Part shown: positions 1 to 64,000 of the stretch, piece by piece
How the letters are laid out: each line of letters begins with the position of its first letter
How positions within the stretch are numbered: position 1 is the stretch's first letter
From: Sipunculus nudus
Lineage: Eukaryota > Annelida > Sipuncula > Golfingiida > Sipunculidae
DNA length: 64,000 nucleotides
Assembly (NCBI GenBank): GCA_026874595.1
Contig: CM049311.1
Coordinates: forward strand, 45,015,676-45,079,675
Direction of reading: 5' to 3'
The notes under the pieces: generated by a model
The model's input: only the letters and a program-made list of their open reading frames with translations
The model's database searches: none
Told to the model about the DNA's origin: nothing
Made by a program: the position numbers and the translations under genes

Positions 1-301
1 CTTATGGAAACAGACATGCATGTAAGAAAAAAGATAAGATTTATAGAGGAATTAAACCAATTAACACAATTACAAACCAAAATTCATAAAAAAAATTCAG
101 GTCAATTTGATTGGTAAATGCACCAATTATAGTGACATCTAAATGGCAACCATTGAAAAATACTCTGACCCCTGGGCATCTGGACAAGATGGGCGTCTAT
201 TTAAGGCCGGCGTTTATTTTTCTAAGACATTGTTTTGCCCCGGGGTCTTAATAAGGCAGGCGACTATTTAAGGCCAGGCGTCTGATCTAGGAAATACGGT
301 A
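1..301. other. AT-rich flank, no gene seen
   Basis: No coding signal. Two related boxes with the word CTATTTAAGGCC lie about 66 bp apart near 195-210 and 263-278, and the stretch ends in an ATACGGTA word near 293-300. These could be the edge of an old DNA transposon, but no partner end was found. Confidence 0.3.
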
Positions 302-891
302 GTTGAATTAAAGTCATCTGAGCTATAGTCATGGTCCTTTGTCCGTTGTCCAGCCAGCCATCCAGCTGTCTGTCCGTTTACAAGCACGTTTTGAAACTGT
401 TGGACCTGTAAATCCAAAATTTTGCATACAGTTAGAAGTCCCCAAAATCTACCATACTGAAAATTGGGTCACTAGGACTTCAATTCTTTGAAATATTAAG
501 GAAAAACCTCCGTTTTCCATAATAAAGCCATTGTTACATTTCAAGGCCGCCTAATATCAAAACCACTTATCTGTTTTTGATCATATTTAGTATTCATATT
601 CTTCCATACATTTTCTGCTAAAATACCAAACATTAGATCAGCATTGAGTATTGTTTAAAAGTTATGGGCCCAAATATAATGAAATTTTTTTTTAAAATCA
701 GGAAATATAATTACTCACTTAACATGAGAATTGCTGAAGCTGGAGATTTTTTTCAGGGATATAACTTTATTAAATCAAGATTCAATTGTTTACCCAAAAT
801 TAGATCTGAAATTTGCAAATTTCTTAAGTTATTAGCAAAAAAAGATCAATACCTTAAATTTTGTCCTTAAACTGATGATTTAATTTTCACA

Positions 892-1014
<123 letters not shown>

Positions 1015-1218
1015 AGTATTTAATCTTTTAAAATCTGAAATATCAAAGGAATTGATTGAAAAGAGAAGCTTTTATTCAAGTTTTCATACACCATGTCAAG
1101 TGTTGCAACATCTAGCCAACCTAGTAGTACAGCCTTCACAGTGTGTTATGTAACCCCTCCATGCAGCTTGCCTTGGCTCAGCTTGGCCACTACTAGCAGG
1201 CTTCCCCTCTGCCCTGCA

Positions 1219-1243
1219 CCCCCCCCCCCCCCCCCCCCCCCCC
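1219..1243. repeat. C25 homopolymer
   Basis: Twenty-five consecutive C. Paralogous family A copies carry C tracts at the equivalent position (19700-19725, 30899-30911, 49447-49461, 57038-57051), so this is a recurrent expandable site of the element. Confidence 0.95.
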
Positions 1244-2187
1244 GGATGGTGCATAAACTAGATGAACGTTATAATTATCTGTATTTGATTCATTCTTATT
1301 CTAGGCTATGCTGCATTTTAGATTTTGTATTGTACCACCCCCGTTACAATGATTAAAGTGCACATTTAATTGTGTCCACAAAGTGGTGTATTGCTATGAA
1401 AGTGTGGATGTTCATCAGATAAGTAATTCTTTACTTCAGAAGAGTAAAAACTCCACCAGGTGTGAAATTGACTATTAATTCCAGTAATAAATTATAGCTG
1501 AGATAGTAATTAGCATAATGATATTGTTTTTCCCTCATTCAACTAACAGTGTGTATACTTTATTTGAAAAGATGTTTTTATTTTATCAAATTTACTTAAT
1601 CTTTTATTTTGGTGAATAAAATTAAGCATGTACTGAAAACTCCAATGTACAAAACTTTGTAATAGTGATTCAAGGAATAATCTTGAAGATGCCATGTTGT
1701 GGCATTATTTTCTTTAAAATCCAGTTTAAACATTTGTTCTTTAATAAAATATATATGTATGCATAATATGACCTGATATGAGCTACACTCTGGATAAATA
1801 ATGAATGCAACTTAGAATTCTGATATTTTAACTTATATTTTCAAATTTGAAAATTTGAATCTGATTAAAACTATTAATGAAAAATGTGAATATGCTAAAA
1901 AAAATAGGCTTTAATATAAACTTAAATGTATTATTTCCTTGAAAGTGAAATAAAGGTATTTGTCCATTCTGTCCACTTTTCTTCATGACAGTCTCGCTAG
2001 AGTATTAGTTTTGCAATCATATATTTAGAACTTTACTATAACCAAGTAAGAGGGCCCCTTTCTTCTTAGCTTCTCATATGCTTATATATATATATGAAAA
2101 ACATTACAATAGAATATTTTGCAAATTTTGCATTTGCAAAATTTTCAAACTTCAGCTGAGCACTGTGGACAATGGGTCCCTTTTTTT

Positions 2188-2519
2188 AATATTATGACAT
2201 TTATGTTTGTAGTTGTCCAACGAAAGAGCAAAACTACAACTACGCAATGTATCTGTTAACAGTCCTGTACCATGAATCATGGGTAAGTTTTTTGTTTAGG
2301 TACCTACAGTGTAACTGTGAGTAGAGATTCTGTATACAGTGGTTTCTGGTTTGAGAGACCCTAAGATCAAAAGACAACCTACTATTAAATACCTATTTCC
2401 CTTGCATCAATAATAAACATTTAAAATGTATTTTGTTCAAGTTACCACCAGCCTGGTGCAACCACTGACTCAAATTTTGTCATAATTCACAATTTCATCT
2501 ACTTTGTAAGACAATTTTT
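2188..2519. other. Single-copy spacer, nothing recognised
   Basis: Mixed-sequence stretch between two family A copies. No ORF, no repeat shared with the rest of the window and no clear exon signal was seen. Confidence 0.4.
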
Positions 2520-5007
2520 AGCTCAGCTGACTATAAGTCATCTGAGGTATAGCAAATTCCTTTGTCTGCCAGTGGTCTGTCTTTCTGGCTGGCAGGAATT
2601 GTCCGTTAACACATTTTGAAACCATTGGACCTACTAATCCAAAGTTTGACATACAGTTAGATTTCCTAAGTTCTCATACCAAACCCAAAACAGGGCCACT
2701 GCAGCTTTTTCCTTTGAGAAATTAAGGAAACCATCAATTATCCATTGAAAACCTGTTATTTCACTTAAACACTGCCTAATATAGAAACCACTAGTGTTCT
2801 TTTGTTCCTCTTTGGCTTAAATACTCCTCTATATGTTTCCTAAGTACACACCAGAAATTAGGTCAATATCGCATCATTTGTAAATGTTATGGACCAGAAC
2901 ATTAGGTACCTTATCAAAACAGCAAGTAATATATTTTCTCACTTAACATGGTAACTGTTGAATCTAGAGACATTTTTCAAGGATATCACTTTATTTAATT
3001 GAGATTTCTACTTGAAATTAGATAAGAATACTTCTGGTCACTGGACCTTTTTTAGTACAGCTTTGCCTGTGTTCCTGATAGTATTGCATCACTGGGTGAG
3101 CTGTCACAGGTGTGCAGCTATTCTCATACCCACCCCAAACACACACTCACATGCTTACAGCAATAAACACCAAGTGTAATGCAATAATTGTTATTGTTTG
3201 CACTGTTTCCTCTCCAATACTGTAAAGCTGTTTCCTCTCAAATACATGTACAAAACTTTTCTTGAAATAGTTATTCAAGAGAAATCTGAAAGGTTCCATG
3301 TTGTGGCAGTGTGGCATTTTTAGCTCCACTGACTGATAGTCATCTGAGCTATAGCAATCACTCTTTGTCCATCGTCCATCCATCTGTCTGTCCATTAAGA
3401 GGGCACAAATCATGACTGCTGACTGTAGAAGCTTCTAAGTGAAAATCCAGAGAGGTCAATAAAAAATCTCCTTGGAAACCTAAAATTAGGTCACTGCGAC
3501 CTACCGTAAAAGTCATTGTAGGAGTCGCTACTTGTACCAGGAAATTGAATTCTAAAAACCAGAATTATCTAGCAAAGTCGGGGTGCGATTTGTAATGTGT
3601 ACTTATCCAGTCTCAGTCAGATTTCCTGGTACATTGAACGACGACTTGAGCCATAATTGGCGATACCTTTAACCAGTGCTTTGCGAAACGTCTTTCCCCA
3701 ATAATTGTATCTGCCAAAACGAAGTTTTACTGATACTATGTTTTTGACCGGGTTCTGCCACCACCGCCGCCGCTGTATTCGTTTCTGGAAAACTCCTCTG
3801 AGACTACTGGACTAATTTTTCCGAAACTTACACCAATTATCAGGTCACATTTGAAGTGGTGCCTAATCAATTGGCATGGACCTCTGACCTTTCCTCTCTG
3901 CCCAGCGTCCATTTGACACAGATCTCCCATAGCTCTTTATCATATGTAAAACTGGTGGCGCCATCTGCAACGATTTTTGCACATGCAGCATTGGTCTGTT
4001 TGTCTGCCGTGGGATAAAATCACTCTTGTGAGTGGTTTGACATATCTGCCTAAAATTTTGCAGGTTTATACATCCTGGACAGCCTCCTTGATTTTATGAC
4101 AGGTGGCACCACCTACATTCTAGTTTGGGCTGCAGACATCCAAGCTCATATCTCGGGAACCGTTCGACCAATTGGGCCATAATTTTGCATGTGTATAGAT
4201 CTCACATAGCTCTTTATCATTCACAAAACTGGAGAGAACACCTGCAATCATTTTTGCACAGCATCTGTCTGTTTGTCTGCCTTGGGCTCAATTCACTCAT
4301 ATCTCAGTAGTGGTATGATTTTTTGGTCATGAGGTCAAAGGTCAGGGTCACAAGACTCACTAATTTAAAAAGATTATGGCTGCATTTTCAGCCAAGCTTT
4401 TTATCCCAAATTTTCCATCTTGCACATTTAGCTGACTTGCTAGTATGGGGAGAGCAGAAATGAATTTGGGGTCACAAGGTCAAGGTCACAGGGGCCTTCT
4501 GTTCACAAGTTAGTTTCCAGATGTTAACTCCAGTTTAGTTTGACATATTGGTTTCAAACTTAACTTATATAAGGCTCACAACTAAAGTAAGAACCCTGTC
4601 GATTTTTGTGTCCAAAGGTCAAAGGTCAGTGTCACAGGACCCATTTCTTTAAAAAGAATGTGTTTGCATTTCATGCCAAACTTTTCATCACAAACCTTCC
4701 ATCTTCAAGATATTACTCCCCTGCTAATAGGGGAAGATTCTGTTTGATTTTGGGTCATAGGGTCAAAGGTCAAGATCACAGGGCCCATCCATTCACAAAT
4801 CAGTTTATGAATGATAATTCTGCATTGGCTAGAGAGATTGGCTTCAAACTTGATCTGTTAATGACCCACCACTTATGTAAGAAACATTTTGATTTTCAGG
4901 GTCCAGAGGTCAAAGATGAAGGTCACAGACCGTCATTCTGAAAAATTTCTTCAAAATATCCTTATAGACAAATACAGCTGAGTGTTGAGACCCCTGGGTC
5001 CCTAGTT
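2520..5007 (+). repeat. Compound of family A copies with a family B segment
   Basis: Family A 5' hairpins start at 2520 and, with the change CAGCTG to CCACTG, at 3322, the second after a T-run inside the first copy. A family A 3' end (CAGCTGAGTG, then GACCCCTGGGTC, then CTAGTT) closes at 5007. Between them lie a family B 5' segment (3707-4310) and about 600 bp of ~270-bp tandem units at 4311-4940 that contain repeated GGTCAAAGGTCA words. Only one 3' end is present for two or three 5' ends, so this is a recombined or partly deleted nest. The ORF at 4606-4941 is within the tandem units and is not taken as a gene. Confidence 0.65.
3707..4310 (+). repeat. Family B element, 3' part missing
   Basis: Starts with the family B 5' hairpin (GTATCTGCCAAAAC ... 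ACTGATAC), followed by the (GCC)n-like stretch near 3762-3775. It continues with family B core units carrying TTGCATGTGTATAGATCTC and a GGTGGCGCCA or related palindrome. The characteristic 3' end (GTAGTCG-CTTGT-CGACTAC then CTAGTT) is absent, so the copy is truncated or fused into the family A tandem core that follows. Confidence 0.7.
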
Positions 5008-5618
5008 AACATGAAAAGCAAATTATAAATTTGCCCAGTTCAAGGCCTACTTGTTCTGACAAGTTGCAATTCAAGTGACACTTCCTAATCTGCATCACTG
5101 TTATATCGTGAGTCAATTTGGCGCCAGTCTGCTGCTCTTTGATGTACATTTTCTTTCCGTTTAATCTCTATGGGTAATTGTGTCATTATGAAAACTTGTG
5201 GTTCCCATAGTCTGTTATACATGTAAAGTTGTGTCACATTCAGACTTGATCCACCACAGACATGTCGTGAATTCTATTGCCTGCCCAGTTGATCGCTGGG
5301 TACCAGCTGACAATTGAAGCTGTGTGGCGGAAGTTCATGCCCCGGGTCATTCATGCAGTGACATTTATATCCTCAGGTCAACTTAGCCCTCCGTGACTAA
5401 TATCCACAGTTAAAAACTCCCACATTAAGAACCTTCAGGTCACCGTCACAACAAGATGGTTTTCAAGCGTATTGGATAATAATGTTTTAACATTTCATGT
5501 GAGCTGCAAATATACAACTTGCTTCATTTTTTACCCTTGTCTCTTTCATGACGATAGTATGACCTGTGAACAATGTGGCATTACGGTCAATTGTGCGTTG
5601 ACTTATCCATGAATTTTT
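5008..5618. other. Single-copy spacer, nothing recognised
   Basis: About 600 bp with more balanced composition than its surroundings. No long ORF, and no repeat shared with other parts of the window. It ends in a T-run immediately before the next family A hairpin. Confidence 0.4.
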
Positions 5619-7286
5619 AGCTCAGCTGACTATAAGTCATCTGAGCTATAGTCGTGGTCCATTGTCCGTCGTCCGTCCATCCATCTATCTGTAGATGTGG
5701 CACGTTTTGAAACTGTAAGACCTATGAATCCAAAATTCAGCATAATGTTAGATGTCCCCAAGATCTCCTACCAAGCCGAAAACTGGGTCTTTGCGACTTT
5801 GTTCCTTTGAGAAATTAAGGAAAAACCTCAATTTTTTATTAAAAAACTATTTTCACACTTCAGGACTGCCTAATATCAAAAACACTCATCTGTTTTTCCT
5901 CATATTAACCATCAATATTCCTCTATATAGTTCCCATGTACATGCGAGAAAATAGGTCTGTATTATATAATTTAAAAAAGTTATGGGCCCAAACATAATG
6001 CATTTTGTAAAAAATCAGGAAAGATATTTGATCACTTAACACAAAACATGTTAAAGCTAAGGACTTTTTTCCAGTAACTTAACTTTAATTAATAAAAATT
6101 AAATTGTATACCCAAAATTAGATCAAAATCTTTTAAATTTTTTAAAATATTAGCAAAAATAAAAAATCGGTACCTTAAATTTTGCCCAACTTTGACCATG
6201 GCACATTTTTTTCTTGTAACTGCTGTGGATTTAATTTTCACAGCATGTTTTTGTTATTAAGCATTTCATCTGTTAACACTAAAAATTTGAAACCAGTTGA
6301 TCAAAAACTGTAGTTTTTATTCAAGTTTTCAAGGACCATGTCACATATTGTTTACATCAAGCTAGTGTTACGCAGTTTGGTAGGTCTCAGCTCCCCAGCT
6401 TCTGCTCTCAGTTCCTAAAATTTCACATACAGTTAGATGTCTCCAAAATCCCCTACCATGCCAAGAATTTGGTCACTTAGACTTAATTCCGTTAGATATT
6501 AATGAAAAACTTTATTTTTCCATTAAAAACCCATTGTTACACAAGACTGCCTAATATCAAAACCACTGATCTGACTTTGATCATATATAATATACATATT
6601 TTTCTATACATTCGCTATGCACATGCCAGAAATGATGTAAGTATTTTGTAATTGTTTAAGTTATGGGCCCAAACATAATGCGCTTTGTAAAAAATCAAGA
6701 AATTTATTTACTCCCTTAACAAGAGGATTGCTGAAGCTAGAAATTTTTTGTCAGGGGTGCAACATTATTTAATCAAGATTCAATTGAATACCCAAAATTA
6801 GTTCTGAATTTTTCAAATTTTATAAGTTATTAGTATAAATATAAAATTAGTACCTTAAATTTTGCCCAACTTTGACCATGGCACGTTTGTTTCCTGTGAG
6901 CACTGTTGATATATTTCAACTTTTTAGTTTAGAAAGCTGAAAGAAAATGGCCAAAAATTGTAGCTTTTAATAATGTTTTTATGAGACCATGTCAGAACCA
7001 GACTTTCCCAAGCCCCTCTTCAGTCACCTGTATGTTGACCTTATTGACCTTTCAGCAAATTATGCATGCTTGAGGGAGGCATTCACTGGGGCAGCCAGAC
7101 AGCTTATGGCCAGCCACAGTTGATCCAGTTGTCCAATCCAACTTATCTAGTAGTTGTTTTGACCAACAACATAACAAGAAACTATAAATTAATAAATTTT
7201 TATTGGTTTTTAATAACAAATTAAAGAAAAATTAACAGAAAAGGAATTTGTTAGTTGTTGAGTAACAGGAAATTAACTTGCAGTTA

Positions 7287-8711
7287 CCGTAAAATCTCCA
7301 CTTAAAACCGCACGTCCGATAAAAACCGCACCCAGACTTTGCCGAAATACTAGGTGAGACACCGTGAGGGGCTCAAATACTAAGAACCCCCCTTTAAAAC
7401 CGCACCAACTTTCGCTACGGAATGATTTGACACAAGACACAATCAAGCTATCCTCTAGAAATCAACACGCGTAGGTTGAGACACGGCCATTCCTGTCCAC
7501 TATAAAAATCCTTGGGCATTTGATTTAAACACATCAAACACTTTTTTGCAGGGTCACTCATGCATGGAGTTTGGGAAGACGCAAGGGCCGGTGAACCTCT
7601 GCGTGTTTATACAGACTTTATATGCCGTGCCGTATTCTTGTTTGCTACTGATTTCCCAGTATATTTTTGAAAAAAATATTCTGCTGATCAGTTTCAAGTC
7701 ACTGAATATTTTATTTCTAAAGGTAATATTTTGAAATCTTAATCTATGATGAAAATTCTATTTTCTTGAATTACTCGGAAGATTCTAATCATTTTCATAC
7801 CGGTTACTTCGGTATGATCATCGTCACATCATACGTTGACATCGCTCCATGTCAAAGTTTGTTGATGCGTTTGAAAACATCGCTGGTCAACTTAACTTAA
7901 TATAAAAAATAACTGAATTTACCTTGTCGAGATATGCACGTATAGGAGGTATAGGAAACATGACACGTGAAAACGAGTGATTTTAAAGTAAAATTAAAGT
8001 GGCCAGTCGAGGTAAGCAAGTTTTTTTTCCTGAAGCAAGTTTCCGTGCGGGGAGCCATCTTGTCAAGGCAGCGTTCCAGCAAGGCACACTGGGACGGAAT
8101 AGGTGGCTGTTCTGTTTACCACCCACCGCGTACAGCCGTTAAAAATATTCTTAGCAGAATACCGGGGTGTTTCAGCACATGGCGGCACTCAAACTTCGTT
8201 TTAAAACGATCGTCTGCCATTGTGTGACTCTTTACGATGTCAGCTTTTTATTCATTTTATTTTTTAAACAAATAATCGTTGCTAAATAATGCCGCAAATG
8301 GGTTTAATGTAGACATTTATTTCAATTTTGCTTGACCATGCCAAACGAAGTGGGCCGCTATGTGTTACAGCGGGGGTGTTATAAACGTATTATTTGGTGA
8401 CAATTACCAAGATTTTTATAACAAGTTATATATCGCACGAAAGATAATCAGCAATATTTAATTTACAAACAACAAATAATCGTAAATAATACGTTTACAC
8501 ACGGCTCCCATGCATGCGAGACTGCTGCTATAAGGGCGGCCTTTGAAAGTCGCCATATGATCGCCCACTCGCGGGCCCAAAACGATGTATGTCAGGAAGA
8601 TAATCAGGAAACCCTTCTAGTATAAACCGCACAGTGCTTTCAGGAAAAAAACATGATTTAAAGATTTTGAATTTCTTGATTAAACCGCGGTTTTAAGTGG
8701 AGATTTTACGG
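7287..8711. mobile_element. TA-flanked inverted-repeat DNA transposon, copy 1
   Basis: Perfect 25-bp terminal inverted repeats begin CCGTAAAATCTCCACTTAAA and end in ACCGC. The element is flanked by TA on both sides (7285-7286 and 8712-8713). The empty site survives in paralogous family A copies (near 18496 and 38705), which read through the single TA, so the TA is a true target duplication. This fits the Tc1/mariner-pogo superfamily by duplication size. No transposase motif could be read in the short ORFs (7546-7734, 7967-8227), and it is probably non-autonomous. A second, diverged copy lies at 22363-23775. Confidence 0.9.
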
Positions 8712-8721
8712 TACTGATGAT

Positions 8722-8879
8722 TTAATTTACTCCGACACAGATTACAAACCGTCATGCACACATAATAATAGATAAACCCGGTTTGGGCGAATAAGATTTA
8801 TTTCTCCAGCTAGCAATATACTGCACATAAAACAAGTACATTTCCATAATATCATATCACATAGCTAGCTGGATATCCC
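8722..8879 (-). repeat. Ngaro B2 direct repeat (3' end)
   Basis: A 158-bp copy of B1 forming the 3' boundary of the element. Its outer edge lies only 10 bp from the right end of the TA transposon. Confidence 0.9.
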
Positions 8880-9058
8880 CATGTGGATATCTGAGTAAAA
8901 AGTATATATGGTCCATTATAAAAATACTAACGCCTGCAAATCGAGAAATAAATCTAAACGATCTAAACAGATCCTAAAAATCTAAAAACTAACATTAGTG
9001 GGTTACCTAAAATTAGTGACTAAGACTACTACAATATACAGTGGGTTGGGTGGGTGGG

Positions 9059-9282
9059 TGACACTTCTGCTAGCAATAAAGTTCTTAAAGTTGAAGTGTC
9101 CTGCCCTGCTGCAGCTGGCAGAATAATTTAAAATCGCCGGTTGCTGACCATCACATGACCGTAATCTAGCAGTCACATGACCGATCCCGTGATCACCTGA
9201 CCAGTCCCCCGCCAGACCGGTCATGTGACTGCGACACCTGCCCTCGTCAATTAAAACCCAATTAATTACATTAATTGTACCA
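9059..9282 (-). repeat. Ngaro A2 direct repeat
   Basis: A 224-bp copy of A1 located between B1 and B2. It is separated from B2 by about 180 bp of extra sequence (8880-9058) that has no copy next to A1. Confidence 0.9.
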
Positions 9283-9440
9283 TTAATTTACTCCGACACA
9301 AATTACAAACCGTCATGCACACATAATAATAGATAAACCCGGTTTGGGCGAATAAGATTTATTTCTCCAGCTAGCAATATACTGCACATAAAACAAGTAC
9401 ATTTCCATAATATCATATCACATAGCTAGCTGGATATCCC
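9283..9440 (-). repeat. Ngaro B1 direct repeat
   Basis: A 158-bp repeat directly abutting A2. It is nearly identical to B2 at 8722-8879; both begin TTAATTTACTCCGACACA and end CTGGATATCCC on the + strand. Confidence 0.9.
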
Positions 9441-9492
9441 AAACCATAGCCCAAACCTGTAGGAAGTAGATATATCAAAGAAAGTTTTAACT

Positions 9493-10428
9493 CTAGAAAT
9501 GGTTAACATGCCTACACAAGGCGTGTGCCACTTTTAATCTACCTGGCAAACCTGGTGCCAAATACCTTTGATACGCATGACTTTTCCAATCTCCCTGCAA
9601 TTTGATTAAATCTGTTGAAATGCCCACACTTAGAGCAAGAGTGGCTCCCCCTCTCCTGAAACTATGCCCCGCATATCGGTGAGCTGGAATGCCTAGTTGT
9701 ACTAAGGAAGTTCTAAGGCGTCTCAAAAACATGCTATATGTTATGATTACAGTTTTATTCATGTGACGGAATTGAAAAGCTGGTGAATTCCCAGGTGATG
9801 GGGTTAACCTGAAAATCAATCTGACCGCTTTAACCGGACACAGGTGGGAGAGAGGAATGTGTGGGAGAGGGACCTGTAAGCAGCGTTCCTGAAACTGGAT
9901 GGTTTTTGAGTATTTGACATTGATCAAAAGAAAATTAGGATAAAAAGATACATCTTCCCTGGTGAGATGTTTAGTGCCATCAAAGGATTGAGATGAATTT
10001 GGAAGCAAATTTGATTTCCTCAAAAAACTAAAAAAGGCTGTGAGGCAAACCGCCCAAAAGCATAAATCCTCTGAGCATACAAGGTTCAGAGTACTGAAAA
10101 CACCTCTCAATATCGACAGTGTAATTGGTAATTTTGGGCTGCACAGATCTCCCACCTGTCTCCTGACACCCTTAAGTAGGGTTGAGATAATTACAGACTC
10201 ATTAAGGGGTGAGTTTAAACCCACAATGCTATGTATCAGGGATATTATCTGCAAGTACTGTTTTAAAGAGGTAAAACTTAATTTCTCTGCAAGATAAACA
10301 ATATAGCGTTGAAGGTCAAGAGAGCTCAGGGGGGCCAGTGGAATCGAAAGCATGCTGCAGAACTTAATGTATGATTTCAGGTGGGTCTTGTAAGTGGCTA
10401 GAGTGGATTTAGCAAAGGCTCCTTTCAT
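9493..10428 (-). CDS. Ngaro tyrosine recombinase, intact
   Basis: A 311-residue tyrosine recombinase (phage-integrase fold) that would insert the circular element cDNA by strand exchange, acting in the nucleus. The N-terminal half has the SAM-like core-binding pattern (KSTLATYKTHLKSYIKFC). Catalytic residues are visible: Arg137 in FFSFLRKSNLLP, a Lys near 172-175, His255 and Arg258 in GHSFRRGG, Trp281 in GDWKS, and the tyrosine in AYQRYL (Tyr289, or Tyr286). The ATG at 10426-10428 is the first in frame, but the same frame stays open upstream to 10519 and a good 3' splice site ends at 10491, so the real protein may start in a spliced upstream exon. It is free of stops, unlike gag and pol of the same copy. 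Confidence 0.9.
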   Translation of the reverse strand: MKGAFAKSTLATYKTHLKSYIKFCSMLSIPLAPLSSLDLQRYIVYLAEKLSFTSLKQYLQIISLIHSIVGLNSPLNESVIISTLLKGVRRQVGDLCSPKLPITLSILRGVFSTLNLVCSEDLCFWAVCLTAFFSFLRKSNLLPNSSQSFDGTKHLTREDVSFYPNFLLINVKYSKTIQFQERCLQVPLPHIPLSHLCPVKAVRLIFRLTPSPGNSPAFQFRHMNKTVIITYSMFLRRLRTSLVQLGIPAHRYAGHSFRRGGATLALSVGISTDLIKLQGDWKSHAYQRYLAPGLPGRLKVAHALCRHVNHF

Positions 10429-10490
10429 GAACTGGTTGATTTTAGCATCAAGATCACACCTTAATGATGTCTGTCTGTTGAAACTGGGAC

Positions 10491-10513
10491 CTGCGGAAGA
10501 AAAATAAATATGC
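10491..10513 (-). other. Candidate 3' splice site upstream of the recombinase
   Basis: On the minus strand a pyrimidine-rich run (TTATTTTTCTTCC) ends in GCAG at 10491. The next base starts a stretch that is open in the recombinase frame for about 20 codons before the first ATG. This suggests that the recombinase is made from a spliced mRNA joining the RT-RNase H exon. The donor was not identified with confidence; an AG/GTTGCA word after the RNase H motif is a weak candidate. Confidence 0.5.
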
Positions 10514-10518
10514 GGACT

Positions 10519-12081
10519 TTAAAGACATGTGCTGTGATAAGTCAGACATGTAAATTTGTGGTATATACTGCAAAGGGCAGTTTGCTTATTCGGGCAATGC
10601 AACCTAGATATATAATCTGCTACAAGGTTATGCTTCCCAAGCACATGGCATGCTTTGATAGTAAAATTATATTGTACTGCCAACCAAAATAGGCCTCGCA
10701 GGGCCCTCATGAGGAAGGCATTCCTCGAAGTGCCTTTATTAATAGTTGCCACAGTGGTAACATTATCTGATAATATCATAATTTGCTTGTTTTGCCAATG
10801 TCTACACCACCTGTGTGCTGCTAGGATGACAGCCATTGTCTCCTTCACATTAATATGCATCCACCTGCAAGTGGGCAAATCAAACCCCCAATTACAATAA
10901 AACCAGTCACCACAAAAATATGCGCCACCCCCCTCTGCACAAGCATCTGTGTATACACTGGTGACTGGTGTACTATTCTGGATCAAGGTCTTATTGTTAA
11001 ACACCGACATGCATGTCTGCCACCAAGCAATATCTGCCATAGTTTCCCTAGATAGCTTTCGCCTATCTGCTCTATGCTTCATGCTATTTGCTGCATTTAT
11101 TAACCGGCGAAGAAAAACTCGTCCACCCTTAATTATCGCAGCTGCCCAGTTTAATTTGCCTATAAGACTCTGCAATTGCCTTTTAGACACCCTACGCTTG
11201 TTAATGAATAACTCAATCTCTTGTTTGAGCTCTACTACTTTTACCTCAGGGATACTAAGTGCCATTGATACAGAATCAAGCTGCACCCCCAAGAAATTTA
11301 AACACTGTGTTGGGTCCGTCACTTTATTCCAATTTATACTGAATCCTAACTCTCTTAAAGTAACAATGAGTGCCTTTAATGACTTGACACAATCCTGAAA
11401 GGAATCACTCACAATGAGGAAGTCATCTAGATATACAATCATATTACCAAACCCTTTCCTTGCCATTATTCTAATGACAGCCTGAGAAAGCCTGTTAAAT
11501 ATTCTTGGCGCTAATTTGGATCCAAAGGGCAATTTTGTATCTCAGAAATAAATAGTTTTACCATACTTATCTTTCCATGATAACCCTGTAAATAACTGAC
11601 TGGCCTCACTAATAGGGACCGACCTATAAGCAGACTTCAAGTCCACTTTGGCCATATAACATCCCTGTTTCATTAGGGCAGATGCATCATCAACTGTCTT
11701 AAAAGAAAAACTATCTATTCTAGAAATGTGATCATTTAAAGCAGCTGCTCTAGGCAAGCTGCAGTAATGAATTAATCGTACCTCGCCATTTGATTTTGAA
11801 ATTGCCCCCAAAGGGCTTGTAAATATTGGTTTGTCTTTACACATTATATAATTACCATTTTCTAACTCTATATAAATTTGCTTATCCACCCAATCAAAGT
11901 ATTGTATGGCTGACTTATGATTCATAGCAAAAGTTTCTGTAGGCACAGCATCTATATCAACAATATCAAAACCATTTTGAATACCAGACAAAATAAATGA
12001 TCTATCAATGTCATTGTCCAAAAGTAAAGCCCAGGCTTCATAATTAAGACCCTTTGAACAAGAAGCCTGAGCCTGGAAAAC
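10519..12081 (-). pseudogene. pol: Ngaro reverse transcriptase-RNase H, one in-frame stop
   Basis: Copies element RNA into DNA and removes the RNA strand. The frame runs from just after the gag TAG to TAA at 10519-10521 with a single in-frame TGA at 11542-11544. Upstream of it the early RT motifs can be read (GEVRLIHYCSLP and the MAKVDLKSAY aspartate motif). Downstream are LPFGSKLAPRIF and the catalytic YLDD box at 11422-11433, then a connection region, then RNase H with its four acidic residues: Asp in YTDACAEGG, Glu in HINVKETMA, Asp in LSDNVTT and Asp in LVADYISR. The domains are complete, so the TGA is the only clear lesion. The end of the frame overlaps a likely intron that may join it to the recombinase. 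Confidence 0.85.
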
Positions 12082-13395
12082 CTATTCTTTATAATCGTGC
12101 TTCCACACTGGGTGTGGCTGGCCACAGTCAGGTTTGATACAAACATGTGAATATTTACAGTTCATGAATCGACAGCCACCACGAGAATTGAAAGCTTTAC
12201 AAATTTCAGTTCCATCAACAGTGGTAGGCCCCTTCACCCTAACATAGCCCTGTTGACGTGCTGGGTGTTTGTTAGCAATTTGGAAACCAGACTGTCTGTC
12301 TAAGCACAAAGCCCTGAAGATGGCCTACATCTGTGCCCCATCTGAATTTATGAATAGCTTGCATCCTTCGATATTCCCTATCCCATAAGAGGACTGACAC
12401 CCTCTTGTGGCTTCTCATAAATTTACTGACATGAGTCGTGTGTGCCAAATAATCTAGAATTCCTTGTTGGCCAACTAGCTGGCCTTTAGCGAGCAGAACC
12501 CTCATAATGGCCAAATTTGCTAATGTCCATTGAGGAAAAGATAAATCTTCCAACCGGGGCTTTTTCGGCCCTGTCCTAAGGAGAATTTCGGGATTACCAG
12601 AAGTTTGGGCCTGCCCAATTACGGTTTCGTAAGTACCCCCAGCAACGTCAACAAAATCAACGATGTCAGGGTAAGGGGACATACCTGAATTCAATGCAGT
12701 CAAATGGATTTGAGGGTCCTCCTAGGTAACATTACCCACAATGTTCGACTGGTTTTGGCCTTGGTTGGTTGGAGCATCGCTGATGAGACCAAGCTGACTC
12801 AGGGTTGCCATGAGTTTTTCTTGCACGCGCTTGTCCAGGTCACTGTCGTGATGCACGTGGTCAGATTGAGCGATATTCTGCGAACTGGGCCCTTGGGAGC
12901 GAGCCCGAGTCACGTTGTCCGTTGACACCTGGCGAGAGCTTTGTTCTTGTTGTTGAGTGTAGAAATGCAACATTTCTGACGTATACGGGTTCATTTCTGA
13001 CACCTGTGCGTTGGCTTGGTTGCTTTGACCCGACAGCTGTGTTTGTACGGCCGGCAAACGCATGGAATGTAGTGGGGCCGCTTGCGGTAAAGTCAACAGT
13101 GTCTCTTGGTTCGACCCAGAAGGGGCCGCTTGTATCAAGGTCTGAGACGTGGCCGCCAGGTTTGACTCGGGCTTGGGTTCAGCTTGGTGACTGCTTGCAG
13201 TACGAGCTTTTGCTGGCCCCTGGGCATTTTCGCAGGAAGGTCCGCCTCCAAGAGGGCCAAAGCCTCCATGGAGGTAAAGCCTTGTTTCGCTAGGCACTCG
13301 ATAGTGGCCGTGTCTAACATATGTGTCTGGCCCCACTCTTTAACACGGTCAGCAGCGGAGGTTACTTGCGCCACATCATGGTCTTCACCACCCAT
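12082..13395 (-). pseudogene. gag: Ngaro gag-like ORF, broken
   Basis: A capsid/nucleocapsid-like protein expected to package element RNA. It starts at ATG 13393-13395, just inside A1. The first ~75 residues look helical and compact. A one-base frame change near 13170-13190 moves to the frame that is open to 12722, rich in Gln, Ser and Pro. An in-frame TAG stands at 12722-12724, the same frame continues from 12703 to about 12310, and a second frame change leads into 12309-12082. That last part has a zinc-knuckle-like C-x8-C-x4-C-x3-H cluster (about 12170-12215), common in gag proteins of tyrosine-recombinase retroelements. The final TAG at 12082-12084 may be the natural end. Frameshifts and stop argue for decay, though a programmed shift cannot be excluded for one of them. 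Confidence 0.75.
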
Positions 13396-13420
13396 ACCAG
13401 CACTGTAATTGGCACAACGT

Positions 13421-13644
13421 TGACACTTCTGCTAGCAATAAAGTTCTTAAAGTTGAAGTGTCCTGCCCTGCTGCAGCTGGCAGAATAATTTAAAATCGCC
13501 GGTTGCTGACCATCACATGACCGCGATCTCGCAGTCACATGACCGATCCCGCAATCACCTGACCAGTCCCCCGCCAGACCGGTCATGTGACCGCGACACC
13601 TGCCCTCATCAATTAAAACCCAATTAATTACATTAATTGTACCA
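13421..13644 (-). repeat. Ngaro A1 direct repeat (5' end)
   Basis: The 224-bp left terminal repeat in element orientation. It matches A2 at 9059-9282 over its whole length with only a few substitutions, all consistent with a recent insertion. Transcription of the element should start in or near it. Confidence 0.9.
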
Positions 13645-14095
13645 GTAAGAATATTGTATGGGTGGATAGAATGTCAAGTATTTCAAATAACACCATGCAG
13701 TCACCTATGGTATTTTTCAGTTCAATTTTTAATGATAACAAAAATAAATCATATTATTCATTACTAATCATTAGGGATCATATGAAGGAAATTAATGATA
13801 GACAAAGATGCAGTTGATAATATTAATCTAGATTCCTACTGTGTCTAGTGTGTAGATTGATGTGAAAGTAGTCCAAAGTGAATATATTACATTTATTTTT
13901 TTTAATATAAATAAAAGCCATAAAACCAGGTACTTATGATCATTATTTAAATGTGTGAATTTTGTATATTCTGGATTCTCAACATCATTGTTTGGCTAAA
14001 ACTGAATAAATACCAGACATGGTGCAAATACTTTGCAAATGTATTTGAATACGAATATGAATCATTATAAAATTTCTTGCATAAGAAGGGGAATT

Positions 14096-14535
14096 CACTA
14101 ATACTAATACTAATATTTTTTTATACTGGTAGTTACATGAGTTGCCGTCTATGTCAAGTTATCGTACCTATACGAGAAGTAGTGATCATTTTGTAAAGTG
14201 ACAGAGCTCATTTTGATTTATCATTTGCAGACTCTGTATAATTCATGTGACGGTTGGATGCCCGTTTGTAGGAAATACTGTTAAGCTAACAAAACAAACT
14301 TATAAACACCCATATAATCACTCAATCCAAATGACCGCTCGGGTGTCAGCTCAGAGCAGCTCCATGTCTCTAGGGAAGGTTATGAAACCGCATGCCTCTA
14401 AAATCTCAACCACCGCAAATTCTGCAGGAAGATAATTTTCAAATATCCTCCATCATCTCGACCTCTGAGGAAATTAATTATTTTTAAGTGGTCGCCAAAT
14501 TAGAAAAAATACGGTATATTTTAACTTTAAAAAAA
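14096..14535. other. Spacer with a possible DNA-transposon edge
   Basis: No gene. A word ending AAAAAATACGGTA near 14502-14514 resembles inverted-repeat edges such as that of the TA transposon but has no partner nearby. The ORF at 14247-14435 is unsupported. Confidence 0.3.
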
Positions 14536-15365
14536 ATTGGTTTGCATTTTTAGCGAATCTGTTAGCTTCTCATAGCTATCTCAAAAAGGGCAGGAGCTAG
14601 CATCATATCTCTGCATTGGTTTGACTTATCTACCTGAAATTTTGCATTTGTATACATCCTGGAAAGCTTTCTTGATTTTATGACAGGTGGTGCCACCTTC
14701 ATTCACATTAATGCTGCAGACATCCAAGCTCATATCTCCCGAAATGTCTAACCGATTGGGCCAAAATTTTGCATGTGTATAGATCTCACATAGCTCTTCA
14801 TCATACGCAAAACTGGTGGTGCCACCTGCAACCATTTTTGTACAGCGTCCATCTGTGTATCTGCCTTAGGGAAAAAATCACTCTAATCTCGGCATTGGTT
14901 TGACTGATCAACCTGAAATTTTGCAGGTTTAAACATCCTGGACAGCTTTCTTGATTTTGTGGCAGGTGGCACCACCTACATTTATGTTTACGCTGCAGAC
15001 ATTCAGGCTTATATCTCAGGACTGGTTTGACATATCCCCCTGAAATTTTGCATGTCTACAGATCTCATATAGCTCTTAATCATACACAAGATTCTGTTTG
15101 TCTGCTGTGGGATAAAATCACTCATATTTGTAGTGGTTTGACTTATCTGCCTAAAATTTTGCATATGTATACAACTTAAACAGCTTTCTGGATTTTGTGG
15201 TAGGTTGCGCAACCTACATACACATCGGCTGCAGACATCCATGTTAATATGCAACACACCTCACTCTAATTCCCCTTGCCACCTAATCCATGCCTCACTT
15301 CACCCGTCCCACTCTTGATTTTGGCGGATACACGTAGTCGCTTGTCGACTACACATATTCTAGTT
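14536..15365 (+). repeat. Family B element, 5' truncated
   Basis: Core units with TTTTGCATGTGTATAGATCTC and GGTGGYGCCACC-type palindromes repeat about every 140-150 bp. The 3' end is intact: GGCGGATACA, then the hairpin GTAGTCG-CTTGT-CGACTAC, then ATTCTAGTT closing at 15365. The (GCC)n-bearing 5' end is absent; a different opening (TTTTTAGCGAATCTGTTAGC) starts the block and also occurs near 27607. Confidence 0.75.
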
Positions 15366-16213
15366 TTAAAATGTCCTAGTTCAAAACTTGCAGGTCCAAA
15401 TTGGCCATTTTGCTGAAATCATAATGACTAAGGAAGATATGCAGGACATAAGAGGATCAATATTAAATTTTAAAAATAAACCTCCATTTATACTCTTAAA
15501 CTTTGCACAGGTTTGCATTAGGCCTGTAGGCCTTGTTATAGAATCAGTTAATGCCCTTATCTGATGAGTGATTTGCCCTACTGGCCTGAAATTGTGCATA
15601 TCCATTGATCTTGGACTCCTCCATCTTGTACTCAAGACTTGTGGAGCCATCTGCAATCATTTTGGCATGGTGTCCATCTGTACATGTGCTTTGGGTGAAA
15701 ATTGCTCGTATCTCAGGAGTGGGTCATGGTATTGGTCTGAAATTTGGCATGTCAATTCATCTAGTAGACCAGACAGGTGGCGGCAGGTGTTTTTGTTGAA
15801 TAAATTAATGCCCTTTTCTCAGAGTTTTAATTGCCTATATTCAGCAGTGGTGTGACATACCACCCAATCTATCCGTTACTCCTCCTGTACCAGTCTGATT
15901 ACAGTGGAGACATGTTGCTTGTTGACTAGAGGTTTTCTAGTTGTTTTATGCATCTGTGCCCATAACCTAACAGTCATCTTAGCTATAGTCGTGGTCCTTG
16001 TCCCTTGTTGGTCCGTCCGGCCGTCCTTCAGTTAACAGGGCAAGTTTTGAAACCATTGGACCTAAAAATTCAAAATTTTTAAGTTATAGCATAAATATAA
16101 AATTAGTACCTTACATTTTGCCTGACTTGTACAGCATGTACACATAAGGATTTAATTTGTTAAAATCTGAAATTTGAAAATAAAAGCTGCAAAATTAGGC
16201 TAGTTATTAAATT
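15366..16213 (+). repeat. Family E-like core units and family A fragment
   Basis: Units at 15560-15780 match the family E element at 33320-33600 (TTGGACTCCTC, ACTCAAGACT, GTGCCATCTGCAATC-type words). From about 15966 a decayed family A 5' arm (AGTCATCTTAGCTATAGTCG) begins. No gene. Confidence 0.55.
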
Positions 16214-16813
16214 TTTTTATCTCAGCTGACTGTAGTTATAGTTGTGCTCCATTGTCCGTTGTCCCTCCATCCGTCCATCCATCTGTCCTACCATTAGACT
16301 GGCACATTTTGAAACAGTTAGACCTACAAATCCAAAATTCAGCATACTGTTAGATATCCCCAAAATCTTCTACCATACCGAAAATTGGGTCAATATGACT
16401 TCGTTCCTTCGAGATATCTAGGAAAAACCTCAAATTTCCATTGAAAACCTATTATCAGACTTCAGGACTGCCTTATATCTGCCACTTATCTGTTTTTCTT
16501 ACTATTTAGCAGAAGTAATCTCCTATATATTTCCTATATACATGCCAGAAATTAAGTCTGTTAAGTATAAATTCACTAAGTTATGGGCCGAACATAATGG
16601 ACTTTGTAAAAAATCAGGAAAAATATATACTCACTTTACATGAAAAATTTTGAAACTAGAGACTATTTTCCCCAAGTATATAATTTTGTTTAATTAAGAT
16701 TCAATTGTTTACCGAAAATTAGATATGAATTTTGTAAATTTTTCAAGTTATAAGCATAAAAATAAGATCAGTACCTTAAATTTTGCCCAACTTTGACCAT
16801 GGCACATTTTTTT

Positions 16814-19437
16814 AGCTCAGCTGACTATAAGTCATCTGAGCTATAGTCGTGGTCCATTGTCCGTCGTCCGTCCGTCTGTCCGTCCGTCCGTCCGTCCGTA
16901 GATGTGGCACGTTTTGAAACTGTAAGACCTAGGAATCCAAAATTCGGCATAATGTTAGATGTCCCCAAGATCTCCTACCAAGCCGAAAACTGGGTCTTTA
17001 CGACTTCGTTCCTTTGAGAAATTAAGGAAAAACCTTAATTTTTTATTTAAAACCTATTTTCACACTTCAGGACTGCCTAATATCAAAACCACTCATCTGT
17101 TTTTCCTCATATTTACCATAAATATTCCTCTATATAGTTCCTATGTACATTCAAGAAATTATGTCTGTATTATATAATTTAAAAAAGTTATGGACCCAAA
17201 CATAATGCATTTTGTAAAAAATCAGGAAAGATATTTGATCACTTAACACAAAACATGTTAAAGCTATGGACCTTTTTTCCAGTAATATAACTTTAATTAA
17301 TCAAAATTAAATTGTATACCCAAAATTAGATGAAAATCTTTTAAATTTTTTAAAATATTAATAAAAATAAAAAATTGGTACCTTAAATTTTGCCCAACTT
17401 TGACCATGGCACGTTTTTTTCCTGTAAGTACTGTGGATTTAATTTTCACAGCATGTTTTTGTTAGCTTTTCAACTGTTAACACAAAAAATTTGAAACCAG
17501 TTGATCAAAAACTGTAGATTTTATTCAAGTTTTCAAGCACCATGTAACATTGTTTACATCAAGCTAGTGTTATGCAGTTTGCAAGAGCTCAGCTCCCCAG
17601 CTTCAGCTCTTAGTTCCTTAAATTCGGCATACAGTTAGATGTCTCCAAAATCCCCTACCATGCCAAGAATTTGGTCACTAGGACTTAATACCTTCAAGAT
17701 ATTAATGAAAAACTTCATTTTTCATTAAAAACCCATTGTTACACTTCAAGACTGCCTAATATCAAAACCACTGATCTGACTTTAGTCATAAATAATATAC
17801 ATATTTTTCATTCTCTATGCACATGCCAGAATGATGTCAGTATTGTGTAATTGTTTTAAGTTATGGGCCCAAACATAATGCACTTTGTAAAAAATCAAGA
17901 AATATATTTACTCCCTTAACAAGGGGATTGCTGAAGCTAGAGATTTTTTGTCAGGGATGTAACATTATTTAATCAAGATTCAATTGAATACCCAAAATTA
18001 GTTATGAATTTTTCAAATTTTATAAGTTATTAGTATTAATGTAAAATTAGTAACTTAAATTTTGCCCAACTTTGACCATGGCATGTTTGTTTCCTGTGAG
18101 CACTGTTGATATAATTTTCATATCATGCAAACATAAGGATTTCAGCTTTTAAATTTAGAAAGCTGAAAGAAATTGGCCAAAAATTGTAGCTTTTATTAAT
18201 GTTTTTATGAGACTCTGTCAGACTTTGGCTCTCTCCAGCCCCTCTTGAGTCACCTGTATATTGACCTTGTTGAACTTACAGCAAATTATGCATGCTTGAG
18301 GCGAGGCATTCAGGAATCCAGGCAGCTTATGGCCAGCCACAGTTGATCCAGGTGTCCAACCCGTCTCATCTAGTAGTTTTAACCAACTACATAAAAATAA
18401 ACAATAAATTAATAAATTTTTATTGGATTTTAATAAAAAATTAAAGAAAAATAGAAAAGGAATTTGTTAGTTTATAATAACAGGAAATTAACTTGCAGTT
18501 ACTGATGATATAAGAATCTTGTATCGATGGATAGAATGTCACATATTCCAAATAACACCATGCAGTCACCTATGGTATTTTTCAGTTCAATTTTAATGAT
18601 ATAGAAGTAAATCATATCATTCATTACTAATCATTAGGGATCATATGAAGGAAATTAATGATAGACAAAGATGCAGTTGATAATATTAATCTAGATTCCT
18701 ACTGTGTCTAGTGTGTACATTGATGTGAAATTAGTCCAAAATGAATTTATTACAGTTATTTTTTAATATAAATAAAAGCCATAAAACCAGGTACTTATGA
18801 TCATTATTTAAATGTGTGAATTTTGTATATTCTGGATTCTCAACATCATTGTTTAGTGAAAACTGAATAAACACCAGACATGGCGCGAATACTTTGTAAT
18901 TGTATTTAAATACGAATATGATTATGTACTCCATTATAAAATTTCTTGCATAAAGAATGGGAATTCAGGTAAAAATGAAAGTATATGAGTACCAGTGCAA
19001 ATACTTTCAAAATGTATTCATGAATGCATTCATGAATATATTCTTTAATATTATTTTAATAATCATTTCAGTTATATTTCATTTTAAAAAATCACATGAT
19101 TCTCTTATTATTTTTAATAAAAATTATATTTGGGACAATATTTGTTATTTTTTTTTAATTAATAGTTAAACCCTTATATTATATATTCTGCTTATAAGTT
19201 ATATGGCCAAGTCAAAATCTGTGTGACAATAGTACTCCGTTTGTTAATAAAATAAATGAAATCAATCCTCTTCCCTCTCTCCAACGGTACTATCAAAATC
19301 ATACATAAGCTAAACAACAACAACTCATAATACAGCTTATATTTATTACCACACAAAACCAGCATGTGCCTCATTTCTAAATAATATTTTTTTATCATAT
19401 ATAACAGCTGAGCGTCATGACCCATAGGTCCCTTGTT
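16814..19437 (+). repeat. Complete family A element, 2.6 kb
   Basis: Best reference copy of the family. 5' end: hairpin AGCTCAGCTGACT-ATA-AGTCATCTGAGCT after a run of T. Then a (GTCC)n microsatellite at about 16861-16900, a body with two diverged ~700-bp halves, and an AT-rich tail with repeated TTCATGAATGCATTCATGAA palindromes. 3' end: CAGCTGAGC (inverse of the 5' GCTCAGCTG), a GACCCATAGGTC palindrome and CTTGTT at 19437. The host sequence on either side rejoins with no duplication. No conserved long ORF exists, so it is a non-autonomous element. The end layout is that described for non-autonomous Helentrons and bivalve pearl repeats; that assignment is inference. Confidence 0.8.
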
Positions 19438-19699
19438 CATGTTAGTACTATGATTGTTTTCACAGTATGTAAACACAAGTATTTACTTTGTTGCAATCTG
19501 AAATTTAAAAATAAAAGCTTGAAAATTAGGCTAGTTATTGATATTTTTCTTGAGGCTCTATTGTAGTCATTTGCTTTGTCCAGATGCAGGGTCCAACTCC
19601 AGGTCACTGGAAGTCAGCTATGCCAGGGTTTCTGATTTATTAAAGTCACTTAGGGAGATTCCCTGCTGTGGTTGGTGTACAGTTATTCTCATATCACCT

Positions 19700-20766
19700 C
19701 CCCCCCCCCCCCCCCCCCCCCCCCCGCAAACCCAACCCACCAAGTTTTATGCAGTAATTGTTATTGTTTTCACTGTTTCTCCTTAATTGTAATGCTGTTT
19801 CCACTCCAATATACAAAAACTTTCCTTGAAAAAGTAATTCAAGGTGTAATCCAGAAGATGCCATGTTGTGTTAATGTTGCATTTTTAAAGAAATCAATTT
19901 AATTTTAAATGATTGTAACAAATATAATTAAACCTATCAATATGCTTAAATTTTTAAAATATGAAGTAAATTATCAAGTATTCAAGTATTATATTTATAT
20001 ATTTATTGTTTTGCAAATTTATTTTTGTGGTAAAAATAAATAAACATTTGTATGCATGATGTGGTGTTGTCTGACAAGATTGAGATTAATGATGTAGCAA
20101 TTTAGAATTATGAATCAAGTTTTATATTCAGATATATATATGTTATATTGAAAATGTATAGAAATAAAAACTTATAATAAAAAATATATGTGATAAAAAA
20201 ATAAGGATCTAATACAAACATGTTTTTCCTGGAGATAAGGCTTTGTTTGCCCTGTATGTATATGTGTTGTTTATCCCACCATCTCCCCCCCCCCCCCCCC
20301 CCCCCCGCTGCCATTTATTCCTGTACACTGGAACATTAGTTTTTATTGCAAATATGTAAAATTTATTTAATTAAAAAATAATAGGATTAGAAAAAAATAA
20401 GATCTTATTGAAACATATTCTTGCCTTAAGAGAATGGAACATAAAGTGATCAACTCTATCCATCATCTCTCCGTTATTATTAAAAATATATATAAGCAAA
20501 TTATATATTCAGTTGTGTATTATTGCAGATGTTAAACTTTAAACAAATTTGATATAATAAATAAATTATGAAATAATTGAAACTTTACATATTATCAGCT
20601 TTGTTTGTCTACCAGTCTGTCTGTCCTTTTTTAAATATTAAGTAATAATGAATGAACTTTTTTATCCTGTAAGCATTGTTGAATTAAGTGAAAATCCTAT
20701 GTATATACACTATAATAATACAGATATGTTGTAACTCCCACCATTCCTACCCCCCCCCCCCCCCCC
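19700..20766. repeat. Three C homopolymers (19700-19725, 20285-20306, 20750-20766)
   Basis: Runs of 26, 22 and 17 C within 1.1 kb of one family A copy. They generate the poly-proline and poly-glycine ORFs seen here in both strands, which should not be read as proteins. Confidence 0.95.
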
Positions 20767-21266
20767 ACCACCACCAAGTCCTTTCATCTGTGGACTGGGG
20801 ATATTAGTTATATTTCAACTGTATACATTTCATAAAATAAAAAAAAAAAAACATATATTTAATAATACATATTATAAAAAAATAGATTCAATTGAACAAA
20901 TGTGTAAACTAAAGAAATGTCAACAGTTAATCAAAAAGCCAACTAATGGTTATGGTAATAGTACAGATCATTTGTTCACAAACTGCTCCCATGCTTCAGT
21001 TTCAACATTAGAAAACCCATGGTCAGATCAAAAAATTTTATTTGCAACAATTTCTTGCTCATCAATACAAACCAATCATGTCAACCAACCATGGCCTATG
21101 TTACCTCTTCTTCTCAGACTCTATCTCCATTTGTTATTATTTTAGATTTTTACCTTCAAAGTCAACTTCAGCTGAGCACTGTGACCCATGGGTCCCTTGT
21201 AACATAAATTTTCATTAGTTTACAAAAAAAGAAATAACAGAACTGCTTCATTTTTATCATAAACAG

Positions 21267-21383
21267 AAAACAGAACCATGGGAAATGGAGAAGACTGAAG
21301 CAGATATGGAAAAATATGTATGGGATATGACGGCATCACGAAAAGGCATTGTGAAGTTAATACAGCAGCTACAACAAGCACAG
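21267..21383 (+). CDS. Internal exon of an unrecognised host gene
   Basis: A 117-bp phase-0 exon of 39 codons. The 3' splice site is a T-rich tract ending AAACAG at 21266; the 5' splice site is CAG/GTATTG at 21383/21384. It encodes a charged, probably helical segment (EPWEMEKTEADMEKYVWDMT ... ending KLIQQLQQAQ) typical of a coiled-coil protein. Codon use is even and unlike the AT-rich surroundings. The reading frame closes a few codons into the intron (TAG at 21393-21395), as expected for a spliced exon. It may join to the exon at 25236 or the last exon at 34537, all phase 0. An alternative acceptor at 21273 would change phase. The protein family was not recognised. Confidence 0.65.
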
Positions 21384-21447
21384 GTATTGCATTAGTTTTC
21401 CACTAAACTACCTTAAAGTATTAAGAGTATTAAACTGAAAAAAAAAA

Positions 21448-21561
21448 ACAGAACCATGGGAAATGGAGAAGACTGAAGCAGATATGGAAAAATATGTATG
21501 GGATATGACGGCATCATGAAAAGGCATTGTGATGTTAATACAGCAGCTACAACAAGCACAG
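21448..21561 (+). pseudogene. Tandem copy of the exon with an in-frame stop
   Basis: A second copy of the preceding exon, shifted by 178 bp together with about 55 bp of its downstream intron, nearly identical over its length. Codon CGA of the first copy is TGA at 21517-21519 (a CpG-type change), and there is a second change (AAG to ATG) soon after. The acceptor side is replaced by a long A-run. If spliced in, it would truncate the protein, so it is probably skipped or decaying. Confidence 0.7.
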
Positions 21562-21615
21562 GTATTGCATTAGTTTTCCACTAAACTACCATAAAGTATT
21601 AAGAGTATTAAACTG

Positions 21616-22362
21616 GAAAATTTGTCCCTAACTGGCATGGTCAAATTTTTCCCCAACTGGCAAGGTCTAAATCCAGTCTGACTTAACATGTGCCTAAGAA
21701 TTTTGCCGTGATAAACACCAATAGAATGGGCTGACATATTGCTGGTTCACGGAGGTGATTGATGATCACTCTAGCATTGACTGACATAATGTAGCATATA
21801 CACACAATAGATGAAAGCAATAAAGAATTAACATGCCAGTCTTCTTGTTAGGGCTTGATTCAGAAAGCAATGCCCTATAAGTGATCACCTCATCCGTCTG
21901 TCTGTCCATCCATCTGTCTGGGACACATTCTTTCATGTGCATTATCTCAAACAGAATACATTTGATCTTTCTCAAATTTATAGGGATAATAATTGTGTCA
22001 TTGTGAGCTCCAAACCTAGCTAATTATATATTTGGCCAAATTACAATATGACTGCCGGTTCACAATCAGTGATTTTGGTTCATGTGCAATATCTCAAAGA
22101 GAAAACATTTGATTTTTCTCAAATTTACAGGGATGACGAGTGTCCATAAGAGCTCCAGCCCTATCAAATTACAGATCTGCCCAAAGTCCAGTATGGCTGC
22201 TTTGATGGTTGGTGCCTATAAGGACTCAAATCACAGACCTGCCTAATATCCTATATGGCAGCCAAAACACAATCAGTGATTTTCTTATGAAAATTTGAGA
22301 GAACATTCACACCCATCAGGGGATCTGTGCTTTCAAATTTGAGACTCCTGTTAAACTCAGTA
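21616..22362. repeat. Tandem-unit element with a possible 5' hairpin
   Basis: From about 21850 an inverted pair (AGGGCTT ... AATGCCCT) is followed by a TCTGTC/TCCATC-rich stretch. Two or three ~130-bp units follow containing TTTGATYTTTCTCAAATTTA and AGAGCTCCA words. The layout resembles families A, B and F but the 3' end was not found. The first ~230 bp (21616-21849) show nothing recognisable. Confidence 0.45.
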
Positions 22363-23775
22363 CCGTAAAATCTCCACTTAAAACCGCACTTCCGATTAAA
22401 ACCGCACCCAGACTTCGCCGAAATTCCAGGTGAGACACCGCGAGAGGCTCAAATACTAAGAACCCCCCTTTAAAACCGCACCAACTTTTGACACGGAATG
22501 ATTTGACAAAAGACACAATCAAGCTATCATCTAGAAATGAACAGGCGTAGGTTGCGACTCGGCCATTCCTGACCACATTAAAATTCCTTGGGCATATTAT
22601 TTAAACACATCATAACACTTTTTTTGCAGGGTCACTCAAGCATGAAGTTTGGGAAGACGTAAGGGCCGATGAACCTCTGCCTGTTTATACAGATTTTATA
22701 TTCCGTGCCGTATTCTTGTTTACTACCGATTTGTCATTATATTTTGGAAAAAAATATTCTGCTGATCCATTTCAAGTCACTGTTTATTTTAATTCTGAAA
22801 GTAATATTTTGAAATCTTAATTTTTGATGAAAATTCCATTTTCTGGAATTACTCGGAAGATTCAAATCATTTTCATACCGGTTACTTCGGTATTATCATC
22901 GTCACATCGTACGTTGACATCGCTCCATGTCACAATTTGCTGGCGCGTTTGAAAACATCGCTGGTCTACTTAACTAAATATCAAAGTAACTGAAGTTACC
23001 TTGTCGAGATACACACGTATAGGAAACATGACGCTTGAAAACGAGTGATTTTAAGGTAAAATTAAAGTGGCCAGTCCGGGTAAGCAAGTTTTTTCCTGAA
23101 GAAAGTTTCCGTGTGGGGAGCCATTTTGTCAAGGCAGTGTTCGCGCAAGGCACGATGGGACGAAATAGGTGGCTGTTCTGTTTACCACCCACAGCGTACA
23201 GCCGTTCAAAATATTCTTGGCAGAATACCAGGGCGTTTCAGCACAATGCGGCACTCAAACTTGATTTTAAAACGATCGTCTGCCATTGTGTGACTCTTTA
23301 CGATGTCAGCCTTTTATTCATTTTACGTTTGAAACAAATAATCATTGCTAAATAATGCCGCAAATGGGTTTAAAGTAGGCTTTTATTTCAATTTTGCTTG
23401 ACCATGCCCAACGAAGTGGGCCGCTGTGTGTTACAGCAGGGTTGTTGTAAACGTATTATTTGGTGACAATTACCAAGATTTTATAACAAGTTATATATCA
23501 CACGAAAATTAATCAGCAATATTTAATCTATAAATAACAAATAATCGTAAATAACACATTTACACACGGCTGCCATGCATGCGAGACTGCTGCTAAGAAC
23601 GGCCTTCGAAAGTTGCGATATTATCGCCCACTCGCCGGCCCAAAAACGATGTCTGTCAGGAAGATATTCAGGAAACCCTTCTAGTATAAACCGCACAGTG
23701 CTTTCAGGAAATCAACCCGATTTCAAGATTTTGAATTTCTTGATTAAACCGCGGTTTTAAGTGGAGATTTTACGG
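22363..23775. mobile_element. TA-flanked inverted-repeat DNA transposon, copy 2
   Basis: Same 25-bp inverted repeats as 7287-8711, flanked by TA at 22361-22362 and 23776-23777. About 1.41 kb; collinear with copy 1 throughout with many substitutions and small indels. ORFs in the two copies are not conserved in length or frame, which supports a non-coding, non-autonomous element. Confidence 0.9.
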
Positions 23776-24177
23776 TAATGCTGCCAGGCAAATATTTTCC
23801 AATAACTTAAAAGATAATGCTGTGATTTTGTCTGAAAATTAGTTTCTTTAGGCTGTATGCTGATGGTCAGACTGAAGGTGCATGAAGTGATAGTCCGTGG
23901 TTAGACGGTGTCCCTATGCTGATGGTTTGACTTGAATTAGTCCAGGTTAAGTACGCAGATTTAGTACCGATAGTTTAGACCTGCTGAGGGGGTAGTATAA
24001 AGGTGGACTAACTTCAGAGCAAACAAAAAGTCAGTCATAACTGTCGCTGTTGGAAATAATAGTAATTATCAAAATCATGACCAAATATACACTGATTGTG
24101 AAAATACAATCACTTACATTTTGCCTATTAGATTTTTTTATGAAAGAGATATGTTTTTGTTGGTTCAAAGGCTATAA
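23776..24177. other. Spacer, nothing recognised
   Basis: About 400 bp with no ORF and no repeat shared elsewhere in the window. Confidence 0.35.
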
Positions 24178-25102
24178 ACAACAATTGACACATGGGTAAT
24201 GACGCTCAGTCAACTGACTTGTTGATAATATGTCCTTGCACAGACAACTAATTAAGATAGGTGGCTTCATTGTTCATGCATATTAGCTTAAGTTCATCAA
24301 GACCAATTAACCACAATAAATTTGATGACAATTCAACCAGCCTTTCATGAGGAATTTGGCAATATCTGTGTATTTTGCATTATTTCTGGGGTGCTCAAAC
24401 ATACCCCAAAACTCTGAAAATATAGGTCACTGTGACCCAATTTCAGGTTTCTTGGGAGAACTTTTGAGGAACTCTCAGGATGTCAAGTTAGAAGATTCTA
24501 GGCCCCATGATTATGATTTGTGCCCTAACTTTGGTATCAAATTTTCAATTTTTTCTAGGGGGTACTTCTGAGCCCCATAGCTCGGACAAAATGGGTGATA
24601 GGGACCTAAATTCAGGTTTTCAAGGAGACTTTTCATGGACCTATCTGGATGTAAAGTTAGGAGATTCCAGTTCCAGCGGTTACGATTTGTGCCCTGTTAA
24701 CAGATGACAGAATCTTTTGAGGTCTCAAAAATAGAGAGAAAAAAATAGGTAAAAATAAGAAAAATACAGGTGGCTACCAGTCTTCAGAAACTGATGAAAC
24801 ACTCCATGATCAATATCAATGCAAAGAATCATGGTGATCAATGCATTAGTTGTTCAGATATTTGAGCTTTTGCATCAAATTTTTCATTATTCTGTGGGGT
24901 ACTTCGGAGCCCCATAGCTTGAAGAATATGGGTAACAGAGACCTAATTCCAGGTTTCTAACAAGACTTTTCATGGACCTCCCTGGATGTAAAGTGAGAAG
25001 ATTCCAGGACCAGCAGTTACGATTTATGCCTTGTTAACAGACAGACAGAAGACGGTCAAAGAGTGATCACTATGGCTCAGATGACTCACAGTCAACTGAG
25101 CT
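24178..25102 (-). repeat. Family A element in reverse orientation
   Basis: The right edge at 25070-25102 is the inverse of the family A 5' hairpin (GCTCAGATGACT, then AGTCAACTGAGCT). The left edge near 24178-24215 is a decayed inverse of the 3' end (CATGGGT, ATGACGCTCAG). Internal units of ~300 bp contain AGATTCYAGG, TTAACAG and GGGGTACTTC words, also seen reversed in the array at 44015-49112. Confidence 0.7.
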
Positions 25103-25235
25103 AAAAATCAAACAAGGTTTATAATAATATTTTAATAATTGACAAAATACACTTTCATTTCAAAGATGTAGGGTTTTGCAATTTTTTTTCATTTTAAAAA
25201 TTAAAAAAAAGAGATAAGAGTGTTCTGTTCATTAG

Positions 25236-25298
25236 GAAAGCTGGCTGAATGATGCAATAATAGATTTAAACATGGACATGCTGCTCTTTGAACAATGA
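25236..25298 (+). CDS. Possible short alternative last exon of the host gene
   Basis: After GTTCTGTTCATTAG, a phase-0 frame of 20 codons runs to TGA at 25296-25298. Its composition is protein-like (ESWLNDAIIDLNMDMLLFEQ) and it would continue the helical segment of exon 21267-21383 in frame. No AATAAA lies close behind it. It may be a real alternative 3' exon, a remnant exon or chance. Confidence 0.35.
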   Translation, partial: ESWLNDAIIDLNMDMLLFEQ

Positions 25299-25865
25299 TC
25301 TACAGGGGGATAATTGCTGTTAATGGGCAGTATTCTTCAATAATGGTAGCATCTGAAGGACAGAATAACAATGAAAAAAGAAAATTTGAAATATATATTT
25401 CTGCCCAATATATTATAAATGATGGACTGGTCAGATTTTGCAACACTGATCATGCAAAGAATTACAGATTGCGATTTACAGGTGATTCCACATTATATCA
25501 TGAGACCTAATTTTTCGGATAGAAATGTTCATGTTTCTGATGTGAATATTGTTCTGAGTACATAGATAAGTGCACTTTCGATGAGTATTCGATAAGTAAG
25601 GAAACATTTTAATCCAGTTTAGTGTTAGCCTATTATGCCTAGGATAGGAATACTTACCTAAATGCTTAGCTAAATTGATGTCAGGTGTTTTGCATGTGTA
25701 GGTACTGCAGCTGGTGGTCAAGAGAAATGGGTCTTATATAGGGGTCAAAGGTGAAAGAAATGCCTTCAAGGAGTACTTACAACAGAAGACTCTACTAAAA
25801 TGGGAGCAACATTTTTCACTGGAGCTCTATTCATGAGAAATATAATTCTAATACGTTGACAAACA
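25299..25865. other. Spacer, nothing recognised
   Basis: Holds one ORF (25295-25510) with no splice or family evidence. No repeat shared elsewhere was seen. Confidence 0.35.
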
Positions 25866-27213
25866 GTAGGTCACCCCTTCACCTTGCCATAACACTTCAC
25901 CTCGTTGTTTCCCGACACTGATTAAAATTTTGTGTGACAAAGGCCCCACTACCCATGATGCCTCTCCCTAGCCTAGCAAAGGTGTTTGTTGACTGGTTAT
26001 TGTCATTAACTCAGTGTCACTCGCCCAAGGTGGCTGTGTTTGTGCAACAGTTAGCAACATGCTGGTTTACCGTCTGTATTCTGTTCACTGCCGGTCCTGA
26101 AGTTCCTCCTGACACGGTAACGTGAGTTGATTTTGCTTGATTATAATGCCAAGACATCCTGAGCCCCCCACTGTTAGAATATGCCTCACATGTTCTGCTC
26201 CGTTTCCTGAGTGGGACCACCATGACAGGTGCCCAGTATGCCTTAGGGCGCCTGGGTATTGTGGCGCCTCACTCGGGCCCTGTCCCCTGTCTCTCACTTG
26301 GCACCTGTGGGATTGGAAAAAGTATGAATCTTATGAAAAAATACAGGCGACTGGCTGAGGCGGCACAAAGCACCCAAACACAGGGTGGCTTTGTCCTTCC
26401 GAATGGGGGTTCCATACCTCAGGTTGTATGGAATTCAGGCTGCCTGCTAGAGATTTCCTGAACTTCCACAGACAGGTGGATCTTGGGGAAGTATCGCCTA
26501 CCACTTGCAGAGAGCTAAACCCCCCCCCCCCCCCCCATCTTGGTTTATCGTCCAGTTGTGGTCACCGCACCACTACTGTCAGATGAACCTGCCCAAGTTA
26601 ACACCATACCCGGCTTACGAGGCGGTTCCATCGGGGTTGATAAGTCACAAAGCAGATCAGCCCTTTGTGGATGGCACTCCTCTTATATCAGCTCAGGTGA
26701 TGGGGTAGGACGCATCCATGGCCTCCCTAGAGCACTTTGGATGTTACGCAGCAGGGCTGCTCAATGATTCTCAGGCATTCGTAGGTCTACTCTCCTACGA
26801 TCAGGTGCAGGAAACGGTAAGGGAGGTGGTGCAGAGTCTTCTGCCCATCATCCAAGAGCTTCACCTAACAGTGTGGAGGATAGTAGACAATATTATTCTC
26901 CTCCAAAGGGAAGTGGCTCTCATTTGTTAGAATGCAGATCCTCTAAGTTCCACGTGAGTGAACTGCTAGAACTTTACGCTCGTCAGTTTGCGAAATCGTT
27001 TTTAGTTCAGTTGACTTACAGTTGTTTGCTCCTCTTCCTTTCTTTGTACACTCCAAGGTAGTTAATGACGATATAGAGTCATTAAAACGCTGTTGCTAGG
27101 CTAGGGAGAGGCATCATGGGTAGTGGGGCCTAGGGGGCTGTCTCACAAAATTTTTAATCCATGTCGGGAAACAAAGAGGTGAAGTGTTATGGCAAGGTCA
27201 AGGGATGACCTAC
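25866..27213. mobile_element. Element with ~115-bp inverted terminal repeats
   Basis: The left repeat (25866 to about 25980) starts GTAGGTCACCCCTTCACCTT and ends at CCTAGCCTAGCAA. The right repeat (about 27093-27213) is its inverse with a handful of mismatches and one ~7-bp gap. ACA flanks both ends (25863-25865 and 27214-27216), a possible 3-bp target duplication. The interior is GC-richer than the window, with degraded coding sequence and a C17 run at 26520-26536. A 3-bp duplication fits CACTA-like DNA transposons, and long inverted repeats also occur in DIRS1-like elements; neither was proven, and no transposase or recombinase motif is readable. Confidence 0.7.
26137..26930 (+). pseudogene. 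Degraded Cys-rich coding region inside the inverted-repeat element
   Basis: The frame from 26137 encodes CLTCSAPFPEWDHHDRCPVC, then a further Cys in LRAPGYCG: a likely zinc-binding CxxC...H...CxxC cluster of the kind found at the start of some retroelement or transposon structural proteins. The frame breaks before 26358 and continues in other frames (26222-26461, 26718-26930) with plausible helical protein, so at least two frameshifts are present. Function is not assigned. Confidence 0.45.
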
Positions 27214-28200
27214 ACATCAACTACCGGAACTACATTTCACGAAGAAATGATAAGTTTTTTCGGTTCATTTAACACTAAGTACATTTGGTACATGTTTTTG
27301 TTTCACCATCATATGACTTCCAAATTTCTGTGGTGGGGGATAGGAGGAAAAACTATACTAATGCCTTCCCCAAAATTTCAGGTATTGGAGTGGGGTAGGG
27401 ATTTGGGCATTCACCAGATCTCCCCCTCCCAGTTCCCAAGCCTATGTCTTATTAACTAATATGTCAAATTCTGCTTTCACATTTTCAACACATATACCAA
27501 TGTAGTCAGTTGACTTGCCAGAGAGTCGATAACGCAACAGAAAAATGAAAAGGTCACAGTATTTACTGTTAAGCAATGGTTGTTATATGCACAATGCTTT
27601 TTCTTTAGCGAACCTGTTAGCTTATGCAATGGTGTTCCTTCGTCTGTTGTCTGTATATTAACCGTTCTATCTCAAATTCAGCAGGAGCTATCATCACCAT
27701 ACTCTATCATATTTTGCTTATTTCTTTGCTTTCTGCATTTTATAGGTAAAAAGCTAAAAAATTTAAAAATCTTCTTCAACGAAACTGTCCAGCCAAATTG
27801 TTCAATATTTCACAGGAATAATCTCTAAAACAAGCTCTCTCAATTTTGTTCAAATGGTTCGAGTTTGATGAATATTGGCCAAGTTACAGGAAGCTGAACA
27901 AAAATGGATACTAAAATTACAATATCAGAAAAGATTTGAGCTATCATCACCAAATTTAAGCAAATGTTGGTCACATGACTCATGTTTAAGTTTTTAAGTA
28001 TTGGTGGTGCCACCAGCAATGACCTTTTTTGTACAGAGGTCATCAGTCATCAGTACATTGATCCATACTTCTCAGGAACAGCAGGAGCTAGCATCCCCAA
28101 AATTTATGCAAAAATCTGTCACATAACAAATGTTGTGGGAACATTCAACTTACTGAACTCCAACAAGCAATATGTGATTGAACCATGATTTTTAGTAACT
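27214..28200 (+). repeat. Spacer and a fragment of another tandem-core repeat
   Basis: 27214-27595 shows nothing recognised. From about 27607 (TTTAGCGAACCTGTTAGC, shared with 14547) a block with ATCTCAAATTCAGCAGGAGC and related words repeats to about 28130. The 3' end was not identified. Confidence 0.45.
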
Positions 28201-28516
28201 TAAAGTTGGAAATAAAGATTCAGTTGTAAAAACTTTGTTTTATAGGCTGTATTCAATAAACCATCAACAGGATAGAAATATTCCTTAAATTGCCTGAAGA
28301 AACAGATAGTGGGGTTTTCTTACATAACATGTATCAGTACCCACCCCATATGTGTAACTCTTATGCATGCTGATAAAAGAGTAGCTGGTGTTATTCAAAA
28401 TTAAAAAGAGCACTGTAAAACTTGTGCATTAATTTGTTAAAGCAAATCTGAAAGCTGTCTCCCCTGTGCCTTACAAATTCGAAAAATGCTGAAAATTAAG
28501 ACTATATGCTTTTTTA
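28201..28516. other. Spacer, nothing recognised
   Basis: AT-rich stretch without ORF or shared repeat, ending in the T-run before the next family A hairpin. Confidence 0.35.
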
Positions 28517-29921
28517 AGCTCAGCTGACTGTAAGTCATCTGAGCTATAGCGATCACCCTTTGTCCGACATCTGGCCGGCTAGCCTTCCATTAACAGGGCA
28601 CAAATTGTAACCGTTAGGCCTGGAAACCTCAAACCTGACATTGAAACCTGAAACTAGGTCACTGTGACTTATATTCTGCGACTTATAGGGAAAAGATGTC
28701 ATATGAGCACCCTGAATATTAGATGGGGACAAATCATAACTGGGAGGCCTAGAATCTTCCTACAAAATTTTCTAGGAGGCTCTAGGCAAATCTCATTGGA
28801 AACCTGAAATAAGGTCATGGTGACCTACATTTTGTGACCTACAAGACAAAAACCTGATTTTGAGCCTCCTGAATGTCAGATGGACCAAATCATATCTATT
28901 AGGCCTAGAATCTTCTAATGCAACATTCTGGGAGGTCCTAGGCAAATCTCTTGGAAACCTGAAATTAGGTCATGGTGACGTACATTTTGTGACCTACTGG
29001 CCAACAAAGGATTTTGAGCACCAAGAAAGTCAGACAGGGCACACATTGTATTTGTTAGGCCTAGAATCTTCTAATGTAACATTCTGAGCATCCTTGGCAA
29101 ATGTCTTTTGAAAACTGAAATTAGGTCACCATGACCTATATTTTGCAACCTCCAGGAAAAGAAGTCGTATAAGCACCCAGACAGTCAGTCAGGGCACACA
29201 TTGTATCTGTCAGGCCTAGAATCTTCAAATGTAACATTCTTAGGAGTCCTTGGCCAGTGTCCTTGGAAAGCTGACATTAGGTCAACATGACATTAATTAA
29301 GCCACCTATCAGAAAAGATGTTATATAAGCACCCAGACAGTCAGACAGGGCATATATTGTATCCATTAGGCCTAGAATCTTTTAACATAAAATTCTTGGA
29401 GGTCCTATTCAAGTGTCCTTAGAAACCTGAAACTAGGTCATGGTGACCTATATTGTGAGACCTAAGGGCTGAAAAATGTTCTTGTGCACCCAGACAGACC
29501 AGGCACAAATTGTATCCATTAGCCCTAGACTTTTCTAACATGACATTCAGGGAAGTCCTTGGCAATTCTCCTTAGAAAACTTGAAATTGGATCATGGTGA
29601 CCTGTATTCTGCTAGCTATGGACCAGAGACATGATTTTGAGCATCCAGGCAGACAGGGTACAAATTGTATCCATTTTCCTTTTAACCCTCTAATGTGAAA
29701 TCAAGGGGGATCTTGGGCGGGTCTCCTATGAATCCTGAAATTTTTATTTTCTGTCCATTTTTTCAACACTGTATCTTTAGCTATAGGCTATTCTCACAGA
29801 CAATATATAACATATAATATATATAATATATAAATAATAATACATATATAATATATATAATAAAAAAACATGAGCACCCAGTCAAAATTAGCTGAGCGTC
29901 ATGGCCCATGGGCCACTTGTT
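28517..29921 (+). repeat. Complete family A element with ~156-bp tandem core
   Basis: 5' hairpin AGCTCAGCTGACTG/AAGTCATCTGAGCT at 28517. The 3' end is GCTGAGCGTCATGGCCCATG, then GGCCACTTGTT to 29921. The core is about seven diverged units of ~156 bp, each with GGCACA..TTGTA, TTAGGCCTAGAATCTTCTAA and AGGTCATGGTGACCTA-type words. Unit length and end layout resemble the bivalve pearl/BIV160 repeats (inference). Three units hold a perfect AGGTCA-nnn-TGACCT palindrome. Confidence 0.85.
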
Positions 29922-31003
29922 CTATTTAATTATAAATAAAGTTCATTTGAAGATCAACAAATTTAAATGTTTTGCCTTTTGATTCCTGTTTGTGTGCATT
30001 TTTGTTTTCTCAATTTAAAATACATGATGTTTACAACATATTCTGTGTTTAAAAAAAATCAAAGCTTCAATGATATTTATTGAAATTGTTGTACCAATCG
30101 TTAACAAACTTTTCTCTCAAATTTGTTATTTTAAATTTAAGAATATAAAACGAAGTCATCAAAAAATAATGATGTCTGCCAGTGGGGTGTGTGTAGTCAT
30201 AGCGACTTGTCATTATCATAATTCTCTAAAGCTGATAATCTAAATATATTTGATATTTTTGCTAATTTTCCAATATTTTAAATTCTAAATTTTCATTAAA
30301 ACAAACTATTGTTACACTTCATGAACGCCTAATATCAAAACCACAAGAGCTGTTTTGTTCCTCTTTGGCATGGATATTCCTTTATATGTTTCCTATTTAC
30401 ATGCCAGTATTATGTAATTTTACATAATGCCCTTTGTAAAAAAAATCAGGAATGATATTTACCCACATAACATGATAATTGTTGAAGCTATCGACTATTT
30501 TGTCTTTTGATAAAACTTTATTTTATCAAAATTCAATTGTATACTCAAAATTAAATCTGAATTCTGTAATTTTTTAAAATTTATTTGCATAAATATAAAG
30601 TCAGTATCTTAAATTTTGCTGTACTTTGAATGAGGCATATTTTTTACCTGTTGGTAGATTTTATTTTATTTTCATAGCATGTACACATTTGGATTTAATT
30701 TGTTTTATTCTTAAATTTGAAAATAAAAGCTAAACAATTAGGCTAGTTATTGAAGTTTTTCAGAAGCTCTATTGTATTCATTTGCATTGTCAAGCTCCAG
30801 ACTTCTGGTCACTGCAGCATTGCCCGGTTAACGTTATTTGTGATGCAACACTGGTAGAGCACCCCTGCTGTGACAAGTTTACAGTTATTCTCATATCACC
30901 CCCCCCCCCCCAAGTGTATTGCAATAATTGTTATTGTTTGAACTGTATTTTTTTTTATAAATTGTAAAGCTGTTTTGACTTCCAATGTACAACACTTTTC
31001 TTG

Positions 31004-32184
31004 AACTAGAATACGGGTATAGCCAACAAGCGACTACGTGTATCCATCAAAATCAGAGTGGGATGGGTGAAGTGAGGCATTGATTAAGTGGCAAAGGGAA
31101 ATAGAGTGAGGTGTGTTGCATATTAGCATGGATGTCTGTAGATGAAATGTGTATGTAGGTTGCGCCACCTACCACAAAATCCAGAAAGCTGTCCAAGTTG
31201 TATACATATGCAAAATTTTAGGAAAATAAGTCAAACCACTACTATATGAGTGATTTTATCTGACAGGGGACAAACAGAAGGACACTGTGCAAAAATGGTG
31301 GCAGGTGGCGCCACCAATCTTGTGTATGATTAAGAGCTATGTGAGATCTATACACATGCTAAATTTCAGGGAGATATGTCAAACCAGTCCTGAGATATAA
31401 GCCTGGATGTCTGCAGTGTAAACATAAATGTAGATGGAGCCACCTGCCATAAAATCCAGAAAGCTATCCAAGATGTATAAACCTGCAAAATTTTAGGCAG
31501 ATGTGTCAAACCACTGCCGAGATATGAGTGATTTTATCCCATGGCAGACTATAACAGATGGATGCTGTGCAAAAATGGTTGCAGGTGGCGCCACCAGTTT
31601 TGTGTATGATGAAGAGCTATGCGAGATCTACACACGTGCAGAATTTTGGCCCAATCGATCAGATGGTTCCCGAGATATGAGCTTGGATGTCTGTAGCGTA
31701 AAGGTGATCATAGGTGAAGCCACCTGTCATAAAATCAAGAAAGCTATCCAGGATGTATACACATGCAAAATTTCAGGTGGATAAGTCGAACCAATGCAGA
31801 GATGTGAGTGATTTTATCCCAAGGCAGATGAACAGATGGACTCAGTTCAAAAATGGTTGCAGATGGCACCACCATTTTTTAGTGTATGTTATAAAGCTAC
31901 CCAAGGGCTACATTTGAGTAAAATTTTTAGTCTGATCGGTCAAACGGTTCCCAAGATATGTGGGTTTATGTGTGGAAACAGACACACAAATGGACACTGG
32001 GCAGAGAGGAAAGGTCAGAGGTCAACCAAAAATGAGGGCGCAGCAGTTCACATGTTACCCGATCATAATCCTGAATCTAAAAAAATTGCACCCAGAAACC
32101 ACTCCGGAAACCTATGCGGTGGCGGTGACGGCGGCCTCTGACTGAAAACATAGTATCCGAAAAACTCTGTTTTGGCGGATACAA
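31004..32184 (-). repeat. Complete family B element, reverse orientation
   Basis: The left edge AACTAGAATACGGGTA and the damaged 3' hairpin (AACAAGCGACTAC) mark the 3' end; the right edge CAAAACAGAG.. / GGCGGATACAA is the 5' hairpin, preceded internally by GGCGGTGGCGGTGACGGCGG. The empty site is preserved in the paralogous copies at 19818 and 49560 (CTTGAAAAA then TAATTC), so the insertion lies between A and A (T/T on the element strand) with no longer duplication. The core holds about seven units with GGTGGCGCCACC-type palindromes. ORFs such as 31503-31784 are read-throughs of these units. Confidence 0.85.
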
Positions 32185-32390
32185 TTAGTAATTCAAGGAG
32201 TAATCCAGAAGATGCCATGTTGTGGTATTATAGCATTTTTAAAGAAAATAATTTCCTTTTAAATAATTGAAGCAAATTAAAATATAATTAAACCCATCAG
32301 TACTCATAATTTGATCATGTATGAGCCACATCCAATTTTATAGTGCAATTAAGATTTGTGTATTCTGAATCAATTGTTATTGTATCCCAC

Positions 32391-33809
32391 AGACAAAGTC
32401 GGGATACTATGGTTTAAGCAAGGTCTCACTGAGGCCTCAGCGAAATTGTTTTGAAGCAATAACTCAAAAAATATTTTTTGGATCTTTACTAAACTTGACA
32501 TGTGCATAGATATGGGTGATAGGACGAAGCCTATTCAAAATGGGGTCATGGCCTTCACTAGGAGAATGACCTTGAACTTGAATAGGTCAATTTTGGGGAA
32601 AACACACAAATTCTTAAATATCTCAAGAAATCTTGCATGGATTGATCCAAAAATCAACTAGACCAAAGATCTTGGATAGTGTTGCCATGTACTGGTAATG
32701 GTGGAGCCACCTGTTATCCTTTTGTTTTTGTGCCATTTAATGCCCCCATCATTGCCACTTACCAGTACTGAGAGCATTATAAGTTGAAAACTAATGGACA
32801 GATTTCTTTCATATTATGCATATACATAGACATGGGTTATGGGATGATGTATATTTAAATTAGGGTCATAACCTTTCCTATGAGAGTGGCCTTGACCTTG
32901 AATATTGCCATATATGGAGAAAATCACACAAAATCATAAATATCTTTGATTGGTCCAAAAATCAAATTGACTAAAGATCTTGGATAGCTTTGTCTGTGCG
33001 GAAGACAGGTGGCGCCACCTTCTGCCTCTTCTTGTTTTTGCGCCTTTTAATACCCCGTCATAGCCATTTGACAGTACTGTGAGCATTATAAGTCTTAAAC
33101 TAATGGATAGATTTGGTTGAATTTATGCATGACCATTGATCTTGGAAGCTTCCATCATGTTTTCAAGACTGGTGGCACCATCTGCAGTCATTTTGGCGTG
33201 GAGTCATTTGTACATGTGCTTTAGGTGAATATTGCTCATATCTCCAGAGTGGTTCAAGGTATTGGTCTGAAATTTGGCATGTCCATCCATCTTGGAAAGT
33301 TTCTCATAAACCAGACAGGTGGCGCCAACCACCTTCCCGTTTATGTGGAATAAATTAATGCCCTTTTCTGAGGAGTGGCTTGCCCTATTGGCCTGAAAAT
33401 GTGCATATCCATAGATCTTGGACTCCTCTATCTTTTACTCAAGACTGGTGGTGCCATCTGCAATCGTTTTGGTGTGGCATCTATCTGAACATGTGCTTTT
33501 GGTGAAAATTGCTCATATCTCCGGAGTGGTTCAAGGTATTGGAAAGTTTTCTCGTAAACCAGACAGGTGGTGGCACCCATCTTTCCATTTCCATAAAATA
33601 AATTAATGCTCTTTTCTCAAGAGTGGTTCACCGTATTGACCCCCATATTTGGTGAAAAATATTGTTTCTCAAGTTGATAGATGGAAGAAACCATAGTCAC
33701 TTGCCAAGTGTCAGTTATGCTGCTAAAGATGGGGGGGGGGGGGGGCGATTCTTAAAGGGGGAGGGGGGATTTATTGTCTGGGGATACTATGGCACCAGAA
33801 ATGTCTTGT
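32391..33809 (+). repeat. Family E hairpin-type element
   Basis: Starts TGTATCCCACAGACAAAGTC then GGGATACTATGG, forming a GTATCCC/GGGATAC inverted pair. Near the end GGGGATACTATGGCACC recurs, and the element closes at GTCTTG near 33808. The flanks rejoin as in the uninterrupted paralogue (ATTAT then TTTTAGATA near 49757). The core has ~300-bp units with ATCTTGGATAG, GGTGGCGCCACC-type palindromes and GCCCTTTTCTGAGGAGTGG words. A G15 run lies at 33731-33745. Confidence 0.7.
33731..33745. repeat. G15 homopolymer
   Basis: Fifteen G followed by further G-rich sequence to about 33770, near the 3' end of the family E element. Confidence 0.95.
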
Positions 33810-34536
33810 TTTCAGATATTTCTTGTTTTGCAAATTTATAAAATATATTTTATAAAAAAAATAAATACATCTGAGTGCATAATGTGATGTTACCTGACAT
33901 ACTAAGCTATAAATGTTGTTGCAATTTAGAATTATGAATCAACTGATAATCATATATTCAGATATATGATATACTGTTTTCATCTGATTTACATTCTCAT
34001 AAAAAAAATTCACACGAATTTAATGAGGTCAGAGATCACTGCACTTTGGAGGCACCTTGGTGACCCAGAAAAATCCTATGGATTTACATGAAACTCATTA
34101 TACATATTTACCAATAGTTTCTCACCTGAATTACATTCTCATCAAAATTTAGGCATATTTCATTTAAGCATAGGTCAGAGGTCAACAGATACACAACAGG
34201 CATATTATGCACCATTGCAGTGCTCTTGTTAAATATTTTAATTTAATTTCATTCAAATTAAGTTTCATATCCTGTATATGCAGAGGTGTTGTAACTCCCA
34301 CCATCCCCCCTCCCCCCTTCCTCCTGCCATTGCGTCCTAGCACCTGAGCACTGGGGACATTAGTTTTATTGCAACTGCATAAAAATTATTGAATACAGAA
34401 ATAAGTATAAAAAAATAGTAAGATCTATTTGAAACATATTTTATTTTCCTGCCTCAGCATAATAGGGGATAAGGTGATTCAAGATACATGTTACACCATG
34501 CCAGCAGATGTTCAGATTTCAAGTCATCTCTTTCAG

Positions 34537-34722
34537 GATGGTGATGAGAAAGTCAGCCTGGACGACCTGCGTGAGGAAGACATAGTGAGCAGAGCCCCAG
34601 TCCAGGAGTATAAACAGTCCTTGGAAGACCTACACAACAGTGGGGAGTCTGTGACCACACTGGAGCAATACAAGGAGTCTGTCAGGAAACTCTTTAATAT
34701 ACAAACATTTGGGACATCATAA
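34537..34722 (+). CDS. Last coding exon of an unrecognised host gene
   Basis: The 3' splice site TCATCTCTTTCAG ends at 34536. The exon starts in phase 0, encodes 61 residues and stops at TAA 34720-34722. The sequence is acidic and helical (DGDEKVSLDDLREEDIVSRA ... QEYKQSLEDLH ... TLEQYKESVRKLFN), compatible with a coiled-coil protein. Base composition is clearly more GC-rich than the surrounding repeats, and codon use is even. The phase matches the exon at 21267-21383, so both may belong to one gene separated by a ~13-kb transposon-filled intron. No domain or family was recognised. Confidence 0.75.
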   Translation, partial: DGDEKVSLDDLREEDIVSRAPVQEYKQSLEDLHNSGESVTTLEQYKESVRKLFNIQTFGTS

Positions 34723-34925
34723 CAACACAAACCTTAAAGACTAAATGTCATCTTTTTGTATAGAACGGATGTTTGATACCTGTGAGAGCAGAACCAGCAT
34801 TGTCAGAAGAGATATTAGTCTTCCACCACAAGTGCTAATATGTTTTTTTTTAGGCACGATGTGAAAGGATATGTGATCAGACTTTTGCTTTTGGATTCAA
34901 TAAAAAACAATCCATTGTAATCCAA
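34723..34925 (+). terminator. 3' UTR with AATAAA polyA signal at 34899-34904
   Basis: A canonical AATAAA lies 177 bp after the stop codon, followed within 20 bp by a cleavage-like context. It sets the likely end of the host transcript near 34920-34930. Confidence 0.6.
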
Positions 34926-35354
34926 GTGATATTTTTTTTCCTCAGCTTCTTAAGGGATCTATAGTGATGACCCTGTGTCCACCTGTCCTTGTCTTTCGTT
35001 AACAGGGCACAAACCAAATTCTTATCAAGCTGACTTTAAGTAGAACTCTGGCATCTGTCTATCCATCCATTAGGCTGGAAATTAGATCAGAATTCTGTAA
35101 AAAAAAAAATTTTTTATTAAAATCAATACCATAAATTTAGTCCAACCATGACCATGGCACATATTTTTCCTGTCAGCAGAGCTGATTTAATTTTCCCAGC
35201 TTGCACACATAAGGATTTAATCTTTTAAAATCTTAATCTTAACTTTTATAAGTTTTAGAAGACCTTATCATGCATAAATGTATTGTATACATCAATTGCA
35301 GTCAATAAAATAAACTTATTTATTGTACATGGATTGTAAAAATAGTTATTATAA
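34926..35354 (+). repeat. Family A fragments
   Basis: Scraps of family A 5' and body sequence (CCTCAGCTTC, TGTCCACCTGTCC, TTAACAGGGCACAAA, GACCATGGCACAT, CAGCTTGCACACATAAGGAT). No complete ends. Confidence 0.55.
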
Positions 35355-35575
35355 CTAATCGTGGCACTCTCCATGGCTCAGATTTTGACCTTCTGTAGAC
35401 TGTGAAGGTGGAGGAAACTGGAGAACCCCGAGAAAACCACCAACCTTGGACGGGCAACTACAAACCCACTCTCATAGCCACACAGGGGATCGAACCCCAG
35501 GTCACCAGCAGAGAGAGACAAGCATTTTACCCCTCGACTGTCAAGGCCCCAGTGGTGTGGGGCCACCTGGCTAAT
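35355..35575 (-). mobile_element. tRNA-derived SINE
   Basis: Read on the minus strand, the 5' part resembles a tRNA with RNA polymerase III boxes: an A-box-like TGACAGTCGAGGGG and a clear B box GGGTTCGATCCC about 40 bp later. A non-tRNA body follows with a GGTTTTCTCGGGGTTCTCCA-type stretch, similar to tRNA-SINE bodies widespread in molluscs and other invertebrates. The overlapping ORFs (35378-35566, 35402-35623) are not genes. No target duplication was established. Confidence 0.7.
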
Positions 35576-36460
35576 TCAGTATGCCTCACCTCATTCGGGA
35601 CACCCTTGCTTAGCCTAAACTAGGACATTAACTTGGACAGATGCCAGTTGGACGCCAGTTGGACGGGTTCCTTTTAGAAATTAAGGAAAAACCTCAATTT
35701 TTTATTAAAAACCTATTTTTACACTTCAGGACTGCCTAATATCAAAACCACTCATCTGTTTTTCCTCATATTTACCTTAATTATTCCTCTATATAGTTCC
35801 TATGTACATGCCAGAAATTATGTCTGTATTATGTAAATTTAAAAAGTTATGGGCCCAAACATAATGCATTGTGTAAAAAATCAGGAAAGTTATTTGATCA
35901 CTTAACACAAAATATGTTAAAGCTATAAACCTTTTTTCCAGTAATATAACTTTAATTAATCAAAATTAAATTGTATACCCAAAATTGGATCAAAATCTTT
36001 TAAATTTTTTAAAATATTAACAAAAATAAAAAATTGGTACTTAAATTTTGCCCAACTTGGCATGTGTTTTTCCTGTGAGTACTGTGGATTTAATTTTCAC
36101 AGCATGTTTTTTCTTAGCATTTTGTCTGTAAACACCAAATATTTGAAACCAGTTGATCAAAAACTGTAGATTTTATTCCAGTTTTCAAGCACCATGTAAC
36201 ATATTGTTTACAAACTAGTGTCATGCAGTTTGCAAGTGCTCAGCTTCCCAGCTTCAGCTCTCAGTTCCTAAAATTTGGCATGCAATTTGATGTCTCAAAA
36301 ATCCCCTACCATGCCAAGAATTTGGTCACTAGGACTTAATACCTTCCAGATATTAATGAAAAGCTTCATTTTTCCATTAAAAACCCATTGTTACACTTCA
36401 AGACTGCCTAATATCAAAACCACTGATCTGACTTTAATCATATATAATATACATATTTTT

Positions 36461-37998
36461 ATGCCCCCGCCACAAAGTGGCAGGGGCATATAGTTTTACC
36501 CATGTCCGTCCTTCTGTCATTCCGTCATTCCGAAATCAAACAGTTGTACGGACTTTTTTTCCCAATGCCTGCAGATATTGGCCTGATTTTTGGTGTGTGG
36601 GCAGATATAGACCAGTTACAGATCGAGTTCGCGTTTCGTCCCAGTTGACCTACTTTTGACGGTTTTACGGCTCCTAAACTTAGAAAATTTCATGAAAATA
36701 GAAATTTTCATGACAAATACACATGTACTGACTTTTTTTCACAATACCTGCAGATATTGGCCTGATTTTTGGTGTGTTGGCAGATAATGACCAGTTACAG
36801 ATCGAGTTCGCGTTTTGTCCCAGTGGACCTACTTTTGACTGTTTTACGGCTCCTAAACTTAGAAAATTTCATGAAAAATAGAAATTTTCCTGACGAATAC
36901 ACATGTACGGGTTTTTTTTCGCAATGCCTGCAGATATTGGCCTGATTTTTGGTGTGTGGGCAGATAATGACCAGTTACAGATCGAGTTCGCGTTTCCTCC
37001 CGGTTGACTTACTTTTGACTGTTTTACGGCTCCTAAACTTAGAAAATTTCATGAAAAATAGAAATTTTCATGACAAATACACATGTACTGACTTTTTTTC
37101 GCAATGCCTGCAGATATTGGCCTGATTTTTGGTGTGTAGGCAGAAAATGACCAGTTACAGATCGAGTTCGCGTTTTGTCCCAGTTGACCTGCTTTTGACT
37201 GTTTTACGGCTCCTAAACTTAGAAAATTTAATGAAAAATAGAAATTTTCATGACAAATACACATGTACGGACTTTCTTTCGCAATGCCTGCAGATTGGCC
37301 TGATTTTTGGTGTGTGGCCAGATAATGACCAGTTACAGATAGAATTCACATTTTGTCCCAGTTGACCTACTTTTGACCGTTTGATGGTGCTCTAACATAG
37401 AAAATTTCATAAAAAAGTGCACATGTATGGACTTTTTTTTGCAGTGCCTGCAGATACAGGCCTGATTTTTGGTGTGTAGGCAGATAATGACCAGTTACAG
37501 ATCGAGTTCTTGTTTTGTCCCAGTTGACCTACTTTTGACCATTTGACTGCTCCTGAACAAAGAAAGTTTCATGAAAAATGGAAATTTTTATAACAAATGC
37601 ATATGTACTGACTTTTTTTCCTCAATGCCTGCAGATACCACCCTAATTTTTTTAATGTGTGGGCAGATAATGACAGTTACAGATGGAGTTCGTGTTTTGT
37701 CCAGGTTGACCTACTTTTGATTGTTTTACGGCTCCTAAACATAGAAAATTTCATGAAAGACAGAAATTTTTATGGAAAATGCACATGGACTTTTTTTCAC
37801 AATGCCTGCATATACTAGCATGATTTTTGGTGTGTTGCTTGATCATGACCCGTTACAGATCGAGTTTGCATTTTGCCCTTGTTGACCTACTTTTGACCTT
37901 ACGACACCTCCTGAACTTGAAAAAATTTTTCAAAATTTTACAAATGTTTCTTATTTGCCCCAGGCGGGGGCATTCGTGTCGTACCGACACATCTAGTT
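36461..37998 (+). repeat. Complete family F hairpin-ended element
   Basis: The 5' hairpin is ATGCCCCCGCCAC-AAA-GTGGCAGGGGCAT, followed by a GTCCGTCC/TCATTCCG stretch. The core is about eight ~180-bp units with CTGCAGATATTGGCCTGATT and CCAGTTACAGATCGAGTTCG words. At the 3' end come GCGGGGGCAT (inverse of the 5' end), a hairpin GTGTCG-TAC-CGACAC and ATCTAGTT. Paralogous copies (near 6600 and 39955) give the empty site ATTTTTCTATAC, confirming insertion in a T-run without target duplication. Confidence 0.88.
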
Positions 37999-38970
37999 CT
38001 ATACATTCTCTATGCACATGCCAGAAATGATGTCAGTATTGCGTAATTGTTTTAAGTTATGGGCCCAAACATAATGCTCTTTGAAAAAAATCAAGAAATA
38101 TATTTACTCCCTTAACAAGAGGATTGCTAAAGCTAGAGATTTTTTGTCAGGGATGTAACATTATTTAATCAAGATATAATTGAATACCCAAAATTAGTTC
38201 TGAATTTTTCAAATTTTATAAGGTATTAGTATAAATATAAAATTAGTACCTTAAATTTTGCCCAAATTTGACCATGGCATGTTTGTTACCTGTGAGCACT
38301 GTTGATATAATTTTCATATCATGCACACATGAAGATTTCAGCTTTTTAGTTTAAAAAGCTGAAAGAAATTGGCCAAAAATTGTAGCTTTTATTAATGTTT
38401 TTATGAGACCATGTCAGACCTTGGCTCTGTGTAGCACCTCTTGAGTCACCTGTATGTTGACCTTGTTGAACTTTCAGCAAATTATGCATGCTTGAGGCGA
38501 GGCATAAACTGGGGCGTCCAGGCAGCTTATTATATAATGGCCAGCCACAGTTGATCCAGGTGTCCAACCCAACTCATCTAGTAGTTTTAACCAACAACAT
38601 AACAATAAACAATAAATTGATAAATTTTTATTGGTTTTTAATAACAAATTAAAGAAAATTGAAAAGGAATTTGATAGTTGATAATAACAGGAAATTAACT
38701 TGCAGTTACCGATGATATAAGAATCTTGTATCGATGGATAGAATGTCACGTATTCCAAATAACACCATGCAGTCACCTATGGTATTTTTCAGTTCAATTT
38801 TAATGATAAAAAAGTAAATCATATTATTCATTACTAATCATTAGTGATCATATGAAGGAAATTAATGATAGACAAAGATGCAGTTGATAATATTATTATC
38901 TAGATTCCTACTGTGTCTATAGTTAGTACATTGATGTGAAATTAGTCCAAAATGAATATATTACATTTTT

Positions 38971-40794
38971 AGCTCAGCTGACTATAAGTCATCTGAGCTA
39001 TAGTCGTGGTCCCTTGTCCGTCCGTCTGTCGTGCCGTCCGTCCGTCTGTAGATGTGGCACGTTTTGAAACCGTAAGACCTATGATTCCAAAATTCGGCGT
39101 AATGTTAGATGTCCCCAAGATCTCCTACTAAGCCGAACAACTGGGTCTTTGCGACTTCGTTCCTTTGAGAAATTAAGGAAAAACCTCAATTTTTTATTAA
39201 AAACCTATTTTCACACTTCAGGACTGCCTAATATCAAAACCACTCATCTGTTTTTCCTCATATTTACCATAAATATTCCTCTATATAGTTCCTATGTATA
39301 TGCCAGAAATTATGTCTGTATTATATGATTTAAAAAAGTTATGGGCCCAAACAAAGTGCATTTTGTAAAAAATCAGGAAAGATATTTGATCACTTAACAC
39401 AAAACATGTTAAAGCTATGGACTTTTTTCCAGTAATATAACTTTAAATTGTATACCCAAAATTAGATCAAAATCTTTTAAATTTTTTTAAATTTAACAAA
39501 AATAAAAAATTGATACCTTAAATTTTGCCTAACTTTGACCATGGCACGTTTTTTTCCTGTAAGTACTGTGGATTTAATTTTCACAGCATGTTTTTGTTAG
39601 CATTTTGTGTGTAAACACCAAAAATTTGAAACCAGTTGATCAAAAAACTGTAGTTTGTAGATCAAACTCAAGTTTTCAAGCACCATGTAACATATTGTTT
39701 ACATCAAGCTAGTGTTATGCAGTTTGCAATAGCTCAGCTCCCCAGCTTCAGCTCTCAGTTCCTAAAATTTGGTATACAATTAGATGTCTCCAAAATCCCC
39801 TACCATACCAAGAATTTGGTCACCAGGACTTAATTCCTTTCTAGATATTAAAGAAAAACTTCATTTTTTCCATTAAAAACCCATTGTTACACTTCAAAAA
39901 TGCCTAATATCAAAACCACTGATCTGACTTTAATCATATATAATATACATATTTTTCTATACATTCTTTATGCACATGCCAGAAATGGTGTCAGTATTTT
40001 GTAATAGTTTTAAGTTATGAGCCCAAACATGATGCACTTTGTAAAAAATCAAGAAATATATTTACTCCCATAACAAGAGGATTGCTGAAGCTAGAGATTT
40101 TTTGTCAGGGATGTAACATTATTTAATCAAGATTCAATTGAATACCCAAAATTAGTTCTGAATTTTTCAAATGTTATAAGTTATTAGTATAAATATAAAA
40201 TTAGTACCTTAAATTTTGCCCAACTTTGACCATGGCATGTTTGTTTCCTGTGAGCACTGTTGATATAATTTTCATATCATGCACACATAAGGATTTCAAC
40301 TTTTTAGTTTAGAAAGCTGAAAGAAATTGGCCAAAAATTGTAGCTTTTATTAATGTTTTTATGAGACCAGTTGATCCAGGTGCCCAACCCAACTCATCTG
40401 GTAGTTGTTTTGACCAACAACTTGACAATAAACAATAAATTAATAAATTTTTATTGGTTTTTAAAAACAAATTAAAGAAAAATAGAAAAGGAATTTGTTA
40501 GTTTATAATAAAAGGAAATTAACTTGCAGTTGCTGATGATATAAGAATCTTGTATCAATGGATAGAATGTCACGTATTCCAAATAACACCATGCAGTCAC
40601 CTATGGTATTTTTCAGTTCAGTTTTAATGATTAACAAGTAAATCATATTATTCATTACTAATCATTAGGGATCATATGAAGGAAATTAATGATAGACAAA
40701 GATGCAGTTGATAATATTAATCTAGATTCCTACTGTGTCTAGTGTGTACATTGATGTGAAATTAGTCCAAAATGAATATATTACATTTATTTTT
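38971..40794 (+). repeat. Second-level family A copy, 5' part
   Basis: The 5' hairpin at 38971 and GTCC stretch are intact. The copy is interrupted at the same T-rich site (TTACATTTATTTTT) where it itself entered the outermost copy. It resumes at 43416-43479, is interrupted again, and its remainder is 50426-50502 and 58016-58618, ending CTTGTT at 58618. Confidence 0.82.
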
Positions 40795-43415
40795 AGCTCA
40801 GCTGACTATAAGTCATCTGAGCTATAGTCGTGGTCCATTGTCCGTCGTCCGTCCGTCCGTCCGTCCGTCCGTCCGTCCGTAGATGTGGCACGTTTTGAAA
40901 CCGTGAGACCTAGGAATCCAAAATTCAGCATAATGTTAGATGTCCCCAAGATCTCCTACCAAGCCGAAAACTGGGTCTTTGCAACTTCGTTCCTTTGAGA
41001 AATTAAGGAAAAACCTCAATTTTTTATTAAAAACCTATTTTCACACTTCAGGACTGCCTAATATCAAAACCACTCATCTGTTTTTCCTCATATTTACCAT
41101 AAATATTCCTCTATATAGTTCCTATGTACATGCCAGAAATTATTTCTGTATTATTTAATTTAAAAAAGTTATGGGCCCAAACATAATGCATTTTGTAAAA
41201 AATCAGGAAAGATATTTGATCACTTAACACAAAAAATGTTAAAGCTATCGACCTTTTTTCCAGTAATATAACTTTAATTAATCAAAATTAAATTGTATAC
41301 CCAAAATTAGATGAAAATCTTTTAAATTTTCTAAAATATTAATAAAAATAAAAAATTGGTACCTTAAATTTTGCCCAACTTTGACCATGGCACGTTTTTT
41401 TCCTGTAAGTACTGTGGATTTAATTTTCACAGCATGTTTTTGTTAGCATTTCAACTGTTAACACCAAAAATTTGAAACCAGTTTATAAAAAACTGTAGAT
41501 TTTAATAAGTTTTCAAGCACCATGTAACATATTGTTTACATCAAGCTAGTGTTATGCAGTTTGCAAGAGCTCAGCTCCCCAGCTTCAGCTCTTAGTTCCT
41601 TAAATTCGGCATACAGTTAGATGTCTCCAAAATCCCCTACCATGCCAAGAATTTGGTCACTAGGACTTAATACCTTCGAGATATTAATGAAAAACTTCAT
41701 TTTTCCATTAAAAACCCATTGTTACACTTCAAGATTGCCTAATATCAAAACCACTGATCTGACTTTAATCATAAATAATATACATATTTTTCATTCTCTA
41801 TGCACATGCCAGAATGATGTCAGTATTGCGTAATTGTTTTAAGTTATGGGCCCAAACATAATGCACTTTGTAAAAAATCAAGAAATATATTTACTCCCTT
41901 AACAAGGGCATTGCTGAAGCTAGAGATTTTTTTGTCAGGGATGTAACATTATTTAATCAAGATTCAATTGAATACCCAAAATTAGTTCTGAATTTTTCAA
42001 ATTTTATAAGTTATTAGTATAAATATAAAATTAGAACCTCAAATTTTGCCCAACTGTGACCATGGCACGTTTGTGTCCTGTGAGCACTGTTGATATAATT
42101 TTCATATCATGCACACATTAGGATTTCAGCTTTTTAGTTTAGAAAGCTGAAAGAAATTGGCCAAAAATTGTAGCTTTTATTAATGTTATTTATGAGACCC
42201 TGTCAGACTTCGGCTCTCTCCAGCCCCTCTTGAGTCACCTGTATGTTGACCTTGTTGACCTTTCATCAAATTATGCACGCTTGAGGCGAGGCATACAGGA
42301 ATCCAGGCAGCTTATGGCCAGCCACAGTTGATCCAGGTGTCCAACCCAACTCATCTAGTAGTTTTAACCAACAACATAACAAACAATAAATTAATAAATT
42401 TTTATTGGTTTTTAATAACAAATTAAAGAAAAATAGAAAAGGAATTTGTTAGTTTATAATAACAGGAAATTAACTTGCAGTTACTGATGATATAAGAATC
42501 TTGTATGGATGGGTAGAATGTCACGTATTCCAAATAACACCATGCAGTCACCTATGGCATTTTTCAGTTCAATTTTAATGCTAAAGAAGTAAATCATATT
42601 ATTCATTACTAATCATTAGGGATCATATGAAGGAAATTAATGATAGACAAAGATGCAGTTGATAATATTAATCTAGATTCCTACTGTGTCTAGTGTGTAC
42701 ATTGATGTGAAATTAGTCCAAAATGAATTTTTTACAGTTATTTTTTAATATAAATAAAAGCCATAAAACCAGGTACTTTTGATCATTATTTAAATGTGTG
42801 AATTTTGTATATTCTGGATTCTCAACATCATTGGTTGGTGAAACTGAATAAATACCAGACATGGTGCGAATAATTTGTAATTGTATTTAAATACGAATAT
42901 GATTATGTACTCCATTATAAAATTTCTTGCATAAAGAATAGGAATTCAGGTAAAAATGAAAGTATATGAATACTCGTGCAAATACTTTCAAAATGTATTC
43001 ATGAATGCATTCATGAATATATTCTTTAATATTATTTTAATAATCATATCAGTTATATTTCATTTTACAAAATCATATGATTCTCTTATTATTTTTAATA
43101 AAAATTTTATTTGGGACAATATTTGTAATTTTTTTTAATAAATAGTTAAACTCATATTATATGATCTGCTTATAAGTTATTTGGCCAAGTCAAAAACTGT
43201 GTGACAATAGTACTCCATTTGTTAATAAAATAAATGAAATCAATGCTCTTCCCTGTCTCCAAAGGAACTATCAAAATCATACATAAGCTAAACAACAACA
43301 ACTCATAATACAGCTTATATTTATTACCACACAAAACCAGCATGTACCTCATTTCTAAATAATATTTTTTTATCATATATAACAGCTGAGCGTCGTGACC
43401 CATAGGTCCCTTGTT
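40795..43415 (+). repeat. Third-level family A copy, complete
   Basis: Hairpin at 40795, (GTCC)n at about 40845-40880, and the 3' end CAGCTGAGCGTCGTGACCCA, then TAGGTCCCTTGTT at 43415. About 2.6 kb, collinear with 16814-19437. Small ORFs at 42956-43138 and 43170-43436 recur in several copies with stops and indels and are not genes. Confidence 0.85.
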
Positions 43416-44014
43416 TCTAATATAAATAAAAGCCATAAAACCAGGTACTTATGATCATTATTTAAATGTGTGAATTTTTAGCTCAGCTGACTATAAGTCA
43501 TCTGAGCTATGGTCATGGTCCATTGTCTGTCGTCCGTCCGTCCGTCTGTCCGTCCGTCCGTCCATAGATGTGGCACGTTTTGAAACCGTAAGACCTAGGA
43601 ATCCAAAATTCAGCATAATGTTAGATGTCCCCAAGATCTCCTACCAAGCCGAAAACTGGGTCTTTGCGACTTCGTACCTTTGAGAAATTATAGAAAAACC
43701 TCAATTTTTTATTAAAATCCTATTTTCACACTTCAGGACTGCCTAATATCAAAACCACTCATCTGTTTTTCCTCATATTTACCATAAATATTCCTCTATA
43801 TAGTTCCTATGTACATGCCAGAAATTAAGTCTGTAAAGTATAAATTCTTTAAGTTATGGGCCCAAACATAATGGACTTTGTAAAAAATCAGGAAAAATAA
43901 TAACTCACTTAAAATGAAAGATTTTGAAACTAGAGTATTTTCTCAAATATATAACTATATTTAATTAAGATTCAATTGTTTACCCAAAATAAGATCTGAA
44001 TTTTGTAAATTTTT

Positions 44015-47000
44015 AGCTCAGCTGACTGAAAATCATCTGAGCTATAAGGATCACCTTTTGTCCGTCGTCCGTCCGGCCGTCCGGGCGTCTGTCCGTTAAC
44101 AGGGCACAAATCGTAACCGCTTAAACTGGAATCTTCTTACTTGACATCCTGGGGGGTCTATGAAAAATCTCCTTGGAAACCAGAAATTAGGTCTCTGTTA
44201 CCCATATCCTTCGAGCTATGGGGCCCCAAAGTACCCCCCAGAAAAGTTCAAAATTTCATACAAAAACTTCAATATCTCATTAACTACTTGACTGATGGTC
44301 ATGATTTTTGGCATACATATTGATCATGAGAGGTTCCATCAGTTCCTGAAGACTGGTGGCGCCACCTGTATTTTTCGATTTTTTACGAATTTTTTTCTCT
44401 ATTTTTGAGACCTTTCAAAATGTAAACATCTGTTAACAAGGCACAAATCGTGAAGACTGGACCTAGAATCTTCATTCTTGACACACTGAGAGACCTATGG
44501 AAAGTCTCCATGGAAACCAGAAATTAGGTCTCTGTTACCCATATTCTTCAAGCTATGGAGCCCCAAAGTACCCCCAAGAAAAGTAAAAAATTTCATACAA
44601 AAACTTCAGTATCTTATTAACTACTTGAATGATGGTCATGATTTGTGGCATAACTATTGATCATGAGATGTGTCATCTGTTCCTGCAGACTGGTGGCGCC
44701 ACCTGTATCGTTCAATTTTTTACGATTTTTTCCTCTATTTTTGAGACCTTTAAGGATGCTGTCATCTGTTAGCATGGCACAAATAGTAACGACTGGACCT
44801 AGAATCTTCATTCTTGACACACAGGGAGACCCATGAAAAGTCTCCATGGAAATATGAAATTAGGTCTCTGTTACCCATATCCTTTAAGCTGTGGCACTCC
44901 AAAGTACAGCTCAGATTAATGGAAAATTTGATATAAAAGCTGAAGTATCTGAACAACGAATGCAGGGATCACCATAATTGTTTGCATGGATTTTGATCAT
45001 GGAGTGTGTCATCAGTTTCTGCAGCCTGGGTGCGCCACCTCTATTTTTTTTTTTTTTTTATTATATTTTACGAATTGTTTTCTCTTTTTTTTTTGAGACC
45101 TTTAAAAATGTGAACATCTGTTAGCATGGCACAAATCGTAACGACTGGACCTAGAATCTTCATTCTCAATACACTGAGAGACCTATGAAAAGTCTCCATG
45201 GAAACCAGAAATTAGGTCTCTGTTACCCATATCCTTCGAGCTATGGGGCTCCAAGTTACCCCCCAGAGTAGTCAAAAATTTCATACAAAAACTTCAATAT
45301 CTCAATAACTACATCACTGATGGTCATGATTTTTGGCATACATATTGATTATGAGATGTTCCATCAGTTCATGCAGACTGGTGGCGCCACCTATATTGTT
45401 TGATTTTTTTACGAATTTTTTTCTCTATTTTTGAGACCTTTCAAAATGTAAACATCTGTTAACAAGGCACAAATCGTAAAGACTGGACCTAGAATCTTCA
45501 TTCTTGACACACTGAGAGACCTATGAAAAGTCTCCATGGAAACCAGAAATTAGGTCTCTGTTACCCATATCCTTTAAGCTATGAGGCCCCAAAGTACCCC
45601 CCAGAGTAGTAAAAAATTTCATACAAAAACTTCAATATCTCAATAACTACATCACTGATGGTCATGATTTGTGGCATAACTATTGATCATGAGATGTGTC
45701 ATCTGTTCCTGCAGACTGGTGGCGCCACCTGTATCGTTCAATTTTTTACGATTTTTTCCTCTATTTTTGAGACCTTTAAGGATGCTGTCATCTGTTAGCA
45801 TGGCACAAATAGTAACAACTGGACCTAGAATCTTCATTCTTGACATACAGGAAGACCCATGAAAAGTCTCCATGGAAATATGAAATTAGGTCTCTGTTAC
45901 CCATATCCTTTAAGCTGTGGCACTCCAAAGTACAGCTCAGATTAATGGAAAATTTGATATAAAAGCTGAAGTATCTGAACAACGAATGCAGGGATCACCA
46001 TAATTGTTTGCATGGATTTTGATCATGGAGTGTGTCATCAGTTTCTGCAGCCTGGGTGCGCCACCTCTATTTTTTTTTTTTTATTATTTTTTACGAATTG
46101 TTTTCTCTTTTTTTTTGAGACCTTTAAAAATGTGAACATCTGTTAGCATGGCACAAATCGTAACGACTGGACCTAGAATCTTCATTCTCAATACACTGAG
46201 AGACCTATGAAAGGTCTCCATGGAAACCAGAAATTAGGTCTCTGGTACCCATATCCTTCGAGCTATGGGGCTCCAAAGTACCCCCCAGAGTAGTCAAAAA
46301 TTTCATACAAAAACTTCAATATCTCAATAACTACATCACTGATGGTCATGATTTTTGGCATACATATTGATTATGAGATGTTCCATCAGTTCATGCAGAC
46401 TGGTGGCGCCACCTATATTGTTTGATTTTTTTACGATTTCTTCCTCTATTTTTGAGACCTTTAAGGATGCTGTCATCTGTTAGCATGGCACAAATCGTTA
46501 AGACTGGACCTAGAATCTTCATTCTCAATACACTGAGAGACCTATGAAAAGTCTCCATGGAAACCAGAAATTAGGTCTCTGTTACCCATATCCTTCAAGC
46601 TATGGGGCCCCAAAGTACCCCCCAGAGTAGTCAAAAATTTCATACAAAAACTTTAATATCTTAATAACTACATCACTGATGGTCATGATTTGTGGCATAA
46701 CTATTGATCATGAGATGTTCCATCAGTTCCTGTAGACTGGTGGTGCCACCTATATTGTTTGATTTATTTACGATTTCTTCCTCTATTTTTGAGACCTTTA
46801 AGGATGCTGTCATCTGTTAGCATGGCACAAATAGTAACGACTGGACCTAGAATCTTCATTCTTGACACACAGGGAGACCCATGAAAATTCTCCATGGAAA
46901 CCTGAAATTAGGTCTCTGTTACCCATATTCTTTAGGCTGTATGGCTCCAAAATACCCCCCAGAATAATGGAAAATTTGATACAAAAAGTGCAGTATCTCA

Positions 47001-49112
47001 ATAACTACAACACTGATGGTCATGATTTTTGGCACACATATTGATCATGAGCTGTTCCATCAGTTTCTGCAGAGAGGGTGCGCCACCTCTATTTTTTTCA
47101 AATTTTTACGAATTTTTTCTCTTTCTTCGAGACCTTTGAAGATGTGGTTATCTATCAAGAGGGTACAAATTGCAACAACTGGACCTAAATACTTCATTCT
47201 TGTCATGCAAGGAGGCCCATGAAGAGTGCCTGTGGAAACTTGAAATTAGGTCTCTGTTACCCATATCCTTCAAGCTATAGGACTCTGAAGTATCCCTTAG
47301 AATAATGGACAATTTGATACAAAAGCTGAAGTATCTGAACAACTAATACGGAGATCATCATGATTCTTTTCATGGATATTGACCATTAAGTGTTTTTAGC
47401 TCAGCTGACTGTAAGTCATCTGAAGTATCCCTCAGAATAATGGACAATTTGATACAAAAGCTCAAGTATCTAAACAACTATTGCAGTGATCACCATGATT
47501 CTTTGCATGGATATTGATCATGGAATGTGTCATCAGTTTCTGCAGTATGGTGGCGCCACCTGTATTTTTTTTTTATTTTTACGAATTTTTTTCTCTTTTT
47601 TTGAGACCTCATAAGATGCGGTCATCTGTTAACATGGCACAAATCGTAACAACTGGACCTAGAATCTTCTCTCTTGACATGCTGAGAGGCCCATGAAAAG
47701 TCTCCTTAAAAACTTGAAATTAGGTCTCTGTTACCCATAACCTCTGAGCTATAGGGCTCCGAAGTACCCCCCAGAATAATGGAAAATTTGATACAAAAGC
47801 TCAAGTATCTGGACAATTATTATATTGATCACCATGATTCTTTGCATGGATATTGATCATGAAATGTTTCATCAGATTCTGCATCCTGGTGGCGCCACCT
47901 GTATTTTTTTCAATTTTTAGCTCAGCTGACTGAAAGTCATCTGAGCTTTAGGGATCACCTTTTGTCCGTTGTCCGTCCGGCCATCCAGGAATCTGTCTGT
48001 TAACAGGGCACAAATCGTAACCGCTAGACCGGGAATCTTCTTACTTGAAATCCTGGGAGGTCTATGGAAATTCTCCTTGTAAACCTGAAATTAGGTCACT
48101 AAGACCTATATTCTTTGAGCTATGGGGTTCTGAAGTACCCCCCAGAATAATGCAAATTTTAATACAAAAGCTCAAGTATCTGAACAACTAATGCATTAAT
48201 CACCATGATTCTTTACATGGATATTGATCATGGAGTGTTTCATCAATTCTGGAGATTGGTGGTGCCACCTATATTTTTTTTATTTTTATGATTTTTTTTC
48301 TCTACATTTGTGATCTTTAAACATTTGGTCATCTGTAAACAGGGCACAAATCATAATGACTGGACCTAGAATCTTCTGTCCTCACCTCCAGGGAAGCCCA
48401 TAAAAGGTCTACATGTAAACCCGAAATAAGGTCCCTGTTACCCATATTCTGTGAGCTATGGGGCTCTGAAGTACCCCCCAGAATAAAGATTTGGTCATAT
48501 ATTAACAGGGCACAAATCATAATGACTGGACCTAGAATCTTCTGTCCTCACTTCCAGGGAAGCCCATAAAAGGTCTACATGGAAACCCGAAATAAGGTCC
48601 CTGTTACCCATATCCTTCATGCTCTTGGGCTCCGAAGTACTCCCCAGAATAAAGATTTGGTCATCTGTTAACAGAGCACAAATTATAATGACTTGACCTA
48701 GAATCTCCTTTCTTGATATGCTGGGAGGCCCCTGAAAAGTCTCCTTGTGCACCTGAAATTACATCTCTGTTACCCATATCCTTCATCCTATGCGGCTTTG
48801 AAATACCCCCCAGAATAAACATTTGGATTTGTTAACAGGGCACAAATCATAATAACTGGACCTAGAATTTTATTTTTTGACATGCTGGGAGACCCCTGAA
48901 AAGTCATCTTGCAAACCTTGAAAATAGGTGTCTGTTACCCATATCCTTCATGCTACAGAGCTCCATAGTACCCCAATGAATATTGGATGATTTTATACAA
49001 AAGGTCAAGTATGGAAAAAGTATTTCATTCAAATTTGACATTCAGATGATAAAATTACTTTTGTCAATGTCTTCCTGGTCAGCTGAGCGTCATGACCCCT
49101 GGGTCACTTGTT
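44015..49112 (+). repeat. Family A subtype with ~340-bp tandem array
   Basis: 5' hairpin AGCTCAGCTGACTG/AAATCATCTGAGCT, then GTCCGTCGTCCGTCCGGCCG; 3' end CAGCTGAGCGTCATGACCCC, then TGGGTCACTTGTT at 49112. The core has about ten units of ~340 bp up to 47395, then shorter units. Further 5' hairpins sit inside at 47398 (cut short) and 47919 (complete), so related copies have recombined within the array. Each unit has CTGTTARCAWGGCACAAATC, GACTGGACCTAGAATCTTC, GGTCTCTGTTACCCATATCC and TGGTGGCGCCACCT. Unit ORFs of 60-100 residues on both strands are by-products. The second copy is 51606-56703. Confidence 0.88.
44401..46450 (+). repeat. Higher-order repeat: two blocks of three units, ~1026 bp
   Basis: Block 44401-45426 and block 45427-46450 align unit for unit (three ~340-bp units each) more closely than neighbouring units align with one another. 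Distinct unit variants keep their order, including the T-rich tract near 45050 and 46072. This shows local expansion by unequal exchange. Confidence 0.8.
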
Positions 49113-50502
49113 TAAGTTATTAGCATAAAAAAAATCAGTACCTTAAATTTTGCCCAACTTTGACCATGGCACGTTTTTTTCCTGTAAGCACCATTGATTT
49201 AATTTTCACAGCATGTAAACATAAATATTTAGTTTGTCTAAATCTGAAATTTGAAAATAAAAGCTTGAAAATTAAGCTAGTTATTGATTTTTTTTTCTGT
49301 AGTCACTTGCTTTGATTACAGATGCAGGGTCCCACTCCAGGTCACTGGAAGTCAGCTATGCCAGGGTTTCTGATTTGTTACAGTCACTGGGGGAGATCCC
49401 CTGCTGTGACAGGTGTACAGTTATTCTCATATCACCACCCCAATCACCCCCCCCCCCCCCCACAAACCCAACCCACCAAGTGTTATGCAGTAATTGTTAT
49501 TGTTTTCACTGTATCTCCTTAATTGTTATGCTGTTTCCACTCCGATATGCAAAAACTTTCCTTGAAAAAATAATTCAAGGTGTAATCCAGAAGATGAAAT
49601 GTTGTGTAATGTAGCATTTTTAAATAAATCAATTTTCTTTTAAATGATTTTAACAAATATAAATGAACCCATCAGTATGCTTAAATTATTATAAAATATG
49701 AAGCACATTATGGATAAATAAAGACACAATTAAAAATTGTGAAATCTAAATCAAGTATTATTTTTAGATATTTATTGTTTTGCAGATTTAAAAGATATAT
49801 TTTTGAGGTAAAAAATAAATAAACATTTATATGCATGATGTGGTGTTATCTGACAAGATTGAGATTTATGATGATGCAATTGAGAATTATGAATCAACTT
49901 TTATATTCAGATATATATGTTAAATTGGAAATGTATAGAAAATCAGGATTTAATACAAACATTTGTTCATTATTTTCCTGCCTCAGCAGAATTTGAGATC
50001 AGGCTTTGCTTGCCCTGTTTTATGTTGTTAATTAGCTATATTTCAGCTGTATACATTTCATAAAAAAATACATATATAATTAAAAATATATATTATGCAA
50101 AAAAATAGATTCAATTGAACAAATGTGTAAACTACTGAAATGTCAACAGTTAATCGAAAAACCAACTTATGATCATGGTAATAGTACAGATCATTTGTTC
50201 ACAAACTGCTCACATGCTTTAGTTTCAACATTAGGAAACACATTGTCAGGTCACAAAATATTTTTTGCAACAATTTCTTGTTCATCAATACAAACCAATC
50301 ATATAAACCAACCATGGCCTTTATTACCTCTTCCTCTCACACTTTATCTCCATTAGATATTATTTTAGATTTTTACCTTCAAGGTTAACGTCAGCTGAGC
50401 ACAGTGACCCATATAGGTCCCTTGTGTATATTCTGGATTCTCAACATCATTGTTTGGCTAAAACCGAATAAATACTAGACATGGTGCAAATGTTTTGCAA
50501 AT

Positions 50503-53500
50503 GTATTTAAATACGAATATGATTATGTACTCCATTATAAAATTTCTTGCATAAAGAATAGGAATTCAGGTAAAAATGAAAGTATATGAATACTCGTGCA
50601 AATACTTTCAAAATGTATTCATGAATGCATTCATGAATATATTCTTTAATATTATTTTAATAATCATATCAGTTATATTTCATTTTACAAAATCATATGA
50701 TTCTCTTATTATTTTTAATAAAAATTTTATTTGGGACAATATTTGTAATTTTTTTTAATAAATAGTTAAACTCATATTATATGTTCTGCTTATAAGTTAT
50801 TTGGCCAAGTCAAAATCTGTGTGACAATAGTACTCCATTTGTTAATAAAATAAATGAAATCAATGCTCTTCCCTGTCTCCAAAGGAACTATCAAAATCAT
50901 ACATAAGCTAAACAACAACAACTCATAATACAGCTTATATTTATTACCACACAAAACCAGCATGTACCTCATTTCTAAATAATATTTTTTTATCATATAT
51001 AACAGCTGAGCGTCGTGACCCATAGGTCCCTTGTTTCTAATATAAATAAAAGCCATAAAACCAGGTACTTATGATCATTATTTAAATGTGTGAATTTTTA
51101 GCTCAGCTGACTATAAGTCATCTGAGCTATGGTCATGGTCCATTGTCTGTCGTCCGTCCGTCCGTCTGTCCGTCCGTCCGTCCATAGATGTGGCACGTTT
51201 TGAAACCGTAAGACCTAGGAATCCAAAATTCAGCATAATGTTAGATGTCCCCAAGATCTCCTACCAAGCCGAAAACTGGGTCTTTGCGACTTCGTACCTT
51301 TGAGAAATTATAGAAAAACCTCAATTTTTTATTAAAATCCTATTTTCACACTTCAGGACTGCCTAATATCAAAACCACTCATCTGTTTTTCCTCATATTT
51401 ACCATAAATATTCCTCTATATAGTTCCTATGTACATGCCAGAAATTAAGTCTGTAAAGTATAAATTCTTTGTAAAAAATCAGGAAAAATAATAACTCACT
51501 TAAAATGAAAGATTTTGAAACTAGAGTATTTTCTCAAATATATAACTATATTTAATTAAGATTCAATTGTTTACCCAAAATTAGATCTGAATTTTGTAAA
51601 TTTTTAGCTCAGCTGACTGAAAATCATCTGAGCTATAAGGATCACCTTTTGTCCGTCGTCCGTCCGGCCGTCCGGGCGTCTGTCCGTTAACAGGGCACAA
51701 ATCGTAACCGCTTAAACTGGAATCTTCTTACTTGACATCCTGGGGGGTCTATGAAAAATCTCCTTGGAAACCAGAAATTAGGTCTCTGTTACCCATATCC
51801 TTCGAGCTATGGGGCCCCAAAGTACCCCCCAGAAAAGTTCAAAATTTCATACAAAAACTTCAATATCTCATTAACTACTTGACTGATGGTCATGATTTTT
51901 GGCATACATATTGATCATGAGAGGTTCCATCAGTTCCTGAAGACTGGTGGCGCCACCTGTATTTTTCGATTTTTTACGAATTTTTTTCTCTATTTTTGAG
52001 ACCTTTCAAAATGTAAACATCTGTTAACAAGGCACAAATCGTGAAGACTGGACCTAGAATCTTCATTCTTGACACACTGAGAGACCTATGGAAAGTCTCC
52101 ATGGAAACCAGAAATTAGGTCTCTGTTACCCATATTCTTCAAGCTATGGAGCCCCAAAGTACCCCCAAGAAAAGTAAAAAATTTCATACAAAAACTTCAG
52201 TATCTTATTAACTACTTGAATGATGGTCATGATTTGTGGCATAACTATTGATCATGAGATGTGTCATCTGTTCCTGCAGACTGGTGGCGCCACCTGTATC
52301 GTTCAATTTTTTACGATTTTTTCCTCTATTTTTGAGACCTTTAAGGATGCTGTCATCTGTTAGCATGGCACAAATAGTAACGACTGGACCTAGAATCTTC
52401 ATTCTTGACACACAGGGAGACCCATGAAAAGTCTCCATGGAAATATGAAATTAGGTCTCTGTTACCCATATCCTTTCAGCTGTGGCACTCCAAAGTACAG
52501 CTCAGATTAATGGAAAATTTGATATAAAAGCTGAAGTATCTGAACAACGAATGCAGGGATCACCATAATTGTTTGCATGGATTTTGATCATGGAGTGTGT
52601 CATCAGTTTCTGCAGCCTGGGTGCGCCACCTCTATTTTTTTTTTTTTTTATTATATTTTACGAATTGTTTTCTCTTTTTTTTTTGAGACCTTTAAAAATG
52701 TGAACATCTGTTAGCATGGCACAAATCGTAACGACTGGACCTAGAATCTTCATTCTCAATACACTGAGAGACCTATGAAAAGTCTCCATGGAAACCAGAA
52801 ATTAGGTCTCTGTTACCCATATCCTTCGAGCTATGGGGCTCCAAGTTACCCCCCAGAGTAGTCAAAAATTTCATACAAAAACTTCAATATCTCAATCACT
52901 ACATCACTGATGGTCATGATTTTTGGCATACATATTGATTATGAGATGTTCCATCAGTTCATGCAGACTGGTGGCGCCACCTATATTGTTTGATTTTTTT
53001 ACGAATTTTTTTCTCTATTTTTGAGACCTTTCAAAATGTAAACATCTGTTAACAAGGCACAAATCGTAAAGACTGGACCTAGAATCTTCATTCTTGACAC
53101 ACTGAGAGACCTATGAAAAGTCTCCATGGAAACCAGAAATTAGGTCTCTGTTACCCATATCCTTTTAAGCTATGAGGCCCCAAAGTACCCCCCAGAGTAG
53201 TAAAAAATTTCATACAAAAACTTCAATATCTCAATAACTACATCACTGATGGTCATGATTTGTGGCATAACTATTGATCATGAGATGTGTCATCTGTTCC
53301 TGCAGACTGGTGGCGCCACCTGTATCGTTCAATTTTTTACGATTTTTTCCTCTATTTTTGAGACCTTTAAGGATGCTGTCATCTGTTAGCATGGCACAAA
53401 TAGTAACAACTGGACCTAGAATCTTCATTCTTGACATACAGGAAGACCCATGAAAAGTCTCCATGGAAATATGAAATTAGGTCTCTGTTACCCATATCCT

Positions 53501-56500
53501 TTAAGCTGTGGCACTCCAAAGTACAGCTCAGATTAATGGAAAATTTGATATAAAAGCTGAAGTATCTGAACAACGAATGCAGGGATCACCATAATTGTTT
53601 GCATGGATTTTGATCATGGAGTGTGTCATCAGTTTCTGCAGCCTGGGTGCGCCACCTCTATTTTTTTTTTTTTATTATTTTTTACGAATTGTTTTCTCTT
53701 TTTTTTTGAGACCTTTAAAAATGTGAACATCTGTTAGCATGGCACAAATCGTAACGACTGGACCTAGAATCTTCATTCTCAATACACTGAGAGACCTATG
53801 AAAGGTCTCCATGGAAACCAGAAATTAGGTCTCTGGTACCCATATCCTTCGAGCTATGGGGCTCCAAAGTACCCCCCAGAGTAGTCAAAAATTTCATACA
53901 AAAACTTCAATATCTCAATAACTACATCACTGATGGTCATGATTTTTGGCATACATATTGATTATGAGATGTTCCATCAGTTCATGCAGACTGGTGGCGC
54001 CACCTATATTGTTTGATTTTTTTACGATTTCTTCCTCTATTTTTGAGACCTTTAAGGATGCTGTCATCTGTTAGCATGGCACAAATCGTAAAGACTGGAC
54101 CTAGAATCTTCATTCTCAATACACTGAGAGACCTATGAAAAGTCTCCATGGAAACCAGAAATTAGGTCTCTGTTACCCATATCCTTCAAGCTATGGGGCC
54201 CCAAAGTACCCCCCAGAGTAGTCAAAAATTTCATACAAAAACTTTAATATCTTAATAACTACATCACTGATGGTCATGATTTGTGGCATAACTATTGATC
54301 ATGAGATGTTCCATCAGTTCCTGTAGACTGGTGGTGCCACCTATATTGTTTGATTTATTTACGATTTCTTCCTCTATTTTTGAGACCTTTAAGGATGCTG
54401 TCATCTGTTAGCATGGCACAAATAGTAACGACTGGACCTAGAATCTTCATTCTTGACACACAGGGAGACCCATGAAAATTCTCCATGGAAACCTGAAATT
54501 AGGTCTCTGTTACCCATATTCTTTAGGCTGTATGGCTCCAAAATACCCCCCAGAATAATGGAAAATTTGATACAAAAAGTGCAGTATCTCAATAACTACA
54601 ACACTGATGGTCATGATTTTTGGCACACATATTGATCATGAGCTGTTCCATCAGTTTCTGCAGAGAGGGTGCGCCACCTCTATTTTTTTCAAATTTTTAC
54701 GAATTTTTTTCTCTTTCTTCGAGACCTTTGAAGATGTGGTTATCTATCAAGAGGGTACAAATTGCAACAACTGGACCTAAATACTTCATTCTTGTCATGC
54801 AAGGAGGCCCATGAAGAGTGCCTGTGGAAACTTGAAATTAGGTCTCTGTTACCCATATCCTTCAAGCTATAGGACTCTGAAGTATCCCTTAGAATAATGG
54901 ACAATTTGATACAAAAGCTGAAGTATCTGAACAACTAATACGGAGATCATCATGATTCTTTTCATGGATATTGACCATTAAGTGTTTTTAGCTCAGCTGA
55001 CTGTAAGTCATCTGAAGTATCCCTCAGAATAATGGACAATTTGATACAAAAGCTCAAGTATCTAAACAACTATTGCAGTGATCACCATGATCCTTTGCAT
55101 GGATATTGATCATGGAATGTGTCATCAGTTTCTGCAGTATGGTGGCGCCACCTGTATTTTTTTTTTATTTTTACGAATTTTTTTCTCTTTTTTTGAGACC
55201 TCATAAGATGCGGTCATCTGTTAACATGGCACAAATCGTAACAACTGGACCTAGAATCTTCTCTCTTGACATGCTGAGAGCCCATGAAAAGTCTCCTTAA
55301 AAACTTGAAATTAGGTCTCTGTTACCCATAACCTCTGAGCTATAGGGCTCCGAAGTACCCCCCAGAATAATGGAAAATTTGATACAAAAGCTCAAGTATC
55401 TGGACAATTATTATATTGATCACCATGATTCTTTGCATGGATATTGATCATGAAATGTTTCATCAGATTCTGCATCCTGGTGGCGCCACCTGTATTTTTT
55501 TCAATTTTTAGCTCAGCTGACTGAAAGTCATCTGAGCTTTAGGGATCACCTTTTGTCCGTTGTCCGTCCGGCCATCCAGGAATCTGTCTGTTAACAGGGC
55601 ACAAATCGTAACCGCTAGACTGGGAATCTTCTTACTTGAAATCCTGGGAGGTCTATGGAAATTCTCCTTGTAAACCTGAAATTAGGTCACTAAGACCTAT
55701 ATTCTTTGAGCTATGGGGTTCTGAAGTACCCCCCAGAATAATGCAAAATTTAATACAAAAGCTCAAGTATCTGAACAACTAATGCATTAATCACCATGAT
55801 TCTTTACATGGATATTGATCATGGAGTGTTTCATCAATTCTGGAGATTGGTGGTGCCACCTATATTTTTTTTATTTTTATGATTTTTTTTCTCTACTTTT
55901 GTGATCTTTAAACATTTGGTCATCTGTAAACAGGGCACAAATCATAATGACTGGACCTAGAATCTTCTGTCCTCACCTCCAGGGAAGCCCATAAAAGGTC
56001 TACATGTAAACCCGAAATAAGGTCCCTGTTACCCATATTCTGTGAGCTATGGGGCTCTGAAGTACCCCCCAGAATAAAGATTTGGTCATATATTAACAGG
56101 GCACAAATCATAATGACTGGACCTAGAATCTTCTGTCCTCACTTCCAGGGAAGCCCATAAAAGGTCTACATGGAAACCCGAAATAAGGTCCCTGTTACCC
56201 ATATCCTTCATGCTCTTGGGCTCCGAAGTACTCCCCAGAATAAAGATTTGGTCATCTGTTAACAGAGCACAAATTATAATGACTTGACCTAGAATCTCCT
56301 TTCTTGATATGCTGGGAGGCCCCTGAAAAGTCTCCTTGTGCACCTGAAATTATATCTCTGTTACCCATATCCTTCATCCTATGCGGCTTTGAAATACCCC
56401 CCAGAATAAACATTTGGATTTGTTAACAGGGCACAAATCATAATAACTGGACCTAGAATTTTATTTTTTGACATGCTGGGAGACCCCTGAAAAGTCATCT

Positions 56501-58092
56501 TGCAAACCTTGAAAATAGGTGTCTGTTACCCATATCCTTCATGCTACAGAGCTCCATAGTACCCCAATGAATATTGGATGATTTTATACAAAAGGTCAAG
56601 TATGGAAAAAGTATTTCATTCAAATTTGACATTCAGATGATAAAATTACTTTTGTCAATGTCTTCCTGGTCAGCTGAGCGTCATGACCCCTGGGTCACTT
56701 GTTTAAGTTATTAGCATAAAAAAAATCAGTACCTTAAATTTTGCCCAACTTTGACCATGGCACGTTTTTTTCCTGTAAGCACCATTGATTTAATTTTCAC
56801 AGCATGTAAACATAAATATTTAGTTTGTCTAAATCTGAAATTTGAAAATAAAAGCTTGAAAATTAAGCTAGTTATTGATTTTTTTTTCTGTAGTCACTTG
56901 CTTTGATTACAGATGCAGGGTCCCACTCCAGGTCACTGGAAGTCAGCTATGCCAGGGTTTCTGATTTGTTACAGTCACTGGGGGAGACCCCCTGCTGTGA
57001 CAGGTGTACAGTTATTCTCATATCACCACCCCAATCACCCCCCCCCCCCCCACAAACCCAACCCACCAAGTGTTATGCAGTAATTGTTATTGTTTTCACT
57101 GTATCTCCTTAATTGTTATGCTGTTTCCACTCCGATATGCAAAAACTTTCCTTGAAAAAATAATTCAAGGTGTAATCCAGAAGATGAAATGTTGTGTAAT
57201 GTAGCATTTTTAAATAAATCAATTTTCTTTTAAATGATTTTAACAAATATAAATGAACCCATCAGTATGCTTAAATTATTATAAAATATGAAGCACATTA
57301 TGGATAAATAAAGACACAATTAAAAATTGTGAAATCTAAATCAAGTATTATTTTTAGATATTTATTGTTTTGCAGATTTAAAAGATATATTTTTGAGGTA
57401 AAAAATAAATAAACATTTATATGCATGATGTGGTGTTATCTGACAAGATTGAGATTTATGATGATGCAATTGAGAATTATGAATCAACTTTTATATTCAG
57501 ATATATATGTTAAATTGGAAATGTATAGAAAATCAGGATTTAATACAAACATTTGTTCATTATTTTCCTGCCTCAGCAGAATTTGAGATCAGGCTTTGCT
57601 TGCCCTGTTTTATGTTGTTAATTAGCTATATTTCAGCTGTATACATTTCATAAAAAAATACATATATAATTAAAAATATATATTATGCAAAAAAATAGAT
57701 TCAATTGAACAAATGTGTAAACTACTGAAATGTCAACAGTTAATCGAAAAACCAACTTATGATCATGGTAATAGTACAGATCATTTGTTCACAAACTGCT
57801 CACATGCTTTAGTTTCAACATTAGGAAACACATTGTCAGGTCACAAAATATTTTTTGCAACAATTTCTTGTTCATCAATACAAACCAATCATATAAACCA
57901 ACCATGGCCTTTATTACCTCTTCCTCTTACACTTTATCTCCATTAGATATTATTTTAGATTTTTACCTTCAAGGTTAACGTCAGCTGAGCACAGTGACCC
58001 ATATAGGTCCCTTGTGTATATTCTGGATTCTCAACATCATTGTTTGGCTAAAACCGAATAAATACTAGACATGGTGCAAATGTTTTGCAAAT
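50503..58092 (+). repeat. Tandem segmental duplication, copy 2
   Basis: Second unit of the duplication. The junction word GTATTTAAATACGAATATGA at about 50503-50522 also occurs at 42882-42901 and 58093-58112. The sequence left of the junction matches the left side of the 58093 site and the sequence right of it matches the right side of the 42882 site, as expected for unequal crossing-over at this word. Confidence 0.92.
51100..58015 (+). repeat. Duplicate of the 43480-50425 element
   Basis: Copy 2 of the nested family A element, with its internal array element at 51606-56703 and 3' end CTTGT at 58015. It differs from copy 1 by the ~29-bp deletion near 51470 and scattered single-base changes. 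Confidence 0.9.
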
Positions 58093-59195
58093 GTATTTAA
58101 ATACGAATATGAATATGTACTGCATTAAAAATTTTATTGCATAAGAATGGGAACTCAGGTAAAAATGAAAGTATTTGAATACCAGTGAAGATACTTTCAA
58201 AATGAATTCATGAATGCATTCATGAATTTATTCTATAATATTATTTTAATAATCATTTCAGTTATATTTCATTTTAAAAAATCAAATGATTCTCTTATTA
58301 TTTTTAATAAAAATTATATTTGGGACAATATTTGTAATTTTTTTTAAATGAATTGTTAAACTCTTATATGTTCTGCTTATAAGTTATATGGCCAAGTCAA
58401 AATCTGTGTGACAATAGTACTCCATTTGTTAATAAAATAAATGAAATCAATCCTCTTTCCTGTCTCCAAAGGTACTATCAAAATCATACATAAGCTGAAT
58501 AACAACTTTTAATACAGCTTATATTTATTACCACACAAAACCAGCATGGGCCTCATTTCTAAATCATATTTTTTATCATATATAACAGCTGAGCGCCGTG
58601 ACCCATAGGTCCCTTGTTTTTTTAATATAAATAAAAGCCATAAAACCAGGTACTTATGATCATTATTTAAATGTGTGAATTTTGTATATTCTGGATTCTC
58701 AACATCATTGTTTGGTGAAAACTGAATAAATACCAGACATGGTGCGAATACTTTGCAATTGTATTTAAACACGAATATAAATATGTACTCCATTATAAAA
58801 TTTCTTTCGTAAGAATGGGAATTCAGGTAAAAATGAAAGTCATTTCAAGTCAGGTCAAAAATCATACTATTCTCTTATTATTTTTAATAAAAATTATATT
58901 TGGGACAATATTTGTAATTTTTTTAATAAAATGGTAAACTCTTATATTATATGTTCTGCTTATAAGTTATGTGGCCAAGTCAAAATCTATGTGACAATCG
59001 CACTCCATTTGTTGATAAAATAAATGAAATTAATCCTCTTTCCTGTCTCCAAAGGTACTATCAAAATCATACATAAGCTAAACAACAAAAAATCATAATA
59101 CAGCTTATTTTTATTACCACATAAAACCAGCATGTGCCTCATTTCTAAATCATATTTTTTTATCATATATAACAGCTGAGCGCCGTGACCCATAG
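58016..59195 (+). repeat. 3' remainders of second-level and outermost family A copies
   Basis: 58016-58618 closes the second-level copy (CAGCTGAGCGCCGTGACCCA, CTTGTT). 58619-59195 closes the outermost copy. The two tails are collinear with each other (AATATAAATAAAAGCCATAA, GTATATTCTGGATTCTCAAC, TTATATTTGGGACAATATTT), confirming that they are ends of separate copies. The second tail lacks about 60 bp around 58845. Confidence 0.8.
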
Positions 59196-60065
59196 TATTT
59201 TTTGTATTTTCCCTGATGTATTTTTTGTGAAAACTGATATAATTTTATCCCCAATGATATCCGTATTGTTAGTTTCATCAGAGTTACAAAAACAAATCGC
59301 CATGCAATCAAATGTCAAATAAATAGCCGAAGTCTACTTTAATAACTGATGGGCAGTTGACATGGTGAGCCAACTTATGAACACATGCAATATATATAAG
59401 CTGGGGGATTTCTTATTTTCTTGTCTGATATACTGATATATTACATAAATTCATGTACTGCTATATTGTCAGTTAAAAATTATGCTCATTTCCAAGAAAA
59501 ACAGAGTAGGAAAAAAACAGTTTGGAAACCCCATACCACAGCAGGGATATATGATAGAGAAATCTGAATCTCTGACACAGTCACTGCACTTCAAAGGAAA
59601 GCTTTCCCTGTCACTTACACGGGACTGATTTAGTTGCGTTTTACAATGATTGTTATGGCAAGGCATTTCATATGTGCAGTAAAAACAGCGGATTACTTTT
59701 TGATGAGTGTTTGAACAATCAATGGAGACACAAACCCACCAAAAAAAAGTAAAACAGTTATCTCTCACGGTCCCTTCTTGAATTTGTCGAAAAATGAGTG
59801 GAGAAAGGCTCTCTGCATGTAAATATACATATATACAGTCTAGCCCGCTTTTTGTCATGTCGGTGGTGCATGCTTAAATTATGATAATTACCGGGCTGGA
59901 TAATATGCGGGCTTCAACATCGATGTTCTCTTGAGTCCTAGAAGAAGCGTTATGTCTCAAATGATATTTAATAAATCGGGGATAAAAAGAACATAAACGT
60001 TTTTGAATACTTTTATTGCACAACGGCATATCAAATTACGTTTATGCGCACCTCACAATTTATTT
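59196..60065. other. Single-copy sequence outside known repeats
   Basis: Less AT-rich, with no similarity to the repeats of the window. The only ORF of any length is on the minus strand at 59469-59858 and is listed separately. No promoter or exon could be supported. Confidence 0.4.
59469..59858 (-). other. Cys-rich ORF of doubtful status
   Basis: A 129-codon open frame with many Cys (IRCFYCTYEMPCHNNHC, LKCSDC, YPCCGMG). A GTAAGT word follows the CNNHCKTQLNQSR part at about 59620, which could be a donor. The ends of the ORF look non-coding, and no signal peptide, acceptor or family match was seen. It could be a decayed exon or chance. Confidence 0.2.
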
Positions 60066-60791
60066 CCTGTAACCAGCCCTGGGAGCCAGTCGTTGACCTG
60101 TAAATCGGCTGACTTGAAGAAAAAATGGCTGGCTAGCCGGCTGAGCCGGCTCAGGTCTAAAAACAATGATGATGGCTGAGTGGACAACGTTGTGGCTGGC
60201 TAGCCGGCTGAGCCGTAAAGATGAGGCAAATATCTAATGGACAAAAGTTGTCTCAGTCTAATGCAATTATATTTATATGAACAATAATATGAAACAAACT
60301 TAACGAATATTTTGACAAGTTAATTACCCTTTGGATAAATTAATTTTATTCAATATCACGCCGGGCGTGTACAAGGACAGTGAGTGGGAACGTGAAGGAT
60401 GGAGGTTCCCCCGTTGTGTTTTCAGATCTGACAATATAGCGTGTTTTGGTGAAGCTGACCGCTCATTTAATCAGATGAAAATTGTTATGATTTTCCTCAT
60501 TTCCTTTGACAGACGTTGGTTTCACATGAATTATTTGATCTCAACTGATATAACGTTAAATTGCTAAAAGCATCTTGTAAAAAAAAAAGGTTTCAATTTA
60601 GCTATTGAGATACATGTATATAGATATCATTGTTTGCATCCTCTAAGCAAATGTTTTCGTGCGCTCACTTGCATGACAGTTCAACCGGATAATCGTTTTT
60701 CGTGTGCCGAACTTAAAGTGTCACGACGACGTACTGTGTGCTTCATTTTTTAACTGTATCACATGAGGTTATGTGAAAGGGCAGGATATTT

Positions 60792-60794
<3 letters not shown>

Positions 60795-60880
<86 letters not shown>

Positions 60881-60910
60881 CGTGTGTGAGAGTGTGTGTG
60901 TGTGTGTGTA
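60795..60910. repeat. Composite (TA)n-(GA)n-(GT)n microsatellite
   Basis: About 16 TA, then about 27 GA with one interruption, then GT-rich repeats to 60910. It lies inside the hAT-like element. The minus-strand ORF across it (60743-60928) is repeat translation. Confidence 0.95.
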
Positions 60911-61136
60911 CAGAAAGTCATGTTTCACCCGCGAGTGTCTCTAAATTAATCAAAACATTTGGTAATAATCTGTCATTTGAGGAGGGAGAGAGGTGACATA
61001 ATCGTACAAAATCGAACCCCAGCCAAAGAGTTTTTATAATAATCATGAAAATTTGATTACTTAAAACATATTGTGAATTCTTCTTGATGTAATGTGAACA
61101 GACCAACTCACTGCCACAACCACGAAATCTCTAATT

Positions 61137-62963
61137 GTATCCGCCAAAACAGAGTTTTGCAGATACTATGTTTTCAGCTGCACGCCGCCGCCGCCGCCGC
61201 CGCGTAGGTGTCCGGAGAACTCCTCCGTAACCGCTGGGCGGAATTTTACGAAACCCGAAATTATGTTCGGGTCACATGTGAACTGCTGCGCCCCGATTTT
61301 GTTTTGACCTCTGACCTTTCCTTTGCGCTCTGCGTCCGTTTGTGCGTCTGTTTCCACACATAAACCCACATATCTCGGGAACCGTTTGACCGATCAGGAA
61401 AATTTTTTTGCACAAATGTAGCCCTCGGAGAGCTTTATAACATACACCAAAAATGGTGGCGCCACCTGCAACCATGTTTGCACAGTGTCCATCTGTTCGT
61501 CTGCCTTGGGTTAAAATCACTCATATCTCTGCAGTGACTTGACTAATTCACCTGAAATTCGGCATGCGTAAACATCCTGGATAGCTTTTCTGATTTTATG
61601 ACAGGTGGCGCCACCTACATTCACGTTTACGCTGCAGACATCCAAGCTCATATCTCGGGAACCGTTTGACCGATCAGGAAAATTCTTTTGCACAAATGTA
61701 GCCCTTGGAGAGCTTTATAACATACACCAAAAATGGTGGCGCCACCTGCAACCATGTTTGCACAGTGTCCATCTGTTCGTCTGCCTTGGGTTAAAATCAC
61801 TCATATCTCTGCAGTGACTTGACTAATTCACCTGAAATTGGGCATGCGTATACATCCTGGATAGCTTTTCTGATTTTATGACAGGTGGCGCCACCTACAT
61901 TCACGTTTACGCTGCAGACATCCAAGCTCATATCTCGGAAACCGTTTGACCGATCAGGAAAATTCTTTTGCACAAATGTAGCCCTTGGAGAGCTTTATAA
62001 CATACACCAAAAATGGTGGCGCTACCTGCAACCATGTTTGCACAGTGTCCATCTGTTTGTCTGCCTTGGGTTAAAATCACTCATATCTCTGCAGTGACTT
62101 GACTAATTCACCTGAAATTTGGCATGCGTATACATCCTGGATAGCTTTTCTGATTTTATGACAGGTGGCGCCACCTACATTCACGTTTACACTGCAGACA
62201 TCCAAGCTCATATCTCAGGAACCGTTTGACCGATCAGGAAAATTTTTTTTGCACAAATGTAGCCCTTGGAGAGCTTTATAACATACACCGAAAATGGTGG
62301 CACCACCTGCAACCATGTTTGCACAGTGTCCATCTGTTCGTCTGCCTTGGGTTAAAATCACTCATATCTCTGCAGTGGTTTGACTAATTCACCTGAAATT
62401 CGGCATGCTTATACATCCTGGATAGCTTTTCTGATTTTATGACAGGTGTCGCCACCTACAATCAAGTTAACGCTGCAGACATCCAAGCTCATATCTAGGG
62501 AACCGTTTGACCGATTGGGCCAAAATTTTGCATGTGTATAAATCTCACATAGCTCTTTATCATATGCAAAACTGGTGGCGCCACCTGCAGCCATGTTTGC
62601 ACAGCTCCCATCTGTTTGTCTGCCATGGGATAAAATCACTCATATCTCGGCAGTGGTTTGACATATCTGCCTAAAATTTTGCAAGTTTATACATCCCCGA
62701 CAGCTCTCTTGATTTTATGACAGGTGGCGCCACCTGCATTCTAGTTTATGCAGCAGATATCCAAGCTCATATCTTGGGAACCGTTTGACCGATTGGGCCA
62801 AAGTTTTGCATGTGTATAGAGCTTTCTGGATTTTTTCGTAGGTAGCGCAACCTACATACACAATTTGGCTGCAGACATCCATGCTAATATGCAACACTTC
62901 ACCCGTTCCACTCTGATTTAGGCGGATACAAGTAGTCGCTTGTCGACTACCCGTATTCTAGTT
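61137..62963 (+). repeat. Complete family B element, 1.8 kb
   Basis: Reference copy. The 5' hairpin is GTATCCGCCAAAAC-AGA-GTTTTGCAGATAC, followed by (GCC)n at 61183-61204. The core has 280-bp double units (for example 61615 and 61895), each half with a GGTGGCGCCACC palindrome. At the 3' end come GGCGGATACAA, a hairpin GTAGTCG-CTTGT-CGACTAC, and CTAGTT at 62963. The two 70-residue ORFs at 61605 and 61885 are the same unit read twice and are not genes. Confidence 0.88.
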
Positions 62964-64000
62964 CCTTTTGGCCTAGCCTATGATCAACATGTTTTTTTTT
63001 TCCTGTGCAGAACTTTCCAGGTCGCAATCGTATACGTAATTTGTCACGTGTCATAATTGAAATAGGAATTCTGTCATGGATTTTCGCAGGTTTCAGCCTC
63101 AATCATCCCCGTGACCCTTAATATGTTCATGCAGTAATATGTTTGTCAGTGGTTGAAGCAACCGGTGCCTGCAGCTGTTTGACACGGATTTGGTCTCGCG
63201 TTTTAAATTCAAATTGCTGACCAATCAGACTAATTTAAAAGTTTGGTTCTACTCAAGGATTTTATGACATTTATCCATATGTGTTAACGCGAATGACATT
63301 TGTAGCATGATTATAATATGAGGTAGTAATGAATGGTCGCTGGCTGCCGACATGGTTACACGTATACTAAAATGTCTTATATTGGCTGGAAACAAAGATA
63401 ACAAAAATGCATGCATATTTTCTTCATCCAAATAATAGCTTTTCCCGATGGTTTTCGTTCATTTAATCCTGAATTTTAACCGAGCAGTATATATTTTTCT
63501 TTATATTGCACATCGACCTCAATAACTTTAAATGATCAAGCATCAGTATCTAACTGAATAAACTTGGGAATTATCAGGATTCTGGCATTGTTTCTCTTTA
63601 TTTTGAGTAACCAGGTTTAGAGAAACGCCCTTGATCAAACGGGGAGTATGCCAGTTATCCCGTCTGAAAAAAGGGGCTTGCGGGAACCTTGTTAACTGTC
63701 TAACATAATGACAAAATTAATCATGCATTACCATTGCGAAGGCATGCAGCTCGGTGATATCTGCTTGAGACGAGTTCGTGTAACTATTTACAAGCTGAAG
63801 TATGCAAGCGAAGATCCCTTTTTTTTCATCAGCTTATCAGTATTTCACCGGCGGCTGAGCCGGTGTTTAATAATCGGCGGCGGCTGGCGCAATTCGGCGG
63901 CGGCTCCCAGGTCTGCCTGTAACTGTAAGTTTTGTGCCGCATGCCACAATAACTGACCAAAATCCAACTTGTCAACAGAAAGAGACGTAGCGTCTGGGTC
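62964..64000. other. Right part of the hAT-like element and window edge
   Basis: 62964-63915 is the right half of the hAT-like element, without readable transposase. A GCC/GGC-rich subterminal zone is at about 63848-63905. 63924-64000 is unassigned flank. ORFs at 63249-63431 and 63708-63956 show no family features. Confidence 0.5.

Follow-up and report, generated by a model that had tools for sequence, protein, structure and literature searches.

Insertion strand is shared by three unrelated families of Helentron-like elements across chromosomal neighborhoods in Sipunculus nudus

In Sipunculus nudus, neighboring Helentron-like elements (HINEs) agree in their strand of insertion, whichever of three families they belong to, for tens of kilobases and, locally on C1, to about 1 Mb. 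The families compared, HINE-1, HINE-2, and HINE-3, are without long shared sequence and unrelated. On C1, elements lay on the same strand as their nearest neighbor from another family within 20 kb in 23/23 (HINE-2 with HINE-1), 40/42 (HINE-3 with HINE-1), and 16/16 (HINE-3 with HINE-2) cases, counts that are not independent because neighbor pairs share elements. In C1:96-1057 kb, 64/64 elements were on the minus strand with the three families interleaved, and other unbroken strand runs extended over 309-1669 kb with 6-16 elements each. When the first 1.1 Mb of C1 was left out, agreement was 10/10, 23/25, and 11/11 in the same order, and thinning to 100 kb gave 24/26 for HINE-3 with HINE-1 and 13/13 for HINE-3 with HINE-2. 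The 261 elements listed for C1:0-14.3 Mb formed 51 strand runs, compared to a minimum of 99 in 20,000 shuffles. Thinned to 50 kb spacing, this region retained 101 elements in 35 runs (P = 0.0005).

Agreement between adjacent elements in C1:0-14.3 Mb amounted to 120/127 below 20 kb, 43/56 at 20-50 kb, 25/37 at 50-100 kb, and 16/34 beyond; it fades by 50-100 kb except in a few large blocks. A set of 180 elements from C1 beyond 9 Mb and from C2, kept out of discovery, yielded 10/11 at 10-30 kb, 37/50 at 30-100 kb, 23/34 at 100-200 kb, 16/40 at 200-300 kb, 19/66 at 500-750 kb, and 83/129 at 1-1.5 Mb. HINE-1 and HINE-2 pairs beyond 9 Mb agreed in 9/9 cases below 20 kb, followed by 9/13, 11/23, and 12/39 in successive bins. 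For HINE-2 with HINE-1, a 50 kb limit combined with thinning to 100 kb spacing gave agreement in 24/30 cases, and a 100 kb limit with thinning to 300 kb in 17/25 (P = 0.054). On C2 by itself, 3/5 pairs agreed at distances up to 50 kb and 6/8 at distances up to 100 kb. An unrelated TIR transposon shared its strand with the nearest HINE within 50 kb in 15/24 cases and among its own copies in 3/6, versus 92/101 for cross-family HINEs (Fisher P = 0.0013, the TIR control being small; a shorter TIR pattern yielded few extra copies). Long genes share the 20-100 kb scale of this decay, which was counted against a reading by replication-fork direction. No report of domain-wise orientation of Helitrons or Helentrons was found in the portions of openly licensed PMC literature searched.

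Family A, the element that forms the nest described below, is HINE-1, a non-autonomous HINE of the Helentron rolling-circle type, presumably mobilized in trans by Rep/helicase. Rep-domain (PF14214) matches in the genome number 143, with 7 in stop-free frames of more than 2200 codons. Its 5' end carries a palindromic subterminal repeat with a 29-nt hairpin (z -4.42). The inverted match to this repeat about 23 bases from the 3' end spans just 9 bases (GCTCAGCTG / CAGCTGAGC), shorter than the 12-15 bases of the mite or the 13 of DINE-1 given in the parts of PMC4067079 drawn on here, and the stem-loop GACC-CATA-GGTC predicted at the 3' end is weaker than described HINEs would suggest, with z -0.41. 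TT directly follows 7/7 further HINE-1 copies, and the nested joins are likewise T-rich and without target duplication. E0 and E3, two copies located below, have no coding capacity, in that no stop-to-stop frame of at least 120 aa lies inside them; copy B has one, of 136 aa. Canonical Helitrons, which start with 5' TC and end with 3' CTRR (as stated in the text seen of PMC13286980), were considered and rejected: HINE-1 starts with AGCTC and ends with CCTTG, and in HINE-2 the CTAG end fits CTRR, but the ATGCC start does not fit 5' TC.

HINE-2 (36461..37996, plus strand, inside E1) is Helentron-like, with 180-base central repeats and a 3' palindrome before its CTAG end, which is followed by T. 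Its HINE features include subterminal inverted repeats of 11 bases (ATGCCCCCGCC / GGCGGGGGCAT), a 5' hairpin (z -5.51), and the 3' palindrome (z -2.09). HINE-3 entered the orientation test through its 3' terminus (15515..15537, plus strand), where a palindrome and a CCTTG end followed by T recur in other copies. This Helentron-type end was followed by T in 9/9 distinct copies and by TT in 8/9 (fold z -1.38). About 34,500 5' termini match HINE-1 genome-wide (up to 3 mismatches), and exact-match termini in the assembly number 2,653 for HINE-2 and 5,385 for HINE-3. In 20 random 4-kb stretches, HINEs make up about 9% of the sequence; this is a minimum, since the element library was built from the window alone, that is, from the 64,000-nt stretch of DNA that was analyzed. 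The elements studied here resemble DINE-1 of Drosophila and Cg_HINE of Crassostrea gigas, as far as the sections used of PMC4067079 and PMC7492417 describe them, in the palindromic 5' subterminal repeat, an inverted copy of it and a stem-loop toward the 3' end (both putative in HINE-1, where the repeat is shorter and the stem weaker), the microsatellite and satellite-like central repeats, and T-rich or TT insertion without target duplication. Those sections make no mention of strand domains common to unrelated families.

A sequence-only reading had proposed that family A copies are nested at least four levels deep, with breaks in T-runs. Four levels stand, all on the plus strand: E2 lies inside E1, E3 and E4 lie inside E2, and E5 lies inside E4, with boundaries that fall in T-runs and hence are uncertain by a few bases either way. 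The 5' part of E1 (35663..38970; self-BLAST and rejoined alignment), truncated by about 190 bases at the start, is interrupted by HINE-2 and E2, and its 3' tail (58617..59195; joins and rejoined alignment) is without the terminal bases. E2 begins in a T-run of E1 (38971..40794, from the joins), continues briefly between E3 and E4 (43414..43479, from the rejoined alignment), and closes with its original 3' tail (58015..58616; BLAST, diagnostic differences, and rejoined alignment). E3 (40795..43413), delimited by its join, is a complete family-A copy, 96% identical to 16804-19437. E4, a B-type HINE-1 placed by BLAST and joins, occupies 43480..44014 and resumes right behind E5 at 49111..50424. 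Because E5 (44015..49110), which includes a 337-base tandem array, has a single 3' terminus for three 5' termini (44015, 47398, and 47919), with E4 resuming directly after it, it represents a composite HINE-1 and adds no further levels. The same nesting had been claimed for 16219-21200; BLAST confirmed one interrupted copy there, in which B, a related B-type copy (16220..16806 and 19436..21199, plus strand), holds the reference family-A copy E0 (16814..19435, plus strand). A tRNA scan of the window with the bacterial code found none, and a plasmid search using stretch 12001-15900 returned no match.

After in silico removal of the inserts, E1 and E2 kept the register of E0 and E3 through three joins, E2-in-E1, E3-in-E2, and E4-in-E2, the last of them showing two extra bases. 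Rejoined E4 matched copy B in a single BLAST stretch spanning the E5 site (83%, 21 gap openings). Both E2, on entering E1, and E3, on entering E2, used one T-run position of the element (reference 18757-18763). Nine copies, E0 and E3 among them, supplied a majority sequence, from which E1 diverged by 5.9%, E2 by 5.2%, E3 by 2.8%, and E0 by 1.0%. The order E1 > E2 > E3 is that predicted by nesting, and the relative clock anticipated by the sequence-only reading therefore holds for the three nested copies dated, as does its resumption in register at the joins checked. Its Russian-doll order from E1 to E5 was likewise sound, but the right-hand stretch, a copy produced by tandem duplication, had gone unnoticed. 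Nesting, and several 5' termini with one 3' terminus, also characterize the self-inserted composite Helitrons of Fusarium (FoHeli), according to the parts of PMC5148889 available to us; unlike these, the elements here are noncoding and of HINE type, nest deeper, and form strand domains.

Two nested 3' tails later exchanged, duplicating 7.6 kb in this assembly. BLAST comparison of the window placed the left unit at 42803..50421 and the right unit at 50422..58040, both on the plus strand, with the second E4 and E5 copies at about 51100-58014; identity is 98.8% over 8302 columns. The junction is a hybrid of the two tails. Diagnostic differences confine the crossover to 50502..50522, with the E2-tail type leftward and the E3-tail type rightward: the middle tail is right-type through 50501 and left-type from 50523, the exceptions being two sites at which only the left copy departs. 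Given this clean switch, 51100-58011 or thereabouts is a duplicate and did not arise from separate insertions. It is improbable that the assembly, through haplotype copies or a wrong join at the repeated tail, simulates an unequal crossover that never took place. The cores differ at just 10/7000 bases (10 mismatches in 28 windows of 250 bases), and the junction lies within a repeat able to mislead assembly; however, private differences and a 29-base gap, alongside five single-base gaps, separate the units, and the hybrid tail has one clean switch, though a misjoin would give the same picture.

Nesting per se is ordinary and looks like chance. A preference for self-sequence or T-runs had been suggested; the joins bear out T-run entry, and the self-sequence part was not supported against a local control. 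HINE sequence received 13/60 sampled insertions and 9/60 matched points 8 kb away (Fisher P = 0.48), where a control counted if at least 100 of the last 200 bases were covered and for an insertion a match also had to come within 40 bases. Under an equal criterion, one of the 9 controls drops (13/60 versus 8/60; P = 0.34), and the 60 sampled insertions show no significant excess of self-insertion over matched local points. Relative to the genome-average HINE share of T/A runs of at least 4 bases (11.2%), 13/60 is a mild excess (P = 0.012), which can be explained by local clustering of family A. HINEs are abundant (about 9% of sampled stretches), so mutual landing is about as frequent as local abundance predicts; family A enters at TT in T-runs without target duplication. 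It is very improbable that the element seeks its own sequence, nests as a result, and takes its orientation from the polarity of the host copy. The share above the genome average, the shared orientation of 11/13 nested copies, and the T-run struck twice would fit such targeting, but the matched local control reaches 9/60, and the orientation is also common to unnested copies and unrelated families. T-run asymmetry was rejected as the source of family A's shared orientation: T-runs and A-runs of at least 5 bases are balanced in E0 (17 versus 17) and E3, though not in E5 (39 versus 17).

Domains could also stem from local amplification, segmental duplication, or assembly artifacts, which we regard as highly unlikely. 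The window itself carries the 7.6-kb tandem duplication, and some HINE-masked flanks are alike among 30 C1 loci, the longest over 794 bases at 92.6% (L024-L025). Against this, three unrelated families are interleaved within one domain, masked-locus alignments reach at most 302 bases apart from three physically overlapping pairs and L024-L025, and random contig inversions would be unable to produce coherence. Segmental duplication behind the C1 domain was rejected as unsupported by masked flanks, on limited unmasked sequence (at least 1000 bases in 13/30 loci).

Transcription is a less remote alternative, although still rather unlikely: elements would enter the displaced single strand of transcribed genes, or selection in introns would remove one orientation, and the domains would be genes or gene clusters. 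The common agreement length of 50-100 kb could fit long genes, and the mS35-like exon (21273-21383), the sole host exon identified, is on the plus strand, as are 13/14 HINE-1 5' termini in the window. However, 64/64 elements over 960 kb and runs of 309-1669 kb probably surpass gene lengths, and selection seldom yields near-pure orientation.

We favor a local chromosomal polarity that would dictate the strand at the moment of insertion, most likely replication-fork direction, a cause to which we give an even chance. The target would be DNA exposed as a single strand at the fork, for instance the template of the lagging strand, and nested copies would face one way because the same domain holds them all. 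A bacterial precedent exists in IS200/IS605 (IS608, ISDra2), which employ HUH enzymes and whose orientation tracks replication direction, and Tn7 via TnsE also follows replication (PMC5371812 and PMC6006769, in the parts seen); here the host is a eukaryote and the fork link is putative. Human LINEs and SINEs, for which the text drawn on of PMC10030826 describes a replicative strand asymmetry, are eukaryotic elements with a replication-linked bias, but they insert by another mechanism, and close-neighbor agreement here is nearly complete. Counting against the fork reading, Helraiser requires double-stranded donors or circles (PMC5876387, in part). At its left end C1 carries minus-strand elements, whereas C2 has plus-strand ones (2 elements), a difference that speaks against any simple scheme in which forks run toward the telomere. 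With HINEs setting the orientation, strand skew in 123 stretches (TA +0.018, SE 0.0085; GC +0.017, SE 0.011; GC sign reversed in the C1:0.1-0.9 Mb subset) was too weak a signal to be used as evidence for replication.

If strand domains are common to unrelated families, the chromosome, rather than the element, would set orientation, and the link to replication would become directly testable. Somewhat short of an even chance, in our estimate, is the wider view that Helentron-type strand records germline fork direction, that tens of thousands of noncoding elements form a map of it, and that eukaryotic rolling-circle transposition uses single-stranded fork DNA as IS200/IS605 does in bacteria. If replication is the cause, this HINE-rich genome would carry a fossil record of germline fork direction.

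On the assembly (1.43 Gb in 153 contigs), the window occupies C6:45.016-45.080 Mb. Its repeats appear similar in content to those of bivalves. Its family A, here called HINE-1, carries a 5' hairpin downstream of a T-run, an internal GTCC microsatellite, and a 3' region with an inverted subterminal repeat and a small stem-loop, ending in CCTTG followed by T. No long open reading frame was found in the reference copy E0 (16814-19435). These features match Helentron-associated interspersed elements as described in PMC4067079 and PMC7492417, but two of the defining ones are equivocal in HINE-1: the inverted repeat is just 9 bases long and the 3' stem is weak. Rep-domain (Helitron_like_N) matches numbered 143, spread over many contigs, and seven of them lay in stop-free frames of more than 2200 codons. 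Some sets scored equally or nearly so, such as three at C7:48.53-48.59 Mb.

Four nested levels, as proposed from sequence alone, were recovered at 35663-59195: E2 in E1, E3 and, further on, E4 in E2, and E5 in E4. When inner copies were removed in silico, E1 and E2 stayed in register with E0 and E3 where E2 interrupts E1 and where E3 and E4 interrupt E2. E4, once rejoined, aligned across the E5 site with B, a related copy interrupted by E0. One and the same T-run of the element served as the entry point for both E2 and E3. Divergence from the nine-copy majority decreased inward (E1, 5.9%; E2, 5.2%; E3, 2.8%), with E0 at 1.0%. As an observation, the sequence-only reading was mostly correct, and its stated interpretation was ordinary, but it missed an unrelated HINE-2 copy in E1, a composite, and a duplication. 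Since E5 has three 5' termini and a single 3' terminus, with E4 continuing immediately after it, it looks like a composite mobilized as one unit, a movement also proposed for Fusarium Helitron composites in PMC5148889. The duplication, a 7.6-kb tandem, aligns 42803-51098 with 50422-58683 at 98.8% identity; its core shows 10 differences in 7000 aligned bases, a single gap of 29 bases, and five gaps of one base each. At sites distinguishing the E3 (left) and E2 (right) tails, the middle tail is E2-like through 50501 and E3-like from 50523, except for two differences confined to the left copy. Either unequal crossing-over joined two nested tails in this way, or the assembly contains a misjoin that takes the same form. 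The repeat and this switch together identify the second E4/E5 stack as a duplicate.

Elsewhere in the window, a 178-base tandem duplication (21267-21620, plus strand) holds two copies of one host-gene exon. The 37-aa translation of 21273-21383 matched mitochondrial ribosomal protein mS35 (MRPS35; E 1.5e-6) and had no match in Pfam. Adjacent minus-strand frames at 9493-13339 gave reverse transcriptase and weak phage-integrase SAM-like matches, presumably a DIRS-like retrotransposon. Tandem arrays of 280 bases at 61369-62793 and 31120-31888 are mutually related and oppositely oriented.

Repeated nesting had been read as a preference for self-sequence or T-runs; targeting of self-sequence found no support. 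In a random draw of 60 HINE-1 insertions out of 155 thinned sites on C2 and on C1 past 9 Mb, HINE sequence lay immediately upstream of 13, versus 9 of 60 matched points 8 kb away (P = 0.48), or 8 of 60 under an identical criterion (P = 0.34). In 80 kb of random sequence, HINEs made up at least 9.2% of the bases and at least 11.2% of the T/A runs no shorter than four, both lower bounds because the library was drawn from the window alone. Host and insertion shared orientation in 11 of the 13 nested cases.

Orientation was also shared beyond nesting. Excluding four duplicated termini, 13 of 14 HINE-1 5' termini in the window (≤2 mismatches, behind a T-run, by eye) were on the plus strand. Genome-wide, the 38-nt terminus had 17115 + 17426 matches at ≤3 mismatches; exact matches were 1327 + 1326 for HINE-2 and 2703 + 2682 for HINE-3. 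The first 100 exact HINE-1 places among the matches listed on C1 fell into strand blocks, which the first 100 listed places each of HINE-2 and HINE-3, data independent of the discovery, tracked; the dense data thus cover the first 14-31 Mb of C1. BLAST among window copies of the three families found no similarity save one 22-base HINE-1/HINE-2 match. Among the matches listed, nearest other-family elements within 20 kb shared a strand in 23/23 (HINE-2 to HINE-1), 40/42 (HINE-3 to HINE-1), and 16/16 (HINE-3 to HINE-2) cases, or 10/10, 23/25, and 11/11 without the first 1.1 Mb of C1; at C1:96-1057 kb, all 64 listed elements of the three families were on the minus strand.

Except in a few large blocks, agreement had faded by 50-100 kb. 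For 180 further HINE-1 termini outside the discovery data, it was 10/11 (10-30 kb), 37/50 (30-100 kb), 23/34 (100-200 kb), 16/40 (200-300 kb), 19/66 (500-750 kb), and 83/129 (1-1.5 Mb). For adjacent listed elements at C1:0-14.3 Mb, it was 120/127 (<20 kb), 43/56 (20-50 kb), 25/37 (50-100 kb), and 16/34 (>100 kb), and listed HINE-1/HINE-2 pairs past 9 Mb agreed in 9/9 cases below 20 kb, then 9/13, 11/23, and 12/39 in the following bins. Thinned HINE-2 to HINE-1 neighbors among the matches listed gave 24/30 within 50 kb at 100-kb spacing and 17/25 within 100 kb at 300-kb spacing (P = 0.054); C2 by itself gave 3/5 within 50 kb and 6/8 within 100 kb. The strand control was a 1.4-kb TIR transposon (7285-8719 and 22361-23783, copies 90% alike; 686 exact genome matches to an internal 20-mer). 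It shared the strand of the nearest HINE in 9/14 cases when that HINE lay up to 20 kb away and in 15/24 at up to 50 kb, whereas TIR copies matched one another in 3/6; this is below HINE agreement (P = 0.0013), in a small control that may hold copies carried within HINEs. A truncated HINE-1 copy (5620-7284) adjoins the first TIR copy.

Orientation domains spread by segmental duplication are very improbable, as flanks of the compared HINE loci were largely unlike one another in a limited comparison. Two HINE-1 copies, on C7 and C17, are bordered on both sides by a repeat common to the two loci, as if one site of another repeat had been entered. T-runs and A-runs are balanced in E0. Together with nearness, family independence, and the mostly dissimilar flanks, this balance leaves a local polarity of the chromosome that would take effect as elements insert. 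Our first choice is that replication-fork direction would set the strand, because the biggest uniform blocks reach hundreds of kilobases and because the orientation of bacterial HUH transposons tracks replication direction, according to PMC5371812 and PMC6006769. Against a simple version, HINEs at the left end of C1 lie on the opposite strand from those at the left end of C2, and strand skew is weak. Transcription direction is the main rival determinant, since the usual length of agreement equals that of long genes. The strand domains are the part of the finding worth pursuing.
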